Assembly (NCBI GenBank): GCA_029855935.1
Contig: JAGSHN010000017.1
Location: forward strand, 10,705 to 74,704
Reading direction: 5' to 3'
Source: Candidatus Thorarchaeota archaeon
GTDB lineage: Archaea > Asgardarchaeota > Thorarchaeia > Thorarchaeales > Thorarchaeaceae
DNA length: 64,000 nt
In this document: one piece after another, positions 1 to 64,000 of the stretch
How positions within the stretch are numbered: the first letter of the stretch is position 1
Layout: each line of letters begins with the position of its first letter
Program-made: the position numbers and the translations under genes
The notes under the pieces: model-generated
Database searches by the model: none
What the model saw: the letters and a program-made list of their open reading frames with translations, nothing else
What the model was told of the DNA's origin: nothing

Positions 1-706
1 GTCCCGTGGCGGCCAGCACCTGCCACCAGTTCTGATAGTTCTCGGCCATCAATGAGAACGAGAAGGTGCCGGTGAAGGCGTAGAGGACCAGAATGCCACC
101 GAGCATAAAGGCGTCACCGATGCGCGTGACAATGAAGGCCTTCGTACCGCACTGCGTGTTGTATTCGCCCTCGGTCTCATATTGGAGCAGTGGATTGGAG
201 TATTCAATGCCGTCAGGCTCCCTCTCCGGTGGATTTCTCTTGTCATTCCAGAAGCCGATCAGTCCGTAGGAACAGAAGCCCATTATCTCCCAGCCGATAA
301 AGGCGATGAGGAGGTTGTTGCTGATGACGAGTGTGAGCATCCCACCGCCAAAGACGAGCATCAGGAAGAAGAACCTGTCACGGTCCTCCTCACCAGCCAT
401 GTACTCTGTGGAGTAGACGTAGATGAGGAAGCACAGCGTGCTCGCGAGGACCGTCATGATGACGGACAGTGGGTCTAGGAGAACCTCGAAGTTCAGCCCG
501 AGCGACGGAATCCACGGCCAGCTGGTGGGACCCTTAGGAGAACCTATGTCGTAGAGCAGCGACCACGCGAGGATCATTGTGACGCCCATGAACAGCGCTG
601 GTGTCCAGTCTCGAAGACGGTCGCTGAAACGTCCAAATACGGGGACGAGCAGCGCACCCACGAAGGGCAGCACGAGGAGGAGATAATATGGTAGTCCGAA
701 CAGCAT
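1..706 (-). CDS. nuoL: Complex I proton-pumping subunit NuoL (5' part only)
   Basis: The first 235 residues of a NuoL/ND5-type antiporter-like membrane subunit are visible; the gene continues past the left edge. Translation from the ATG at 706-704 starts MLFGLPYYLLLVLPFVGALL and carries the family signature WEIMGFCSYGLIGFW, whose glutamate belongs to the proton-channel charge network of NuoL. Several hydrophobic helices are evident. It lies 13 bases after the nuoM stop on the same strand and so closes the visible part of the operon. NuoN is not in the window and would be expected further left. Family membership is clear; the C-terminal lateral helix of NuoL cannot be checked. Confidence 0.93.
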   Translation of the reverse strand, partial: MLFGLPYYLLLVLPFVGALLVPVFGRFSDRLRDWTPALFMGVTMILAWSLLYDIGSPKGPTSWPWIPSLGLNFEVLLDPLSVIMTVLASTLCFLIYVYSTEYMAGEEDRDRFFFLMLVFGGGMLTLVISNNLLIAFIGWEIMGFCSYGLIGFWNDKRNPPEREPDGIEYSNPLLQYETEGEYNTQCGTKAFIVTRIGDAFMLGGILVLYAFTGTFSFSLMAENYQNWWQVLAATG

Positions 707-719
707 CTCTTGGCTCACC

Positions 720-2231
720 TCACGGAACTATGTTCAACAGGCCCTGCGTGGCCCCGGCGATGACGTGTACGGCGACATCTGGAAAGACACCGAAGAACAC
801 AATCAGCGCACCGAGCAACACCATTGGAATTGTCATCGACCTCGGCGCGTCCCTCACCGACTCAAGGTTGGTCGGCAGCGGGCCAAGGAACACCTTCATC
901 ACGAAACGCAGCATATAGCCAGCACTGACGATTGTGCTGGATACGGCAAGAATAGACAGCACGAAGAACGGCATACTGCCAATTCCTGCAGGCCCGAGAA
1001 GAGCAGCCTGAAAGCCGCCATTGAACATCATCCACTCACTGGCAAATCCTGAGAGCGGTGGCACTCCAGCGATGCTGAACGCCCCAACAGCCGCTGTGAA
1101 TGCAGTTACCGGCATCCTGTTGGAGAGACCTCCCATCTCTTCGATGTTTCGAGTCCCGGTCTCGTGAATCACCGCGCCGGCGGTCATGAAGAGCAGCCCC
1201 TTTGAGAAGGCGTGATTGATGAGATGGAACAGACCGCCCTGCAGGCCGTACGAGGCCATTACACCGAGAGCGAACAGGACGTATCCCATCTGCGAGACAG
1301 ACGAATACGCCAGCAGCCTCTTGATGTCCTTCTGTGCAAGCGCCATCAGACCGCCATAGAACATCGTGAGAACACCCAGCACGCTCACCCAGAACGACAG
1401 GGCCTGCGCTGCGGCACCGAGCATGATCACTCCGAACCTGACGAGGGCGTATGCACCAGTCTCAATCATCGCACCTGACAGGAGTACGGACACTGGTGTC
1501 GGGGCCTCGGCGTGGACTGGCGGGAGCCACCAATGGATTGGAAACACCGCCATCTTGACGAGAAAGCCAGCTGCCAGGAGTATGAATATCAGCTTCATAG
1601 TGCTCAGAGCCATTTCTGATGTGAGGATCACACCGATGTCGGTCATTACAAAGGAGCCGGTGATGGCGTACAGTAGAGCGAATCCCGCAAGGATGGCCAG
1701 CGCACCTGACTGAGTGTAGAGCCAGAACTTCATCGCCGTGCGCTTGCGGGTCTCTGGAATGCCCCAGAACAGAATCAGGAAGTACGACGGGACGAGCATC
1801 AGCTCCCAAGCCATGAAGAACTCCACAAGGTTGGTCGCCAGTGTGACCCACTGCATACCCATTATGAAGAACAGAAGGTTGGAGAAGAATGTCCCTCTGT
1901 TCTCTGTGTGGCTCGTGTAGCCGATGGCATAGATCACGGAGAGAAAACCCAGGATAACAACTGCAAACGTGATTGGGAACGCAACGCCGTCGAGTAGAAG
2001 ACCAAAGCTGCCCAGCACTGAGGACCACTCGACGACCTCCATTATGGGCTCATTGAAGACGACTATGTGGTAGAATGACGGCAACATCAAGAGCATTGAC
2101 AGGCCGGAGAAGACGGCGGCTGCAGTGCCAGCACGTTGCTCCAATGCTCCACGAAAGATGTAGATGAACAGTGCGCCGAGGAACATCACTATCAGTGATA
2201 GTGACATCAATGAGAATCCACTCAACAGCAT
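720..2231 (-). CDS. nuoM: Complex I proton-pumping subunit NuoM
   Basis: 503 residues, about 14 hydrophobic helices, the usual NuoM/ND4 length. The helix-5 motif MAWELMLVPSYF holds the conserved glutamate that distinguishes NuoM-like subunits. The channel lysine lies in GFLVKMAVFPIHWWLP, followed by a second lysine region at LAQKDIKRLLAYSS and the histidine/lysine pair in INHAFSKGLLF. It translocates protons in the membrane arm when quinone is reduced. The start directly abuts the nuoI stop, so the two are almost certainly co-translated. NuoN is the alternative assignment, but the helix-5 motif favours NuoM. Confidence 0.93.
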   Translation of the reverse strand: MLLSGFSLMSLSLIVMFLGALFIYIFRGALEQRAGTAAAVFSGLSMLLMLPSFYHIVVFNEPIMEVVEWSSVLGSFGLLLDGVAFPITFAVVILGFLSVIYAIGYTSHTENRGTFFSNLLFFIMGMQWVTLATNLVEFFMAWELMLVPSYFLILFWGIPETRKRTAMKFWLYTQSGALAILAGFALLYAITGSFVMTDIGVILTSEMALSTMKLIFILLAAGFLVKMAVFPIHWWLPPVHAEAPTPVSVLLSGAMIETGAYALVRFGVIMLGAAAQALSFWVSVLGVLTMFYGGLMALAQKDIKRLLAYSSVSQMGYVLFALGVMASYGLQGGLFHLINHAFSKGLLFMTAGAVIHETGTRNIEEMGGLSNRMPVTAFTAAVGAFSIAGVPPLSGFASEWMMFNGGFQAALLGPAGIGSMPFFVLSILAVSSTIVSAGYMLRFVMKVFLGPLPTNLESVRDAPRSMTIPMVLLGALIVFFGVFPDVAVHVIAGATQGLLNIVP

Positions 2232-2663
2232 TCAACGAAACCTCCTGCCTCGCCATTCAAGCGGCTCGCGTTCCAGTGTCTCGATTCTCTCTGGGTCGTA
2301 GTGCAAGGCCTCACGTGACGGCTCGCTCAGGTCGACCACTGGAGTGTGGAACAGGGCATTGAACCGGCACGCCTCCACGCACAGGCCACAGAAGATGCAC
2401 CTCGTGTAGTCGAAGTAAAGGGCGGCGTCCTTCTCGTACTTGCGGTCGCTCTTGTCGATGCGGATGGCCACGACCGGGCACGCGCGGACGCACTGACCGC
2501 ACGCCGTACAGTTCTCTCGAATGTGTATGTGGCGGCCACGTGTGCGCTCCGGGTACTCGCGGTCCTCAAAGGGATAGAAGTACGTGAAGGGTCGTGAGAA
2601 CGTCTGACGCACGATGTGTTTCAGCACGCGAAAGATATCGCCCAGAACTCTAATCATTCCCAT
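2232..2663 (-). CDS. nuoI: Complex I ferredoxin-like subunit NuoI
   Basis: 143 residues with two 8Fe-ferredoxin motifs, CTACGQCVRACP and CIFCGLCVEACR, which bind clusters N6a and N6b that pass electrons towards N2 in NuoB. A longer reading frame opens at 2708 inside nuoH, but the ATG at 2663 is preferred: it sits 4 bases after the nuoH stop and has the strong ribosome-binding sequence GGAGGAGG about 8 bases upstream. The N-terminal helix (MIRVLGDIFRVLKHIVRQTF) is the usual amphipathic membrane-lying segment. All eight cysteines are present, so the peripheral arm has a complete path into NuoB even though no NuoEFG is seen. Confidence 0.95.
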   Translation of the reverse strand: MGMIRVLGDIFRVLKHIVRQTFSRPFTYFYPFEDREYPERTRGRHIHIRENCTACGQCVRACPVVAIRIDKSDRKYEKDAALYFDYTRCIFCGLCVEACRFNALFHTPVVDLSEPSREALHYDPERIETLEREPLEWRGRRFR

Positions 2664-2667
2664 CTCT

Positions 2668-3849
2668 CTATCCTCCTCCTGCGAGAATGCCAGCGAGCCC
2701 CGGCACATACGCCAGCACGAGCAGCGCGACTATGATGTTCAGCATTGACAGCGGGAGGAGATACCTCCAGCTGTACTTTACTATCTGGTCCTGTCGAATC
2801 CTGTAGAAGGACGACGTAACGATGATCATCCCGAAGAGGACAACAAGGAACTTGAGGAAGAAGTTCAGGAACGGCGGAAAGCCGGGAACGCCGTACTCGC
2901 CGCCGAAGAAGAGCGCCACGATAAGCGCGGAGTAGAGGACCTGCTTGGCGAACTCGGCAAAGTAGGTGAGCGTGAAGTAGACTCCCGAGAGCTCGGTCCT
3001 CCAGCCGAATATGACCTCCGAGTCCGCCACAGGGGCGTCAAAGGGCACCAACCCTATGCTGATGACTGCGGAGACGAGGAAGGTGACAAAGCAGACGGGC
3101 AGCAGAACGACGTACCAGAGGTGCGTCTGGGCCTGCGATATCTGCAGCACGCTGAGCGAGCCTGCAAGAAGAGCGGGACCAACTGAGGACACTATGAGCG
3201 GTATCTCGGCCGCGAACTGGTTACTTGCCGCCCGAAATCCACCGACTAGGGTGTACTTCGAGCCGCTTATCCAGCCCGTCAGCAAAGAGATGACAGGCAC
3301 GGCCGTCAGGAACGCGAACACGAGCACGAGGCTGACGGAGAGGTCGGTTATCACCCACTCGCTGGTCCACGGTACAAAGGCGAAGGGCGTGAGCACGACT
3401 AGCAGTAGGAAGGACGGGAGAAGCCGATACATCCACCGCTTCGCTCCACGCGGGATGATTATCTCCTTCGAAATGAGCTTGATTGCGTCGGCGAAGATCT
3501 GAAGGCCTCCGTACTTTCCGATGTGGAAAGGACCACGACGAGCCTGTACACGGCCCCACACCTTTCGTGTGAACCACACGTCAAAGATTATGAGCATCAG
3601 GACGAAGACGAGACCGGGGAAGACTATTGCCTTGAACAGCAGCAGCCAGTTGTCTAGCGCGAGATTCCACGCCCAGACAAAGACACCCCAAGCCCAGTTG
3701 AACACGCCTACTGCCAGCGTGTATACCCAGACAATGATACCATGGATCCAGTCCGGGATTCCACGCAGCCAGCCAATGATGTCAATGTTGTCGAACAGTT
3801 GCAACAGCAAGGCGTTCAATGTCATCCCTCCGTTCACCGGTCCCACCAT
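2668..3849 (-). CDS. nuoH: Complex I membrane subunit NuoH
   Basis: 393 residues, multi-spanning, with NuoH/ND1 motifs RVQARRGPFHIGKYGGLQ and PFDAPVADSEVIFGW from the loops that line the quinone chamber. It anchors the peripheral arm. The protein is longer than the usual 320-340 residues because of about 60 extra N-terminal residues holding a tryptophan-rich hydrophobic helix (residues about 38-58). The start is ambiguous: ATG 3849 overlaps nuoD by 16 bases, GTG 3837 would give a 4-base GTGA overlap like others in this operon, and ATG 3825 lies just after the nuoD stop. Residue numbers here use 3849. Confidence 0.92.
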   Translation of the reverse strand: MVGPVNGGMTLNALLLQLFDNIDIIGWLRGIPDWIHGIIVWVYTLAVGVFNWAWGVFVWAWNLALDNWLLLFKAIVFPGLVFVLMLIIFDVWFTRKVWGRVQARRGPFHIGKYGGLQIFADAIKLISKEIIIPRGAKRWMYRLLPSFLLLVVLTPFAFVPWTSEWVITDLSVSLVLVFAFLTAVPVISLLTGWISGSKYTLVGGFRAASNQFAAEIPLIVSSVGPALLAGSLSVLQISQAQTHLWYVVLLPVCFVTFLVSAVISIGLVPFDAPVADSEVIFGWRTELSGVYFTLTYFAEFAKQVLYSALIVALFFGGEYGVPGFPPFLNFFLKFLVVLFGMIIVTSSFYRIRQDQIVKYSWRYLLPLSMLNIIVALLVLAYVPGLAGILAGGG

Positions 3850-4970
3850 CCTGGGTACGGGTCCAGACTGCCGAACACGACAATGAAGTCAGCAAACGTC
3901 GACCCGGGGACCAGATGCTTCAGGCTGTAGTAGGAGGCGAAGCACGGCCCGCGAATCTTCGCTCGGTACGGTGTCTGCGCCTTCTCTGTCGTCTTGAGCC
4001 AGACGGTCGTCACTCCCCGTGTCCCCTCGACCCGGCCATAGGCCTCTCCGGCCGGGAGACGGTTCGTCTTGGCCCGCGCCTTGGGGTCGACGATAGGCCC
4101 CTCAGGTATCTGCGGCAGCAGCTGCCGGATTATGTTGATGGATGTCTCGACCTCAAGGAATCTCTGGACCATCCTGTCGTACGCATCGCTCTGACCGGGA
4201 TGGTCCGGATTATCAACAACGGGCACCTCCCAGTCGACAAGGTCATACGCCAAGTTGAGGTCAGGCCAGTCCTTGCGAAGATCCATAGGCACGCCACAGG
4301 CCTTGATGTTCGGTCCACTGAGGCCCCACCTGAGAGCATCCTCGTAGCTGAATAGTGCAATGCCCTTGGTCCGCATTCTGAAGGTCGGGCTGCGGAGAAG
4401 CATGTCTTTGAACTTTGGCAGATGCTGTTCCAGTCGCTGTAGCGCCCTGTCAAGCTTCTTGAGGACCTTCTCATTGAAGTCGTACCTGACGCCACCGGGA
4501 GTGCTGAAGGAGACTGCGTGCCGTGAGCCGGTCAGCTCCTCGAACGTGTCCAGGAAGAACTCTCGGTCCACCCATGGCCATAGTGTCATAGCAAACAGAC
4601 CGAGCTCTGCCGAGAACTGACCCCACCAGAACTGTAGCGAGTGTATCCTGCTGGCCTCCATCATTATCGTTCTGAGGACCTTCGCACGTTCGGGCACCTC
4701 CACGCCCGCGATCTGCTCCACTGCGCTGATGTACGGGTACTCGGCAAGAAACGCCTCAAGCATACACATCCTCTCAAGTACGAGAGGACCCTGTTTGAAC
4801 GTACGAAACTCAAGGACCTTCTCTGCGGAACGATGGAAATAGCCAGCGTGAGGGTCACACTCCACAATGAAGTCGCCCACCACCGTGAGCTTGGCGGCCC
4901 AACCGTGGGCCGACACATGCTGGGGCCCGAACCACATCTCAACAGCTTCGTCGCGTATGTCGGGGCTCAT
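3834..4970 (-). CDS. nuoD: Complex I 49-kDa-type subunit NuoD
   Basis: 378 residues of the NuoD/Nqo4 family, forming the quinone chamber with NuoB and NuoH. The quinone-site histidine is present in GPQHVSAHG (H22, matching Thermus Nqo4 H38). The partner tyrosine (Nqo4 Y87) is replaced: the stretch RMCMLEAF (67-74) aligns without gaps to Nqo4 RMDYLHSF, so Met70 is at the tyrosine position and Cys69 at the preceding aspartate. The C-terminus SLDPYPGWWDR lacks the CxxC of NiFe hydrogenases, as expected for complex I. It overlaps nuoC by 4 bases. Family call is firm; quinone chemistry may be unusual. Confidence 0.95.
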   Translation of the reverse strand: MSPDIRDEAVEMWFGPQHVSAHGWAAKLTVVGDFIVECDPHAGYFHRSAEKVLEFRTFKQGPLVLERMCMLEAFLAEYPYISAVEQIAGVEVPERAKVLRTIMMEASRIHSLQFWWGQFSAELGLFAMTLWPWVDREFFLDTFEELTGSRHAVSFSTPGGVRYDFNEKVLKKLDRALQRLEQHLPKFKDMLLRSPTFRMRTKGIALFSYEDALRWGLSGPNIKACGVPMDLRKDWPDLNLAYDLVDWEVPVVDNPDHPGQSDAYDRMVQRFLEVETSINIIRQLLPQIPEGPIVDPKARAKTNRLPAGEAYGRVEGTRGVTTVWLKTTEKAQTPYRAKIRGPCFASYYSLKHLVPGSTFADFIVVFGSLDPYPGWWDR

Positions 4971-5491
4971 TCCTTGTTCGCCTCCTGTCTGCGTGGTCTT
5001 GGCTGCGGTAGTCCAGACTCGGCCAGCCTCCTCCGGTCTGGCTGGAAGCTCTTCCTGAGCGGATACTTCCCGACCAGCTCATCAGGCAGAAGCAGTGGTC
5101 TCAGGTCGGGATGGCCTCTGAAGCCGATCCCGAACATCTCGTGAGTCTCCCGTTCGTGCCACTCAAGGCCTGGGAATATGTCACAGACCGAGTCAATCTC
5201 CGGCTCCTCACCCTCCAGCTCGACCCTGAGCTGCACAAGTACTCTGATATCGTGTGACCAGAAGTAGTAGATAAGCTGATAGCGATCATCCTGTAGGTCG
5301 ACGCCGAACATAGACTCAGGTAGAGCGTGAGGGAGCAGCTCATCGACGGACTTGACGACATCACGAATCATCCCTGCAGGTACTGTGAGTTCTGCGGTCT
5401 GGCCCTCGATCTTGTGGGCCTCAACACCGGGATGACGACGCATCAGCTCGGCCGCTACCTCAGACGGTGTAGTCGGTGGCGCCAACCTCAC
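4967..5491 (-). CDS. nuoC: Complex I 30-kDa-type subunit NuoC
   Basis: 174 residues with the NuoC signature WHERETHEMFGIGFRGHPDL followed by PLLLPDE and PLRKSF. NuoC is a structural subunit of the connecting module that packs against NuoD. NuoC and NuoD are separate genes here, not fused as in some bacteria. The start overlaps the nuoK stop by 4 bases and the stop overlaps the nuoD start by 4, so translation is probably coupled across K-C-D. Confidence 0.94.
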   Translation of the reverse strand: MRLAPPTTPSEVAAELMRRHPGVEAHKIEGQTAELTVPAGMIRDVVKSVDELLPHALPESMFGVDLQDDRYQLIYYFWSHDIRVLVQLRVELEGEEPEIDSVCDIFPGLEWHERETHEMFGIGFRGHPDLRPLLLPDELVGKYPLRKSFQPDRRRLAESGLPQPRPRRQEANKE

Positions 5492-5805
5492 GACACCTCC
5501 TCCGTTCTAGTGACCGGGATCCCCAGGTCCACGGTCCTGTATCTGCGATGGTAGAGAAGCATCAGGACCATTGCAAGGGCGGTCTCGGCTGCGGCCACTG
5601 CGATGACTAGGATGACAAGCGCCTGGGCCGTGAATGTGAAGAATGGTCCGTACAACGCCAGCGCAATGAGGGCGATGTTGACCCCATTGGCCATGATCTC
5701 GGCACTGATCAGTATCCTGATGAGATTGCGCTTGGAGACCATCCCGTAGGCACCCATACCAATCAGTATGAGGGCCAGCACCATGTACCAGCTCAGCGGA
5801 ACCAT
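5488..5805 (-). CDS. nuoK: Complex I membrane subunit NuoK
   Basis: 105 residues, three hydrophobic helices, the standard NuoK/ND4L size. Both membrane glutamates needed for proton transfer along the central axis are visible, E36 in ILISAEIMANGVN and E74 in AAAETALAMVLML. It abuts nuoJ with no gap and overlaps nuoC by 4 bases. Its place upstream of nuoC is unusual: J and K occupy the slot where nuoB is commonly found. Confidence 0.95.
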   Translation of the reverse strand: MVPLSWYMVLALILIGMGAYGMVSKRNLIRILISAEIMANGVNIALIALALYGPFFTFTAQALVILVIAVAAAETALAMVLMLLYHRRYRTVDLGIPVTRTEEVS

Positions 5806-6459
5806 CTACTCAACCTCCTTCTCCTCCTTAACGTCACGTGCCTCAAGGACTGGCATCCCAGATGTGGCGCTCTCGGGCTCACTCTCCTCAGGGATCGGGA
5901 GGGAGAAGTCTTCCGTTCTCGGACGAAGCTGTTCCTCCTTCTCCATCCTTATGATCGCGACAGAACCGACTAGCCCAACGAAGAGAAGCATAGCAATTAT
6001 CTCGAGATAGACAGCGTGCGTTCCCCAGAGCCACTCAGCAAGTCCCTCGAGACTCTGCGACAACGGGATGTGTTCAGGCGGGATGCTCTCCTGCCATGGA
6101 AACAGCAGCGCGATGAGCGCTGATATGACTACAACCGAGATGGAGAGCACCAAGCCCACCTTCCGCATTCGGGGTGAATGTAGCACTTCCAGTGTCGAGT
6201 CCTGTGCCCTTGGGATGAGTAGTACACCAAAGATGATCAGTGCTGTTATGCCACCAGTGTAGATGGCTATCTGGAGCCCTGCGACGAACGGGGCTTCTAG
6301 CAGGATGAATATCCCTGCAACCCCCGTGGCCATAAAGCCGAAGAAGAACGCAGCATAGACGATGTCCCTATGCTCGAGCGCCAAGTAGGCAAGGACTATC
6401 ACCACACCCGCGATGAGCAGGAACTCGATATTCTCGAAGAGTATCTCAGCCTCTTGCAT
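5806..6459 (-). CDS. nuoJ: Complex I membrane subunit NuoJ
   Basis: 217 residues from ATG 6459, five predicted helices plus a charged C-terminal tail of about 45 residues. The helix-3 region with the pi-bulge appears in VAGLQIAIYTGGITALIIFG. The reading frame is open to 6513, but 6459 is chosen because GGAGG lies about 9 bases upstream, overlapping the nuoA stop codon, and the family begins at this point. The frame ends immediately before nuoK. The acidic tail (EEKEVE end) is longer than in typical NuoJ and has no assigned role. Confidence 0.92.
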   Translation of the reverse strand: MQEAEILFENIEFLLIAGVVIVLAYLALEHRDIVYAAFFFGFMATGVAGIFILLEAPFVAGLQIAIYTGGITALIIFGVLLIPRAQDSTLEVLHSPRMRKVGLVLSISVVVISALIALLFPWQESIPPEHIPLSQSLEGLAEWLWGTHAVYLEIIAMLLFVGLVGSVAIIRMEKEEQLRPRTEDFSLPIPEESEPESATSGMPVLEARDVKEEKEVE

Positions 6460-6466
6460 CGTGAAC

Positions 6467-6901
6467 TCATCCCTCCGAATGCAACCCCGTGGCCTGCTCC
6501 TTGGCAGCCTCATAGAGGGCTACCACCTCGGGACCCGTCATCTGCGCCTTTGGTAGAATCTTCAGAACAAACATCACAGCAGCCATTATGACCGCAGCAA
6601 AGACTACGACCTGCCACACAACGAACACCGAGGTCCTCAGTGCTGAGACCGCATACAGCCACATGAAAGCGCCCATCACGTCCACTACGAGAAACAGTAC
6701 CGTGTAGATGATGTAGCTGTACGGAAAGCTGATCCGAGCCGGACCGAGAGGCTCCTCGCCACATTCGTAGGTGGATGTCTTCTCCGAGTTCTGGAGGACA
6801 TGCGGACGCAGGACCCACGATGCAAGCAGCATCACGATTACGAGTGCTGTGACAAGGCCCATCCATAAGAGTAGAGGCACAAAGTCGATGAACAGTCGCA
6901 C
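6467..6901 (-). CDS. nuoA: Complex I membrane subunit NuoA, first gene of operon
   Basis: 144 residues with three helices and the NuoA/ND3 loop motif STYECGEEPLGPARISF, whose cysteine lies in the flexible loop near the quinone site. The start is a GTG at 6901-6899, with GGAG about 10 bases upstream. It is the promoter-proximal gene of the A-J-K-C-D-H-I-M-L operon; nothing coding is recognisable for about 850 bases upstream. In most complex I operons nuoB follows nuoA; here nuoJ does, 7 bases downstream. Confidence 0.94.
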   Translation of the reverse strand: MRLFIDFVPLLLWMGLVTALVIVMLLASWVLRPHVLQNSEKTSTYECGEEPLGPARISFPYSYIIYTVLFLVVDVMGAFMWLYAVSALRTSVFVVWQVVVFAAVIMAAVMFVLKILPKAQMTGPEVVALYEAAKEQATGLHSEG

Positions 6902-7039
6902 TACAGTCCAGCTCCGTTGCAGGTCACAGGCGGTCAGTCAATTGCGGCCAACCCGGTACCCGACTCGTTGGGCGCCCAGGCTGCCGTGTAAGAAGGTCAT
7001 CCAAGCCTGGTTCTTGGTCTCCGTCGTGGCTCTATGGGT

Positions 7040-7049
7040 GATAAAAACG
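7040..7049 (-). promoter_or_regulatory. Possible TATA box of the nuo operon
   Basis: The minus strand reads GCGTTTTTATC, a T/A-rich element in a GC-rich context, about 140 bases before the nuoA GTG. If used, it implies a leader of roughly 115 bases. No better element is visible closer to nuoA. Weak evidence. Confidence 0.25.
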
Positions 7050-7321
7050 CTTCGCCATGTGACTATGACCTTTTGTCGACCCACGCACTGGCCCCACTGA
7101 CCTTGCGGAAGAAGAAAACAGGAAGGAGTGCTACCACGGCAATAGGTGCGAGGGCTGGCCGCGAATTTGATCCGTGTACTGGTTCTTGCCAACAACGATT
7201 CTGATTGCAAAGATCACTATGGCCGCCCGATCTTGTCGCAGTTGAAGTGTGCCCGCCTAGGTCTACTACCACATTGATGTCGTGACCTCACATCCCCACC
7301 GGAATTCCGACAATAGTACTG

Positions 7322-7336
7322 GTGATTCAGAATCAC
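7322..7336. promoter_or_regulatory. 15-base perfect palindrome GTGATTC-A-GAATCAC
   Basis: GTGATTC (7322-7328), one central base, GAATCAC (7330-7336). The two-fold symmetry and size fit a dimeric helix-turn-helix regulator site. It lies in non-coding DNA 420 bases upstream of nuoA and 420 bases upstream of the divergent gene at 7760, so its target is unclear. Confidence 0.3.
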
Positions 7337-7727
7337 GATGCGCCTGATGACTCCTCGACGCACTGTGTCAATCCGCTACCGAGTCTTGTGTTTTTCCACA
7401 TCTAGATTCAGAAGTGCTCCAATCGAGCCGTCTATGGTTGCTGGTACTATGATGGAGTGAAGGGACTGCCATGCCTATGAAAGGCCAGACTTTCTCTTTT
7501 CGACAGGCAATTGACAGTGCAGAATGACACATGCTGGACCGGCATCAAGAAGCGTCCCCATCACGGCAATGAGAAACCAAGTCCTTGCACCCAACCACAC
7601 AATGACCTTATGCAACAACAGGGTAGGGATTTGCAAGGTGATTCGATATCGGTCTAGGGACCCCGAGCCGTTCTGAGGCGCCTGACAAGAGGACGCGAAC
7701 AAGATATTCCCTCGCAGAGAACCACGC

Positions 7728-7733
7728 TTAAAT
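7728..7733 (+). promoter_or_regulatory. TATA box of a leaderless gene
   Basis: TTAAAT at 27-32 bases before the ATG at 7760. That distance places transcription start at or within a few bases of the start codon, so the mRNA should be leaderless. Confidence 0.5.
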
Positions 7734-7759
7734 GCTCTTGAGATGATAGTATCACGAGA

Positions 7760-8512
7760 ATGACACAAGCAGAACGCAATGAGGATCCGGTGAAGATCGC
7801 CAAGAGGATACTGGATGCGCTGAGGAGAGAACCGTCTCTCCGAGAGGAGTTCCTTGAGATCATAGCCCCATCGACGTACGTCAGGCGTGACGAGCTGACA
7901 CAGGTCCTTGAGGAGATTCGACAACTCCGTATAGAGAGCAACAAACGCTTCGAGGCAATGGACAGACGATTCGAGGCAATGGACAGACGATTCGAGGCGA
8001 TGCAGAGACAGATGGACGAACGCTTCGAGGCAATGGACAGACGATTCGAGGCAATGCAGGAAGTCCTAGTTGTGATGCAGGCTGACATTGCGGACCTGTC
8101 GGGCAAGTACGGCAAGCGGGCTGAGGACGCTGTCCGGAGACTTCTCTCAAGAGTACTGGAGGCGGAGGGAATCGAGACTGCAAGGATTGAGCACATCCAG
8201 GTCAAGGACAGGGATGGCTCTGTCTTGGGCAAGGGCTACACGACGGACATCGACATCTACTACAAGGGCAGGGAGACATGGATAATAGAGTACAAGGCCC
8301 GTGCGAAGAGGGAGGACATCATTCATCTGCACCTGGTGGCGAGGCTTCTGAGGGAGCAGTACAGAATCAATCCCGACAGGGTGCTGATGGTCACTCTGAA
8401 CATAGCAGATGAGGCGCGAGTGCTGGCTGAGGACATGGACATAGAGGTGCTTCAGGGGAGGAGCACGAATCCCACACCACTACCGCCGCCTGCAACGGAC
8501 GGCCCAGCGTGA
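7760..8512 (+). CDS. Coiled-coil PD-(D/E)XK nuclease-like protein
   Basis: 250 residues. Residues 1-55 are helical; about 60-105 form a coiled coil of nearly identical heptads (RFEAMDR, RFEAMQR); the C-terminal half resembles the restriction-endonuclease-like fold, with YTTDIDIYY (Asp) and WIIEYKARA (E-x-K) as the apparent metal-binding core. The layout matches the DUF3782-type proteins found in archaea and cyanobacteria, whose role is not established. It is a lone gene with its own leaderless promoter. A proline-rich tail ends the protein. The nuclease fold is an inference from motif spacing; enzymatic activity is unknown. Confidence 0.8.
   Translation: MTQAERNEDPVKIAKRILDALRREPSLREEFLEIIAPSTYVRRDELTQVLEEIRQLRIESNKRFEAMDRRFEAMDRRFEAMQRQMDERFEAMDRRFEAMQEVLVVMQADIADLSGKYGKRAEDAVRRLLSRVLEAEGIETARIEHIQVKDRDGSVLGKGYTTDIDIYYKGRETWIIEYKARAKREDIIHLHLVARLLREQYRINPDRVLMVTLNIADEARVLAEDMDIEVLQGRSTNPTPLPPPATDGPA
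7946..8059 (+). repeat. In-gene 21-base tandem repeats encoding heptads
   Basis: Five near-identical 21-base units of the type cgattcgaggcaatggacag encode RFEAMDR/RFEAMQR, interrupted once by a divergent unit (QMDE). Identity at DNA level, including synonymous positions, indicates recent expansion or slippage that would lengthen the coiled coil in steps of one heptad. Confidence 0.85.
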
Positions 8513-8622
8513 ATGTCCGCTCGTTTTCTTGCTGATGTAGGCTGCTGTTTCTCGGAGATGGGAGGACCCAGCCGCAAGAGGAATGTGGAAACCTGGGCCA
8601 TTCCCCGAGGAGCCACAGGTTG

Positions 8623-8639
8623 TCCATATTGTATATGGA
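8623..8639. promoter_or_regulatory. Perfect inverted repeat TCCATAT-TGT-ATATGGA
   Basis: Two 7-base arms with a 3-base spacer in non-coding DNA. Symmetry suggests a DNA-binding site; a short RNA hairpin is the alternative. It is 110 bases past the stop of the nuclease-like gene and over 500 bases before the next start. Confidence 0.3.
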
Positions 8640-9098
8640 AGAGTCGCGTTTATTGGTTGTGTAGAGTGCGGATGACATGCGGCTAGTGTGCCATTGCCAG
8701 GGGCTGAAGCACAGCAGATACAATCATGGGTAGCACGTACCCCTGCGTCCCCGCATCCGGCGGTCCAGACAATGGCTCCGAAACACCTGTCCCTCTGATG
8801 CCAGCCACTCAGACGCAAGGTCCTGCCGCGCGGAGTAGTGACCTTATAGCGGAATGCCTCCCGCTAGCGCAGGACCATTTCCATTTCCATTTCCCTCAGT
8901 TGTCCTCCCAAATGCTCTAAGCAGGCTATCGACTGTTCTCGCAGTTCCCATCCGCTGCTGGCCGCCAGCACTGGAATCGGTGCAGTTCGCTATGGGACCC
9001 GTGGTCGCCATTGTGTTATGGGGCGCACTCAGCCACATCGCTTGGAGAAAGTACTGTGCAGGACGTCCCAATAATAGGGGGACCACAACGACGGACAG

Positions 9099-9108
9099 AT
9101 TAAATAGG
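9099..9108 (+). promoter_or_regulatory. TATA-like box for the gene at 9154
   Basis: ATTAAATAGG, 46-55 bases before the ATG at 9154, implying a leader of about 25 bases. Confidence 0.4.
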
Positions 9109-9153
9109 TGCATCAATCTTCGACTGTCCAGTGGTGACCGAGAAGTGTCGTCG

Positions 9154-9495
9154 ATGGACAGAAGGCGCTACACCTACTACGTCATATTGTTTCTCGGACT
9201 TGTCCTAGTGAGCCTCTATTTTCTAGTACTCTATCAATGGGTGGGACTGAGCAGTCTTGCCTCGCTATTGCTTGTTGGCAGTGGTGGCCTGTTCATCCTG
9301 CTCGCACTCGTTGCCCCCTTTGGCCGCTCTAGACCTGCAAGACTCGGACTCACTGCCTTGTGCGGTCTCATTGCTGGAACTCACGCATATCTCGATATCA
9401 TATTGCTGCAGGGTCAGATGGGGACTGTGATGTTCATATGGATTGGCCTGGGCACAATGCTCGTCACTGCACCACTGCGATGGCTCAAAGAGTGA
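9154..9495 (+). CDS. Small four-helix membrane protein, unknown
   Basis: 113 residues, mostly hydrophobic, with about four membrane segments separated by short charged turns (FGRSRPARLG between helices 2 and 3). No family recognised. Start chosen at ATG 9154 because a TATA-like box precedes it at a suitable distance; an in-frame GTG at 9145 is possible. It converges on the complex I accessory membrane gene at 9547, but has its own promoter, so a link with respiration is only positional. Confidence 0.6.
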   Translation: MDRRRYTYYVILFLGLVLVSLYFLVLYQWVGLSSLASLLLVGSGGLFILLALVAPFGRSRPARLGLTALCGLIAGTHAYLDIILLQGQMGTVMFIWIGLGTMLVTAPLRWLKE

Positions 9496-9546
9496 TTCGA
9501 TCTCATATTCCATTTCGCGGCAGTCAGCACGGCACGGGCCCAACCA

Positions 9547-10116
9547 CTACTCGGATTCGTCCCTCTTGCCCGTCTCGGCAGTCGACTCCTCAGTCCTCTC
9601 TATAGGCTCTCTCGCTTCTCCCTCTTTCTCACTGCCTCTCGTCTCCTCCGGCTCCTCCACGAACACCTCAACAGCCGAACGCACTGCTGGGCGTCCAGCG
9701 TACGAGAGTCTTGAGTAGTCAAGTAGGCCTGGCGTGACCGCATCCTCAAGAGGTGGTATCATTGCCAGACCGCCTGCCGTGACCAGAGCGCCGATGATCC
9801 CCCAGAAGACGAGTCCAAGGCCACCGCCCCACTCGGCCGGCACAGACATAGAAAAGATTGCGTAGAACAGTGATGCCACAACGGAGAAGCCGAACATCGT
9901 CGTCTTGGCCTTGCCGCGAACTGGTCGAAGGTATCCCACGTAGAGGAAGACCATCACCGGTGGCAGACCCAGCACGGGGAGGAGCACTGCGGTCAGGATG
10001 TTGAGCGTGATCGTACCAGTCAGCCACAGATAGCCAAAGCTGAAGTAGAACGCGCCCAGTATGGCCATTCCAAGCCAGACCATGCAGTAGTAGTCGGTGT
10101 CCTCTCGTAGATGCAT
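9547..10116 (-). CDS. Membrane protein downstream of the GlcD-NuoB fusion
   Basis: 189 residues: four or five hydrophobic segments (about 12-115) and then a highly charged, Glu/Arg-rich tail of about 50 residues that should be cytoplasmic. No family recognised. Its start lies 22 bases after the stop of the GlcD-NuoB fusion on the same strand, so the two are probably one transcript. A role as membrane anchor or assembly partner for the fused subunit is a reasonable guess from position, but nothing in the sequence proves it. Confidence 0.75.
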   Translation of the reverse strand: MHLREDTDYYCMVWLGMAILGAFYFSFGYLWLTGTITLNILTAVLLPVLGLPPVMVFLYVGYLRPVRGKAKTTMFGFSVVASLFYAIFSMSVPAEWGGGLGLVFWGIIGALVTAGGLAMIPPLEDAVTPGLLDYSRLSYAGRPAVRSAVEVFVEEPEETRGSEKEGEAREPIERTEESTAETGKRDESE

Positions 10117-10138
10117 CTCTCTATCTCCTCCCTGTGGT

Positions 10139-12079
10139 CTATCTCAGGAAGCCCATGGCATCCTGGTTCTCGTATTTCATCTGCCAGTGCGTCGTGCCAG
10201 CACGGATCTTGTTCTGAAGTATCAGATGGGCTCGTATGAAGTCTGACGGCTTCGGCGGGCACCCCGGTAGATAGACATCCACAGGAACGACCTCCTCGGG
10301 GTCCTTGACAAGAGAGTAGCCGTCCCAGAACATGCCGCCGCTCGCAGCACACTGACCGAACGATATCACAAACTTTGGCTCAGGCATCTGCTCGTAGATT
10401 CGGCGCAGCCTGGGCGCCATCTTCTTCGTCAGCGAACCGGATATCCACAGCACATCAGTCTGACGAGGACCAAACAGCGGAAGCATACCGAACCGCTCAG
10501 TGTCCCACCGTGGAGCCACAGCGGCGGACCCCTCGACCATGCAGCAGCCCAGACCGAACTGTACTGGCCAGGGACTGTGAGCACGACCCCATCGGAGAAG
10601 CCACTTGATCGGTGGCAGGTTCTGCAGCCACTTCAACACGATTGGCCCCATCCGGCCGAAGCCGTTCCTCAGCAGATCGTAGCCAAGCCACATGAAGTAC
10701 TTGCCGACTCTGAGTACAAGAGGCAGCCAGTAGGCAAACACCTTCCCCGGGTTCGCCACCTCATTGGGGTCGAACTTGAGCTTGGCGGCACGAATCCGTG
10801 CAAGGCGCCTCTTGCCGAAGTACTGTGGAGCATAGTTCGCCAGCCAGATGCCGGTCGAATGAACGTGACCCCCGTGCCTCTGTGCAATCTTGAAGACCAC
10901 GAAGCTCTGAACCCAAGATAGCATGAAGCCGAACCGCCGCTCGTCCTCAAGGAAGTAGCCCATTAGCGTGACCCCGTTCTTCGATGTCACGTAGCCGTCC
11001 ATGCCTGCCCGCGCTGAGGCCTGCTCGAACTGAAAGTCGTCGAGGATGAGCATCAGATTCTCCAATGGCGCAAAGGCCTGTCCGACGACCAGCGACGGGC
11101 CGAGCTTCTTGATCTTCATTGGATAGAAGCGCTGCTCCCACTCGTGTTCCGCAACGTGCTCGTCGTAGACTTTGCCCTTCAGCTCCTTCGCCACCCTGCG
11201 TACAACCTCGAGGCCCTCCTCGGTCTCCTCATCGGAACCATCGTACGCAAAGAGCGCGACACAGTGATGAACGGGATAGGGATAGGGGCCCGGGCCCTCC
11301 CAGATCTCCTTCTTGAGGTCGACGTACTTGCTCTCCTTGAACTTGATTGTGTGTGGGAGCGGACCCTCCTCCAGAATCTTCTCGATTGCAAATGTCATCA
11401 GGTAGTTCTCAGGAAAGCTGACGACGATGCACTTGATGGGGGTGAGAGCTTTGACCTTGAGCGTGACCTTGGTGATTATCCCCAGAATGCCCTCGGTGTC
11501 GCAGAACAGGTCGGTATCGCGGCTGCGCACAATTCGCCCATTGGGGAGGACCACCTCGACCTCCTCGACGTTCTCGTTGATGTTGCCGTACTTCAGCGAG
11601 CCGATACCGTCACCACCCTGAGCCACCCAACCTCCAACCGTGGCCGAGATTCCCGATGAGGGATAGGTGCGCAGGTCCAGTCCCTGACGATTGAGCTCAA
11701 ACTGCAGGTGCGCCCAGGAGATTCCGGGCTCCACTGTGACCGTCAGGCCCTCGGGGTCGACACTCAACACGCGATCCATCCTACGCATATCAACAATGAT
11801 GCCGCCCTTTCTGGGAATCGCACCGCCGTAGCCTGAGGTGCCAGCGCCACGTGGGACAATTGGCACGCGCTCCTCATTGGCGAACTTGAAGAGCGCGACA
11901 ATCTCGTCCACCGACTCGGGCTGCACAAGTGCATCAGGTTTGTTGTTCATCAGCCAGCCGACCTGCTTGGGCAGTGAACCTACATCCATACTGTGGATGT
12001 GAAGCTCGTACTTCTCTGTGATCAGCCGGTCACCGAATATCGCTTTCAGGCGCTCCAATTGATCCTTCTTCAGTCCCAT
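10139..12079 (-). CDS. GlcD-type FAD oxidase fused to complex I NuoB
   Basis: 646 residues in one uninterrupted frame. Residues 45-210 are the FAD-binding domain of the GlcD/D-lactate dehydrogenase family, with PRGAGTSGYGGAIP at 77-90. Residues 210-450 are the matching C-terminal oxidase domain, ending with the family hallmark FDPNEVANPGKVF. A hydrophobic/amphipathic linker (about 450-490) leads into a complete NuoB: all four ligands of cluster N2 are present, C512-C513 (GLGCCMVE), C577 (FGQCAAS) and C607 (LPGCPPKP). The canonical HxGDGNxH motif of 2-hydroxyacid oxidases is replaced by HGGHVHSTG (402-410), so the substrate is uncertain. As the only NuoB in view, the protein should put a flavin site into complex I. 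Confidence 0.93.
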   Translation of the reverse strand: MGLKKDQLERLKAIFGDRLITEKYELHIHSMDVGSLPKQVGWLMNNKPDALVQPESVDEIVALFKFANEERVPIVPRGAGTSGYGGAIPRKGGIIVDMRRMDRVLSVDPEGLTVTVEPGISWAHLQFELNRQGLDLRTYPSSGISATVGGWVAQGGDGIGSLKYGNINENVEEVEVVLPNGRIVRSRDTDLFCDTEGILGIITKVTLKVKALTPIKCIVVSFPENYLMTFAIEKILEEGPLPHTIKFKESKYVDLKKEIWEGPGPYPYPVHHCVALFAYDGSDEETEEGLEVVRRVAKELKGKVYDEHVAEHEWEQRFYPMKIKKLGPSLVVGQAFAPLENLMLILDDFQFEQASARAGMDGYVTSKNGVTLMGYFLEDERRFGFMLSWVQSFVVFKIAQRHGGHVHSTGIWLANYAPQYFGKRRLARIRAAKLKFDPNEVANPGKVFAYWLPLVLRVGKYFMWLGYDLLRNGFGRMGPIVLKWLQNLPPIKWLLRWGRAHSPWPVQFGLGCCMVEGSAAVAPRWDTERFGMLPLFGPRQTDVLWISGSLTKKMAPRLRRIYEQMPEPKFVISFGQCAASGGMFWDGYSLVKDPEEVVPVDVYLPGCPPKPSDFIRAHLILQNKIRAGTTHWQMKYENQDAMGFLR

Positions 12080-12144
12080 ACGGTATCACGCCCGAGGTCA
12101 ATGTGGGAGCCTTCGAAGACTCAGTTCCTGTCAGGCCTAGACCG

Positions 12145-12155
12145 TGAATAAAAAG
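12145..12155 (-). promoter_or_regulatory. TATA-like box of the GlcD-NuoB gene
   Basis: The minus strand reads CTTTTTATTC, about 66-76 bases before the ATG at 12079, giving a leader near 45 bases. It lies in the 224-base divergent promoter region shared with the CCG-domain gene. Confidence 0.45.
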
Positions 12156-12255
12156 ATAGCGAGTCGGCAATAGTCGTCCGATTGTGCAGATACTCAGCAG
12201 GGTCATCCCCTCAGATGGGGCCCTGTCATAGGACACGATATTCAAACAAGTGGTT

Positions 12256-12270
12256 GAATAAAGATATAAT
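12256..12270 (+). promoter_or_regulatory. TATA-like box of the CCG-domain gene
   Basis: AATAAAGATATAAT, 34-48 bases before the GTG at 12304, implying a short leader. The two divergent TATA boxes are about 100 bases apart, close enough for shared regulation. Confidence 0.5.
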
Positions 12271-12303
12271 GGAGCAGTCGTCGCATTAGGAAAACCTATT
12301 TAC

Positions 12304-13590
12304 GTGGGCAAGGGCCGCTTTCCCCGGTCAAAGAACGACAACAGGTCAAAGAGGCAGGCCCCAATGCACTTCGAGATGCTTGAACAGTACAACCTTCAGG
12401 ACATGGCCTTCATCTGTGCCCAGTGCAGCTTCTGTCAGGTGGGTCACGGTGCGTGCCCGACCTACAAGGTCAAGCGCCGGGACAGCTACTCAGGCAAGGG
12501 CAAGATGATCATCGCACGAGCGCTACTTCAGGGTAGGCTCTCACCCAGCGAGGCACTGGAGGGTCTTCGCGATGCCGTGTTCGGATGCACCCTCTGTGGC
12601 GGATGTGAGGAGGTGTGTCAAGTAGACATACCCTTTGTCCAGATCTACCAACTTCTGCGTGGTGAGTTCCTCAAGCTGAACCTCTGGCCGGAGCAGCTAA
12701 AGATGATGAAGAAGACCCTGATCAAGACACGGAACGTGCAGGGCCAGCCGAACATCGACCGTGTGGAGGGATGGTCATACTGGCATCCCGATGAGGATGC
12801 GCTCTTGGAGAAAGTGGGGCAGCCTGCGGAGACCGGGTTCTTCGTCGGATGCGGTTCATCATTCCGCGGTATTGCCATTCAGGCGACGATTGCCACAACT
12901 CTGATTCTCGATGACGCCGGCATCGAATACACGCTTCTTGGAGAGGACGAGTGGTGTTGCGGAGCCCCGCTGATCATGACTGGCGACTTCGAGGGCGCGA
13001 AGGAGTTCGCTCTACACAACATCGAGGAGTTCCGCAAGCTCGGTGTGAAGCGGATTGTGACAAATTGTCCAGGCTGCTACAAGATGTGGCATCACGAGTA
13101 TCACCAGCTTCTCGGCATTGATCACGAATTTGAGATCGTGTACGGTCCCGTACTCTACGCCAAGCTAGTAGAGGAGGGCAAGCTGGAGGGCAAGATTAAG
13201 GACCTCCCGGTCTCGGTCACATTCCACGACCCGTGCGATGCTGGGCGCAACAGTGGCATCTATGAGGAGCCCAGAGTTGTACTGAAGAACATACCCGGAC
13301 TCAGATTTGAGGAGCTTCCTCACAACCGGGAGAACTCGTACTGCTGCGGTTCAGGAGGTGTTCTGAGAGCACAGGACGAGGAGTTCTGTCTGAAGATAAA
13401 CGAGCTGAAAGTACGCGACATCGAGCAGACGGATGCGGACTGGGTGATCTCCGCCTGCCCGTCATGTGTGGACTTCATCAACACAGGACTACCAGAGGCC
13501 GGGTCTGAGAAGAAGTCCAAGGACCTCGCCGTGCTGCTTGCAGAGGCTCTCGGACATACCTGGGACGGACTCGACGACGTCTACGGCTGA
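12304..13590 (+). CDS. GlcF/HdrD-type Fe-S protein with two CCG domains
   Basis: 428 residues. Two [4Fe-4S] motifs, C38-C41-C44-C51 and C95-C98-C101-C105, are followed by two CCG domains: C183, C218-C219, C255, C258 and C311, C347-C348, C385, C388. This is the architecture of GlcF (glycolate oxidase), LutA/LldE relatives and HdrD, which relay electrons between an FAD dehydrogenase and a carrier, or hold a noncubane cluster acting on disulfides. It is divergent from the GlcD-NuoB fusion; since GlcD works with GlcF, the two proteins probably form one complex. The start is GTG 12304 or possibly ATG 12364. The 3' end overlaps the convergent menA-like gene by 10 bases. Confidence 0.9.
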   Translation: MGKGRFPRSKNDNRSKRQAPMHFEMLEQYNLQDMAFICAQCSFCQVGHGACPTYKVKRRDSYSGKGKMIIARALLQGRLSPSEALEGLRDAVFGCTLCGGCEEVCQVDIPFVQIYQLLRGEFLKLNLWPEQLKMMKKTLIKTRNVQGQPNIDRVEGWSYWHPDEDALLEKVGQPAETGFFVGCGSSFRGIAIQATIATTLILDDAGIEYTLLGEDEWCCGAPLIMTGDFEGAKEFALHNIEEFRKLGVKRIVTNCPGCYKMWHHEYHQLLGIDHEFEIVYGPVLYAKLVEEGKLEGKIKDLPVSVTFHDPCDAGRNSGIYEEPRVVLKNIPGLRFEELPHNRENSYCCGSGGVLRAQDEEFCLKINELKVRDIEQTDADWVISACPSCVDFINTGLPEAGSEKKSKDLAVLLAEALGHTWDGLDDVYG

Positions 13591-14627
13591 GGCGCCGGGG
13601 GAGGTCGCAGCAGAGTCCTGACTGCCAGCCCTACAAAGACGAGTAGCATCACAGCAACGAGAACGTATACCAGTAGTGGCGTCCTCATGTCAATCACAAC
13701 ATAGCCAACCGTCAGGTACAGTCCCGTCAACAGATGGGTCATAATCGTCCCGGCGTTCGCAGGTATCATTCTCAGGGGCTCATCGTAATGTCGTCGTGCA
13801 GTCCTGATTGCAATGGCCGCGATAGGAACCGTGAGCAGACCATAGAGCTGCGTCCACGGAACAAGGCCAACGAACGTGAACAACACTATGACAGCATAGG
13901 TGACGATCATCAGACCCGCATACACAGCTGATGCTCGCCTCCTACCCAGACGCACTACAGCCGTGTACTTGCCAGCAGCCCTGTCGCCCTCCATATCTGG
14001 AAACTCATTGATGAACAACACCAGAGAGATGAGTAGTGCCACCGGGAGCGAGGCGAAGACTGGTTCCCAGTCAAGGGCCTGTGTCTGCACGAAGAAGGCT
14101 CCAAGCGTCATCAGGATGCCAAAGTTCAGCCCGATGAATATCTCTCCAATCCCCCGACTCACAAGCCTGACTGGGGGTGCTGTGTAGAAGAAACCAGATG
14201 CTGCACCAATCAGCCCAAGGACAACTATCACCCAACCGAGGTGGAGATAGAGGTAGAAGCCGATTGCCACGGCAATGCCGAAGAAGACGAATGACCCCGC
14301 GAGGACCTCGCCGGGACTCAACAGGCCCTCCTGTATCACCCGGCTGCCTCCACTGAAGGGTCGAATGAAACCCTCGTTGACGTTATCGGCGCCACTCTTG
14401 TAGTCGAAGTAGTCATTGGCGATGTTTGCGCCGAGATGCAGACAGGCGGCCGCCACAAGAGTGAGGAAGAAAAACCAGAGGTTCAGGCCGTGCGTCCGCT
14501 CCCAAGCAATTGCGGTTCCTAGCAGCACGGGAACGAGTGACGCCGTCAAGAAACTCAACCTCATCTCACGTATCCAGATTCGAAGCCTCCCGGGCTTCGG
14601 CTCTACTGGGGCTCTCTCGCCAGTCAT
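13581..14627 (-). CDS. menA: UbiA-family prenyltransferase, MenA-like
   Basis: 348 residues from ATG 14627, about eight or nine membrane helices. The two aspartate-rich motifs that bind prenyl diphosphate and Mg2+ are present: NDYFDYKSGAD (N71-D72..D75) and NEFPDMEGD (D211..D215). This pattern and length fit 1,4-dihydroxy-2-naphthoate prenyltransferase, the membrane step of menaquinone synthesis. Other UbiA members such as geranylgeranylglyceryl-phosphate transferases are the alternative. A longer frame to 14696 is rejected because a TATA-like box lies at 14656-14664, inside it. A MenA next to a complex I module fits a menaquinone-based chain. Confidence 0.85.
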   Translation of the reverse strand: MTGERAPVEPKPGRLRIWIREMRLSFLTASLVPVLLGTAIAWERTHGLNLWFFFLTLVAAACLHLGANIANDYFDYKSGADNVNEGFIRPFSGGSRVIQEGLLSPGEVLAGSFVFFGIAVAIGFYLYLHLGWVIVVLGLIGAASGFFYTAPPVRLVSRGIGEIFIGLNFGILMTLGAFFVQTQALDWEPVFASLPVALLISLVLFINEFPDMEGDRAAGKYTAVVRLGRRRASAVYAGLMIVTYAVIVLFTFVGLVPWTQLYGLLTVPIAAIAIRTARRHYDEPLRMIPANAGTIMTHLLTGLYLTVGYVVIDMRTPLLVYVLVAVMLLVFVGLAVRTLLRPPPAPQP

Positions 14628-14655
14628 TGTGGGTCGACGGAGCAGCAGGCGGGAA

Positions 14656-14664
14656 GAATAAAAG
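14656..14664 (-). promoter_or_regulatory. TATA-like box of the menA-like gene
   Basis: Minus strand CTTTTATTC, 29-37 bases before ATG 14627; transcription would begin only a few bases before the start codon. Confidence 0.5.
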
Positions 14665-14784
14665 ATTGATGGAACAGGGCCGGCATAGTAACGCATTCGG
14701 GGTCACACCGCGCACGATCCCCTGGGCCTACACCAAGAGACAATGCCCTTCAGGGCGGATTCCACATTGTCCTCAGGACAAGTA

Positions 14785-14793
14785 CTTTAAGAG
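14785..14793 (+). promoter_or_regulatory. TATA-like box of the prenyl diphosphate synthase gene
   Basis: CTTTAAGAG, 48-56 bases before ATG 14841, leaving a leader of about 25 bases. Confidence 0.4.
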
Positions 14794-14840
14794 GCGGTCG
14801 TCACGTAGCACTGTCGCCTGTTATCCGGAGAGGTAGCGTC

Positions 14841-15908
14841 ATGTCCGGCAGAGAGATGTCGACAGACAGGGATTCTCGCACCGAGTGCGACCAGCGCGAC
14901 ACGAGTCTCGCTGCCGGTTCCACAGGCCTGCTCACAATCGATGATCTCACCGCCGACGAGGAGTTCGGAGCAATAATATCGGCTATCAACACGGCGATGG
15001 ACGAGTTTGTTCAGAACCTATACGGAGAGCCTGCCTCACTCTATGAGGCGGCCAGACACCTGCTTGTTGCCGGGGGCAAGAGGCTCCGCTCTCTGATTGT
15101 CCTCTTGGCGACACAGGCGGTCGGAGGTGACATTGAGGACGCATTGCCGTTCGCTGTAGCAATGGAGCTGGTGCAGACCGCCAGCCTTCTTCACGATGAC
15201 GTGATTGACGACGACGTCCTACGGCGAGGTGTCGAGACCGCACACAGAAAGTTCGGGACCAGAATTGCAATCCTCGCGGGAGACCTTCTCGTTGCAGAGG
15301 CGATGAGCCTGATTGGAGAGAGGGCGACTCCAGAGCTCCTCGCCATGATAGGAAAGGCGGGGATAATGCTGTGTGAGGGCGAGGCATCCGACTTGCTGAT
15401 GGAGATCACTGATAGCGAGTCGGTCAGTGTGAGACGCTATCTGGCAATGGCGGAGAGAAAGACCGCATCACTTCTGCGGGTAGCGGCAGGTGTCGGGGCA
15501 GTGGTCGGAGGTGGTACGACAGAGCAGCGCGACGCTCTGATGGAGTACGCTCGGAAGATTGGTCTGGCATTCCAGATTCGTGACGATGTTCTGAATCTGA
15601 CATCAACTCCCGATGTGACAGGCAAGTCGGTCCTCTCAGACCTGAAGTGGAAGACCAGCAACTACGTGGTGATCCACTGCCTCGAACACTGCAGTCAGCC
15701 TGTTCGCGAGGAGTGCCTGAGGGCACTCGGATCCAACTCGTATGAGGACGTTCTCCGTGTCCTGGAGGAGTCCGGTTCCATAGCGCACGCGAATGAGGTG
15801 GCGTGGCGCTTGGCACGTGAGGCAAAGGCCGTCCTGAGAGGCGCAGACCTGCAGAAGAAACATCTTCTTGAGAGGCTCGCTGACTTTGTCGTCCTCAGGG
15901 CGCACTAG
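14841..15908 (+). CDS. Polyprenyl (geranylgeranyl-type) diphosphate synthase
   Basis: 355 residues of the trans-isoprenyl diphosphate synthase family. The first aspartate-rich motif is LLHDDVIDDDVLRRG (D119, D120, D123) and the second is QIRDDVLN; the basic substrate site is GGKRLRSL near residue 79. It condenses isopentenyl diphosphate units to make the prenyl chain for archaeal lipids or a quinone tail. The residues just before the first motif are small, which usually goes with C20 or longer products, but chain length cannot be fixed by eye. About 35 extra polar N-terminal residues precede the catalytic fold; ATG 14856 is an alternative start. Confidence 0.9.
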   Translation: MSGREMSTDRDSRTECDQRDTSLAAGSTGLLTIDDLTADEEFGAIISAINTAMDEFVQNLYGEPASLYEAARHLLVAGGKRLRSLIVLLATQAVGGDIEDALPFAVAMELVQTASLLHDDVIDDDVLRRGVETAHRKFGTRIAILAGDLLVAEAMSLIGERATPELLAMIGKAGIMLCEGEASDLLMEITDSESVSVRRYLAMAERKTASLLRVAAGVGAVVGGGTTEQRDALMEYARKIGLAFQIRDDVLNLTSTPDVTGKSVLSDLKWKTSNYVVIHCLEHCSQPVREECLRALGSNSYEDVLRVLEESGSIAHANEVAWRLAREAKAVLRGADLQKKHLLERLADFVVLRAH

Positions 15909-15923
15909 GAACGGGACATGGTC

Positions 15924-17123
15924 TCAGAGAAGAAACATCAAAGCGCGGAGAAGAGTGCGGGAGGCAATGTCGACCGGTAGCGGGAGCCGGCAACGTATAA
16001 GTTGTTCCAGCAGCCTGGTCCCAGCCAGACGCATGGTGACCTCCGTGACCGCATCCGTCGTCATCGCCTTGTCGGCAATGTGTCTGATGGACAGGGCTGT
16101 GTAGAGCTCACGGCCGAACTCCTGTTTCCACCCCTTCTCGTAGGCGCTCAGTGGGGTCCCGAACTCAAGATGGTTGACGATACTCTCGGCGGCTATCTCA
16201 CCGCCAATCAGCGCTGTGGGGATGCCACCGCCATTGGAGGCCATCACGTGACCTGCGGCGTCGCCGACAAGCAGTACACCTTCGTCCGAGTATGTTCGCT
16301 CGACGGGTCCATCAACAGGGATGAGTGCACCAATCTGTCGGACTACACGACCGCCCCTCAGACGTCGGGCCACAAAGGTATGGCTCAGGATGAACCGGTG
16401 CAGGTAGCGACGGGGTGGAACGCCCGGAGCGGCAAAGGCGGGGCGCAGCCCAAGTCCCACATTGGCCTCAGAGGGGCCCCTCGGAATCACCCAAGCGTAC
16501 CCGCCTGGGGCCACAGAAGAGCCAAAGAACATTTCGACGACAGAGACGTCTGTGTCGACATCCGCAAGAGTCACCGAGGCGGATTGGCTCAGTTGGCTTG
16601 AGGGGTCTTTGTACTCCACCCCGATTGAGCGTGCCACCACTGAGACCGGTCCATCAGCGCCCACGACTACGCGTCCTCTTATCTCGCTGATACCGTCGGG
16701 TGTACGCACCAGGACAGTATTGTCCCTGTTCCTCCTGACAACCGTGTTGCACAGTCTCAGCTCGGCACCAGCATCCTCAGCAACCGTGACGAGAAATGGG
16801 TCGAACCTCGCGCGGTCGATGATATTGGCGGAGAACCGGAACTCGTAGCGTCGGCCTCGAGGCGAGATGAGTCGGATCGTGCGCGTCCTGTCGAGAATAA
16901 GGTGGCGTGGGACATCCGTCAGTCTGACGCCTCTTGGCGAGCGGGGGAACAGGTCCCCCATCTCAGATGGAGTGGGTAGCAGCTCGCCACAAAGGACAGG
17001 CTCGCCGAGGGCTCTCCTTCGCTCAAGAAGGATCGTAGAGAGACCACGTCCTGCTGTACCAGCAGCCACAGTGGCGCCTGCTGGCCCTGCTCCAACAACA
17101 ACGACATCAAACGTCTCAGTCAC
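15924..17123 (-). CDS. Geranylgeranyl reductase family flavoprotein
   Basis: 399 residues with an N-terminal FAD-binding Rossmann motif VVVGAGPAGATVAA, the middle motif VVVGADGPVSVVAR and the late FAD-contact motif VLLVGDAAGHVMASNGGGI. This is the geranylgeranyl reductase family, which saturates prenyl chains of archaeal lipids or menaquinone. Its 3' end is 15 bases from that of the convergent prenyl diphosphate synthase gene. Residues 260-360 follow the family pattern with a substrate-cavity helix. Whether the substrate is membrane lipid or quinone is not decided by sequence; the MenA neighbour makes quinone worth considering. Confidence 0.88.
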   Translation of the reverse strand: MTETFDVVVVGAGPAGATVAAGTAGRGLSTILLERRRALGEPVLCGELLPTPSEMGDLFPRSPRGVRLTDVPRHLILDRTRTIRLISPRGRRYEFRFSANIIDRARFDPFLVTVAEDAGAELRLCNTVVRRNRDNTVLVRTPDGISEIRGRVVVGADGPVSVVARSIGVEYKDPSSQLSQSASVTLADVDTDVSVVEMFFGSSVAPGGYAWVIPRGPSEANVGLGLRPAFAAPGVPPRRYLHRFILSHTFVARRLRGGRVVRQIGALIPVDGPVERTYSDEGVLLVGDAAGHVMASNGGGIPTALIGGEIAAESIVNHLEFGTPLSAYEKGWKQEFGRELYTALSIRHIADKAMTTDAVTEVTMRLAGTRLLEQLIRCRLPLPVDIASRTLLRALMFLL

Positions 17124-17224
17124 CCGGCATGCCTCCGGTCCCTGTGCGAGTCGTCAAAGAGCAGGTCAATATTAGTTATGCTGATTGGGATACGGCCGCC
17201 CAACCGTCGGCGAAGCTCGCCAAC

Positions 17225-19342
17225 ATGAGCACGCAAAGACTAAATGTTCCGACAGGGCACTCCGCTCGGGTCTTCCCTGTGGGGCTGCGGTCGGAGGCAA
17301 TACTTTTCGCGCTCCTTGCACTGATTCTCTCATTGGCGGCCGCCAGTCCAATCGTTACGGATGATGCGGTACAGCCGACAACGCCACAGACAGCGGTCAT
17401 CGGGGCACAGTCGACACACAGTCCGATAGTGATCTCTTCGGACGAGGACTTCAAGACACAGGGCTGGCCAGGGAACGGCACACGAATGAATCCCTATGTC
17501 ATTGGCAATCTCACAATCTCCTCGAACGATGTCGCACTGTCTGTGAGCGGTACGAGCGTCCATTTCATCATCGCGAACTGCATGTTCCTCAACGACGTAG
17601 ACCCCTCGCTCAGTGGAACGGGAGTCCGCATTGAAAAGGCATCATTCGGCACCATAAGGAACTGTACCTTCGTTGGGTTCGCCACGGCCGTGATGCTCTC
17701 CGAGGCTCGCAGCATTCTCGTTGAGATGGTGGAGGTCACGGGGTGCCTGCTCGCCACGGACATCAGCTTCAGCAGTGACGCCATTGTCAGCGCTTGCGAG
17801 TTCGCCTCAGTCAAGATGGGCGTGTACGTGCTGGCATCAGTGAACGTCACGGTCGATGGATGCAGGGGGGATGCCCCGGCCTCGTTCATCACATCCTTCT
17901 TGTCCGACGACTGTAGCGTCACGAGAAATGTCGTGACCGACCCTAGGGGCGGTATGATTGCGGTCTTCAGCGGCACAGACTGGTTCATCTCGGACAATGT
18001 CCTCGGGAGAGGAGGACTGTATTTCGCCGGGGGCTCGGACGGCTGGCTGCACACAGTGGTCAACAACACTGTCCTGGGCCGACCAATATTGTTCCTGACT
18101 GACGTGTCTGACACCAGCGTGCCGACAGGAGAGTACGGTCAGGTCATAATGCACAACTCGACGGATGTGAGCCTGATCGGTCTGTCGTTTCAGGACATCA
18201 GTGTTCCCGTTGAGATAGGGTTCTGCCACGGTGTGACCATAGACAGAATCAAGATGGACCGCTGTGGCAAGGGACTGTATGTCGAGATGACAACGAACAT
18301 CTCGGTCGTGGACTCTACGTTCGGCGACTGCCTCTTTGCTCTTGATGTTCAGAGCACGATAGGGCTCACGGTAAGCGATACTGTCTTCGCGAGGAATGTG
18401 AGAAGCATCTTTCTCTCCGTAGTTGACGATGTAGACATAGAGAACTGCGAGTTCGTTGGTAAGTACGATGCCGCAGACGCACTTCAAGACTCTGCCTCGC
18501 AGGGCCGCCCGTTCGCCCTCTCAGCGGTCCAAAGTACTCCTGCGATCGACACTCCACACTTGTACCCCGTCCTGCAGAGCTTCCTGACCAACGCCTCAAT
18601 AGGCGCAAACCACTGTTCCGGCCTCTCACTGAGGTACAACAGGATCGTCAACGCGTCGGCAGGAGTCTTGGGTGTAGCTCTGACGAACTTTGAGGTGCGG
18701 AACAACACAATAGTCGGATGCGGTGGCGATGGGGTCCTCCTGAACTACTCGAGCCAGGGCGTCATCGTCTACAACACAATCACTGACAACCAGGGATATG
18801 GTGTCGTGCTGGACTTCAATAGCGACGGCATCAGAACGTGGGGTAACGTGTTTGCCAGGAACATGAGGGGAAACGCTCGAGATGACCACCAGTACAACTC
18901 CTGGGATGACGGGGACAAGATGGGAAACTACTGGGACGACTATGATGGTAAGGGACCCTATCTTGTCGACGGTCTCGCAGGAAACATAGACCAGTATCCC
19001 AGAGCTCTTGACAGTGACGGCGACGGGTTGAGCGACTACGAGGAGAACCACGTGTATGGCACAGACAGCCTCAATCCAGACACAGACGGCGGGGGCGAAG
19101 ACGACCTCTCTGAGATAGAGGCCGGAAGAGATCCGTTGGATCCCTCAGACGACTTCCAGTCGTTCTCAATCGAGATTCCTCTGCTACCGCTAGTCGCTGT
19201 CGTGTGTGCCGTGGTGGTCTTGGGGATTGTTGGAGAGTGCATCGCGCTGAGAAGAGCCGCCAATTCGGCTGAGCGCATCAGCCCGTCAGAGCCAGTCCAG
19301 AGTGGGCGTATGAGCAGCGCCTCGGGGAAACAAAAATCCTAA
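17225..19342 (+). CDS. NosD-like beta-helix surface protein, copy 1
   Basis: 705 residues from ATG 17225. A signal/anchor helix lies near residues 20-40. The extracellular part opens with the archaeal surface motif DEDFKTQGWPGNGT, then many NosD/CASH-type right-handed beta-helix turns (N-C-T-F, SNNT-like rungs) with numerous N-x-S/T sequons. Near residue 590 are WDDGDKMGNYWDDY and DSDGDGLSDYEENHVYGTD, the latter a calcium-binding thrombospondin-3-like repeat, and PDTDGGGEDDLSEIEAGRDP. A C-terminal membrane helix and short cytoplasmic tail end it. Sugar binding or processing is typical of the fold, but the ligand is unknown. It is tandem with a paralogue. Confidence 0.85.
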   Translation: MSTQRLNVPTGHSARVFPVGLRSEAILFALLALILSLAAASPIVTDDAVQPTTPQTAVIGAQSTHSPIVISSDEDFKTQGWPGNGTRMNPYVIGNLTISSNDVALSVSGTSVHFIIANCMFLNDVDPSLSGTGVRIEKASFGTIRNCTFVGFATAVMLSEARSILVEMVEVTGCLLATDISFSSDAIVSACEFASVKMGVYVLASVNVTVDGCRGDAPASFITSFLSDDCSVTRNVVTDPRGGMIAVFSGTDWFISDNVLGRGGLYFAGGSDGWLHTVVNNTVLGRPILFLTDVSDTSVPTGEYGQVIMHNSTDVSLIGLSFQDISVPVEIGFCHGVTIDRIKMDRCGKGLYVEMTTNISVVDSTFGDCLFALDVQSTIGLTVSDTVFARNVRSIFLSVVDDVDIENCEFVGKYDAADALQDSASQGRPFALSAVQSTPAIDTPHLYPVLQSFLTNASIGANHCSGLSLRYNRIVNASAGVLGVALTNFEVRNNTIVGCGGDGVLLNYSSQGVIVYNTITDNQGYGVVLDFNSDGIRTWGNVFARNMRGNARDDHQYNSWDDGDKMGNYWDDYDGKGPYLVDGLAGNIDQYPRALDSDGDGLSDYEENHVYGTDSLNPDTDGGGEDDLSEIEAGRDPLDPSDDFQSFSIEIPLLPLVAVVCAVVVLGIVGECIALRRAANSAERISPSEPVQSGRMSSASGKQKS

Positions 19343-19377
19343 AAGGTCAAGGCCGAAGGTGCGCGGGGGTTTTCTCA

Positions 19378-21354
19378 GTGAGCGGGTGGCGGTTGAAACT
19401 CGTTCTCATAATGCTTCTTACCCTGAGCCTCTCACTGGCGACCGCCATTTCTCAGGACGGCGTCACCACCGTAGAGAGGACGAGCTACAGACCAAGCGAT
19501 GCGATGGAGACTGCACAATCGACGCACGCCCCGATACTGATAACGTCTAACGAAGACTTTGAGGCGCAGGGCTGGCCGGGCAACGGGACGGCAAGCAACC
19601 CCTATGTGATCAGTGGCCTCCACATCGGGACGAGTGAGGTTGCAATCAACATCACCAACACTGATGCCCATTTTGTCATCGAGGACTGTGTCCTCGTCAA
19701 TCAGGTCGACAGAACGGACTTGGTCACGGGGATAGGCCTTACGAACATCACCTCGGGCACTATCCGTAACTGCACAACGATAGGATTCACGTGGTCGATT
19801 CTGGCCACAGAGGTGACCGACCTCCTCTGCGGGAACATCGATGCGAGGGACTGCATGCTCCCAGTGGCAATCACATCTGGCAATGACATAGTAGTGAGGG
19901 AGAGCGAATTCACTTCCTGCGACATGGGCGTGTACCTCCTCCAGTCAACCAATGTCACAGTCGAGGAATGCCGAGGTGATGCTCAGTACTTCTTCTTTGG
20001 GTCGAGCCTCTGCAAGGACTGTAACGTCTCAAGAAACGTGGCAACCATTTCTGACAGTGGCCCTATGTTCGACTGTGGCGGCAGGAATGTCCGCTTTTCC
20101 AACAATGCATTGGGCAGGGGTGGGATCATCGTCGGCTTCCAGCAGGACAGCTGGCCGTACGAGATGGTCAACAACACCGTTCTGGGGCGCCCTATTCTCT
20201 ACTTGGATGACGCATTGCACGTCAGTGTTCCTCAGGGGGAGTATGGCCAAGTGATAGTTGCGGACTCAGAGTATGTCGAGATTACGGACCTCTCCTTCTC
20301 AGATGTGGACATACCCATCCTGATAGGGCACAGCTATGGCGTGGCTGTGAGCGGAGTCCAAGTCGGCGGGGCGGCTCGCGGCATATACGTTGAAACAACA
20401 AGAAACCTTTCAATTGTGAACTCCACGTTCGACAGGTGTTTCGTTGGGATTGATATGAGCAACCCGATGATCGCGACAGTCTCTGGGTGCGTCTTCATAG
20501 ACGACTTCACGGGCATCTCAACGAGGTATGACTACCAGAACACCATAGAGCAATGCAACTTCACAGGAGGGTACCCCCTGAGTGAGGGCCCGGAGAAGTA
20601 CGAGGACATCGTACCACCCGTCACATCGGGGCCTGCGGCCATCTGGGCCCAGCAGTCGGAACAGCTCGCGGTGAGGTACAACAGGATGAGCAATGCCTCT
20701 GCTGGGCTTGTCGGCGTGAGTCTCAGAGATTTCAACATCCAGGAAAACACAATCTTCGGGTGCAATGGCAGCGGCATTATGTTGAAGTACTCAACTCAAG
20801 GCCTCATTAGATTCAACAACATCACTGACAACAAGGCGTACGGTGTCACCCTCGACAACTTCTGTACCTACGTCAGAATCTGGGGGAACGTCTTCGCTCG
20901 GAACACAATGGGCAACGGGCACGATGACGGAACGTACAACTCATGGGATGATGGAAGGGAGGTAGGCAACAGCTGGGACGACTATGGTGGCGAGGGGTCC
21001 TATCGGGTCCCAGGTACGGGAGCAAGTATTGACTCATACCCGTTCCCAGTCGACAGCGATGGCGACGGGCTGATAGACTATCTCGAGAACAACGTCTACG
21101 GGACGGACCCCCTCAATCCCGACACTGATGGCGGCGGCGAGAACGATCTGGCAGAGATTCAAGCAGGGAAGGACCCGCTGGACCCGTCGGATGACCTGTT
21201 GTCGTACTCCGTGGAGATACCTCTGCTGGAGATGGTCGCCCTCGCGGGCATTGTGGTGACTGTGGTCGTCGCCTTCAGATGGTTCCTCGCGAGCAGAAGA
21301 GCCAGTGGCATAAGCGCCCCTGAGATTGTCGATGGGGCACTGTGGAGCGGTTGA
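19378..21354 (+). CDS. NosD-like beta-helix surface protein, copy 2
   Basis: 658 residues from GTG 19378, with a G-rich ribosome-binding stretch about 9 bases upstream. It has the same plan as the gene before it: signal peptide (SGWRLKLVLIMLLTLSLSLA), NEDFEAQGWPGNGT motif, beta-helix rungs, WDDGREVGNSWDDY, Asp-rich DSDGDGLIDYLENNVYGTD repeat, one C-terminal membrane helix. It is a tandem duplicate lying 35 bases downstream, probably co-transcribed. Similarity is highest at the two ends; the central rungs have diverged, which suggests different surface ligands on a common scaffold. Confidence 0.85.
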   Translation: MSGWRLKLVLIMLLTLSLSLATAISQDGVTTVERTSYRPSDAMETAQSTHAPILITSNEDFEAQGWPGNGTASNPYVISGLHIGTSEVAINITNTDAHFVIEDCVLVNQVDRTDLVTGIGLTNITSGTIRNCTTIGFTWSILATEVTDLLCGNIDARDCMLPVAITSGNDIVVRESEFTSCDMGVYLLQSTNVTVEECRGDAQYFFFGSSLCKDCNVSRNVATISDSGPMFDCGGRNVRFSNNALGRGGIIVGFQQDSWPYEMVNNTVLGRPILYLDDALHVSVPQGEYGQVIVADSEYVEITDLSFSDVDIPILIGHSYGVAVSGVQVGGAARGIYVETTRNLSIVNSTFDRCFVGIDMSNPMIATVSGCVFIDDFTGISTRYDYQNTIEQCNFTGGYPLSEGPEKYEDIVPPVTSGPAAIWAQQSEQLAVRYNRMSNASAGLVGVSLRDFNIQENTIFGCNGSGIMLKYSTQGLIRFNNITDNKAYGVTLDNFCTYVRIWGNVFARNTMGNGHDDGTYNSWDDGREVGNSWDDYGGEGSYRVPGTGASIDSYPFPVDSDGDGLIDYLENNVYGTDPLNPDTDGGGENDLAEIQAGKDPLDPSDDLLSYSVEIPLLEMVALAGIVVTVVVAFRWFLASRRASGISAPEIVDGALWSG

Positions 21355-21367
21355 CACAGCGCCCTCG

Positions 21368-21400
21368 GGCACGGGGATGTCAGGCAGTGTCCCCCGTGCC
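21368..21400. terminator. Bidirectional terminator-like hairpin between convergent genes
   Basis: GGCACGGGG (21368-21376) and CCCCGTGCC (21392-21400) form a perfect 9-base stem with a 15-base loop. It lies between the stop of the second NosD-like gene and the stop of the convergent small gene. There is no T-run, so it may protect 3' ends instead of ending transcription. Confidence 0.5.
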
Positions 21401-21414
21401 ACGTCTCAGGACTT

Positions 21415-21666
21415 TCACACAAGGTAGACCTTGTCGTGAGGCCTGACGCGCTCCATGACCTTGATGGCAATCTCCTGCCCGGGCTCCGCAGACTCGATGG
21501 GCTTGCGGTCGATCTGCATCGAGGCCACCTGCTGCTCAAAGTTGGTGGTGGCCCCCTCAAATCTCACTCTGTCACCCACCTTTATGGGCTCGACTAGCTT
21601 TATCGCTGCAACGCCAATCTTTCCGAAGTAGTTAGTCACTTCTCCTACAAGCTTCTTCTCCGCCAT
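21415..21666 (-). CDS. Small EF-Tu domain-2-like protein
   Basis: 83 residues from ATG 21666 (ATG 21678 also possible). The sequence EKKLVGEVTNYFGKIGVAAI then IKVGDRVRFEGATT and VASMQIDRKPIESAEPGQEI follows domain 2 of translational GTPases, a beta-barrel. Archaea carry stand-alone copies annotated as elongation-factor-like proteins with no settled function. Upstream frame to 21903 is discarded: it crosses a good TATA box at 21760-21769 and lacks protein character. Monocistronic, convergent with the NosD-like genes. Confidence 0.8.
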   Translation of the reverse strand: MAEKKLVGEVTNYFGKIGVAAIKLVEPIKVGDRVRFEGATTNFEQQVASMQIDRKPIESAEPGQEIAIKVMERVRPHDKVYLV

Positions 21667-21759
21667 CTGCCACACCATCCTGTCGTCTTGGTCAGGCACG
21701 GAACATGTGCAGTTCCGGGTCCTGCGTCGACGATGGTCACAGTAGAGAGTCACAACGGG

Positions 21760-21769
21760 GATATAAAAC
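21760..21769 (-). promoter_or_regulatory. TATA box of the EF-domain gene
   Basis: Minus strand GTTTTATATC, close to the archaeal TTTAWATA consensus, about 95 bases before ATG 21666; the implied leader is near 70 bases. Confidence 0.5.
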
Positions 21770-21912
21770 AATGCGCCCCCTTGCACAATGTCACCACAAC
21801 CCATATCAATCTTCGACATCAATAGGCGTCGTTGACCTCTCGATGTGACTGCCTGGCATCTTGTCCTGAGGCAGAAAGGGTGGTTGGATTGTCTGTGTCC
21901 CAAAAGGCTCTG

Positions 21913-22833
21913 ATGAAGTTCTCACAGGAGATTGAGAAGGCCGAGAACGCAGCAAGAATTCGTCTGTTCTCAAAGGCATCCAAACAGTATGAGAAGCTGG
22001 CGGAGAAGGCCAGAGAGCTGCAACCGGAGATTGCCATCGAACTCCAGTTCTACTCGATTCTCTACAGGCTTCTCGACGAGATTGAGGATGGCAAGGACCC
22101 GATGAAGACCGGGACCGTGAGCGCTCTTCTCAGGCTCACACCGCAGATAGGCGACAGGAGGCTGGTCATGGCCCTTCCGGGCGGCAGATTTGGTGAGTTC
22201 TCCACATTCAGGATACTCAGAGAGCTCAAGGCCATCGAGACCATGGCGATTGGGCTGTCGAGGAATGACCACAATATGCTCAGGCAGGCTGTGGACCTGT
22301 TTATGAACATCGGAGACGAGATGCTCATCTTCTCAATGTATCTCTCGCCGCTGAAGCGGAGAATCACGGGTCGCAGAGCGGCACTAGAGTGTGAGGGCTA
22401 CGCGCAAGTCATAGAGGGAGCTAGGTTTGTCGACGAGGATCCCTCTGCCGCAGCCGAGTACTATATGATGGCAGTGAGAGCGTTCCGCTCAGCCCGCCTC
22501 CATGACAAAGAGGCAATCTACCAGAACACGCTCATCGGTCTGAGAGTGGAGCTCACATGCTGGATCTGCGGCCGCCGCGTGAAGGGAGCCTCTCACCTTG
22601 TGTGGATGCCGGCACAGGTGAGCAACTACTTTGTGAAGCTGCTGGAGGAGAACAAGGAGGATGTCAGGAGTGTCAAGCCGAACAGGCTCGTGGTGTGCAA
22701 ACCGTGCTACACTGCCATATCCAACGAGGCCCTCGCTCAGGCGAGAAAGGAGGCCGCGAGGGTGATGGCAAGAGTGCAGGAGCTAGAACGTCGCCTGAGA
22801 CGCTTGGAGTCCACCGTGCACACAATGGGGTGA
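21913..22833 (+). CDS. Helical-repeat protein with C-terminal zinc site
   Basis: 306 residues from ATG 21913; GTG 21895 is an alternative. Residues 1-220 are helical in pairs reminiscent of TPR/SNAP proteins (FSKASKQYEKLAEKARELQ). A four-cysteine zinc-binding site follows, CWICGRRV and CKPCY, then a coiled coil of about 45 residues (MARVQELERRLRRLE). No named family recognised. It is followed 9 bases later by another zinc-ribbon helical protein, so the two are one operon and perhaps one complex. The SNAP-like character fits Asgard archaea. Confidence 0.75.
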   Translation: MKFSQEIEKAENAARIRLFSKASKQYEKLAEKARELQPEIAIELQFYSILYRLLDEIEDGKDPMKTGTVSALLRLTPQIGDRRLVMALPGGRFGEFSTFRILRELKAIETMAIGLSRNDHNMLRQAVDLFMNIGDEMLIFSMYLSPLKRRITGRRAALECEGYAQVIEGARFVDEDPSAAAEYYMMAVRAFRSARLHDKEAIYQNTLIGLRVELTCWICGRRVKGASHLVWMPAQVSNYFVKLLEENKEDVRSVKPNRLVVCKPCYTAISNEALAQARKEAARVMARVQELERRLRRLESTVHTMG

Positions 22834-22842
22834 GAGTGAGAG

Positions 22843-24522
22843 ATGGCCGAGGCATACGCATGTGCGGTCTGTGGAGGACCGCTTGAGGTGAAGGCTAGTG
22901 ATGATGTCGTCGAGTGTCCCTACTGTGGGTACGTCAACAACGTCTCAAGTCTGAACCAAGACCTGGAGGAGTTCAAGAGAGAGGTACGCTCCTGGCTTAT
23001 GGAGATCGGCGTCGCAGGACAGTCAGGCGCTGATCTTGGGATGAGAAGGCTCTACTTCAAGAGAGAGCTCTACCCCGAACTTCTCACTCAGTTCGCCAAC
23101 ATCGTTGGCAACACCGATGACCTGATGGACTATCCGTTGGTGTATCTCAGCATCTATGCCAAGTTCCCCGACCTGGCGATAAGAAAGAGATGGTCCACCG
23201 AGCAGGGGAAGCCAATCAAGGACTTTGCACGGAAGCTGGGCTCACCTGAACTCCTCGGCTTCGTGCCAGAGCCGCAGGCCCAGATACAGATCATCCAGCT
23301 AAGGCTTCAGGCCATGATGATACCGATGTTGATGGACATTGTACGTCTCACCGAGGTTCCGACAAAACAGAGTCTTATGAGATGCGCCAACACCCTCAGG
23401 GCTCTCGCCGACGAGATAGGCTCTGCAATGTTGATCGTGTCAACCGACAGGAGCCTGAGTGAGAGGGTTGAGTACTACAACGTTATGGAGGAGCGGTTCC
23501 GTCTTGCCGCCGAGGTGTACGAGAACATTGCGAGATCCGTTGAGACAGGCGAGCCGTTCGAGGAGGACTGGGTCAAGGACACGATGACAAAGCTCAACAA
23601 TCTGAAGAGCAGGCTGGCAGAGTTGAGCGAAGTATCGGTCATCGACAGGGTGCCGATGGAGGCCGGACTGGACGATGATATGGCATCACTGATGACGTGG
23701 AACGGTATCGTTGCGACGTTCATCAAGCTTGGTGCAAAAGACCTGCCGTCATTCATCCGTGCTCTAGAGAACTTTGCGAATGCGACCTTCTTCAGACGTA
23801 TCGAGCCCAGACCGGGCATTGACCAGACGTGGTACTACGACTTCATTGACAGCAAGAAATTTGCATGGTTTGTGGACTCGCTGAGGATGGCGGTCCTGGC
23901 AAGGGAGATAAAGATCATCGACCCACGAGGAGTCGCGACCGCGGCGCCCTTTATGTATCCATTCTACCTGCTTCACGTGGATGCGATTTTGAAGACCGGT
24001 ATGCTGTGGTGGAAGAAAGGGACTATGGAGAGCTTCTATGTTCTCGTGGACGCGGGCTTCACGGTCTACAGAGGCTTCCCGGCTGGAGACTACCCAGCCT
24101 GTATGACGCCGATAGGAAAGAAGCTGATAGACAAGCCTCTTGAGAAGTCGCTCGAAGCAGTATCGAGAATAGGACCCGTTTCTGTACCTCCGAGGACAAT
24201 TGTCCTGCCTCCTATGGTGAGCCCTCAGGATGCTGTCAACTTTTTCACTGCAGCATACAACTTCCGCGAGGAGGCCGAGTCCGCCAGAGTGGAACAGGGG
24301 CGTATCATCGAGGTCCCCTCTTCTTACAAGAGAAAGGGATTCGACCCGGGAAGAATCAAGGCGGTGATGCCGGAGGTCGTCGGCCTCTACTGGGCCCCCC
24401 TGATGTTCATAAAGGGACACCCGGAGCTGGCGCTCTCGGAGCTCGGCATGGATTCCAAGCTCAAACACAGAGGCGAGCTTGCCAAGATGTTCACCGCATT
24501 TCTGTCACAGGTGAAACAATAG
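22843..24522 (+). CDS. N-terminal zinc-ribbon, large helical protein
   Basis: 559 residues. The N-terminus is a zinc ribbon, CAVCGGPLEV...CPYCGYVNN (residues about 6-32), and the rest is mainly helical without a recognised domain. The region near 345-430 contains tryptophan/tyrosine-rich stretches (DQTWYYDFIDSKKFAWFVDS) that could be a globular core. No enzyme motif is visible. It directly follows the helical zinc-site gene and likely works with it. No function is proposed. Confidence 0.75.
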   Translation: MAEAYACAVCGGPLEVKASDDVVECPYCGYVNNVSSLNQDLEEFKREVRSWLMEIGVAGQSGADLGMRRLYFKRELYPELLTQFANIVGNTDDLMDYPLVYLSIYAKFPDLAIRKRWSTEQGKPIKDFARKLGSPELLGFVPEPQAQIQIIQLRLQAMMIPMLMDIVRLTEVPTKQSLMRCANTLRALADEIGSAMLIVSTDRSLSERVEYYNVMEERFRLAAEVYENIARSVETGEPFEEDWVKDTMTKLNNLKSRLAELSEVSVIDRVPMEAGLDDDMASLMTWNGIVATFIKLGAKDLPSFIRALENFANATFFRRIEPRPGIDQTWYYDFIDSKKFAWFVDSLRMAVLAREIKIIDPRGVATAAPFMYPFYLLHVDAILKTGMLWWKKGTMESFYVLVDAGFTVYRGFPAGDYPACMTPIGKKLIDKPLEKSLEAVSRIGPVSVPPRTIVLPPMVSPQDAVNFFTAAYNFREEAESARVEQGRIIEVPSSYKRKGFDPGRIKAVMPEVVGLYWAPLMFIKGHPELALSELGMDSKLKHRGELAKMFTAFLSQVKQ

Positions 24523-24725
24523 GCTCTGCGGCTCTGAGCCAAGTCCGAGGCGCACACAACCACAAAGGTGGTCCACACGCACGCTCTCGGCTCGGATTGT
24601 TCGCTTCCGAGTATGCAACAGAAAGAGGCTTATCTCACTGTGTCAGAAATAGGATTGGTGCCGCATGTAGGCTGCCCCTCGGCGTCACCCTCGGCACCAA
24701 GACCACAGGAACGGAGGTCTACGCA

Positions 24726-25076
24726 ATGAGAATAATGACCTTCAGCGGATCGACTGTCGCGTACATCGAGAGTGGCACAATCTTGAGTTCCTCAAGGAGC
24801 ACACTTGGTAGAATCTCTGGCGGAACGGTCACTAATTCCTCAGGCAACACGCTCGGCCGCGTGAGAGACGGCTATGTGACCGATTTCTCGGGCAGCACCA
24901 TTGCACGGTACACCGACTCCGGGCTGATGACATACGGTGGTTCTACTCAGTTCCGGTTCAGCGACGATAGCATAATGAGGTTCAGCGGCTCGACGCTCTA
25001 CAGGACAGATGACGACATCTCCAGACACCTTGAGGCCGTGGTCGCGTGGCTGGTGTTCTTCTCAGGTGAGTGGTAG
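24726..25076 (+). CDS. Small beta-repeat protein
   Basis: 116 residues from ATG 24726; the frame upstream to 24597 lacks protein character. About seven repeats of 13-15 residues of the type FSGSTLGRI / FSGSTIARYTDSG / RFSGSTLYR, alternating Gly/Ser turns with short strands, as in beta-solenoid or beta-flower folds known from bacterial small proteins. No cysteines or catalytic pattern. The end (HLEAVVAWLVFFSGEW) is hydrophobic and could be a membrane or oligomerisation segment. Function unknown; transfer from bacteria is conceivable but unproven. Confidence 0.65.
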   Translation: MRIMTFSGSTVAYIESGTILSSSRSTLGRISGGTVTNSSGNTLGRVRDGYVTDFSGSTIARYTDSGLMTYGGSTQFRFSDDSIMRFSGSTLYRTDDDISRHLEAVVAWLVFFSGEW

Positions 25077-25175
25077 CCCGTACGGCTGCATAGTAGCCTC
25101 GCACAGAGCGGCGTGACCCCGCGACCCCAGCTGAGAAAAACAAGACAACGCACGCCACTGTGAAAAAGGCGAGGC

Positions 25176-25307
25176 TCACAGGTCGAGCGCTGAGAAGTCC
25201 AGTGCGCTGTTGACGGCCTGCTCAATCCTCTCGATGTTCCTTCTGTCCTTGGGGTGCACAGAGCCGATGAGCCCATCGACATCGAGAATCGGCCCGAGCA
25301 AGACCAC
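25176..25307 (-). pseudogene. Possible 3' remnant of a lost gene
   Basis: A 43-codon minus-strand frame reads like the end of a normal soluble protein (LLGPILDVDGLIGSVHPKD then ERIEQAVNSALDFSALDL). A stop codon lies 6 codons upstream of the GTG that opens it, so only a fragment remains. It stands back to back with a plus-strand fragment at 25317. Confidence 0.3.
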
Positions 25308-25316
25308 GTCGTCACA

Positions 25317-25490
25317 GTGCTATCCGAGAGAATCTCGCTCATCCTCGCTCGGTCAACTGAGATGTTCACGGACATGGTCGTGGAGAAACTTGGCGGAAGG
25401 AGCGCCCTCGATGCCATTGAAACTCTCAACTACGACGAGATGGATGCTCTTGTCCACAAGGCGTTCCCATTTCTGAGAGCAAGAACGTGA
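25317..25490 (+). pseudogene. Possible small gene or gene remnant
   Basis: 57 codons from GTG 25317, protein-like throughout: ERISLILARSTEMFTDMVVE then LGGRSALDAIETLNYDEMDA. The frame is open upstream to 25194, but that part is antisense to the minus-strand remnant. It could be a real small protein starting at the GTG, or the 3' end of a gene broken by a rearrangement at about 25310. A 74-codon frame overlaps its stop and runs to mutS, but is Ser/Arg-rich and unconvincing. Confidence 0.35.
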
Positions 25491-25717
25491 CCACAGCACC
25501 GGAAGGCATTCACACTCCAGAATCACTGCCCTTCTCTTCCATAGCGATTTGGGCTATGGTCAATCGCGATCCCTACCGTGGTTCAGGCGCTTCAGACGAT
25601 ACAGAGTCGGCCAGTCTTCGAACGGCAAATCGACAGAAAGAAAAGCTGAGTTCTCTCTATTCACGCCAACAGACGAGAAGAGCCACAGAGAAAGAACAGG
25701 AGAATGAGTAGGTCCCA

Positions 25718-28327
25718 ATGGTCAAGAAACTAACGCCGATGCAGAGGCAGTATCTTGAGCTCAAGCGCCAGTATCCTGACAGCATACTGATGTTCAGGCT
25801 TGGGGACTTCTATGAGATGTTCAATGAGGATGCCAAGATAGCAAGCAAGATACTGAACATTGTGCTGACCGCCCGTGGGGAGGGCGTGGAGAGATGGCCG
25901 ATGTGCGGCGTCCCCTATCACTCAGTCGACACATATGTTGCAAAGCTGATACGTGCGGGCTACACTGTAGCCATTGCGGACCAGGTCGAGGACGCCTCCC
26001 AGGCAAGGGGGCTGGTCAGAAGAGAGATCGTCCGGCTGGTCACACCGGGGACCGTGCTGGAGTCGTCGATGCTTGAGGACTCTACCAACAACTATCTCGT
26101 TGCCATAGTCGCGCACGAGAGACGGGTTGGTGTGGCCGCAGTCGACGTGTCCACTGGTGAGTTCATTGCCACGGAGTTCGAGGGCGACCTTGAGGGAGAG
26201 AGGCTCTTCAACGAACTCAGCAGGTTGAGCCCAGCCGAGGTGCTTGTCCCAAGCAGCGAGACCAAACGGGCGCCTCTGATCAAGTTTCTTGAGGAGATAG
26301 GAGCCCGTGTAACAGCTAGGAACGACTACGAGTTCTCCGCCCGTTCGGCCGAACAGAGGCTCAAGGACCACTTTGGCGTGGCCACACTGGACGGGTTCGG
26401 TGTGAGCGACTGGCCAGCAGCACTGGGCGCAGCGGGAGCCATCCTCGCATACGTGCAGGAGGTCCACAAGACAGGCCCGGTCACACTGAGCGGCCTGCGG
26501 ACCTATTCGATTGAGCGTCATATAGTTCTAGATGCCACGACACAGCGCAATCTTGAGCTCCTCAGAAATGCGAGGGACGGTAGCACAAGGGGTACCCTGC
26601 TGAGCGTGTTGAACAGAACTGTCACGCCAATGGGCAAGAGACTGCTCAAGCGGTGGATTCTACAACCACTGTTGGACATTGACGAGATCAACAAGCGGCT
26701 GGACGCGGTCGAGGACCTTGCGAGGTCGGCTGTTCTAAGACGCAACGTGATGGACACACTCCGACCTCTGGGGGACCTTGAACGTGTCACGAGCAGGATA
26801 CTCTTTGGCACGACAAATGCCAGAGAGCTTGCAGCCCTCCGAGATGCCCTCAAGCGTCTTCCTCCGATACGCGATGCTCTAGCTGGCTGCAAATCGGGCT
26901 TGCTGCGCGAGGCCGCAGAGACGATAGACCCTCTTGAGAAACTATACGACACCTTGAAGCGAGCCGTTGTGGATGACCCCCCCGCCACCGTCCGAGAGGG
27001 TGGGATGATCAGGGAGGGCTTCTCCCAAGAGCTAGATGAGCTGAAGAAGACAATAGCTGATGACAAGAAGTGGATAGCGTCGCTTCAGGCAAGAGAACGG
27101 GCCCGAACCGGTATCAAGTCGCTCAAGGTCGGCTACAACAAGGTCTTCGGATACTACATCGAGGTGACGAAGGCCAACCTGCATATGGTCCCGGACGACT
27201 ACGAACGCAAGCAGACGCTCGCAAATGTGGAGAGATTCATCACTCCAGAGCTCAAGAGACGAGAGGAGGCTGTTCTGGCGGGAGAGGAGCGTATCAACAG
27301 GCTTGAGTACGAGATCTTCGAGCAGCTGCGCTCAAGGGTCAGAGAGAATGCACAGGCACTTCGAAACGATGCTGCTGCAGTGGCCCTCGTCGATGTCATC
27401 GCCTCTCTGGCAGACGTTGCCGTTTCGCGCAAGTACGTCCGCCCGAACGTTACGGAGGGCACTGCAATCCGCATCGTCGATGGCCGTCATCCGGCGCTTG
27501 AGATGATACTCGGCCCCAATGAGTTCGTTCCAAACAGCCTGGAGATAGGCGACGGCGGCATCACTCTCCTGATAGTGACTGGCCCGAACATGGCAGGAAA
27601 GAGCACCTACATGCGTCAAGCGGCTCTCATCGTCATCATGGCTCAGATGGGGTCATTCGTCCCAGCCAAGTCAGCCGAGATAGGTCTGGTGGACCGTATC
27701 TTCACGAGAGTCGGCGCATTTGATGATCTGACGGCAAGGCAGAGCACGTTCATGGTCGAGATGATCGAGACGGCCAACATCCTCAACAGTGCCACAAGGC
27801 GGAGCCTTGTCATCCTTGATGAGATAGGGAGGGGGACGTCGACATTCGATGGGATGGCGTTGGCCTGGGCCGTTGCTGAGCGGATCGTACAGATGAAGAC
27901 GAGGACGCTGTTCGCAACACACTTCCATCAGCTGACCGAGATGGCCCGACTGTATCACGGCGTGAAGAATGTCCACACTCTCGCAAGAGAAACTGGCAAC
28001 ACCATCGTCTTCCTGCACAAGGTCGTCGAGGGAGGAACTGACAAGAGCTACGGCATCCACGTCGCAGCCCTCGCTGGTGTCCCGGAGCCAGTGGTGCAGA
28101 GAGCTCGCGAGATACTGTCGCGTATCGAGAGGGAGAATGTTGTCGATCTGGGCTCCGCTGCAGGTTCCGACGGGCAGGAGCTGCAGCAGACGACCCTAGA
28201 GGCGCTGGTCATAGATGACCCCATAGTAGAACGGATCCGCCACTTGGACCTCGACAGGACCACGCCGATTGACGCGCTGCTAACACTGAAGGAGCTACAA
28301 GACGAGATACGCTCTCGCGAGAAATGA
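25718..28327 (+). CDS. mutS: DNA mismatch recognition protein MutS
   Basis: 869 residues, full-length MutS1. The mismatch-reading Phe-x-Glu is present near the N-terminus (LGDFYEMF, about residue 30). The ATPase has Walker A GPNMAGKST (about 623), Walker B with LVILDEIGRGTSTFDG (about 695) and the dimer-contact region ATHFHQLTE. The N-terminal mismatch and connector domains, lever and clamp are all of normal length. It recognises mismatches and recruits MutL, which lies 5.4 kb downstream on the same strand. MutS1/MutL pairs occur in only part of the archaea and are usually explained by transfer from bacteria. Confidence 0.96.
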   Translation: MVKKLTPMQRQYLELKRQYPDSILMFRLGDFYEMFNEDAKIASKILNIVLTARGEGVERWPMCGVPYHSVDTYVAKLIRAGYTVAIADQVEDASQARGLVRREIVRLVTPGTVLESSMLEDSTNNYLVAIVAHERRVGVAAVDVSTGEFIATEFEGDLEGERLFNELSRLSPAEVLVPSSETKRAPLIKFLEEIGARVTARNDYEFSARSAEQRLKDHFGVATLDGFGVSDWPAALGAAGAILAYVQEVHKTGPVTLSGLRTYSIERHIVLDATTQRNLELLRNARDGSTRGTLLSVLNRTVTPMGKRLLKRWILQPLLDIDEINKRLDAVEDLARSAVLRRNVMDTLRPLGDLERVTSRILFGTTNARELAALRDALKRLPPIRDALAGCKSGLLREAAETIDPLEKLYDTLKRAVVDDPPATVREGGMIREGFSQELDELKKTIADDKKWIASLQARERARTGIKSLKVGYNKVFGYYIEVTKANLHMVPDDYERKQTLANVERFITPELKRREEAVLAGEERINRLEYEIFEQLRSRVRENAQALRNDAAAVALVDVIASLADVAVSRKYVRPNVTEGTAIRIVDGRHPALEMILGPNEFVPNSLEIGDGGITLLIVTGPNMAGKSTYMRQAALIVIMAQMGSFVPAKSAEIGLVDRIFTRVGAFDDLTARQSTFMVEMIETANILNSATRRSLVILDEIGRGTSTFDGMALAWAVAERIVQMKTRTLFATHFHQLTEMARLYHGVKNVHTLARETGNTIVFLHKVVEGGTDKSYGIHVAALAGVPEPVVQRAREILSRIERENVVDLGSAAGSDGQELQQTTLEALVIDDPIVERIRHLDLDRTTPIDALLTLKELQDEIRSREK

Positions 28328-28386
28328 GGGGAGAAGCCGTGCATAGAGCGTCTGGTTGACGGTCCTGCCTAGTCGCGAAACTTCGA

Positions 28387-28410
28387 CGTGACTTTTCACA
28401 ACGCTTAATT
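28387..28410 (+). promoter_or_regulatory. Promoter of rpe with adjacent inverted repeat
   Basis: GCTTAATTG at 28403-28411 is TATA-like and directly preceded by GTGA-CTTT-TCAC (28388-28399), a 12-base inverted repeat that could bind a regulator next to the TFB site. The position excludes a start at 28416 for rpe. Confidence 0.35.
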
Positions 28411-28460
28411 GCCGGGTGGTAGAGCCGTCAATCAGGACAGCCCCATCGGAGATCCCTTCA

Positions 28461-29126
28461 GTGAAGCCAATAATCGCCCCGTCGATACTCTCTGCGGACT
28501 TTGCGAATCTGAGAGAGGATGTCCTAGCCGCTGTGAGGGGTGGCGCTGATGCCCTGCACTGTGACATAATGGACGGCAGCTTTGTGCCCAACATCTCGTT
28601 TGGGCCGATGATCGTCCGCACGGTGAACGAGATGACGGATGTGATGCTGGACGTCCATCTGATGATTGTCAACCCCGACAAGTATGTGCCGGAGTTTGTC
28701 AAGGCTGGCGCCGACCTGATCTATCCGCACGTGGAGGCACCCTATGACATCTATAGGACTGTACAGCTGATCAGGGACCACGGGATACGAGCTGGCATCA
28801 CGCTGAATCCCGGGACGCCGCTTGAGACCGTCATTCCACTACTCGACCACGTTGACACCGTGCTGATAATGAGCGTGTGTCCGGGATTTGGCGGACAGAA
28901 GTTCATCCCATCCGCGCTACAGCGCATCAGGAGGCTGAGAAGACTGCTCGACGAGGAGAAGCCCAGCGTCACTATTGCAGTCGATGGCGGAGTGTCGCGG
29001 GACAATGTCGCAGAGCTGTACAGAGCAGGGGCGAGACACTTCATCGCGGGGTCATCGGTATTCAAGGCCGAGGACATCGAGGGTGCTGTCCGGGAGCTGA
29101 GAACGATCGTCGAGGCACTGGAGTGA
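28461..29126 (+). CDS. rpe: Ribulose-phosphate 3-epimerase
   Basis: 221 residues from GTG 28461, where the family normally begins ([16 protein letters not shown]). Interconverts ribulose 5-phosphate and xylulose 5-phosphate. Visible active-site features: [14 protein letters not shown] (metal His/Asp region with HCDIMDG), [19 protein letters not shown] and the phosphate-binding VDGGV and GSSVF. TIM-barrel length is normal. It is followed 5 bases later by transaldolase, so the two form a non-oxidative pentose phosphate operon. Confidence 0.94.
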
Positions 29127-29131
29127 TTGAG

Positions 29132-29791
29132 ATGAAGTTCTTCATAGACACAGCCAACGTAGAGGCAATTCGAAGGTTCCACGAGAGAGGAATGGTCGAC
29201 GGAGTGACGACCAACCCCACACTCGTGGCGAGAGAGGGTCGTGACCTCAGACAGATAGTCACGGAGATTGCGTCCTTCGTCAAGGGCCCCATCAGCCTTG
29301 AGGTTGTGAGCGAGGACGCAGACAAGATGGTGAATGATGCCCAAAGGATGAGTGGCTGGATTGACAACGCAGCCATCAAGATACCGATGACTTGGGAGGG
29401 ACTCAAGGCGGTGAGAAAACTCGCAGAAGAGGGCATAAAGACCAACGTGACCCTCGTGTTCAGTGCCAACCAGGCGCTTCTGGCCGCAAAGGCAGGAGCG
29501 ACATTTGTCTCGCCGTTCATTGGCAGGCTGGACGATGTCGGTCACACCGGAATGCAGCTGATCGCCGATGTGGTGCAGATCTATTCCAACTACGGCTATG
29601 ACACCGAGGTCATCGTGGCCAGTGTCCGCCATCCGATTCACGTGTATGAGGCCGCCCTGATTGGTGCTGATATCGCCACGATACCACCCACCGTCATGGA
29701 GAAGATGGTCAACCATCCGCTCACGGACGTGGGCATCAAGAGATTCCTCGACGACTCGAGGAAGGTCCAAGAGACAAAGGACGGACAGTGA
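29132..29791 (+). CDS. tal: Transaldolase, TalC/fructose-6-phosphate aldolase type
   Basis: 219 residues, the short decameric class. Motifs: [10 protein letters not shown] at the N-terminus, [22 protein letters not shown] carrying the Schiff-base lysine, and [19 protein letters not shown]. Transfers dihydroxyacetone units between sugar phosphates; the same fold includes fructose-6-phosphate aldolases, and sequence alone does not separate them safely. The rpe neighbour supports transaldolase. Start ATG 29132 is 5 bases after the rpe stop. Confidence 0.92.
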
Positions 29792-29837
29792 GAGGGACTC
29801 CCTACGTCCGAGAACGTATTATTAGCGTCCGTATGGC

Positions 29838-31421
29838 ATGTCAGGAGTTGTGGTCCGAATGAGGTTGGAGCCGGACCTTGTGGTCTTCAACGGCCGGATA
29901 ATCACAATGGACCCTGAGAACCCCGAGGCAACGGCGATAGCGGTCAAGAACTACAAGTTCCTCCTGGTGGGCAGTGATACCGACATCCTCGACCTCGTTC
30001 AGTCAGCACGTAGGGTCATCGACCTGGGCGGCAAGACTGTTGTGCCGGGATTCGTCGACGCCCACGCTCACGTCACCAGTACCGGCATCAGACGCGGATA
30101 TGTTGACCTCAGCGATGCAAAGTCGCTGCAGGAACTCAAAGCGACCCTCAGACAGGCTGCCCAAGAGCGCCCACCGGGGGAGTGGATTCGAGGACACAGG
30201 TGGGACGAGAGCCGATGGCCCGAGAGGAGATATCCGACGGCGAGGGACCTTGATGAGGTCTCCACCGAACATCCAATCGCCATAGAACGCGTGGACCTTC
30301 ACCTCGCCTCGATGAACACTCTCGCGATGGAGAAGCTGAAGGTGCCGCTGGACCACGAGGGTACGTTGAAGGACTCCAAGGGACAGCCCATCGGAGTATT
30401 CAGGGACATCCCCGACCTGTTTGCCAGGCTCCGCCCGGATCTTGACACAATAAAGGCAGGAGTCGTGGCGGGGAGCAAGCTCGTCAATCAGTACGGCATC
30501 ACTACCTGCGTCGACAACATCAGAGCCGAGTATCTACGCGCCATTCTTGAGTGCGAGAGGGAGAAGCGACTCACTGCGAGGTTTATCGTCAACCCCCCGG
30601 GCAACCAGATGAAGCATCTTGTTGCTCTAGGCCTCACCTCAGGGCTGGGCGGACCTATGTTCAGACTGGCTGGCGTGAAGAGCTTTATGGACGGCTCGAT
30701 TGGCGCCCGTACCGCCGCACTGAGCGAGCCCTATGCTGATGACCCTGGCAACATAGGTAGACTATTGATCAATGAAAAGGCGATGACGAGGTTTCTCAGA
30801 AAGGCGGTTCGGGGCGGCATCCAGACAGTCACCCACGCAATCGGCGACCGCGCGATTGAGATACTGCTAAGAGCATTCGAGTCTCTGAACGAGCGAGAAC
30901 TCGCCCTCGCTCGTAGGCAACGCCATCGCATTGAACACGCTGAGATGATGAGCAGGGAGCAGATACGAAGGGCGGCAGCTCTGGGGCTCATCCTGTCAAT
31001 GCAGCCAAACTTTATTGGCGAGTGGCAGACAGAGGGCGGGATGTACGAACAACGCCTCGGTCCCGAGAGAGCCAAGATGATGAACATGTTCAGGGTGGCA
31101 CTGGACAACGGCGCAAGAGTCTGCTTCGGCTCTGACGGCATGCCCTTTGGCCCACTCTACGGCATCTGGTGCGCCACAACCCACAGCAATCCCAATGTGC
31201 AGATAACCGTCGAAGAGGCCCTCCGTTGCTACACCCTTGAGGGTGCCTACGCGTCGTTCGTAGAGAACATCGTGGGCAGCATCACCGTTGGCAAGCGCGC
31301 AGACTTTGTCGTACTCTCAGAGGACATAACACGCGTGCCCCCTGAGAGGATAAGAGAGGTTCAAGTGGAGAGCACGTTCGTCGGGGGAATCGAGGAGTTC
31401 TCTAGGGCGAGGAACAGGTGA
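29838..31421 (+). CDS. YtcJ-like metal-dependent amidohydrolase
   Basis: 527 residues, Amidohydro_3/YtcJ type. Metal ligands appear in PGFVDAHAHVTSTG (HxH, about residue 75), THAIGDRAI, HRIEHAEM and CFGSDGMPFGPL. Such enzymes hydrolyse amide or ester bonds in diverse small molecules; substrate is not deducible. ATG 29838 is used; ATG 29859 is possible. A T/A-rich element (GTATTATTAG) lies about 20 bases upstream, so the mRNA may be nearly leaderless. It is not clearly part of the rpe-tal operon. Confidence 0.9.
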   Translation: MSGVVVRMRLEPDLVVFNGRIITMDPENPEATAIAVKNYKFLLVGSDTDILDLVQSARRVIDLGGKTVVPGFVDAHAHVTSTGIRRGYVDLSDAKSLQELKATLRQAAQERPPGEWIRGHRWDESRWPERRYPTARDLDEVSTEHPIAIERVDLHLASMNTLAMEKLKVPLDHEGTLKDSKGQPIGVFRDIPDLFARLRPDLDTIKAGVVAGSKLVNQYGITTCVDNIRAEYLRAILECEREKRLTARFIVNPPGNQMKHLVALGLTSGLGGPMFRLAGVKSFMDGSIGARTAALSEPYADDPGNIGRLLINEKAMTRFLRKAVRGGIQTVTHAIGDRAIEILLRAFESLNERELALARRQRHRIEHAEMMSREQIRRAAALGLILSMQPNFIGEWQTEGGMYEQRLGPERAKMMNMFRVALDNGARVCFGSDGMPFGPLYGIWCATTHSNPNVQITVEEALRCYTLEGAYASFVENIVGSITVGKRADFVVLSEDITRVPPERIREVQVESTFVGGIEEFSRARNR

Positions 31422-31586
31422 TTATGATTGCGTCTCTTCACACGGAACATAACAGATGTTGGGCCCAGGAGAGCTCGACCCGCACTCTCTGAAAATGCCG
31501 TGATATCCCGGCACCGCACTGCTGTCTGGAAAAGACTCACATAGGACTGCTAGATAGGTGAAACATACGCAGAGAAGGAAGTTCGA

Positions 31587-33533
31587 ATGGAGGAGTACCA
31601 ATCCATAACGAGGTATTACACATTCCTCTCTGATGAGTCTCGTGACTTGGTCGAGAACATCGTGCGAGAGTCCACGAACGTCTCGGACCTGGCCAGCAGG
31701 ATTACTGACTATGTCTGCAAGAACAATGTGCCCAAGGAGCTGGTGATCTTCGCCCTGCGTGTCGGATATCTAGCAAAGAGCCCTACCACATTGCGCAGAC
31801 TGGCTGACCGATACGGGGACTTCCCGGAGATACGTGCTTGGGTTCTATGGGGGCGTAATGTAATGGGCCTCCATCCCAGTACGCAGGATGTCATCGACGC
31901 AATGGACGCTGTCATTCAGAACCCGTTTGATGAGGCAATCAAGGTCGAGGCGCAAGTGCTCAAGGCAAGCATAGCTCCTAGAGAGGCTGCAGCAAGTGCC
32001 CTCGATGAGGCCTTGAACCTCTGTGAGACTAGTCCACATCTGAGACCGTTCTTGGGAGATATCATATCCCAGCGTGCCTCACTCAGGTACCAATGGGAAG
32101 AATATGAAATGGGGAGGCGTGATGCAGAGACAGCATTAGAAATGGCGGTCAAGAGCGGAGACATCATACTGCAGCTAAGCGCGCTTGTTAGCCTGGGACT
32201 CAACCTTGACGATCCACGACAAGCCGTGGCTGTGTACCTCAGAGTGGCTGACCTCGTGAACATAACAGGAGCGGAGTCTTACAAGAGTACTCTGTACAAC
32301 AACCTTGGTTTCAACTACGCCGCTCTCGGAGAGTACGACAATGCGATTCGTTCCTACGAAGCGGCAATAGAGTTCAACAGGGCAATGGGAATGAGGTCCC
32401 ATACGCCTCTGATGAATCTCGCAGTTCTCTATGGGGCTGTAGGAGAACCTGAAAAGGCACTGGAGTACGCCGCGGAGGCGGTGAGGGCCATTGGTACAGA
32501 AGACGGTAGCCATCCGGCACCTTACATTGAGATGGCCCGGGCTCTGATTCTCAATGGCCGGGTGGACGAGGCGTTCGACTATCTTGAGAGAGGCGGCCAG
32601 TACGCTATCAGGATCGACTCAAAGAAGGAGCAGGGAAGATACTACCTTGTCAGGGGGATCCTCGCTCGTGAGACCGGCAACTATTCCGAGGCTATACGCG
32701 TCTTCAACCGCGGACTTGAGCTGGCGGAGAGCATCGGTAACCTCTATCACATCCTCCAAATCTTGTTTAACCTTGCCGAGGCCGAGCTCGCACAATGTGC
32801 AGACAACCCCAGCGAGGAGGCAATCCTCAGGTCAGAGGGTGCGCTCTCTCGGATAGAGCAGATTGCTAGAGAGCAGGACCTCCCGGCCCTCCTGATTCAA
32901 GTGAACCTCCTGAGGGCAGAGTTGAGCAGACTGAATGGCAACAGAGAACAGGCAAGGAGCTACCTCACTGATGCACTGGCTCTCTGCAACAGGTACGATG
33001 TCGGTGTCCTCCGTGCAAGGGTCGAGGAGCGGCTCGGGGCTCTCGACATCAGAGAGTCCACGCCCACAATAATAGCTCGCTTCCGGTCCTTTGTCCGTCA
33101 GATTGTCGTACCCTCAGCAAGGCGGAAGAGAATCCATTTCGATGTATATGGCTGTATTGTGATGATGCGTGATACAGGACTTGAAGTGTTCTCAAGCTAC
33201 GTCGACTCACGCCTGACCAGCAACCCGACGCTGGTCGCTGGTCTGATCACGGCAGTCTCAGCCTTTGCGCAAGAGCTCAGGCAGGACACAAGTGGCTCGC
33301 TGCAGTCCATCGTCCACGAAGACATCGCCGTGCTTCTCGAACACGGAGACTATGTCACGTGTGCGCTGCTGTGCAGTAGGGATGCCTCAGAGGCCAGAGT
33401 CCTCGAGCGCATCTTTCTGAAGAGATTCGAGAGGACCCACGCGGAGCGTCTGCGCACCTACGCAGACGGCGGCGTGAGCCCAATCGATGCAGGCAAGATG
33501 TTCGATGAGATTGTCGTGCAACGTGCAGGGTAG
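31587..33533 (+). CDS. TPR protein with C-terminal longin/roadblock-like domain
   Basis: 648 residues. Residues 1-120 are helical; about 190-480 hold TPR repeats (LYNNLGFNYAALGEYDNAIR, GNYSEAIRVFNRGLELA, RARSYLTDALALC-type). From about 515 the protein changes to an alpha/beta pattern, FDVYGCIVMMRDTGLEVFSS, LVAGLITAVSAFAQEL, VLLEHGDYVTCALL, which resembles the longin/roadblock-like domains abundant in Asgard archaea next to small GTPases. Such domains serve as GTPase regulators or membrane-trafficking adaptors in eukaryotes. The link is by fold-like pattern, not a search. It appears to be a single gene; no GTPase is adjacent. Confidence 0.8.
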   Translation: MEEYQSITRYYTFLSDESRDLVENIVRESTNVSDLASRITDYVCKNNVPKELVIFALRVGYLAKSPTTLRRLADRYGDFPEIRAWVLWGRNVMGLHPSTQDVIDAMDAVIQNPFDEAIKVEAQVLKASIAPREAAASALDEALNLCETSPHLRPFLGDIISQRASLRYQWEEYEMGRRDAETALEMAVKSGDIILQLSALVSLGLNLDDPRQAVAVYLRVADLVNITGAESYKSTLYNNLGFNYAALGEYDNAIRSYEAAIEFNRAMGMRSHTPLMNLAVLYGAVGEPEKALEYAAEAVRAIGTEDGSHPAPYIEMARALILNGRVDEAFDYLERGGQYAIRIDSKKEQGRYYLVRGILARETGNYSEAIRVFNRGLELAESIGNLYHILQILFNLAEAELAQCADNPSEEAILRSEGALSRIEQIAREQDLPALLIQVNLLRAELSRLNGNREQARSYLTDALALCNRYDVGVLRARVEERLGALDIRESTPTIIARFRSFVRQIVVPSARRKRIHFDVYGCIVMMRDTGLEVFSSYVDSRLTSNPTLVAGLITAVSAFAQELRQDTSGSLQSIVHEDIAVLLEHGDYVTCALLCSRDASEARVLERIFLKRFERTHAERLRTYADGGVSPIDAGKMFDEIVVQRAG

Positions 33534-33641
33534 GACCGACACGTGTGCAGTGGCATCTACCCTGCAGACAGTCAGCATCCCTGTGTGCTGGCCGGCTTCA
33601 CCTGATGCGGAGTGCTTCGTTGAACAGCATCTTTGAGAGCA

Positions 33642-33650
33642 CTTTTTATG
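33642..33650 (+). promoter_or_regulatory. TATA-like box of mutL
   Basis: CTTTTTATG, 53-61 bases before ATG 33703. It lies only 8 bases ahead of an upstream in-frame GTG (33658), which therefore cannot be the start. Confidence 0.45.
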
Positions 33651-33702
33651 GAGGGCCGTGACTCGTGACCAGTGGTACAGACCAGAGGCCCGAGGTGAGA
33701 GA

Positions 33703-35505
33703 ATGGGTCGCGTTGTCAAACTCCCCAGAGATGTCGTGGCACTGATTGCTGCAGGCGAGGTGATTGAGAGACCCGCCTCGGTGGTCAAGGAGTTGATAGA
33801 GAACTCGTTGGACGCAGACGCAACAACTATCGACATAGTCATAGAGAACGGGGGGTTCGACCTCATCTCGGTCTCTGACGACGGTCACGGAATCCTGCGC
33901 GAGGACTGCCCGACGTGCGTGAAGCGTCACTCAACATCAAAGATTCGCACGCGCGAGGACGTAGAGGCAATTCGGACCTACGGCTTCCGCGGTGAGGCGC
34001 TGGCCAGCATAGCCGCGGTGGCCACGCTGCGAATCGTCACACGGGCACGCGAGGAGGACATCGGCACAGAGCTTGTAGTCCTGAGCGGGACTGAACAAGT
34101 GATTCGACCCGCTTCCCGGGCCGTCGGTACTACCGTCGAGGTCACGGGGCTGTTCGAACGGGTCCCTGCAAGAAGACACAGCCTGATGGGCCCAGTCGCG
34201 GAGGCGGGTAGAGTGACAGATCTCGTCCGGCGATACGCCGCCGCACGGCCTGACGTTGGTCTTAGGCTCACACGTGACGGCGAAACCCTGATGGACTGTC
34301 CAGCGGGTCAGAAACTGAGCGAGCGCATCGTATATCTATGGGGCCACACGACAGCTGCTGCTCTTGCGCCTGTCAATCATTCGGTTGACAATATCCGGGT
34401 GACTGGCTATGTTGTCAGGCCGCCACTCTCACGTGGTAACCGGTCCCGCGAGTACGTCTCTGTCCGGGGCAGACCGATAGAGGATCTCCGGCTGAGCCGT
34501 GCCGCAGAGGCGGCATATGCCACGCTCCTGATGAGGGGGAGGTACCCGGCCTTTGTGATCGACATTCAACTACCTCCGGAGGACGTCGATGTTAATGTAC
34601 ATCCGTCAAAGAGAGAGGTCCTATTCGCTAACGTTGGTAGGGTCGTCGAGGCTGTGCATCACGCCATCAGACGAGCGCTGGCCGAGGAACCAGATGCCGG
34701 CCATAAGGAGGACCTGAGCGGGTATGTCACCTCGGCCCCGCCTGAGGTGCAGCATGACACTCCGATGGCAATATCGGCAGGAGAGGCAGAGGCTGAACCT
34801 GAGAGATCTGATACAGGACGAACAGGTCGGCTCGCCGATACCAGGACCTTTCCGACGACCATCGTGTCAGAGAGCTTGGAGGACCCCGAACAGCACGGCC
34901 CGGAGGTGATTGACGGGCTCTTTGAGGGCGGTCTGAGAATCGTCGGACAGATACATGGTCTGTACATCCTGCTTGAAGCCTCTGACGGACTCGTGATAGT
35001 CGACCAGCACGCCGCCCACGAGCGAGTCGTCTACGAGAGGCTGAGGCGAGAGGTGAACGAGGGCAACGTTGCCGTTCAGGAGCTCCTTGAGCCTGTTGTC
35101 CTGCAGCTGAGCCCCGATGAGATAGAACAGATACAGTCCGTGTCGGATGTCCTGCACCAACTCGGTTTCGATGTAGAGAGATTCGGGGAACGCGAGGTCA
35201 TTGTGAGAACGCTTCCAGAGATCCTCGGAAAACATGCCTCTGAGACTGACCTCGTATCGCTCGTTGATGAGATTCTTGAGGTCGGAAAGTCCACGCCCGT
35301 AGAGCACTTTATGGACGAGGTTGTCAAAGTGACGGCGTGCCACAGCGCAATTAGAGCAGGGAGAACGCTCAATCACAATGAGATTGCAAGGTTGCTTGAG
35401 GAGATGGCGAAGACACCAGACTGGGACCTCTGTCCGCACGGACGACCGACCGTCATACGTGTGACAGGCAGCGAACTCGAACGACGCTTTGGCCGTACTG
35501 GCTAA
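33703..35505 (+). CDS. mutL: Mismatch repair endonuclease MutL
   Basis: 600 residues from ATG 33703, with GAGGTGAG just upstream. The N-terminal GHKL ATPase has KELIENSLDADAT, SDDGHGI and GFRGEALASIAAV. The C-terminal nuclease motifs are complete: DQHAAHERVVYE at about 433 (DQHA-x2-E-x4-E), ACHSAIRAG at about 545, CPHGRPT at about 577 and FGR near the end. This is thus the nicking type of MutL used where no MutH exists, not the E. coli type. It should work with the MutS encoded upstream. A variable linker of about 90 residues joins the halves. Confidence 0.96.
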   Translation: MGRVVKLPRDVVALIAAGEVIERPASVVKELIENSLDADATTIDIVIENGGFDLISVSDDGHGILREDCPTCVKRHSTSKIRTREDVEAIRTYGFRGEALASIAAVATLRIVTRAREEDIGTELVVLSGTEQVIRPASRAVGTTVEVTGLFERVPARRHSLMGPVAEAGRVTDLVRRYAAARPDVGLRLTRDGETLMDCPAGQKLSERIVYLWGHTTAAALAPVNHSVDNIRVTGYVVRPPLSRGNRSREYVSVRGRPIEDLRLSRAAEAAYATLLMRGRYPAFVIDIQLPPEDVDVNVHPSKREVLFANVGRVVEAVHHAIRRALAEEPDAGHKEDLSGYVTSAPPEVQHDTPMAISAGEAEAEPERSDTGRTGRLADTRTFPTTIVSESLEDPEQHGPEVIDGLFEGGLRIVGQIHGLYILLEASDGLVIVDQHAAHERVVYERLRREVNEGNVAVQELLEPVVLQLSPDEIEQIQSVSDVLHQLGFDVERFGEREVIVRTLPEILGKHASETDLVSLVDEILEVGKSTPVEHFMDEVVKVTACHSAIRAGRTLNHNEIARLLEEMAKTPDWDLCPHGRPTVIRVTGSELERRFGRTG

Positions 35506-35510
35506 CCCAC

Positions 35511-35903
35511 ATGGCAATCAGGAATCAGTATGTCACAATCGACTACCGCAGCGGAGTCCGTGGGGGCCTAGGCGGAGCTGCAATCTATGTCGCAGACTGC
35601 TTGTTGTAGAACGAATACTTTGTGAGGTTCACTGCAATAGATGCGCTTCACGCCCTGACAGCCCTGACACAGGTAGGATCCCGAGGTAAATTCGGAAGCA
35701 TTGTGCGTGCAACACTGGTATCTGCGCCGATTGAAAAGACTTCTATGGTCCCCTTCTCCATTCGGAGATGGTGCAAAGATGAAAATATGATTGCTGGTCA
35801 AGTTCTGTCCTTCGCACAAGACTTGGTACTCATGTGCAGAACCCTTTTTCCCAAGTCCCTCGCAATCCCTGTGCGAAGTAGTCCATTGGAAGGTCTTCTT
35901 TGA
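35511..35903 (+). pseudogene. ORF interrupted by one in-frame TAG
   Basis: From ATG 35511, 5 bases after mutL, the frame reads MAIRNQYVTIDYRSGVRGGL up to a TAG after 32 codons, then continues in the same frame for about 98 codons to the stop at 35903. Protein-like character is moderate on both sides of the TAG. The simplest reading is a decayed gene; amber read-through cannot be excluded. No family recognised. Confidence 0.3.
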
Positions 35904-35933
35904 TTGCCTTCTACGAACGTGAGGATGCCAGGG

Positions 35934-36137
35934 TCATCTCTTTCCTTGGAATCGAAGTTTCTTCACAATCCACGCCTCGGCTGACTTCTTGGCCTCAGCA
36001 GTATTCCGTCCGTGGGTACTGTAGGAACGAGGTTTCTTGTGGCATTCAATCTTGCGGGCTTGGATGTAGATAGTTTCGCCTCGAATCATGTCGCCGTGGC
36101 CCAGACCTATGAATCGATCTTTGTCACTCTGGCCCAT
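35934..36137 (-). CDS. Small basic protein, third gene of an overlapping trio
   Basis: 67 residues from ATG 36137, very rich in Lys and Arg, with GQSDKDRFIGLGHGD and ECHKKPRSYSTHGRN. Its start overlaps the preceding gene by 14 bases. A GTG at 36158 is an alternative. The basic character suggests nucleic-acid contact, but no family is recognised. Base composition is lower in GC than the surrounding chromosome. Confidence 0.5.
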   Translation of the reverse strand: MGQSDKDRFIGLGHGDMIRGETIYIQARKIECHKKPRSYSTHGRNTAEAKKSAEAWIVKKLRFQGKR

Positions 36138-36651
36138 CGGCGCGAAGAACCCCCTCACTCACTAGTGTCCTTGTAATACGCATAACTTGGGCGAAGTCCA
36201 ATCGTAGGTCTCGGGAAATATCCTGTGGCCATGCCTCCTGATGTTCCCGCATATACTCAATAATCATCTCTCGGGCTTGTTCGTCTTCGACGTCGAGCAT
36301 ATCCTCGGTGTCTTGGTCTTCGTGTCCTGTATGGCCCGTGTTGGTCAGTATCGTCAGTTGCTCTGCAATCTTCTTGACAATCTCAGTTTGTTCAGCCATC
36401 ATCTTCTCGATGCGCTCCATCCTTTCTAGTATGCCTCGGTAAAGCGCACTGTTCTGCTCCATCTTCTGATGAGCCATTGCCATATCTGCCCGAATCACCA
36501 CAATCGGTCTACCAGGCCCGTACTCAGGTGCAAGTTCGTGGTCTGAGTCGTCGCTTGGCGTCCATACTCTCATTCCGGCCCACTCGTCTGTAGAACCATA
36601 AGTCTCAATGCTGTCGATATCCTCTTCACTCAGTGGATTCTGAAACATCAT
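36124..36651 (-). CDS. Coiled-coil protein with winged-helix-like C-terminus
   Basis: 175 residues. Residues 55-100 form a coiled coil (MERIEKMMAEQTEIVKKIAE); an acidic linker (GHEDQDTEDMLDVEDEQ) leads to a C-terminal segment, WPQDISRDLRLDFAQVMRI then TLVSEGVLRADG, that looks like a winged helix. It could be a DNA-binding regulator or partition-type protein. It overlaps the gene before it by 26 bases and the one after by 14, so the three are translated from one mRNA. Not recognised as a named family. Confidence 0.65.
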   Translation of the reverse strand: MMFQNPLSEEDIDSIETYGSTDEWAGMRVWTPSDDSDHELAPEYGPGRPIVVIRADMAMAHQKMEQNSALYRGILERMERIEKMMAEQTEIVKKIAEQLTILTNTGHTGHEDQDTEDMLDVEDEQAREMIIEYMREHQEAWPQDISRDLRLDFAQVMRITRTLVSEGVLRADGPE

Positions 36652-37012
36652 CAGTCACCTCATTCCGTTGTTTTTGTTCCTGCTCTTCAATTTCCCTTGC
36701 TACCTGACCAAGTATCCGTGCAATTCTCCGTACAGCTCCAAACGGCAATATGATGGTTGTATGAATCGTCCTCTTGATCCGTGGGGGCCCCTCGAACGCA
36801 GTCTTTGAAACTCTCGGTTGAAGGCCAGTGCCGGCTGCAACAATCTCCTCCTCTTTGACTTGTTCTACAGGGACATCGTTGTAGAATGCAATCTTCAGGT
36901 GATGCGGCCATTGGATGTACGTCCTTACACCATTGGCATAGACCTCTCTATGATCCTCAGTTTGCTCATAGTCGATTATGGCGACTATTTTCTCGGCCTT
37001 CTCCTTCTCCAT
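36626..37012 (-). CDS. DUF3467-like small protein, first gene of the trio
   Basis: 128 residues. EVYANGVRTYIQWPHHLKIA, later IHTTIILPFGAVRRIARILG and a C-terminal EEQEQKQ run match the outline of DUF3467 proteins (a YAN motif, then a hydrophobic strand, then a helix ending in acidic residues), whose function is unknown. A TATA-like ACTTAAGA lies about 40-48 bases upstream on the minus strand. The family call is by pattern only. Confidence 0.6.
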   Translation of the reverse strand: MEKEKAEKIVAIIDYEQTEDHREVYANGVRTYIQWPHHLKIAFYNDVPVEQVKEEEIVAAGTGLQPRVSKTAFEGPPRIKRTIHTTIILPFGAVRRIARILGQVAREIEEQEQKQRNEVTDDVSESTE

Positions 37013-37095
37013 TCCGCGTGCCTCTAGAGAAACTCTTTGCGATTGGACTGTCTTAAGTCTTGTTCATAGGATACTGTCGCATCAATGCGTGCCAA

Positions 37096-37370
37096 TCATT
37101 CTCGCTGTTGGTGGCCCCTCATAACCACCATTGCAGAATAGTTTGCTTGGTTGACAAGCCAAGGTGAGAATTCTGCTACCTCAACTCGCGTACCATTGAC
37201 TCGGCACGCGAAACGCTCCTGACAGAATGAGAGAAACTCTGACGGAACCATCCGCCAAGGCCAGCAGAAGAACAGTGGGACCAACTCGTGCAATTGATGG
37301 TCACATCATTTCCATCAAAGTCAGGATTCGGGATGAGAGAGCCAGGTAGGTATTCCAGATTCAGAGTTCC
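37096..37370 (-). pseudogene. Possible frameshifted ORF
   Basis: Two minus-strand frames look protein-like in succession: GTLNLEYLPGSLIPNPDFDG and on to NDVTINC in one frame, then HELVPLFFCWPWRMVPSEFL and a further 40 residues to a stop at 37096 in another. They join near 37295. A frameshift would fuse them into about 90 codons. There is no start codon of the usual kind in the second frame. Confidence 0.25.
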
Positions 37371-37816
37371 CTATGGGGACTGTTCAAATCATACTTCCAG
37401 AAGAGTTCAATGTATGAATGGACGGAGAATCTCAGCACAGCCCTGTGCTCAGGCTCGCACGTACTCAGGGGTCGTGAGCTGGTCGCTCTCGCGTTGTGAG
37501 AAGATTGTTTGCTGCGCCCTAGTACGTTTCTATGTCCTTCATACTCTGAGGAACGTTCTCGCGGCACTCTTGCCAATGTCAGTCGGTCTGGTAGAACAGA
37601 TTGCAAGGACTTGAGACTCAACCTCGGGAGAATCCCGAAATAGGAGAAATACTGTGACTGGGCATGCTCCGAGAATATGTTCATCCAGACGGTGGGAATC
37701 TCCACTAGCATTGGTGCTCGGCACAAGAATGGTTCACTCAGAGTATGCGAAGACTTTTACCTAACTATGAGAAGGAATAGTATTGTGCTGTTTCAGCAGA
37801 GAGGAGAAGTGGTGAC
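37371..37816. other. Gene-free stretch
   Basis: No convincing gene, repeat or structure seen on either strand in about 445 bases. It ends with the ribosome-binding region of the gene at 37817. Confidence 0.4.
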
Positions 37817-38221
37817 GTGAGCACCACATGGTTCATTGCAAAAGAGTATCTGAAACGACTGGATGTGTCCTTTGAGGAGAGAGGGAAAAAGACGTTCACA
37901 CTGTATCCCGTGGGAAAGACTGAGACCAAGGAGATTGAGGTATTTCCGGGCGCAAACTGGATCACCCTCACCACGCGATTGATCGACCTGAGCCAGCTGC
38001 CAGCCAAGAAGCGACGCGAGCTCTGTGACAAGGTACTGCGTGTGAACGCGGCACTTGCAGAGGTGAGCTTCGGCATTGACAGAAAGGACTACCTCGTCAT
38101 CCGCAACGCAATCCCGGTCACCGGAATAAGCTACGATGCTTTCAGCTCAATCTATGAGGCGCATCTCAACGGCATTCGGTTTTTCCAGAAGAAGCTCTTG
38201 CCACAGGTCGTCAAGGAATAG
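37817..38221 (+). CDS. YbjN/chaperone-like alpha-beta protein
   Basis: 134 residues from GTG 37817, with GGTGA 4 bases upstream. Pattern: helix, a strand pair (KTFTLYPVG, KEIEVFPG), a strand WITLTTRLIDL, a helix ending VLRVNAALAEVSFGID, a strand KDYLVIRNAIPV and a last helix YEAHLNGIRFFQKKLLP. This resembles YbjN/type III secretion chaperone-like folds, found as orphan genes in many archaea. Role unknown. GC-richer than the islet genes to its left. Confidence 0.7.
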   Translation: MSTTWFIAKEYLKRLDVSFEERGKKTFTLYPVGKTETKEIEVFPGANWITLTTRLIDLSQLPAKKRRELCDKVLRVNAALAEVSFGIDRKDYLVIRNAIPVTGISYDAFSSIYEAHLNGIRFFQKKLLPQVVKE

Positions 38222-38248
38222 GAACGCCCCTCAGTCGCAGAAGGAACA

Positions 38249-38262
38249 GAGAGAAAAAATAG
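38249..38262 (-). terminator. T-rich terminator of the 1945-residue surface protein gene
   Basis: On the minus strand the run TATTTTTTCTCTC follows the stop codon by about 50 bases. T-runs of this kind end transcription by archaeal RNA polymerase. No strong hairpin precedes it. Confidence 0.45.
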
Positions 38263-38310
38263 CAAGAGAGGGGGAGCAGAAGGACTGGCCCTCAACTCCC
38301 ATCCGCTCTA

Positions 38311-41300
38311 TTACCTTCTTCTGCGTAGGACGAGCACGACTATGATCACCAAGACGGCTCCCACACCAAGGAGGAGTACCGTCGTCTCTCCGCCGAAGGC
38401 GATACCTGATCCTCCAGTCGTGGGTATGGATGTCTCGGTAGTCATAAGGCCACCCCTACCGACGGTGTACGAGTAGGTCTGTGACTCGTAGTAGCCGCTG
38501 GCAGTCGACACGCCGACCTTGAGGTAGACGGTCGTGCCATCCGGAAACGGTGGTACCGAACCAGTGTAGGTGGATGGCCCGGCTGATGACATCTCTACCG
38601 CCTGCCAGTTCTCCCCGTCAGTGCTGTAGTACAGTGTGACCGAGTCGACCAGCTCAGTGGAGTATATCTCAATGTATACTGTGACCGTGTCGCCCTCGGT
38701 GGGCAACGCCGGGTCAATGCTCAGGGCACCGAACGTGACAGGCGATGGTCCGACTACAGATGTGCCACGAGAGGAGACGTAGCTGATGAACACCGGGTCC
38801 TGATAGACACTGTAGCCGTCCCACTCCGGGAACCCGATGCTCACCATATACATGCTGCTGCTGAAGCTCCACGCGGTGGCAGACATTCCGTTGTCGGACT
38901 CGTATGCGTGCTCGAAGGTGCCCAGCGGGGTGGTGTAGCTCACGACATCATACGGGGCGGAGAGGTTCTTGCCCCAGTCGTACGTCGTTCCGCCCATTAT
39001 CATCTCCGCGAAGCGGGCACCTGCAGTCTCAAGCTGGAAGGTGTCAGCGGCGACAGTGCTCTCAGTGTCGGTAAAGCTACCGTTGGCCTTGAACGCAAAG
39101 TCCGCAAGGTTCACCTCGGAGAAGTAGTTCAGTGCAAGGCTGCGATTCTCAAGGTTCCTGCGTCCGCCAAGGAGGTCAACGTCCCAGTTGCCGACGTAGT
39201 TGTCGACCTTGATCCTCGCATGGTTGTTGATGTCCTCTGTCACGTTGGCGCAGAAGTGGACGAGAAACGACAGCTCATCAATCGTGACCCGAGTTGGTCG
39301 CTCGTCAAAGGTCCGCAGATCGCTGCCAGTCACCACACCAGCGTACCAGTCCCAGTAGCCGTACTGGGAGAACGGGAATACTGTGCCCGTGACGTTGAAG
39401 AAGGTGACACCCCACGTCACCTCGTCTGTCAGGTTGAGATGCAGGTGGCCCGTGTCATTGTAGTCACCGTAGCCATAACCCGGAGTGACGAAGTCAACAG
39501 CGTCAACGGAGTCCGGAATGAGGTAGTGCGTTAGCTCGCTGCTGGACGGGTTGTTCAGGTCAACCTGCATCAGCCCGTCGTTGTTGTCGTCCTCCCAGAT
39601 CATCAGGCCTGAGAACTCATAGTGGACGCCGACGCCAAGCCAGTGCTCCACCTCACCCTCAGTATAGGACGTGCCGTAGCTCTGATCAATGCCGAAGCTC
39701 AGCCAAGTCCAGGTCTGGTTCTCCTCTGAGATCCAGTCCCAGCCCTGCTCCTGGGCCTCAGCGAGGATGTCGTCCCAAGTCACATTATTCACCATCCACG
39801 CAATGCCCCAGTAGCCAGGTGCGGGCTCACCGTCAGGTGACAACACCGTGTTGCGGATCTCAGTCATCTCGGTAGAGTTGACCGGGCTCATATCGCTGGC
39901 GTGGTACCAGTAGAACGTCTCATTCCACTTGTACGACCACGCGAACATGTCGACACCCATCCACGAGTTGACGAACATCTCGTCGCCAAACTGTGAGCCA
40001 TTGACATCCCACATCAAGTTGATGTCCATATACTCCCACTCGTGCGACCACGTGTTCGTTGATGAGTAGACCTCAAGGACATAGTACTGGTCACCCTGCG
40101 TATTGAGGTCGCCATCAAGGTCGAGAGCTCCCGTCTCCGGATCCGTGGTCCAGAGTGACAGACCCCACAGACCGTAGTCGGGAGCACCGTATACGAGGGT
40201 ATCCACGTTCTTGTAGAGGGTGCTCCGTATGGGCTCCGGGCCATACACGACGGGGTGACCCCACACTGGTACCCTCCGGTAGATCGCCTCCCACTTGGCG
40301 GTGGCATTCACGGGTGTGCCCATGTAGGTGAAGTTGTAGATGGTCTTTGCGTCGAAAGTATTCACCATGTAGAGACGGTCACCGGAGTACGTCGCGTTCA
40401 GGACTACGTAGGTGGCTATCGTACCCTGATGGACCTCATGCAGATAGTATCTCGTGGAGTTCAGGTCAAAGTAGTAGAACGTATCGTTGGTTGTATGGTA
40501 GAGCTCGACCTTGTACGTGTTCACGACGTCGAGGTCATAGCCGCCGCTCTTGTACTCCCTGCCGTCGAGTGACCACCACACATAGTAGGAGATGTTGTTC
40601 TCCTTGAATACGGTCGGCCACTCATCGGTGGACAGGAAGGTCGTACCGTTTGGTGCGAGGTACTCGAAGACGACCATCAGCTGGGTCGAATTGACGACCC
40701 AGACGGTACCGTTGAGCAACTTGAGCAGGTTCGTCTTGTTGTCATACGGCTCAAGGTACGCATCGTAGGCCACCGTATCCACATGCGTGAAGGTCAGAGT
40801 GTCATCATAGGTGCCAAACTTTGAGGTCTTGCCAATCTCCTGTGGATCCCAGATGTCGGTGCCATTGGCCGTCGCATGGGTCAGCAAGAGCTCGGTGACC
40901 GTATAGTTGATGGCATCGATGGTGACATAGTTGTTCGCCCCGTCCCAGTGGACTGGATAGAGAGTGTCATTGTACATCAACGACTTCTTGGTCGGAACAA
41001 CTCCGCCCTGTGACTGGAAATGGTTGAGATCCCAGTCCGACTGTCCGCCTGCACCGGGGTACGGCATCTCGTACTTGATACCATCCTTCTCGTAGTACCA
41101 GAAGTTGTGCTGATACGCATCGACGAGGCGAATCCACTGGGAGTTGTACTCTCTGTACCAGTAGTATTCTGGCGCGCTGATCCGGTAGCGTGTGCCATCG
41201 ATTGTTGCATAGTACTCCTTGGTGTCAGTGTCGTAGTCCACGCGGTAAAGTGTGCCATTCGTGTCCGTCATATAGTAGCACTCGTCACGGCTGGACCACC

Positions 41301-44148
41301 ACCACCGGGAGATGTCAAGGACACTATCAAGACCGTAGCGCACGAACTGATGCTCTGTGTGCTCCCACGGAGAGATCACAATCTTGTCGTACAGTGTGAA
41401 GTTGTAGACGTGATCTCTCTGGTAGGACGTGTCGGTACTCTGATGCACGTTGCCGTAGATGTCAATCCATGAGTAGTATTCCTGACCGCCGTACTCCCAC
41501 ACATACTCGTACTCCTGGCCTGTCAGGAACGACTCGCCGGGAGTGACGGTGACGTTGTAGATGTGTAGTGATGTGGTGTAGGTCGCAGGAATCTTCGTGC
41601 CGTTGAGGAGTTCGTAGTAGTAGACAGGCGTGTCGCTCTCGTGGTCCCAGTGATCATAGAAGAAGATCGTGGTGATAGGCTCATGGGTCCAGAAGTCCTC
41701 ACTCTGAACAGTCTTGACGAGATACTCCTGACCGTCGATGACTATGTACGGTTGTTCGTAGCCAGTGACTATCTCCGACGTGGGAACTCCACCATCGAAG
41801 ACGTAGGCCAGCTTGTTGTACTCGACTGGGGTCATATATACCCGGTCGCCGCCGTAGTCAAAGCTGTACACCCAAGCCTCTTCCCAGGAGTACACCTCGT
41901 GCAGTCCCCACTCGCCCGTCTCATCCTCGTACCAGGTGAGATTCACGAAGGAGAAGTCCCACCAGTACTCGGATTCAGGCATCGTGTCGCTGAGGTTCAC
42001 CTCGAAAGACGCGTAGAGGTCACCAAGGATGACCTGTTTCGTGAAGTTGCTCACGGTGGCGAAGACGGCTCCCTGTATCTCGGTCTCACGAGAGTGGCGG
42101 GCAGGGAAGTAGCTAACCCACTCGCCGGTCAGCTGGTTGTAGAACCACTCGGCCCAGTACCAGTCCTCTACCTGTTTCCAATTCCACATGGTGTAGTTGC
42201 CGTAGACCCACTGCCACGCGTCAGCGCTCTCATTGTACTCGTAGTGCCAGCCAGTGGCGTTCTCCTCCACCCAGTCCCAGTGGAGACCGTACGTAAGGTT
42301 CCACTTGGTGGTGTAGTTGAAGAGCTTCATGCGGACTGTGCCATTGAAGTAGCAGAGTATGACGTAGTCAAGATCAGTCCAGACGGACTCGTTCTCGGAC
42401 CACTCTCCCGTGCTGGCCTGCAGCGTGAACTTGACGCCATCAATATCATCCGCGACCTCACCGCCACCCTGCAGTGTCCCTTCAACGATGAAGTCTGACC
42501 CCTTGTTCACGTGCATCATCCAGCCCTCAGGCGGAGTGCCGTCGGGGTTGAGGATGTTTGCGATAGTCACAGGGGTCTCGATGGCCACCTTCCGCGCCAT
42601 CTCAAAGCTCGTGAACGTGCCAAAGACGGGGTCGTTGTCCATCGCCACTTGAAATGGCATACCGTCGGCGGCCGTCACCTGGACATTAAGGTATATTGGA
42701 TAGTCCTCAGTCTTGGGCATTGCATCTGTGAAGTGACCCACGAAGTCAACGACGTAGTATCGTCCGTTGTCGCTGTACGAACACAGCGACTCGTTCAGCT
42801 CGTAGAACACGGGCAGGTCAGCGGGATATGGCTCACGAACCGTGATGAGCTCGTTCCACGTTCCCGGGACATAGTGATCGTACCGGTAGCCTTCGTACGA
42901 GTACATTGTTCCTACTGACCATGTACCAGAGGTGTGATTGTACAGTACGTCAATCTGGTAGGAGACAGTCACGTTGATGGTCTCGACCCAGTAGTCCCAG
43001 TCATTGGTCTGGTTATTCCACTCCATCATAAGCCGATTGATCTGGATCTCCTTGTACGGGGAGAGATAGATCTTCTGGCGCTCGGGATGCGTCCCGTACT
43101 TCATTACGGGGACCTGATACGTCACAGTGCTGTTCCACACGTACGTCCCGAGAACAGGGTCGTAGACCCAGCCACCTGTACGGGCCTCTGTGGCCTCATA
43201 CCAGTCCGTGACATTAGTCCAGACAACCATCGACTCCGGGATGGGAATCTCCACCTCGGTCGCGACTGGCTCCAGACCAGTTGAGTTCACGGTCATGACG
43301 AAGTCGCTGTTTCGCTGCACTGAGTAGATCGGATTGCCGGCCATGTCGAGCTTGTCGAAGATGAAGAGCCCGCCGAAAGATGCCCCGCGGGCCTGATAGG
43401 GATCGACACCGACAGCAAGCAGGAACCTCGACTGATAGTCACTCCAGACGCCGTTCCACTCGGTGTCATAAGCTCCTACAGAGAGCTCATACAGTCCGAG
43501 AATCGCGTCGCTCGTGAACCGCAGTACGAAGTCAAAGTAGAACGAGTACTGGTCGGAGTAGTTGGCGCAGGACGCTGCGTCAAGCTGTGCGAAGGTCCCT
43601 ATTGGGGTGTCGGGTTGCTGTGTGTAGTTCCAGATGTTGCTCTCGACGGACCAAGTGGGAGACCACTCGTCCGTGGTGAATACCAGCCGAAAGTTCGCAC
43701 TTATGTTGGTGGATACTGTCAACAGATTGCCATACACATCGACTTCCTTGATGGTGGCATTGCGACCCATCGCGTTGCGGGGAATGTTGACAGAGACTCT
43801 GATCCATTCTCCAATGTTCACATAATCGTCAAACGTGACCTCGGTACCATTGGAGTAGTACACGTTGAACGTCGGTTTCGGGCCGAACATCCAGTTTCGG
43901 CTAGTCCACGACCACTCATCAGTTGTGCTGTTTCGGTCGATGTGCCAGTTGACATCAGTACCAGTTTCACCCGATGGAGGAGGTGGCGGCGGTGGTGGCT
44001 CCTGAGTCACCGCTCGCACGGGCTCGACCGGGCTCGCTCCAGACTTGGCAGTGGCAGGAGGAGCATACACCGCGACGGAATAGAACATCGACACGGTGAA
44101 CAGCATCACAGTGATGAGTGACAGGATTCTCTTTGATTGCCCTATCAT
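38311..44148 (-). CDS. Giant surface glycoprotein, paralogue 2
   Basis: 1945 residues. A signal peptide (residues about 8-33), a proline run (QEPPPPPPPPSG), then a very long ectodomain unusually rich in Trp, Tyr and Asp, with dozens of N-x-S/T sequons and recurring NGTxY and YYELLNGT-type units. Before the end is an Ig-like module (YYSTDGENWQAVEMSSAGPS), a Gly/Thr linker, and a C-terminal membrane helix with RRRR. This is the plan of an S-layer or other main envelope protein. GGTGATG stands 7 bases before the ATG. It is paralogous along its length to the next gene upstream. Direct proof of S-layer function is lacking. Confidence 0.85.
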   Translation of the reverse strand: MIGQSKRILSLITVMLFTVSMFYSVAVYAPPATAKSGASPVEPVRAVTQEPPPPPPPPSGETGTDVNWHIDRNSTTDEWSWTSRNWMFGPKPTFNVYYSNGTEVTFDDYVNIGEWIRVSVNIPRNAMGRNATIKEVDVYGNLLTVSTNISANFRLVFTTDEWSPTWSVESNIWNYTQQPDTPIGTFAQLDAASCANYSDQYSFYFDFVLRFTSDAILGLYELSVGAYDTEWNGVWSDYQSRFLLAVGVDPYQARGASFGGLFIFDKLDMAGNPIYSVQRNSDFVMTVNSTGLEPVATEVEIPIPESMVVWTNVTDWYEATEARTGGWVYDPVLGTYVWNSTVTYQVPVMKYGTHPERQKIYLSPYKEIQINRLMMEWNNQTNDWDYWVETINVTVSYQIDVLYNHTSGTWSVGTMYSYEGYRYDHYVPGTWNELITVREPYPADLPVFYELNESLCSYSDNGRYYVVDFVGHFTDAMPKTEDYPIYLNVQVTAADGMPFQVAMDNDPVFGTFTSFEMARKVAIETPVTIANILNPDGTPPEGWMMHVNKGSDFIVEGTLQGGGEVADDIDGVKFTLQASTGEWSENESVWTDLDYVILCYFNGTVRMKLFNYTTKWNLTYGLHWDWVEENATGWHYEYNESADAWQWVYGNYTMWNWKQVEDWYWAEWFYNQLTGEWVSYFPARHSRETEIQGAVFATVSNFTKQVILGDLYASFEVNLSDTMPESEYWWDFSFVNLTWYEDETGEWGLHEVYSWEEAWVYSFDYGGDRVYMTPVEYNKLAYVFDGGVPTSEIVTGYEQPYIVIDGQEYLVKTVQSEDFWTHEPITTIFFYDHWDHESDTPVYYYELLNGTKIPATYTTSLHIYNVTVTPGESFLTGQEYEYVWEYGGQEYYSWIDIYGNVHQSTDTSYQRDHVYNFTLYDKIVISPWEHTEHQFVRYGLDSVLDISRWWWSSRDECYYMTDTNGTLYRVDYDTDTKEYYATIDGTRYRISAPEYYWYREYNSQWIRLVDAYQHNFWYYEKDGIKYEMPYPGAGGQSDWDLNHFQSQGGVVPTKKSLMYNDTLYPVHWDGANNYVTIDAINYTVTELLLTHATANGTDIWDPQEIGKTSKFGTYDDTLTFTHVDTVAYDAYLEPYDNKTNLLKLLNGTVWVVNSTQLMVVFEYLAPNGTTFLSTDEWPTVFKENNISYYVWWSLDGREYKSGGYDLDVVNTYKVELYHTTNDTFYYFDLNSTRYYLHEVHQGTIATYVVLNATYSGDRLYMVNTFDAKTIYNFTYMGTPVNATAKWEAIYRRVPVWGHPVVYGPEPIRSTLYKNVDTLVYGAPDYGLWGLSLWTTDPETGALDLDGDLNTQGDQYYVLEVYSSTNTWSHEWEYMDINLMWDVNGSQFGDEMFVNSWMGVDMFAWSYKWNETFYWYHASDMSPVNSTEMTEIRNTVLSPDGEPAPGYWGIAWMVNNVTWDDILAEAQEQGWDWISEENQTWTWLSFGIDQSYGTSYTEGEVEHWLGVGVHYEFSGLMIWEDDNNDGLMQVDLNNPSSSELTHYLIPDSVDAVDFVTPGYGYGDYNDTGHLHLNLTDEVTWGVTFFNVTGTVFPFSQYGYWDWYAGVVTGSDLRTFDERPTRVTIDELSFLVHFCANVTEDINNHARIKVDNYVGNWDVDLLGGRRNLENRSLALNYFSEVNLADFAFKANGSFTDTESTVAADTFQLETAGARFAEMIMGGTTYDWGKNLSAPYDVVSYTTPLGTFEHAYESDNGMSATAWSFSSSMYMVSIGFPEWDGYSVYQDPVFISYVSSRGTSVVGPSPVTFGALSIDPALPTEGDTVTVYIEIYSTELVDSVTLYYSTDGENWQAVEMSSAGPSTYTGSVPPFPDGTTVYLKVGVSTASGYYESQTYSYTVGRGGLMTTETSIPTTGGSGIAFGGETTVLLLGVGAVLVIIVVLVLRRRR

Positions 44149-44286
44149 TTTCCATCATCACCTGCTCTCGATTCACACGGATGCTGCCGTGACCCCCAGA
44201 GTGATGTTGGTGGCGGCTCCGGCAGGTCCAATGCATATCGACTAGTGAATACAGTATAATCTACTGGGAATTATTCGCGCAACCTG

Positions 44287-44297
44287 TGAATATAAGG
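44287..44297 (-). promoter_or_regulatory. TATA-like box of the 1945-residue surface gene
   Basis: Minus strand CCTTATATTC, the same core as upstream of the paralogue (51855-51866). It lies about 140 bases before the ATG. A second candidate, GATTATACT, is about 105 bases before it. Either implies a long leader. Confidence 0.4.
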
Positions 44298-44389
44298 AAA
44301 TCCTGTATCATCCCTCATCAAGTTCTGAAATCACGTGCCACGGTAGAAGGACAGCAACACCAGTATTCAGGTCTGGCAGAAGAATACGG

Positions 44390-44433
44390 AGAGAAAAAGA
44401 AAGGGAAGGCAACGGGCCCCAAGAGGGACCCGT
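44390..44433 (-). terminator. Hairpin plus T-rich tract after the 2411-residue surface gene
   Basis: Minus strand ACGGGTCCC-TCTT-GGGGCCCGT forms a 9-pair stem with one G-T pair (44412-44433), followed within 10 bases by TTCCCTTTCTTTTTCTC (44390-44406). This is an intrinsic-terminator layout, starting about 10 bases past the stop codon. Confidence 0.75.
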
Positions 44434-44443
44434 GAACATTGCC

Positions 44444-47400
44444 TCACTTCTTGCGTTTCACCATCAGAGCCATCAGCACAATGACGAGAGCCAGTACTCC
44501 GACCACACCGAGTAGCCCAAAGTCGAGAGACACCCCCGGACCTGGCGTGAATCCCGTGGTCGTAGAGGTCGTCTCCGTAGTGGTGGTCTCTGTGGTCGTC
44601 ACTGTCATGTCACTGACTGTGTAGCTCTGCTGCGCGGACTGTGATGACTTGCCCGCCGTGTCGTAGGCGACGACATAGTAGGTCACAACGGATCCATCCG
44701 CCTGCGGAGGAATCGTGCCAGTGTACTGGTTGCTGCCGATTGAAGACATCGTCACAGCAATCCACGCGCCACCGTCGACACTGTAGTACAGCGTGACATT
44801 GTACACACCCATATCGTCCGTGACCGTCGCAGTGACTGTCACACTGTCACTCGACGTGGGCGATGCCTTGTCAATGGACACACTGGAGATTGTTGGCGGC
44901 GACACATCGTCAGAGACCGTGTAGGATGCCTCCGCCGACTGCGATCTCTGCTCAAGGTTGTCATAGGCGACAACATAGAAGGTGACCACAGAGCCGTGTG
45001 GCTGCGCAGGGATGATGGCCCAGTAGGTGCTACCACTGGCCGTCATCAGGATACTGGTCCAGTTGCCGTCATCGACCTTGTAGTAGAGGGTCGCGTTCAG
45101 TATGGTGCCGTCGTCAAGGATAGTCACGCTGACGTTGACAGCATCCGAGGATGTCGGACTGGTGGGTGAGTAGCTCAGCGAGCCAATGCCCGGAGGCGTG
45201 TCACCCTCGGTGGAGAACCTGTACACGTACTGGTCGGTCGTGGCAACATTGCCCTGTCCGTCGGTCGCGCGTACACGATAGAAGACGTATGTACCAGGGG
45301 CTTGGTTTGGCACGGTGTAGCGCCACACATCCGCTCCCGAGTCGTATGTCATGTCCACGGTGGTGTCAGACCCGCTGATGGTGTAGATGAGTTGCACTGA
45401 GGAGAGTCCGGAGCCTCCGTTGTCGAAGACAGAGACCTCTACCACGAGGACCTCCTGACCACTGACCTCACCCTTGGTGCCGCTCACGTCAGAGATGACC
45501 GGAGCGAGATTGTCAGGAAAGTTGTAGTACATCGTTGACGACTCGATCATATTGCCGGCGGCGTCATAGACCCGGACCTTGTAGGCAGCAGTGTAGGCAT
45601 AGTCACTGCTCCGGGTCAGATAGCCCTCCCACTGGCTGGTCGTGCTGTTGTAGTTCATTGAGATTGCCTCCTCGGTGTTCTGGATATATATCTCCACCCG
45701 GTCGACACCAGAGTCGGTGTCCCTGGCCGATGCTGTGATCAGGACCGATGTCGATGTGGCGGTGCCTACGCCAATTGAGTCAATGGTCGGCGGTGTTGGG
45801 TCATTGTAGAAGGTATGGTCGATGGGTGAACTGGCAATGTAGTTGCCGGTGTAGTCCCGCACGTATACAACGAATGACGTACTGTACGGGTCCGTCCCGA
45901 CCATCTCAACCGAGCCCTCCCATGTGTGCGTGTCGCCATTGTATTCGAGAGACACGTTCTGATGGAAGCCATCGGGATTGTAGACCCACACCTCTGCAAC
46001 TCCTGAGCCACCAGTGTCGCTGGCAGCCACCTCGAAGCTGACTCGCTCCTTGCCGTCGACGAACCTCGTTGTTGCGGACAGCGAGTCGATGCTCGGGTCA
46101 GAATTGTCGGTCACCCCTCTTGAGGAGGAGTAGCTCACAAAGACCGGGTCCACCGACACCTTGTAGCCGTCCCACCACTTGTAGTTGATCAGTGTGTAGA
46201 ACTGGCTCGTCGAGATCTCGAACGGAGTCGCCGTGACACCCATGTCTGACAGATACGCCTCCTCGAAGAGGTCGGCAGGTATGGTCTGAGCATCCACCGT
46301 GGTGTACATGGCGCTCCTGTTCCGGTCCCACTGATAGTGTACACCGCCGAGGTCCATCGACGCCACCTGAGCAGCAGCCGCCGCGACGGCGTATCTCGAA
46401 GACACAACGGTCTGGTTGCCGCTGACCGGCTGACCGTGCTGGTCGAAATAGGTCGCATTGAGCGGCACACCGTTCTCAGACACCATCAGTACATCGGTGT
46501 AGAAGGCAATCCCAAGGCTACGGTTCTCCAACACACTGCGGCCTCCGGGAGCATCAGTGTCCCAGTTGCCAATGGTCACGTTGAACTTCACCGTGCCATT
46601 GTTTGAGCTGCCGCCCGTGAGGACACCTTGAAAAGCGGCGCCGAGCGAGATCTCGGAGACATTGGCGCGAACTGGTCGCTCATCGAAAGTCGAGAAGTCG
46701 CTGCCAGTCATCGCTCCTTGATACCAGTCCCAGTAGCTCTGAGTTCCGAACGGGTAGGCGGTTCCTGAGACGTTGTCGAAGGTCACACCAAATGGTACCG
46801 ATGCGTTAAGGGGCCAGTTCTCTGAGCCGGATGTCAAGGAGGCATTCGGGGTGAGGAACTGAACTCCGCTCACGTCATCAGGCAGCCAGTAATGCGTGAC
46901 CTCGCTGTTCTCTGGGTCATCAGGAATGAAGTCCATCACGTCGTTCTGGTTGTCATCCTCCCAAGAGAACAGACCAGCGTACTCGTACCACGAATCAACA
47001 GACATGACGGAACCATTGCCCATATCCGACAGGTAGTGCTCGGAGAGCTCCCACCAGATCCAGCTCCACTCCTGCGAGTCCTGAATGGCCCAGTCCCAGC
47101 CTTCCTCCTCAGCCTCTTTCTTCAGGTCCTGCGAGGTGAAGTTCCGGGCCATCCACGCGACATCCCAGTAGCCCGGCCTCGGGTTGCCGGCATCGTCGAA
47201 GATTGTGGAGTTGATCTGCGCCCACTCTGCAGGGGTGACCACAGCACCACTGTCGGCCTTGTACCAAGTGTAGTTGTCAGACCAGAAGGTCGTCCAGTTC
47301 ACGGTGACTAGGCCCATGTAGGAGTCGACGTGGAACTCGTCGCCCACCTTGGTCGCATTGGGCTCCCACAGGATGGAGACCCATAGATACTGCTCCGTCT

Positions 47401-50400
47401 GGTTGTAGGTGTCCGTTGACTGGAATGTGTTTCTCACGTAGTACTGGTCGTTCGTTGTCGAGAGGTCCCCGTCAAGGTCGATTGCACCTGTATTAGGATC
47501 CTCTGTCCACGTCCTCATGTCCCAGAGGCCGAACTTCGGCGCGCCCACAATCACAGACCACTGCTGTCGCACAATCGTGATTGGGAGCGGAGCATAGTCC
47601 AGCTTCTTCCCAAGGCCCCAGAACTTGTAGACCTTGTAGATCATCTCACGTCCGCCTGTGACATTGTACGTTGTCGCTCCCATTGTGAAGTTGAACTGTG
47701 GGATGTCGTACCGGTGCTGTGAGTCATCGTGGTAGTCGACTATCTCGAACTCGTCTGTGGAGTTTACAAGCGCCGGATAAGACTCAACGATGAGGTTCTC
47801 ATAGGGGCGCGACTCCCAAGAGTTCTTGTCAAAGTTGTACTGGTCGACGGTATAGGTCGTCTGGTTGCGCCAGACGCCCTGGAACAAGAACTGTGCGGGA
47901 GAGCCTGGCAGATAGTCGTCGGGTCTCATCGCCGTCACATTGACAATCTCCCCTGCCTCCCAAGTCAGCATCTGACCGTCGAGGTCCCAAGTGTAGAAGA
48001 ACTCATGGACGTTGTGGCCCAGATCTTCATCATAGGGAGCGAAGTCGTATGCGTACGGTTCGGTCGTGTAGAAGACTGTCCCGTTCGAGAGAGTCACCTT
48101 GTAGAACAGCGGCCGGTCAAAGTGAGTGTAGTTGAGAACACTCCCATCTGCAAGACGGGCAATCTCAGTGTCGCCTGTCCAGTCAGTGATACCCCCATCA
48201 CCCCAGTCATTGAGCCAGCCGCTCTTCACATCGAACCATCCCTCGACCACGAACTCACGGGTATTGAGGTCCGTGTGGCCATAGGCAACGCGCCATCCGG
48301 CAAGGTTGATGGCCGGTACAGGTGTAGAGCCCCCAATATTAGTGCTCCACAGATAGTCGAATTCGTCCTTGGGCGCCCAGCTGTATGGTCTTCGTCCGAA
48401 CTTGGTGAGATTGTAAGTCGTGCCATTGACAACTGCAGTGTAGAAGTCGTAGTCGTAGACATCTATGCCGTCGTCGTAGGTGTATGTACCATTGTATTGT
48501 GTGGCGGCCCACGTTTCGTTGATGAGGACGAAGATGTCTCCAGGGGTCTTGCTCTCAAGATCCCACGGATCCCAAGCGCCTGCGCCGGGATAGGGTAGCT
48601 CGTACTCGGTCCCGTTGATTGTGGTGAACGAGTAGGAGTCAAGGTACTTGTCCAGGGCAATCACGTGCTTTCCACTGAAGTTGCCCTCGTAGACTTGGAA
48701 TGGCCACACTCCGTCCCAGAGCCAGTAGGTCGCTCCGTCGGTATGATTGACGTAATAGTACGCACTCCGATTGTACTCAGGACAGTGGCCCTTCCAGACC
48801 TCAATCTGTTCCCAAGTGCTGTTGATGTATATCACGTAGTGGTCATTATGCCACTCGGGCTCAGTTGCGTAGTAGATGACGGAGGAACCGTTTGCGATGA
48901 CTCCCAGTCCGACAGGCTTCATCGGAATGGTGTCGAGGAGAACACTTGTGTAGTTCCATGGGTCTGGTCGGACAATCAGACTACCGTTGATGGCAGGCAT
49001 ATGTGAGTCCGTTCCGTTCCACCAGTGGTGATCCGTATAATTGCCAACTGATAGGAACGACTCACCAGTATCGAGGGTCGTGTTGTAGATCGGGGCGACC
49101 TTGCCGAACTCTGCATACACTCTCGTTCCATTGAGGAGTTCGTAGTAGTGGACCCAGTTGCCCGAGTACTCTTGCCTGTGAGGGTCATACGCGTGGGGGT
49201 CCCACTCCTCGAACAGGATGTGCCGCCTTGTAGTCCCATCAGGCAGTGTCTCGGTGAACTCCTTGACGAAGTGCTTTTGACCTCCTATCATTACGTAGTG
49301 GTCAATCCGTGTGGGGTATATCACGTCGGTGTCGTTATTCCGCATCAATAGTGCCTTGAAGGGTGTGTCGACGTAGGTCCTCGTCCCGTTGTCGAGATAG
49401 CTGTACACCAGCTGGTTGGTCCATCCAAGGGCCACGTGCTCGCCCCAGCCAGCCTCATAGTCGACAACCCACGTGAGGTTGCCGTAGTAGTAGTCCCAGT
49501 TCCACTCGAGCTCTGGCATGTCCGCCGTCGGCGTCACATCGAATGAGACCCTCAGGTCGTCTCCCTGTACGTAGTAGCTGAGATTTCCAACAAGGACGTA
49601 GGAGGCGGGCATCACTGTCTCATTACCGTGATAATGGACATACTCTGTTGTCCAGTTGTTAGTCTTGAAGTCCCAGACTAGGTCCTCCCAGTGCCACGTC
49701 GTCTCGTGGACCTGCCGCCACTCCCAGTATCCCGGAAAGACCTCAACATACTTCCATTCCCACGTCTCGCCATAGACGTACTGGACACGGTGCGTGTAGT
49801 TATAGACCGTCACCTCAAATTGCCCAGCCGGGCTCGCCTTCATCCAGATCTCAACCTGTGCGTCTTGAGACCAGCTGGAGTTGTCAGTCTTGCCCCAGTC
49901 ATAGGACCATCCAGTCAGCACAAAGGCGACACCGTCGATGTCGTCTGCATAGGCCGCACCGCCCTGAAGGCGCGATGTCACCTCAAACGTGTCCCCGTGA
50001 TCGGTTAGAAACATCCAAGATGGCTCGAAGGGCTGTCCCTTGTGAAGAAGTTTCACCACGGACACGGGTGTGTCCACAGCCAGTTGGTTGAACATGTCAG
50101 CACTAAAGGTCTCGTGTGCAACGAAGGGCAGGTAATCGAATCGTGGCAGATAGCGCCCGAATATGTCCGCGACCGAGACGTCCACCCGCAGTGACTGGGT
50201 AACTTCATTGCTGGGGAGCGTGATGTTCTCCGACACGTGGCCTCTGAAGACCACCACCTCGTTGTCGCCGTCTGTGTAGTGCTCTGATGTTGTCCCGTTC
50301 AGCACGTATACAATGGGCAATGTGCCATTGGTGGGGTAGGGCTCGTAGTACCACTTCATTGTCTCGAACCAATGGCCTCTGTCATCCTGAACGTACTCGG

Positions 50401-51679
50401 CCATCTGGTAGGCCAAGTAGGTGGACCACGTATCTGTACCAAACGAGTAGACGACGGCCTGAAAGAGGTTCGCCGTTCGATTCTCCGTCACACCCCTCTC
50501 GGGGTTGTACACCTGATACTCGAACCACGGGTCGGTGTACTTCTCCCGATTCTCCCAGTGGTAGCCCCAGCGTTCCTCGCTATACGTGACCACAATGGAA
50601 TCATTCCAGTAGTAGGTGCCTGTGGCGGTGTCATACACCCAGCCGCCAGTGACGTTGTGCTCGACAACGTAGGGACCGTCAACGTATTCCCTGACGCTGA
50701 CCACACTGGGCACGCTGAAGTACACAGAGGCGTTGTCGAGGTTCGTGCCGTGTATAGTCACCGTCGTGTTGAAGTCAACGCCACGGGTGGCAGAATATAC
50801 AAAGTTGCCATCGTCGTCCACCCTGTCGGGCATGAAGTACCCGCCTATGGACTGGGCAAGGGCCTGATCCACCGGCATCCCTACAGCACGGTAGGTCAGC
50901 TCGTCCTCCCTGCTCTCCGCGAGCATATTGAGATTGTTGTCGAAGGCAATGGCGTGAAAGCCCCATAGACCCAGCGGGGCAGATGTGTTGAACCGCAGCT
51001 GGAACTGAGCCCAGATATTCTCGGGGCCCACGTAGAAGGCACAGGCTGGTTCATCCATCTCCATGAACGGATCCACTGGAGGCCCGAAGTAGTCCTCGAA
51101 TGTCCAACCCGGAGGCAGCTCCTGCGGAGGCTCCTCTATGGGAGTAAAGTTGTAGGTGGAATATATCTGCCATCGTGCAGTGGGAATCTCGTAGAAACCG
51201 ATGAACTCTGTGGTAGCCGTATCTGAACCGCCAGGCATCCACATCTCCGACAGATTCAGGTACATGCCCGAGAATGCGACGGCATAGGGGACCTGGCCGC
51301 CAACCGCGGTCTTAGGTATCTTGAGTATGTAGTTCGCCCACCCATTGATGGCAACCGTATCATTCTTCTCAATCAGCTGGTCGGTTGTGGCGTTTCTTAT
51401 CGTCCACGTTATCCTCGGCCCGAACTGCCAATAGCTTGAGGAAAACGTGTCAGTCCACGCTTCGCTGTTTACTCCCTGCTCCCAGTCGACACGGGTATAG
51501 TTCTGGGGATAGTCAGCAGGCGACATCGCACGCGGGCCAGTGTCCAGAGGCACTACGTCCGGTGTGGACTCGCTGGCTGTGGGTGAGGTGTCGCTCATAA
51601 TCGGTGAGGGGGAGAGGAACAACGAGAGCGCGAACAGAAATATGACTGACAGACCAATATGAGCAGCTCTCTTTTCCAT
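44444..51679 (-). CDS. Giant surface glycoprotein, paralogue 1
   Basis: 2411 residues from ATG 51679, with GGAG about 8 bases upstream; the frame is open a further 30 bases. Signal peptide (IGLSVIFLFALSLFLSP), then a Trp/Tyr/Asp-rich ectodomain with many N-glycosylation sequons, then four or five Ig-like modules of about 95 residues (VTLYYSVDGGAWIAVTMSSI type), a Thr-rich stalk (TTTETTSTTTG), and a C-terminal helix with KRKK. Shared blocks with the next gene include PYPGAGAWDPWDL, the DLDGDLSTTNDQYYV region and GNWDTDAPGGRSVLENRSL. The extra Ig modules would raise its distal part further from the membrane. S-layer role is inferred. Confidence 0.85.
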   Translation of the reverse strand: MEKRAAHIGLSVIFLFALSLFLSPSPIMSDTSPTASESTPDVVPLDTGPRAMSPADYPQNYTRVDWEQGVNSEAWTDTFSSSYWQFGPRITWTIRNATTDQLIEKNDTVAINGWANYILKIPKTAVGGQVPYAVAFSGMYLNLSEMWMPGGSDTATTEFIGFYEIPTARWQIYSTYNFTPIEEPPQELPPGWTFEDYFGPPVDPFMEMDEPACAFYVGPENIWAQFQLRFNTSAPLGLWGFHAIAFDNNLNMLAESREDELTYRAVGMPVDQALAQSIGGYFMPDRVDDDGNFVYSATRGVDFNTTVTIHGTNLDNASVYFSVPSVVSVREYVDGPYVVEHNVTGGWVYDTATGTYYWNDSIVVTYSEERWGYHWENREKYTDPWFEYQVYNPERGVTENRTANLFQAVVYSFGTDTWSTYLAYQMAEYVQDDRGHWFETMKWYYEPYPTNGTLPIVYVLNGTTSEHYTDGDNEVVVFRGHVSENITLPSNEVTQSLRVDVSVADIFGRYLPRFDYLPFVAHETFSADMFNQLAVDTPVSVVKLLHKGQPFEPSWMFLTDHGDTFEVTSRLQGGAAYADDIDGVAFVLTGWSYDWGKTDNSSWSQDAQVEIWMKASPAGQFEVTVYNYTHRVQYVYGETWEWKYVEVFPGYWEWRQVHETTWHWEDLVWDFKTNNWTTEYVHYHGNETVMPASYVLVGNLSYYVQGDDLRVSFDVTPTADMPELEWNWDYYYGNLTWVVDYEAGWGEHVALGWTNQLVYSYLDNGTRTYVDTPFKALLMRNNDTDVIYPTRIDHYVMIGGQKHFVKEFTETLPDGTTRRHILFEEWDPHAYDPHRQEYSGNWVHYYELLNGTRVYAEFGKVAPIYNTTLDTGESFLSVGNYTDHHWWNGTDSHMPAINGSLIVRPDPWNYTSVLLDTIPMKPVGLGVIANGSSVIYYATEPEWHNDHYVIYINSTWEQIEVWKGHCPEYNRSAYYYVNHTDGATYWLWDGVWPFQVYEGNFSGKHVIALDKYLDSYSFTTINGTEYELPYPGAGAWDPWDLESKTPGDIFVLINETWAATQYNGTYTYDDGIDVYDYDFYTAVVNGTTYNLTKFGRRPYSWAPKDEFDYLWSTNIGGSTPVPAINLAGWRVAYGHTDLNTREFVVEGWFDVKSGWLNDWGDGGITDWTGDTEIARLADGSVLNYTHFDRPLFYKVTLSNGTVFYTTEPYAYDFAPYDEDLGHNVHEFFYTWDLDGQMLTWEAGEIVNVTAMRPDDYLPGSPAQFLFQGVWRNQTTYTVDQYNFDKNSWESRPYENLIVESYPALVNSTDEFEIVDYHDDSQHRYDIPQFNFTMGATTYNVTGGREMIYKVYKFWGLGKKLDYAPLPITIVRQQWSVIVGAPKFGLWDMRTWTEDPNTGAIDLDGDLSTTNDQYYVRNTFQSTDTYNQTEQYLWVSILWEPNATKVGDEFHVDSYMGLVTVNWTTFWSDNYTWYKADSGAVVTPAEWAQINSTIFDDAGNPRPGYWDVAWMARNFTSQDLKKEAEEEGWDWAIQDSQEWSWIWWELSEHYLSDMGNGSVMSVDSWYEYAGLFSWEDDNQNDVMDFIPDDPENSEVTHYWLPDDVSGVQFLTPNASLTSGSENWPLNASVPFGVTFDNVSGTAYPFGTQSYWDWYQGAMTGSDFSTFDERPVRANVSEISLGAAFQGVLTGGSSNNGTVKFNVTIGNWDTDAPGGRSVLENRSLGIAFYTDVLMVSENGVPLNATYFDQHGQPVSGNQTVVSSRYAVAAAAAQVASMDLGGVHYQWDRNRSAMYTTVDAQTIPADLFEEAYLSDMGVTATPFEISTSQFYTLINYKWWDGYKVSVDPVFVSYSSSRGVTDNSDPSIDSLSATTRFVDGKERVSFEVAASDTGGSGVAEVWVYNPDGFHQNVSLEYNGDTHTWEGSVEMVGTDPYSTSFVVYVRDYTGNYIASSPIDHTFYNDPTPPTIDSIGVGTATSTSVLITASARDTDSGVDRVEIYIQNTEEAISMNYNSTTSQWEGYLTRSSDYAYTAAYKVRVYDAAGNMIESSTMYYNFPDNLAPVISDVSGTKGEVSGQEVLVVEVSVFDNGGSGLSSVQLIYTISGSDTTVDMTYDSGADVWRYTVPNQAPGTYVFYRVRATDGQGNVATTDQYVYRFSTEGDTPPGIGSLSYSPTSPTSSDAVNVSVTILDDGTILNATLYYKVDDGNWTSILMTASGSTYWAIIPAQPHGSVVTFYVVAYDNLEQRSQSAEASYTVSDDVSPPTISSVSIDKASPTSSDSVTVTATVTDDMGVYNVTLYYSVDGGAWIAVTMSSIGSNQYTGTIPPQADGSVVTYYVVAYDTAGKSSQSAQQSYTVSDMTVTTTETTTTETTSTTTGFTPGPGVSLDFGLLGVVGVLALVIVLMALMVKRKK

Positions 51680-51854
51680 CGTAAAGACTCCTATAGATTG
51701 TTCTCTCAAGTGACGCTATGATCAGTAGACCTGCAGCAGAAGAGACTCTCCGTGGCGTGCCAGACTCAGCACAGTATTCGACGCGTCCCAGTTCAGGGGA
51801 CAGCAGGCGAAGAACTCCTCTGTGACAGCGCTAGCAACGCTCTTGAGTTTCAGA

Positions 51855-51866
51855 GAAATATAAGGG
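51855..51866 (-). promoter_or_regulatory. TATA-like box of the 2411-residue surface gene
   Basis: Minus strand CCTTATATTTC, about 175-187 bases before ATG 51679. No nearer candidate is visible, so the leader would be about 150 bases. Confidence 0.4.
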
Positions 51867-51924
51867 TTGGTCGGACATACTCCGGCGCTCTATATGTCAT
51901 CTGAATTGATGGTGGGAAGGAACT

Positions 51925-51941
51925 GCCGGGTCCACCCCGGC
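51925..51941 (-). terminator. Hairpin after the SpoIIM-domain gene
   Basis: GCCGGG and CCCGGC with a 5-base loop form a strong 6-pair stem 11 bases after the stop at 51953, followed on the minus strand by a moderately pyrimidine-rich stretch. Confidence 0.45.
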
Positions 51942-51952
51942 CATTGGCAGCA

Positions 51953-54697
51953 TTACCAGATAGGCAATCCAGAGGCAACCATCTGCACCACCAGTTCGGT
52001 GATGTAAGCCTCGACAAGTGCAGCAATGACTAGGAAGAACAGAACGAGACCATACGTCCGCCATAGCCGGCCATCGGTGAGCACCTTCTTGGTGTGCTCG
52101 GGGACATCGTCCCATCGCTCCTCGACCACCACGGGCGCTATCTCACGTGCTATCCTGAAGGATGCAGCGGCCGCGAAGAGGAATGCTGGAATCTCCACAA
52201 CACCGTGAGGCAGCACGTAGGCAAGAAAGAGAGTCAGGTCGCCGATGAATGCGTGAAGTGTTGCCAGGCCAGCAAGCCACAGTGCGGTTGACAGGACTTC
52301 CGCGATACCCACAGACATCAGGCTAAACCTGATGTATGTGATGAGCGGGTCCTCCGCCCGAACCTCAGGCCTACCCGAATACACGAGCTTGTATGGGCCC
52401 GCAATTATCATCGGTAGCACTACAAGGGCGATGAGCGTGAACTGATCATCGTAGACAAAGTACTCGATAGTGAAGGCCAGTATCAGCGGCGGGAACCACC
52501 ATGGGTTTGCCCGGCCCTCCGTGGCCTTACTTGCGAACGCGGCCACCAGCATCACAACGAACAGCGGTACGAGTATGACAGCCGCTCGATAACCCAGTGC
52601 CGCACTGAATGTCCACGGCCAGAACGCATCACCCTCCGCTTGACTCGGGCGGAGGACTCCTCTCTCGATATCAAGAATCGTCCAGATGTATGCCACAGCA
52701 GCACCAATCGCAGCGAGCACAATTCCAAGGACGCCTACCCGGATATCACCTCCGCGCTTCTGAGCAGCCACGAGCCACAGAATGATCGACCAAAACACAG
52801 GACCCGCCACCAGCATCAGGAAGGTCCTGATGATGTTGTGTTCGAGCACTATGGTGAATCGCAAAGATGTTGAGGCCAGTACAAGCTCCAGACCGTCAGG
52901 CAGACCAATCTCTGCGATGAGAGCATCAAACCACGGGCCGACGAAGTAGGGGTCCGCCACAAAGGAGAGTGCCGCGACACCGATCACTGTCAGGACAATC
53001 CCCCCGAAGAACATACCAACCGCATCGTAGATGTCGCGAGCGTGCACATTCAACAGCGGCCCCGAAGACTCGCCACTCTCCTCGCGCCACCTCTCCCTGT
53101 ACTCGAAGTAGTACATCAGGAAGAGCGTCGCGCTGATGAAGATGGGCATATTGACCACGAACTGTGCGGCAAGCCTGTAGAGCCATTCCTCTGCTCCCGG
53201 AATCAGGATGAGCGGACGCAGGTGGTAGAAGGTGCCGAAGGTCTCGCTCTGAACAGGAGTGGTGGCAAGTTGGATCAAATAGTCAAGGCCGGGAAGTATG
53301 AAATAGCTCAACGTCGACGCGACGAAACCTGCAAAGAAGGCGAACGACTCCATGCCAACGGAGAGTCGGTCTTGGACATAGTGGCTGATAACGCCAGTGA
53401 GTATCATCGTCACCATTGGTATTAGCAGAATGAGAACGACCCACAACGATGGCAGAATTGTCATGAGGTTGTTTGGTGGTGCCGACAGCGCTGTGAAGAC
53501 ATCATAGTCAGACGGGTCGGTAGTGAAGTCGATGGCCTTTGGGTGGACCGTGAACACACCCAGCAGGTGAACTGCTGTGTATAGGGTCACACCCATAATC
53601 GCGGCAACGAAAACGCCCGCCGTGAACACGCCAGTCGACACCGACGACACGAGCGTCGTGATGACACCGCGCAGGCTAAAGCCCCTGATCTTGGACCCGG
53701 CATGGAGCAGAGAGTCAAAAATGCGTTTATACAAGATGACGGAGAATCGCTCCACGAGTGGGAGGACCACGATTGCAAACAGGATTGGCGGGAATGCCTG
53801 GATGAGGCCGGCGACGTAGTACATCCCGAGATAGCCAAGGAGCCCATTATAGTAGGCATTGAGAATGTCGTTGGCAAGCAAAATCAACGTCAATAGCAGG
53901 TTCAACCTGAAGAACCAACCGAGCACGCCACGCATCATTTCGCCGCCCACATCGCGGTCGCCAAGTTTTAGGCCGGCGCCCTTTGCTATGCGGTTCGAGG
54001 CGGGGTAGCCGAAACGGTAGATCCAAGTCAGGAATATCATCACACCGAAAACGTAGCCGTTGGGTGGAGTGTAGTCGGGGCTACCAGTGACCATCAGGAC
54101 GTAGTCGGAGAACGTCCCTATGTACACAGGTACTGTCGGCAAGAGCGTCGCCAGTCCTATTATTAGGTAGTCTCTCCAGGCCGACGACCACGCACGACTC
54201 TGTACGGCAGGATCCAGAGGATTCTCGGGCACTCCCTCAAACCGCAGGTTGTGTAACCTATCTCTGAAACCCGAGTAACCATCTGACACAGGCTCACTAC
54301 CGCTCAGCTTCTTGATGACATTGCTGAACTTCATCTTCAAGGGGTCTTGAAGTGCCATCTTGACTGCGAGCACTACCATGCCGAACAGGACTGCGAAGAA
54401 CGACACCATTATCCATGTGAGTAGTTCCTGCAGTGCGTAGGCAAACTGGAACACGAATTCGAGGCCGAAGATCTGAAGAAATACATGGTCAGGCACGAAG
54501 GGGTCAAAGTACAATGGTACGAGTTCAGACTGGACCATCTCGTAGTACAAGAAGTAGGTCACAGACTTGATGTATAGAAGTATTATGAAGGCCTCGATGA
54601 AACGGTTTCGCTTTCTGAAGAATATCAGGTACAGCAATGACACAATTATTGGCGGTAGGAGCTCAAAGACTATCGTGAAGGCCGTTAGTGTCACCAT
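51953..54697 (-). CDS. Large multi-spanning membrane protein with SpoIIM-like C-terminus
   Basis: 914 residues and roughly 18-20 hydrophobic helices in two or more blocks. The last 200 residues resemble the SpoIIM family (ALWLAGLATLHAFIGDLTLF then LPHGVVEIPAFLFAAAASFR), where a His-Gly...Glu-x-Pro motif sits in a helix; that family is linked to envelope remodelling in sporulating bacteria and is widespread in archaea. The N-terminal 650 residues match nothing I recognise. Its stop is about 270 bases before the start of the larger giant surface gene on the same strand, which suggests a role in envelope assembly. A TATA box and a palindrome precede it. Confidence 0.8.
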   Translation of the reverse strand: MVTLTAFTIVFELLPPIIVSLLYLIFFRKRNRFIEAFIILLYIKSVTYFLYYEMVQSELVPLYFDPFVPDHVFLQIFGLEFVFQFAYALQELLTWIMVSFFAVLFGMVVLAVKMALQDPLKMKFSNVIKKLSGSEPVSDGYSGFRDRLHNLRFEGVPENPLDPAVQSRAWSSAWRDYLIIGLATLLPTVPVYIGTFSDYVLMVTGSPDYTPPNGYVFGVMIFLTWIYRFGYPASNRIAKGAGLKLGDRDVGGEMMRGVLGWFFRLNLLLTLILLANDILNAYYNGLLGYLGMYYVAGLIQAFPPILFAIVVLPLVERFSVILYKRIFDSLLHAGSKIRGFSLRGVITTLVSSVSTGVFTAGVFVAAIMGVTLYTAVHLLGVFTVHPKAIDFTTDPSDYDVFTALSAPPNNLMTILPSLWVVLILLIPMVTMILTGVISHYVQDRLSVGMESFAFFAGFVASTLSYFILPGLDYLIQLATTPVQSETFGTFYHLRPLILIPGAEEWLYRLAAQFVVNMPIFISATLFLMYYFEYRERWREESGESSGPLLNVHARDIYDAVGMFFGGIVLTVIGVAALSFVADPYFVGPWFDALIAEIGLPDGLELVLASTSLRFTIVLEHNIIRTFLMLVAGPVFWSIILWLVAAQKRGGDIRVGVLGIVLAAIGAAVAYIWTILDIERGVLRPSQAEGDAFWPWTFSAALGYRAAVILVPLFVVMLVAAFASKATEGRANPWWFPPLILAFTIEYFVYDDQFTLIALVVLPMIIAGPYKLVYSGRPEVRAEDPLITYIRFSLMSVGIAEVLSTALWLAGLATLHAFIGDLTLFLAYVLPHGVVEIPAFLFAAAASFRIAREIAPVVVEERWDDVPEHTKKVLTDGRLWRTYGLVLFFLVIAALVEAYITELVVQMVASGLPIW

Positions 54698-54729
54698 TTT
54701 CTCAATCTCTCCCAGGTAGAATCACAGAC

Positions 54730-54744
54730 TGACGTGAAACGTCA
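54730..54744. promoter_or_regulatory. Palindromic operator candidate TGACGT-GAA-ACGTCA
   Basis: Two perfect 6-base arms with a 3-base spacer, placed between the TATA box (54750-54758) and the expected transcription start of the SpoIIM-domain gene. A repressor bound here would block initiation. Confidence 0.5.
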
Positions 54745-54749
54745 CGACT

Positions 54750-54758
54750 CTATAAAAG
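54750..54758 (-). promoter_or_regulatory. TATA box of the SpoIIM-domain gene
   Basis: Minus strand CTTTTATAG, 53-61 bases before ATG 54697; leader about 28 bases, with GGGAGAG as ribosome-binding sequence. Confidence 0.5.
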
Positions 54759-54854
54759 ATATCTCGGACCTACCCCCTTGCCATATCGTAGAGTTCAAAA
54801 GGGCCCTGCTGAAATTAGAAACAATCTCACATAATACTATCTCTAAAGACGGTG

Positions 54855-55388
54855 ATGAAGATGCAGATTGCCGAGGAACTGCAGGACGCGATAAACGAAC
54901 AGATCAACTTTGAGCTCTACAGCGCGTACGTGTACCTCTCCATGGCATCCTGGCTGGAGTCAAGAAATCTCTCCGGGATGGCTCACTGGATGGAGGTACA
55001 GGTCCAGGAGGAATACGCGCACGCTATGAGATTCTACCGCCACGTCATTGAGCGAGGAGGCCGCGTGACCCTACGCGAGATCAAGACCCCAAAGACGGAG
55101 TGGGCCTCTCCACTTGAGGTGTTTGAGGACGCTCTGAATCACGAGCGGGAGGTCACTAGAAGGATCTATGCCATCGGCGACCTCGCCGCGAGACTCGGCG
55201 ATAAGGCCACGCAGTCGATGTTGAGCTGGTTCTACGACGAGCAGGTCGAGGAGGAGGCACAGACTATGGAGATCCGAGACCTGCTGAAGATGGTGGGTGA
55301 CAACCTCGCAGCTGTCCTCCAGATTGATGTGAGACTGGCGAGTAGACCGCCGGTCTCTTCTCCGCCGGCTGAGTCCACAGAGCCATAG
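54855..55388 (+). CDS. ftn: Ferritin
   Basis: 177 residues from ATG 54855 (GTG 54852 or ATG 54861 are alternatives; GGTGA lies just before the latter). Ferroxidase-centre residues are in place: the Glu of NEQINFELYSAYVYLS, the E-x-x-H of QEEYAHAMRFYRH, the Glu of FEDALNHERE and of WFYDEQVEEEA. It oxidises Fe2+ and stores it as a mineral in a 24-subunit shell. The C-terminal 15 residues are Pro/Ser-rich and longer than usual. It is monocistronic and followed by a structured non-coding stretch. Confidence 0.94.
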   Translation: MKMQIAEELQDAINEQINFELYSAYVYLSMASWLESRNLSGMAHWMEVQVQEEYAHAMRFYRHVIERGGRVTLREIKTPKTEWASPLEVFEDALNHEREVTRRIYAIGDLAARLGDKATQSMLSWFYDEQVEEEAQTMEIRDLLKMVGDNLAAVLQIDVRLASRPPVSSPPAESTEP

Positions 55389-55488
55389 GTGGTATGGCAT
55401 TCCCCACCTAGTGCTACTGGAGGGGGGCCAAAGTGCTCCCCTTCAGCAGCCTCACCAGAAGGGCCTACCCGGGCGCATACAGTAGGCG
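55387..55488 (+). ncRNA. Three consecutive stem-loops after ferritin
   Basis: Stem 1: AGGTGG/CCACCT (55387-55392 with 55404-55409). Stem 2: 55413-55428 with 55435-55450, 16 pairs with one mismatch and two G-T pairs, loop CAAAGT. Stem 3: GCCTAC/GTAGGC (55463-55468 with 55482-55487). No T-run follows. It may be a structured 3' UTR, a processing signal or a small RNA; the first stem begins on the ferritin stop codon. Confidence 0.4.
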
Positions 55489-55555
55489 CACACTGGCGAA
55501 TCAGTTACCTACTTATGTGACGAAGACCCCCCTCAGGAGTGGGTGTTTGTAGTAT

Positions 55556-57547
55556 ATGCTGCTCCAAGACTTGGACGATGTCGTCAACAGGTACGTGTCC
55601 GGCAAGAGGGCACTGGACTACGTGACATCTATCTCCCAGTTCCACAGAATACAGGCCAGTCCCGGGATTGCAGATGCCATCGAGTTCGTACGCAGAGAGC
55701 TTGACCGGCTCGGCGGCCTCCGTGTGGAGATCTTCGAGTTCAAGACAAGGGGAGAGGGCGAGATAGGCACTTGGAAGAGTCTGTACGGCTGGACGCCCAA
55801 GTCGGCCACACTGCACCTTGTTGAGCCGGAGAAGGGCGTGTTGGCAGACTTCGAGACTGAACCTATATCGCTTGCCGCGCATTCTGTGTCGGCCGATATC
55901 GAGGCTGAGGTCGTCTATGTCGGCAAGGGTGTCAGAGAGAAGGACTATGAGGGCAAGGACGTGCGGGGCAAGATTGTGCTGGCCGAAGACCGTGCATCTC
56001 GGGTACACAGAGTTGCATGCGGGAAGTTTGGAGCAGCTGGCATACTCACGTTCATCCCGCCATCGGGCGAGGACCCGCCGAACTTCAGGCGATACGAGGG
56101 ACTCTGGCCGCGGCCGGGTGAGGCAGAGAACGTCAGGTTCGGGTTCTCACTGACGCAGTCGGATGGCCTGAAGATCAAGAAGTGGCTTGAGGAGGGCAAG
56201 ACCGTCCGTGTTCACGCACAGGTAGACGCAGAACTCGGAGAGGGCACCGTACAGGTACTCTCGGCCCTCATAGAGGGCAAGAACAAGGAGAGAGAGTTTT
56301 GGCTGATGGGACATATCTGCCATCCTCATCCCGGGGCAAACGACAATGCCTCTGGGTCGGGCGCGCTGCTTGAGGCCGCTCGAGTCCTCAGGAGGATGAT
56401 GAAGGAGGGCGTTATAGAGCAGCCGGAGTACTCAATCAGGTTCCTCTGGGTGCCAGAGTGGTTTGGCACCATACTGCTGATTGACTCTCATCCGGATGTC
56501 ATCAAGAGGTGCGTGGGTGTCATCAACGCGGACATGGTGGGTGCCGACCCCTCGCGGTCGGGATCCATCTTCTCGGTGTACAGGACGCCGTACTCGCTGC
56601 CGACAACGCTCAACAATGTGGTCAGATACTGGCTTGAGCACGAGGCCACAAGGAAGCGGGACCGGGCCGTCGGCGGCTGTGTATGTCCGTTGCCTCACAA
56701 GTACAGAGTCTACTCTGGCGGCAGCGACCACTTCATGTTCACAGATGCTACTCTGAAGATACCAGCCGTGATGCTCAACCAGTTCCCTGACAAGTTCTAC
56801 CACACCTCGGCAGACACGCCGGACAAGATTGACCCGCGCCAGATGGCCTACGCGGCTCGTGTCCTTGTCTTGTCAGCAATCACCATCGCGCATCGAAAGT
56901 ACACCATCGAGGAGACATTGCTCACGCTCTGTCGGGACGAGGCCGTTGAGGTGATGCGGAGAGTGACTCACCGTGGCGTCAGAGAGCTCTCGTGCTGCGT
57001 TGATGATCCCGAGAAGATCTATCCGAGGTATATGCGCTGGCTTGACTACGCAAAGGAACTTGGGCGGGCGACGCTCGACAGGGCCGAGGACGAGTGGGAC
57101 CTCATCCACGTCCAGGAGGCGCTCCTTCAGTCACTGAGAACCAGTGTGGATATGAGCTATATGTCAGAGATGATGGTGCTGCGAAAGGCGTACGAAGGGG
57201 CATGCGCCGAGATCGGACTGGAGGCCAAGGAGGAGGAGCTGCTCAGAGTTGACCCGAGTCAGTTCAATCTTGAGATCAGGAGGACGCTCAAATACGCGAT
57301 GTATCCCGGCACAATATCTGACCGAAGGCCAGACCTCCTCGAGAAATATCTCGGACTCTACGAGAGAGACAAAGAGATGATGGCCAAGGTCGATGAGATG
57401 CTCAATCTCGCTGAAGACTGGACGTCACTATCGGAGATCTACGACAGGGTCTGCTTCCAGTTCGGTGACACCGATCCCAAAGACTTTGCGATGGTCGTCG
57501 ACGACCTCGCGGAGCTAGGTATCATCGAGAAGAGGGAGATCGAGTGA
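55556..57547 (+). CDS. M28/DUF4910-like aminopeptidase with C-terminal extension
   Basis: 663 residues. Residues 1-110 are a helical lead; about 110-215 resemble a PA lid domain (DYEGKDVRGKIVLAEDRASR); about 215-440 are the zinc peptidase core with MGHICHPHPGANDNASGSG (His and Asp ligands), VPEWFGT (Glu region), INADMVG (Asp ligand) and YSGGSDHFMF (His ligand). The last 200 residues include a helix-turn-helix-like end (SLSEIYDRVCFQFGDT, VVDDLAELGIIEKREIE). It probably removes N-terminal residues from peptides, or acts on modified amino acids; substrate unknown. The stop overlaps the next gene by 4 bases. Confidence 0.85.
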   Translation: MLLQDLDDVVNRYVSGKRALDYVTSISQFHRIQASPGIADAIEFVRRELDRLGGLRVEIFEFKTRGEGEIGTWKSLYGWTPKSATLHLVEPEKGVLADFETEPISLAAHSVSADIEAEVVYVGKGVREKDYEGKDVRGKIVLAEDRASRVHRVACGKFGAAGILTFIPPSGEDPPNFRRYEGLWPRPGEAENVRFGFSLTQSDGLKIKKWLEEGKTVRVHAQVDAELGEGTVQVLSALIEGKNKEREFWLMGHICHPHPGANDNASGSGALLEAARVLRRMMKEGVIEQPEYSIRFLWVPEWFGTILLIDSHPDVIKRCVGVINADMVGADPSRSGSIFSVYRTPYSLPTTLNNVVRYWLEHEATRKRDRAVGGCVCPLPHKYRVYSGGSDHFMFTDATLKIPAVMLNQFPDKFYHTSADTPDKIDPRQMAYAARVLVLSAITIAHRKYTIEETLLTLCRDEAVEVMRRVTHRGVRELSCCVDDPEKIYPRYMRWLDYAKELGRATLDRAEDEWDLIHVQEALLQSLRTSVDMSYMSEMMVLRKAYEGACAEIGLEAKEEELLRVDPSQFNLEIRRTLKYAMYPGTISDRRPDLLEKYLGLYERDKEMMAKVDEMLNLAEDWTSLSEIYDRVCFQFGDTDPKDFAMVVDDLAELGIIEKREIE

Positions 57548-58035
57548 GTACAAGGGCCGGCGCGCCGTACAGAAAAGTGGTCTTCGCGGGTACGTTCGAC
57601 AGACTTCACGAGGGACATAAACATCTCCTGAGAACGGCGCTGCGCCTAGGAGAGACTGTGGCCATCGGTCTCACGACGGACAAGATGCTCGAGGGAAAGC
57701 CAGAGAGGGACAAGATTCAGTCCTTTGAGGACCGGCGGAGGGCGTTGGTCGAGTTTCTCACCGAAGAGGGCGCGATGGGACGATGCCATGTCTTTCCGAT
57801 AGACACCGTGGAGGGCGGAGCCGACAGGATGGAGGACCTCGAGGCACTCATCGTCTCCGATGAGATCTCGGTCGTCCAGAATGCCTTCCGCATCAATGAG
57901 CTGCGCTGGAGAAATGGCCTCCGGCGGTTTCACATCATTGTCGTGCCACGGGTCCGCACAGAGGATGGAAGGCCCCTGTCCTCGTCGAGGCTACGCGCTG
58001 GTGAGGACTTCACGGGCCAGAGGCTGATCTACTAG
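57544..58035 (+). CDS. coaD: Archaeal phosphopantetheine adenylyltransferase
   Basis: 163 residues. The nucleotidyltransferase motif FAGTFDRLHEGHKHLL (T/HxGH) near the N-terminus and RPLSSSRLRAGE at the C-terminus mark the archaeal/eukaryal type of the enzyme that makes dephospho-CoA from 4'-phosphopantetheine and ATP. The GTG start overlaps the peptidase stop (GTGA), so translation is coupled to an apparently unrelated peptidase. Its 3' end overlaps the convergent ASKHA gene by 4 bases. Confidence 0.92.
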   Translation: MSTRAGAPYRKVVFAGTFDRLHEGHKHLLRTALRLGETVAIGLTTDKMLEGKPERDKIQSFEDRRRALVEFLTEEGAMGRCHVFPIDTVEGGADRMEDLEALIVSDEISVVQNAFRINELRWRNGLRRFHIIVVPRVRTEDGRPLSSSRLRAGEDFTGQRLIY

Positions 58036-59300
58036 GGAAAGGGCCGGACACGCTGAGCACTGGCCATTGTCTCATCAAAGAGGGGATTGTCCATCAACTC
58101 GACATAGCGGGCTGACTCCGCAAGGCTCACAGCGAGGTCGCGTGTGCGGGGATCGAGGATCATCTGGACTGCGCCCTTGAGGGCACCCTCGGGGAATAGC
58201 GTGTATGCGGCATTCACAATGTCCGGTATCAGTCCAACGGCTCGAGCAGCTGAGATGTCCAAGGAGACTCCAAACGCTCCGGTGATCACAATCAACGAGA
58301 CCTCATCCGTAGGCACACTGCTCTCTATTAGAAGTACGTGCGCGGCCGCGCAGATGGCAGCCTTTGACTGAAGCAGCGTCCTCACATCAACCTGTGAGAG
58401 GTAGACGTTGGGGGCCGGTGTACCACCAACCGTGTTTGCAGACCCGTCGAGTATCACCACCCGCACAGGGAGCCCGGTGGCATCAACAAGGGGATGCTGT
58501 CTTGACAGTGACCCCATCTCGTCAATCGCACCGACTCTCTTCAACTCCGCCAACAGCGAGATTGCTCCCGAGCCACAGATGCCCATTGGGGGAGCGTCAC
58601 CCACCGTGTGGACCGCGAACACTCCTTGCCCGGAGTCGACCTGTACCCCATCAATCGCTCCCGCACTGGCCGGGACACCGCACTCAAGAGTGCTCTCCTC
58701 AAAGGCTGGCCCGGAGGGGGCCGATGTCGCCCACAGTTCCCCACTGTGAAAGAGCATCACCTCGGTGTTCACGCCCACGTCAAAGAGCATCGATGTCGAG
58801 CTTCTCTGATACAGACCAGAAGAGATGAGGGAGGCCAGCGCGTCAGGGCCGACGAATGAATGAACCACGGGCGGTACATACACTCCGCAGGTCAGCAGTG
58901 GAGACACTTCGCGACCCTCGACGATTCTGGACGACCTGTCATCAATATCATACGGCGGCTCGAGTAGCGCGAAGGGAATCTCGCCGAGGACGAACTGTCG
59001 CATCACCGTGTTCCCGACCACGACAATCTCCGTGAGGTCTGCGAGACGAGCGCCGATTGCGTGCAGACCACTCCGGAGCGAGCTGACTACACAGTCCCTC
59101 AGGAGTCGTACGAGTCGATGGGCGGTAGAATGACTGCTCATTGCAGCGCGTATCCTAGTGACAACATCGTGTCCGAACTCGTTCTGGGGATTTGGGATGG
59201 TCACTCGGGCGATTGTGGTACCCTTCTCTGCGTCAACAATGGCGGTCCTCACTGTAGAGGTACCTATGTCCACCGCACCTGCAAGCCTGCGTCCGGACAT
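58032..59300 (-). CDS. RACo-like ASKHA ATPase lacking the ferredoxin domain
   Basis: 422 residues of the DUF4445/RACo family, ATPases that reductively reactivate corrinoid proteins. Motifs: VDIGTSTVRTAIVD at residue 10, VVGNTVMRQFVLGE, DVGVNTEVMLF, SGPAFEESTLECGVPASAG and GICGSGAISLLAEL. Classical RACo proteins have an N-terminal [2Fe-2S] domain; here the ATPase begins at once, with no upstream frame that could supply one. No corrinoid protein or methyltransferase is in the window. It could need a separate ferredoxin, or have another target. Confidence 0.85.
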   Translation of the reverse strand: MSGRRLAGAVDIGTSTVRTAIVDAEKGTTIARVTIPNPQNEFGHDVVTRIRAAMSSHSTAHRLVRLLRDCVVSSLRSGLHAIGARLADLTEIVVVGNTVMRQFVLGEIPFALLEPPYDIDDRSSRIVEGREVSPLLTCGVYVPPVVHSFVGPDALASLISSGLYQRSSTSMLFDVGVNTEVMLFHSGELWATSAPSGPAFEESTLECGVPASAGAIDGVQVDSGQGVFAVHTVGDAPPMGICGSGAISLLAELKRVGAIDEMGSLSRQHPLVDATGLPVRVVILDGSANTVGGTPAPNVYLSQVDVRTLLQSKAAICAAAHVLLIESSVPTDEVSLIVITGAFGVSLDISAARAVGLIPDIVNAAYTLFPEGALKGAVQMILDPRTRDLAVSLAESARYVELMDNPLFDETMASAQRVRPFP

Positions 59301-59315
59301 GATGAGAGGCGTCCC

Positions 59316-59346
59316 TCAGATCTAACGGATGGGCAGAATCAGATCT
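59316..59346 (-). promoter_or_regulatory. Twin TCAGATCT repeats upstream of the RACo-like gene
   Basis: TCAGATCT occurs at 59316-59323 and 59339-59346, 23 bases apart (about two helical turns), starting 16 bases before the ATG at 59300. Each has the palindromic core AGATCT. The spacing suits co-operative binding of a regulator on one DNA face. Confidence 0.35.
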
Positions 59347-59365
59347 GCGATTGTGAGTGAACTCA

Positions 59366-59848
59366 TCACCGGACAATCATCACAGGACATCCGGCGTCCT
59401 TGCTGACCTTGTCACTGATGGAACCGACAAACAGTCGCTTGAACCCGCTGACACCACGTGACCCCATAATGATAAGGTCGGCCCCGCGCTCAGAGGCCAC
59501 CTCCACTATCCGGCTGGCCGGATCACCGTACGAGAGCAGGTCGGTCACGGTGCACCCGAGGGACTCCGCCAGAGACTTGGCACGAGCGAGAATATCCTCA
59601 CCCACCTTCTGCAGCGCCAAGAACGGCTGATCGGAGACCGTGTCGTGATAGGGGGTTGCGCTCACCAGCATTGGTACGACATGAAGGAGAATCAGCTCTG
59701 CCCCCAGAGGTGGTCCAATTGCACAGGCATACTTGACGGCCTTGTCGGAGTGTTCAGAGCCGTCAACAGCCACAAGTATCGTCTTTATCTCTACAGCCTC
59801 GGGACTACTCAAGACGCGACCCTCTCTCACAACGTGATGCGACAACAT
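59366..59848 (-). CDS. Universal stress protein UspA family
   Basis: 160 residues. The N-terminal strand IKTILVAVDGSEHSDKAVKY and the ATP-binding signature GSRGVSGFKRLFVGSIS (G-x2-G-x9-G-S) show an ATP-binding UspA. About 20 extra residues precede the fold. It lies 65 bases upstream of the RACo-like gene on the same strand and may share its transcript. Role: stress or metabolic signalling; target unknown. Confidence 0.9.
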   Translation of the reverse strand: MLSHHVVREGRVLSSPEAVEIKTILVAVDGSEHSDKAVKYACAIGPPLGAELILLHVVPMLVSATPYHDTVSDQPFLALQKVGEDILARAKSLAESLGCTVTDLLSYGDPASRIVEVASERGADLIIMGSRGVSGFKRLFVGSISDKVSKDAGCPVMIVR

Positions 59849-60033
59849 GGTATTTCTCTCTTTCTCAACAACGCCGCGTCAGGGGAGATACGGAACAGCG
59901 CACGGTGAGAAGTAGAGGTCGTGTGGAGAACACCCGCTATGACTCTCACACAGAGAGACTCTCCCTAGGGTACTCTCCACAGCATTCTCTCTGCTCAGCA
60001 GCAAACATTCGTAGTGTCACTCTCGAATGGTGA

Positions 60034-60043
60034 TGTTTAATAC
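60034..60043 (+). promoter_or_regulatory. TATA-like box of the 77-residue gene
   Basis: GTTTAATACT, 45-54 bases before ATG 60088. Confidence 0.45.
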
Positions 60044-60087
60044 TCCGAACTGCAGAGTGGGACCCACGCAATGCAGGGTGGGTCAAT

Positions 60088-60321
60088 ATGAGAATAGTTG
60101 GGACTCAGTACTCGCTGGAGAAGAAACCTGACGTGGTGGAGCTCCGTAAGTCTGGACAGATAGTCGAGACATATCCATACAAGGGCGAGGTCCTCGATGA
60201 CCTACTTGAGAGAATATGGGAGACGCTGCGCAGGAAGGGTGTCACCATAACGAAGGACATGCTCTTTGAGTATCTCGAACAGATGTTCCCTGGCGTGAGG
60301 AGATACGGGCCAATCAAGTAG
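60088..60321 (+). CDS. Small conserved-looking protein, unknown
   Basis: 77 residues, starting MRIVGTQYSLEKKPDVVELR, with GGGTGG about 7 bases upstream. It predicts as strand-strand-helix-helix with a basic end (VRRYGPIK). No cysteines or enzyme motif. Not recognised. It overlaps the 3' end of the convergent glyS by 8 bases. Composition, promoter and ribosome-binding site support a real gene. Confidence 0.75.
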   Translation: MRIVGTQYSLEKKPDVVELRKSGQIVETYPYKGEVLDDLLERIWETLRRKGVTITKDMLFEYLEQMFPGVRRYGPIK

Positions 60322-61834
60322 GGTCTGCTGCAAGCGAGGCGAACGTTGTCTCGCTGCGCACCAGTGAATGCAGCGTAGAGGTCAGCTCTGAACACTTCAC
60401 GCGGACCTGAGCCATGCTGTCACGGTCCCGCACGGTGACCGTATGGTCCTCAAGTGTGTCATAGTCGACCGTGATACAGAAGGGCGTACCGATCTCATCC
60501 TGTCTGCGATAGCGACGGCCTATTGAGCCGCCCTGATCATAGTAGACCACGAGACCGCTGTTGAGCAGTGTATTGTAGATCTCTCTCGCAGGACCGACCA
60601 GTTCCGGCTTGCCCATCAGCGGGAACACTGCGACTTGGATGGGCGCGACAGGCGATGGAAATCTCAGCCATGTCCTCTCCTCGTCCTCAACGTAGGCATT
60701 GTCAATCAGACAATAGAGGGGCCGCTCCACGCCGAATGCAATCTCAAGGACGTTCGGTATAACGGGCTTCTTGTCCACCTTCACGCTCAGGCGTTCCTTG
60801 CTGTATTTCTGATGTCGTGACAGGTCGTAGTCTCCGCGGTCGTGAACCCCGCAGCACTCGACCCAACCAAAGCTCCTCGTATGAATCTCGACATCCCACG
60901 CATCGGCGGCGTAGTGTGCTCGCTCCTCGGGCAGGTGCTGGCGGAGCCTCATCACGTCCTCGCCGAAACCCATGTCGCGAAATATGGAGTACGCAAGATG
61001 AACGCACCACGCATATGCAGGCGTCTGAAAGTATCCCTTGTCCAACGCCTCTCCAACCGTGATGTCCAGTGGAGTCTCTGTGCCACTCTCCTGCAGCTGA
61101 TACGGCAGCAGTGGTAGACGCCTGTCGGCAATCCCTGAGAACGGCGCCCAGTCCTGCTCGTGCGAGTCTAGGAGGAATATCTGGCCCTCTACCTGAGTGA
61201 ACTCCCTCAGTCGGAGCATCCCCTGGCGTGGAGAGATCTCGTTGCGGAATGCCTTGCCGATCTGGAATACGGACGCCGGTAGGCGGTGGCGGAAGAAGGT
61301 CAACAGACGTTTGAACAAGAGGTACGTGGTCGTTGCGGTCTCCGGCCTGAGATAGGCCTCAGTATCCAGCCCAACGCGGGTCCTCAACATCAGGTTGTAC
61401 TGTTCAACGGGCCCGAGAGCACCTCCACAAGACGGGCAGACGACGCCGAGCTCCTGTATCTTCTCCGTGAGAGCCTCCAAGGAGAGCCCGTGGATGTGGG
61501 CGTCAGGGAACTCCTCCTCGATCAGCGTGTCTGCCCTGTATGCCTGACCGCACTTTGTGCATCTCGTCACGGGATCGATGAAGCCCTCCAGATGGCCCGA
61601 CGCCTTCCACACCACAGCCGGAGAGACTATCGGGCATTCGACCTCCCAGAAATTCGCGCGGACGAAGGCGGCTCGAATCTGGCCCTCAAGCCTGTTCTTG
61701 AGCAGCTTGCCCAAGGGACCCAGGTCGTAGAATCCTGCAGTGCCGCCGTAGATCTCAGGTGAGGGCCCCCAGAAGAAACCCCTCTTCCTAGAGAGGCCGT
61801 ATATCACGTCTGTGAAGTCCTTCTCCGTTGGCAT
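60314..61834 (-). CDS. glyS: Glycyl-tRNA synthetase, archaeal/eukaryal alpha2 type
   Basis: 506 residues, class II synthetase. Motif 2 is seen in AFRNEISPRQGMLRLREFTQ and motif 3 in AFGVERPLYCLI; the anticodon-binding domain begins near 405 (APIQVAVFPLMGKPELVGPA). Two Cys pairs, CTKCGQAY and CPSCGGALG, suggest a zinc-binding insert near residues 92-140. It charges tRNA-Gly. The N-terminal GFFWGPSPEIYGGTAGFYDL is typical of the archaeal enzyme. It is monocistronic and convergent with the 77-residue gene. Confidence 0.95.
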   Translation of the reverse strand: MPTEKDFTDVIYGLSRKRGFFWGPSPEIYGGTAGFYDLGPLGKLLKNRLEGQIRAAFVRANFWEVECPIVSPAVVWKASGHLEGFIDPVTRCTKCGQAYRADTLIEEEFPDAHIHGLSLEALTEKIQELGVVCPSCGGALGPVEQYNLMLRTRVGLDTEAYLRPETATTTYLLFKRLLTFFRHRLPASVFQIGKAFRNEISPRQGMLRLREFTQVEGQIFLLDSHEQDWAPFSGIADRRLPLLPYQLQESGTETPLDITVGEALDKGYFQTPAYAWCVHLAYSIFRDMGFGEDVMRLRQHLPEERAHYAADAWDVEIHTRSFGWVECCGVHDRGDYDLSRHQKYSKERLSVKVDKKPVIPNVLEIAFGVERPLYCLIDNAYVEDEERTWLRFPSPVAPIQVAVFPLMGKPELVGPAREIYNTLLNSGLVVYYDQGGSIGRRYRRQDEIGTPFCITVDYDTLEDHTVTVRDRDSMAQVRVKCSELTSTLHSLVRSETTFASLAADPT

Positions 61835-61983
61835 CGTGCTGTCCCGAGCCTGTCAAGACAATGGTGACTTAAAGGTATGCCATAGGGTGGGTCGGTCTAA
61901 CCCGAGTGAGTCACGAGTAGACGCCATGTTCATCACCGAAGACGCGCCAGACTCGTGAACATCAGACGGGACCTATTCCATCA

Positions 61984-61993
61984 CTCTTATTTA
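61984..61993 (+). promoter_or_regulatory. TATA-like box of the HMG-CoA reductase gene
   Basis: CTCTTATTTA, 36-45 bases before ATG 62029; leader about 12 bases. Confidence 0.4.
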
Positions 61994-62028
61994 GCGCGGC
62001 AGAACGCCTGATTGCCGAGCGTGAGGAC

Positions 62029-63300
62029 ATGGTAGAGAACTCCAGAATTCCGGGCTTCCACAAGCTGTCACGCGAGGAGCGAGTGAAGAAGCTTCAGGAG
62101 ATGACCGGACTGAGTGCCGAGGAGATGGCCCCACTCGTTGACCCGGGACAGGTGGAGCTGAGTGTCCTCGACCGGATGATTGAGAACGTTGTCGGCGCAA
62201 TGCCGCTGCCCTTGGGCATAGCAACTAACTTCAGAATCAACGAACGTGACTATCTCATCCCAATGGCAATTGAGGAACCGTCAGTTGTTGCTGCAGCAAG
62301 CAACGCGGCCAAGATGGCACGACCTCACGGCGGCTTCTTCGCCACCGACACCGGCCCGATAATGCGGTCACAGGTACAGGCTGTCAATGTGCCGACACCG
62401 TACGCAGCAAAGCTGAAGATCATCGAGGCCAAGGAGGAGATTCTGAAGATAGCCAACGAACAGGACCCTGTGCTCGTCAGACTTGGCGGTGGGGCCAAGG
62501 ACCTGCAAGTCCGGGTGATCGATAGCGCTGTCGGCCCGATGGTCATCACAGAGCTGATTGTTGACACACGTGACGCAATGGGCGCCAACGCCGTGAACAC
62601 GATGGCTGAGGCTGTCGCACCCACAATCGAGAGAATAACTGGTGGTCGTGTCTTCCTGCGGATTCTGTCAAACCTCGCAGACCTGCGTTTGGTGCGCGCC
62701 AGAGCGACCTTCGACAGAGAGATGCTCGGCGGTGAGGAAGTGGTCGATGGTATCATCGCCGCTTGGGCATTTGCTGAGGCAGACCCGTATCGCTGCGCCA
62801 CTCACAACAAAGGGATAATGAACGGCATCGACGCCGTTGTCATCGCTACGGGAAACGACTTCAGGGCCATTGAGGCTGGCGCTCACAGCTATGCCTCTCT
62901 TGGCGGGTACAGCTCGCTCACAAAGTACGAGAAAGACGCCGACGGCAACCTGGTTGGATCGATAGAGGTACCGATGGCCGTCGGACTCATCGGAGGCGCC
63001 ACAAGGAGCCATCCCGTCGCAAGACTCTCCATCAAGATACTCGGTGTCAAGACCGCAGCGGAACTTGGTCACATCATCGCCAGTGTCGGTCTCGCACAGA
63101 ACCTCGCCGCGCTACGCGCCCTCGCTGATGAGGGCATTCAGAGGGGACACATGGCCCTTCACGCGAAGAACGTGGCTGTGACGGCAGGCGCCGAGGGTGA
63201 CCTCATCGATCTTGTGGCCGAACGCATGGTCAGAGAGAGGAAGATCAACGTCGCGCGAGCAAAGGAGATACTCCAGGAGCTTCTCTCTGAAAAGCAGTGA
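62029..63300 (+). CDS. hmgA: HMG-CoA reductase, class II
   Basis: 423 residues, with GAGG 4 bases before the ATG. Motifs: ENVVGAMPLPLGIATNF, EEPSVVAAASNAAKMA (catalytic Glu), DAMGANAVNTMAE, HNKGIMNGIDAV (catalytic Lys region) and GHMALHAKN (catalytic His). Length, absence of a membrane domain and the motif set fit class II, first known from bacteria and present in several archaeal lines. It reduces HMG-CoA to mevalonate, the entry to isoprenoid lipids, and so links to the prenyl synthase and reductase at 14841-17123. Cofactor preference is not decided. Confidence 0.93.
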   Translation: MVENSRIPGFHKLSREERVKKLQEMTGLSAEEMAPLVDPGQVELSVLDRMIENVVGAMPLPLGIATNFRINERDYLIPMAIEEPSVVAAASNAAKMARPHGGFFATDTGPIMRSQVQAVNVPTPYAAKLKIIEAKEEILKIANEQDPVLVRLGGGAKDLQVRVIDSAVGPMVITELIVDTRDAMGANAVNTMAEAVAPTIERITGGRVFLRILSNLADLRLVRARATFDREMLGGEEVVDGIIAAWAFAEADPYRCATHNKGIMNGIDAVVIATGNDFRAIEAGAHSYASLGGYSSLTKYEKDADGNLVGSIEVPMAVGLIGGATRSHPVARLSIKILGVKTAAELGHIIASVGLAQNLAALRALADEGIQRGHMALHAKNVAVTAGAEGDLIDLVAERMVRERKINVARAKEILQELLSEKQ

Positions 63301-63405
63301 GCCCGTCGAATAACCGACAGTAGGATGTCTACACAAGATATTTGTGGCCGTGAAAGACTACGTAGGGTTGCAACGTGGCCGCCTCATTCAGGAGAGGACG
63401 TAGCG

Positions 63406-64000
63406 ATGGAACAGGAGCACGAGTGCGCACAGTGGGAGCGACTGGCCGGGGAGTTCGCCGGAAGCGAGAAGTTCTACCAGGCTGCGAACCAGTACGTCCA
63501 AGCCGCCCAGTGCTACCTTGAACGGGTCATTGAGATGACACGCAAGGCCGCAGAGAACTATCATATCTACGCTGAGCTTAATGCCGAACAGGGCAACAAC
63601 AGGACCGCAGCGATGGCGTACTTTGAGGCGGCCGACCAGTACCGTCGAGTCAACGAGTTCGACACTGCACTCTCGCTGTTCGAGAACGCAGCGGACGCCG
63701 CGCTCAAGGAGGACTTGATCGAGACGGCAGCCAAGAGCTATCTGTGGGCGGCATTCGCCTGCCACAAGCTGGGCAATACTGAATACTTCCTGACCTGCGC
63801 GGAGAACATGGGCAATCTGTACGACAAGGCAGCTGAACGCTCTATGGAGGAGGGCAAGGCCGAGCGTGCGGTCATCGACCTGTCACTTGCGGCAATGGGA
63901 TTCGCAACAATCGAGAAGTACGATCACGCCAAGGAGCTGATCGAGAAGGCGAAGAGGATTGTCGACAAGACAACTTGGGAGTGGCTGTACACACTTCTGA
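63406..64000 (+). CDS. SNAP-like helical-repeat protein (3' end missing)
   Basis: 198 residues visible from ATG 63406, preceded by GGAGAGGACG; open to the right edge. Helical hairpins repeat every 38-40 residues (AANQYVQAAQCYLER, AAMAYFEAADQYRRVNEF, ALSLFENAADAALKEDLIE, AAKSYLWAAFACHKLG), the pattern of alpha/gamma-SNAP and Sec17-like TPR proteins. Asgard archaea encode SNAP-like proteins of unknown role; no SNARE or AAA partner is seen here. Ordinary TPR protein is the alternative. Confidence 0.75.
   Translation, partial: MEQEHECAQWERLAGEFAGSEKFYQAANQYVQAAQCYLERVIEMTRKAAENYHIYAELNAEQGNNRTAAMAYFEAADQYRRVNEFDTALSLFENAADAALKEDLIETAAKSYLWAAFACHKLGNTEYFLTCAENMGNLYDKAAERSMEEGKAERAVIDLSLAAMGFATIEKYDHAKELIEKAKRIVDKTTWEWLYTLL

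Follow-up and report, generated by a model that had tools for sequence, protein, structure and literature searches.

Results

Complex I operon

The window, by which we mean the whole 64,000-nucleotide stretch of DNA analysed (G000:C31:10705-74704), belongs to a Thorarchaeia genome that is 97.3% complete, and its left end is taken up by a minus-strand complex I operon in the order fusion, 189-aa membrane protein, nuoA, J, K, C, D, H, I, an extra NuoM-type gene, nuoL, M and N (Table 1). The leading gene joins a GlcD-type FAD domain to NuoB in one 646-residue frame. The sequence-only reading had described this gene without saying on which strand it lies; the open reading frame and its Pfam and NCBIfam matches confirm it, on the minus strand, and the plus strand of the same interval holds several stops in frame 1.

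Table 1. Genes and protein segments of the complex I locus and its neighbours (positions are those of the window)
Feature	Position	Strand	Basis or remarks
nuoL (start)	2..718	-	nuoL, nuoM and nuoN extend left of the window (L068:6176-11422)
Extra NuoM-type antiporter subunit (M1)	720..2231	-	TIGR01972 over cut-off
nuoI	2232..2708	-	Two CxxCxxCxxxC motifs (N6a, N6b)
nuoH	2668..3849	-	Operon position and conservation in L013, L026
nuoD	3834..4970	-	Without NiFe cysteines; His38 counterpart retained, Met70 in the place of Tyr87
nuoC	4967..5491	-	PF00329
nuoK	5488..5805	-	PF00420
nuoJ	5806..6513	-	PF00499
nuoA	6467..6901	-	PF00507
Membrane protein orf213	8854..9495	+	Position conserved, opposite strand; homologues in L013, L026
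Small membrane protein orf189	9547..10116	-	189 aa, 3-4 TM; next gene after the fusion
Fusion ORF	10139..12079	-	646 codons, ATG start
NuoB domain (fusion residues 492-646)	10139..10606	-	TIGR01957 over cut-off; alignment with stand-alone NuoB
Junction (fusion residues 448-491)	10607..10738	-	Amphipathic helices that lead into the N-terminal helix of NuoB
GlcD-type FAD domain (fusion residues 1-447)	10739..12079	-	Pfam and Foldseek
CCG (HdrD-TfrB-like) iron-sulfur protein	12304..13590	+	Divergent from the fusion
MenA-family prenyltransferase	13581..14696	-	TIGR00751, 117.8 bits (cut-off 102.15)
Polyprenyl diphosphate synthase	14841..15908	+	
Geranylgeranyl reductase family protein	15924..17123	-	TIGR02032 over cut-off

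No genes for NuoE, NuoF or NuoG were found in the operon and no NuoF (PF01512) in the whole genome, so that the NuoEFG input module of the canonical NADH:quinone enzyme is missing. The NuoD of the window is without the two NiFe CxxC motifs, which assigns it to complex I and not to the group 4 hydrogenases; the corresponding motifs RICGIC and DPCYSC are retained in a hydrogenase module on another contig of this genome (C8), a group 4 [NiFe]-hydrogenase set A-B-C-D-H with both NiFe CxxC motifs and no adjoining antiporter genes (L069:4994-8777). A second, stand-alone nuoB serving the complex had been named beforehand as the finding that would count against the fusion, and none exists among the PF01058 matches: the five others in the genome were all assigned to modules of [NiFe]-hydrogenases (groups 4, 3b and 3c), which by these assignments leaves the fusion as the only true complex I NuoB of the genome. 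Within the family, NuoD at 73-100% identity occurs only in genera g1-g9, i.e., those with the fusion, and genera g10-g13 have a hydrogenase-like NuoD at 30-34% identity or none; complex I and the fusion go together. Genera g10, g12 and g13 have neither complex I, nor the fusion, nor the CCG partner described below.

The 189-aa membrane protein adjoins the fusion in 12/12 loci checked and has no Pfam match; a shared origin with the small membrane partners of other GlcD-CCG pairs was considered and dropped, as the comparison gave no signal. The antiporter-like subunits of Thorarchaeial complex I number four, the extra NuoM-type one being encoded after nuoI, and the operon of Asgard family f27 (L116:1-3647) holds two such extra antiporter genes besides nuoL, M and N. 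A gene for a DUF3782/PD-(D/E)XK coiled-coil protein interrupts the operon of the window on the opposite strand (7760-8512); the equivalent gap in L013 is small and holds no such gene. Away from the locus, a solitary FpoF-like protein with two N-terminal 4Fe-4S motifs and an FrhB domain (L121:1432-2514) could deliver electrons of F420H2 to ferredoxin or NuoI.

Structure and distribution of the fusion

Pfam places FAD_binding_4 at fusion residues 48-185 (3e-43), FAD-oxidase_C at 218-447 (2.6e-12) and Oxidored_q6 at 513-617 (5.6e-24), and the NuoB part scores 175.4 bits against the NCBIfam model nuoB_fam (TIGR01957), whose curated cut-off is 142.7. The N2 ligands C512, C513, C577 and C607 are all there, as first claimed, when the sequence is aligned with stand-alone NuoB. 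The fold of the FAD domain lies close to those of mLDHD and LctD (Foldseek TM 0.81-0.84). In the AF2 model this domain is good and the NuoB part has a pLDDT below 50, probably because the alignment contained only close NuoB relatives; junction helices are predicted, with low confidence, at residues 451-475, 477-485 and 489-495. The maximum of combined hydrophobic moment and hydrophobicity for the whole protein falls in the windows starting at residues 441-453. The 44 residues of the junction show no insertion or deletion in 23 homologues, and dN/dS between close pairs (junction approximately 0.01-0.18, GlcD 0.02-0.10, NuoB 0.01-0.04) indicates purifying selection on all three segments, the junction included.

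In a scan of approximately 85,000 species genomes, the fusion was found at full length and 74-81% identity in Thorarchaeota, on over 20 independent contigs, one of them the closed chromosome CP070761.1 (L032); two contigs labelled Lokiarchaeota group within the Thorarchaeota fusion clade. The remaining relatives have the FAD part only and are all bacterial, the distribution outside Asgard being that given by this pattern-based scan. The proteome search proposed in the sequence-only reading, extended over 227 Asgard genomes, returned the full-length fusion from 29 of them, in nine genera (g1-g9) of a single Thorarchaeia family, that of the window, together with two additional copies interrupted by contig ends; it was not found in the other Asgard families listed among these genomes.

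An assembly join, a read-through or a pseudogene fusion without biological product can therefore be set aside as having practically no chance of being correct: the same fusion recurs across the nine genera and on a closed chromosome, its junction is ungapped, and all three segments are under purifying selection. An internal start yielding a separate NuoB was likewise rejected, since the candidate Met codons (M463 and M475) vary among homologues.

The CCG partner and related pairs

The CCG protein has complete CCG motifs at residues 183-258 and 311-388 and a Fer4_8 domain at 38-109, so that by its motifs it would be counted as HdrD-type, a type recognised by two complete CCG motifs and a ferredoxin-like dicluster. 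Its closest models are TfrB, LdhH and GlpC, and it passed the equivalog cut-off of none. Genera g1-g9 and g11 have the gene; g10, g12 and g13 do not. In g11 (G216), complex I is gone and an unfused 498-aa GlcD is retained together with the CCG protein; this GlcD is sister to all fusions, with a support of only 85/85, and the tail of the protein, FPPLKWI, agrees with the fusion at the point where the NuoB N-terminal helix begins, a possible remnant of a NuoB since lost. Across genera the CCG gene follows the GlcD domain, as the partner of the FAD domain.

Outside this family, f27 has an unfused GlcD-CCG pair right after nuoL-M-N, in which GlcD carries a C-terminal membrane helix and complex I has its own nuoB, and the fused GlcD-CCG proteins of Coriobacteriia and Carboxydocella are relatives as well. 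Further GlcD-CCG pairs with small membrane proteins occur near the nuo locus in several Thorarchaeia. Arrays of such pairs (L118:4625-19445, L119:7099-11935, L120:3102-17629), the first two of which share a contig with the fusion, include small membrane proteins, one of them weakly DUF2231-like, and an amine-oxidase-like flavoprotein. The third is adjoined by a multihaem cytochrome c with Cytochrom_C552, C7 and C554 matches (L120:212-1555).

Catalytic motifs, quinone site and prenyl genes

The HxGDGNxH and GEHG motifs, which bind metal and substrate in 2-hydroxyacid dehydrogenases, are both replaced throughout the FAD subfamily of the fusion, and the FAD domain reaches 154.1 bits against the glycolate oxidase GlcD equivalog (TIGR00387), far below its cut-off of 567.9. 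The canonical quinone site calls for both His38 and Tyr87; in NuoD the equivalent of the former is kept, and the latter is replaced by Met in all aligned sequences of Thorarchaeia. In 47 genomes, neither MqnA/D of the futalosine pathway nor a MenD over cut-off was found. The prenyltransferase, polyprenyl synthase and geranylgeranyl reductase genes (13581-17123) adjoin the CCG gene despite this lack of futalosine and MenD genes in the family, and a prenylated carrier may still arise by an unrecognised route. Beyond them (17129-21354), two paralogous genes in tandem encode large secreted proteins that are beta-helix-like and have a membrane anchor at the C-terminus.

Discussion

The N2 cluster in NuoB is the last one before quinone, at the high-potential end of the chain and the foot of the peripheral arm, and NADH or F420H2 enters complex I at the far tip, via NuoI, NuoG or FpoF. 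Because N2 sits on the quinone side and the tether consists of amphipathic helices, a flavin attached to NuoB is more likely to sit near the membrane, or on the exit side, than on the input side. We tentatively propose, at somewhat less than an even chance, a ferredoxin-oxidising headless (EFG-less) complex I that exchanges electrons at its N2 end with a tethered FAD-CCG module. In this view, the quinone-side end of the complex would have had an FAD dehydrogenase built onto it covalently, a membrane-associated one of the type found in GlcD/HdrD pairs; low-potential electrons, from reduced ferredoxin or perhaps from F420H2 through a detached FpoF-like protein, would be exchanged with NuoI and run along N6a, N6b and N2, driving the four antiporter-like subunits, and at the membrane end N2 would exchange with the tethered FAD and the CCG protein, directly or via a lipid carrier in a shared pocket. 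The whole would amount to an ion-pumping ferredoxin:(FAD-CCG substrate) oxidoreductase, in which the forward direction would oxidise ferredoxin and reduce an acceptor on the CCG side, and the reverse would use the ion gradient to push substrate electrons uphill to ferredoxin. The path, its direction, the donor and acceptor, and the binding of the CCG protein to the fusion are what we infer from the gene content and motifs.

The loss of the hydroxyacid motifs, the Met in NuoD and the lack of MqnA/D and MenD lead us to favour such an exchange, with ferredoxin at NuoI, over ordinary quinone reduction, and a NuoI that keeps both cluster motifs in a genome without NuoF is in line with it. So are a fusion that is the genome's only true NuoB and goes with complex I throughout the family, a CCG partner that accompanies the GlcD domain and has the two complete motifs of HdrB/HdrD-type proteins, the unfused pair beside nuoL-M-N in f27, and the published precedents from headless Fpo. 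Against it stand the prenyl genes beside GlcD and CCG and the preserved His38 equivalent, and also genus g11, where GlcD and CCG persist although complex I is gone, so that the pair works alone; a quinone-like carrier of an unrecognised kind is possible. A bolder form of the proposal, in which no free quinone is used, N2 electrons leave or enter through the built-in flavin to a heterodisulfide-reductase-like CCG protein and a ferredoxin:disulfide-type reaction drives the pumping, seems to us rather improbable.

That the pair can stand by itself in g11 also speaks for a looser arrangement, in which the GlcD-CCG pair forms a dehydrogenase of its own, one that transfers electrons to or from a lipid-soluble carrier also used by complex I, and the fusion would merely fix the stoichiometry and channel the carrier, with no flavin in the electron path of complex I. 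The additional pairs beside small membrane proteins in Thorarchaeia, the membrane helix of the f27 GlcD and the adjoining genes for MenA and geranylgeranyl reductase point the same way. However, no known menaquinone head-group pathway was recognised in the 47 genomes, the quinone-site Tyr of NuoD is replaced, and a junction conserved so rigidly and without gaps is more than a plain tether needs; we consider this arrangement less probable, though a serious alternative. The sequence-only reading had instead taken the FAD domain for the electron input, replacing the NADH or F420 module and passing the electrons of a substrate via N2 (or NuoI) to quinone, coupled to ion pumping. The covalent joint of flavin and N2 subunit that it described is real, and the lack of an NADH module is supported by the operon without EFG and the genome without PF01512; the missing NuoF and the closeness of the fold to D-lactate dehydrogenases and LctD would suit such a role. 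The input role itself is doubtful: NuoB belongs to the quinone side of the cluster chain, the FAD domain has neither HxGDGNxH nor GEHG, the quinone-site Tyr is lost and, judging from textbook potentials, typical hydroxyacid donors would be too near quinone to drive four antiporter-like subunits. As for the replacement of F420, the FpoF-like FrhB protein encoded elsewhere could still feed NuoI. Altogether, we regard an input function of the flavin as unlikely.

Asgard archaea are relatives of the eukaryotes, and our results suggest that the respiratory complex I of these Thorarchaeia works with a flavin partner built into it and not with the usual NADH module. That the flavin unit and the N2 subunit are parts of one machine finds natural evidence in their covalent joint, which is fixed in nine genera; the joint also supplies a single polypeptide on which to test direct electron transfer between complex I and HdrD/GlcD. 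The fusion has a bearing, too, on energy conservation in Asgard archaea and on whether complex I can work without quinone. Transfer from headless complex I to HdrD/GlcD has been proposed before, for methanogens and other archaea, and in the portions of the literature searched no physical link is described.

Compared with bacterial and mitochondrial complex I, the Thorarchaeial enzyme shares a NuoB (Nqo6/PSST) above the family cut-off with the four N2 ligands, and the subunits AJKCDHI with antiporters, but differs in its N-terminal FAD domain, the absence of EFG, the change of Tyr87 to Met and the extra NuoM-type subunit. With GlcD/GlcF, LctD-EtfAB and the YdiJ-type GlcD-CCG proteins the fusion has in common the FAD_binding_4 and FAD-oxidase_C fold and a CCG partner, whereas, unlike in the D-2-hydroxyacid dehydrogenases, its FAD domain is without HxGDGNxH and GEHG and is joined to NuoB instead of CCG.

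The nearest parallel, which the sequence-only reading left out together with the CCG partner, is the published link of GlcD/HdrD with headless Fpo-like complexes. Headless Fpo-like complexes are thought to accept electrons from ferredoxin (PMC7374477, PMC9478090), that of Methanomassiliicoccales has been proposed to pass them directly to HdrD (PMC7374477), Fpo-associated GlcD/HdrD has been reported for Methanomethylicia, Bathyarchaeia and Korarchaeia (PMC10667645, PMC8407382, PMC6783470), and for the complex I of Sifarchaeia and Jordarchaeia, which is without NuoEFG, the use of ferredoxin has been proposed (PMC9723677). No GlcD-NuoB fusion is mentioned in the covered portions of the headless Fpo and Asgard complex I literature; the statement that no fusion of a flavin domain with the N2 subunit had been described holds for the literature searched. 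The locus studied here brings together an EFG/FpoF-less core with GlcD and HdrD-like genes, and by the accounts covered the likeness consists in that core and an HdrD-like CCG protein, with GlcD in several lineages, and is one of gene association. The same accounts describe separate proteins, mostly in settings of methane metabolism, whereas in Thorarchaeia GlcD is covalently part of NuoB. By this analogy, the fusion would be a covalent and new form of the already described association of GlcD-HdrD with headless Fpo/Nuo.
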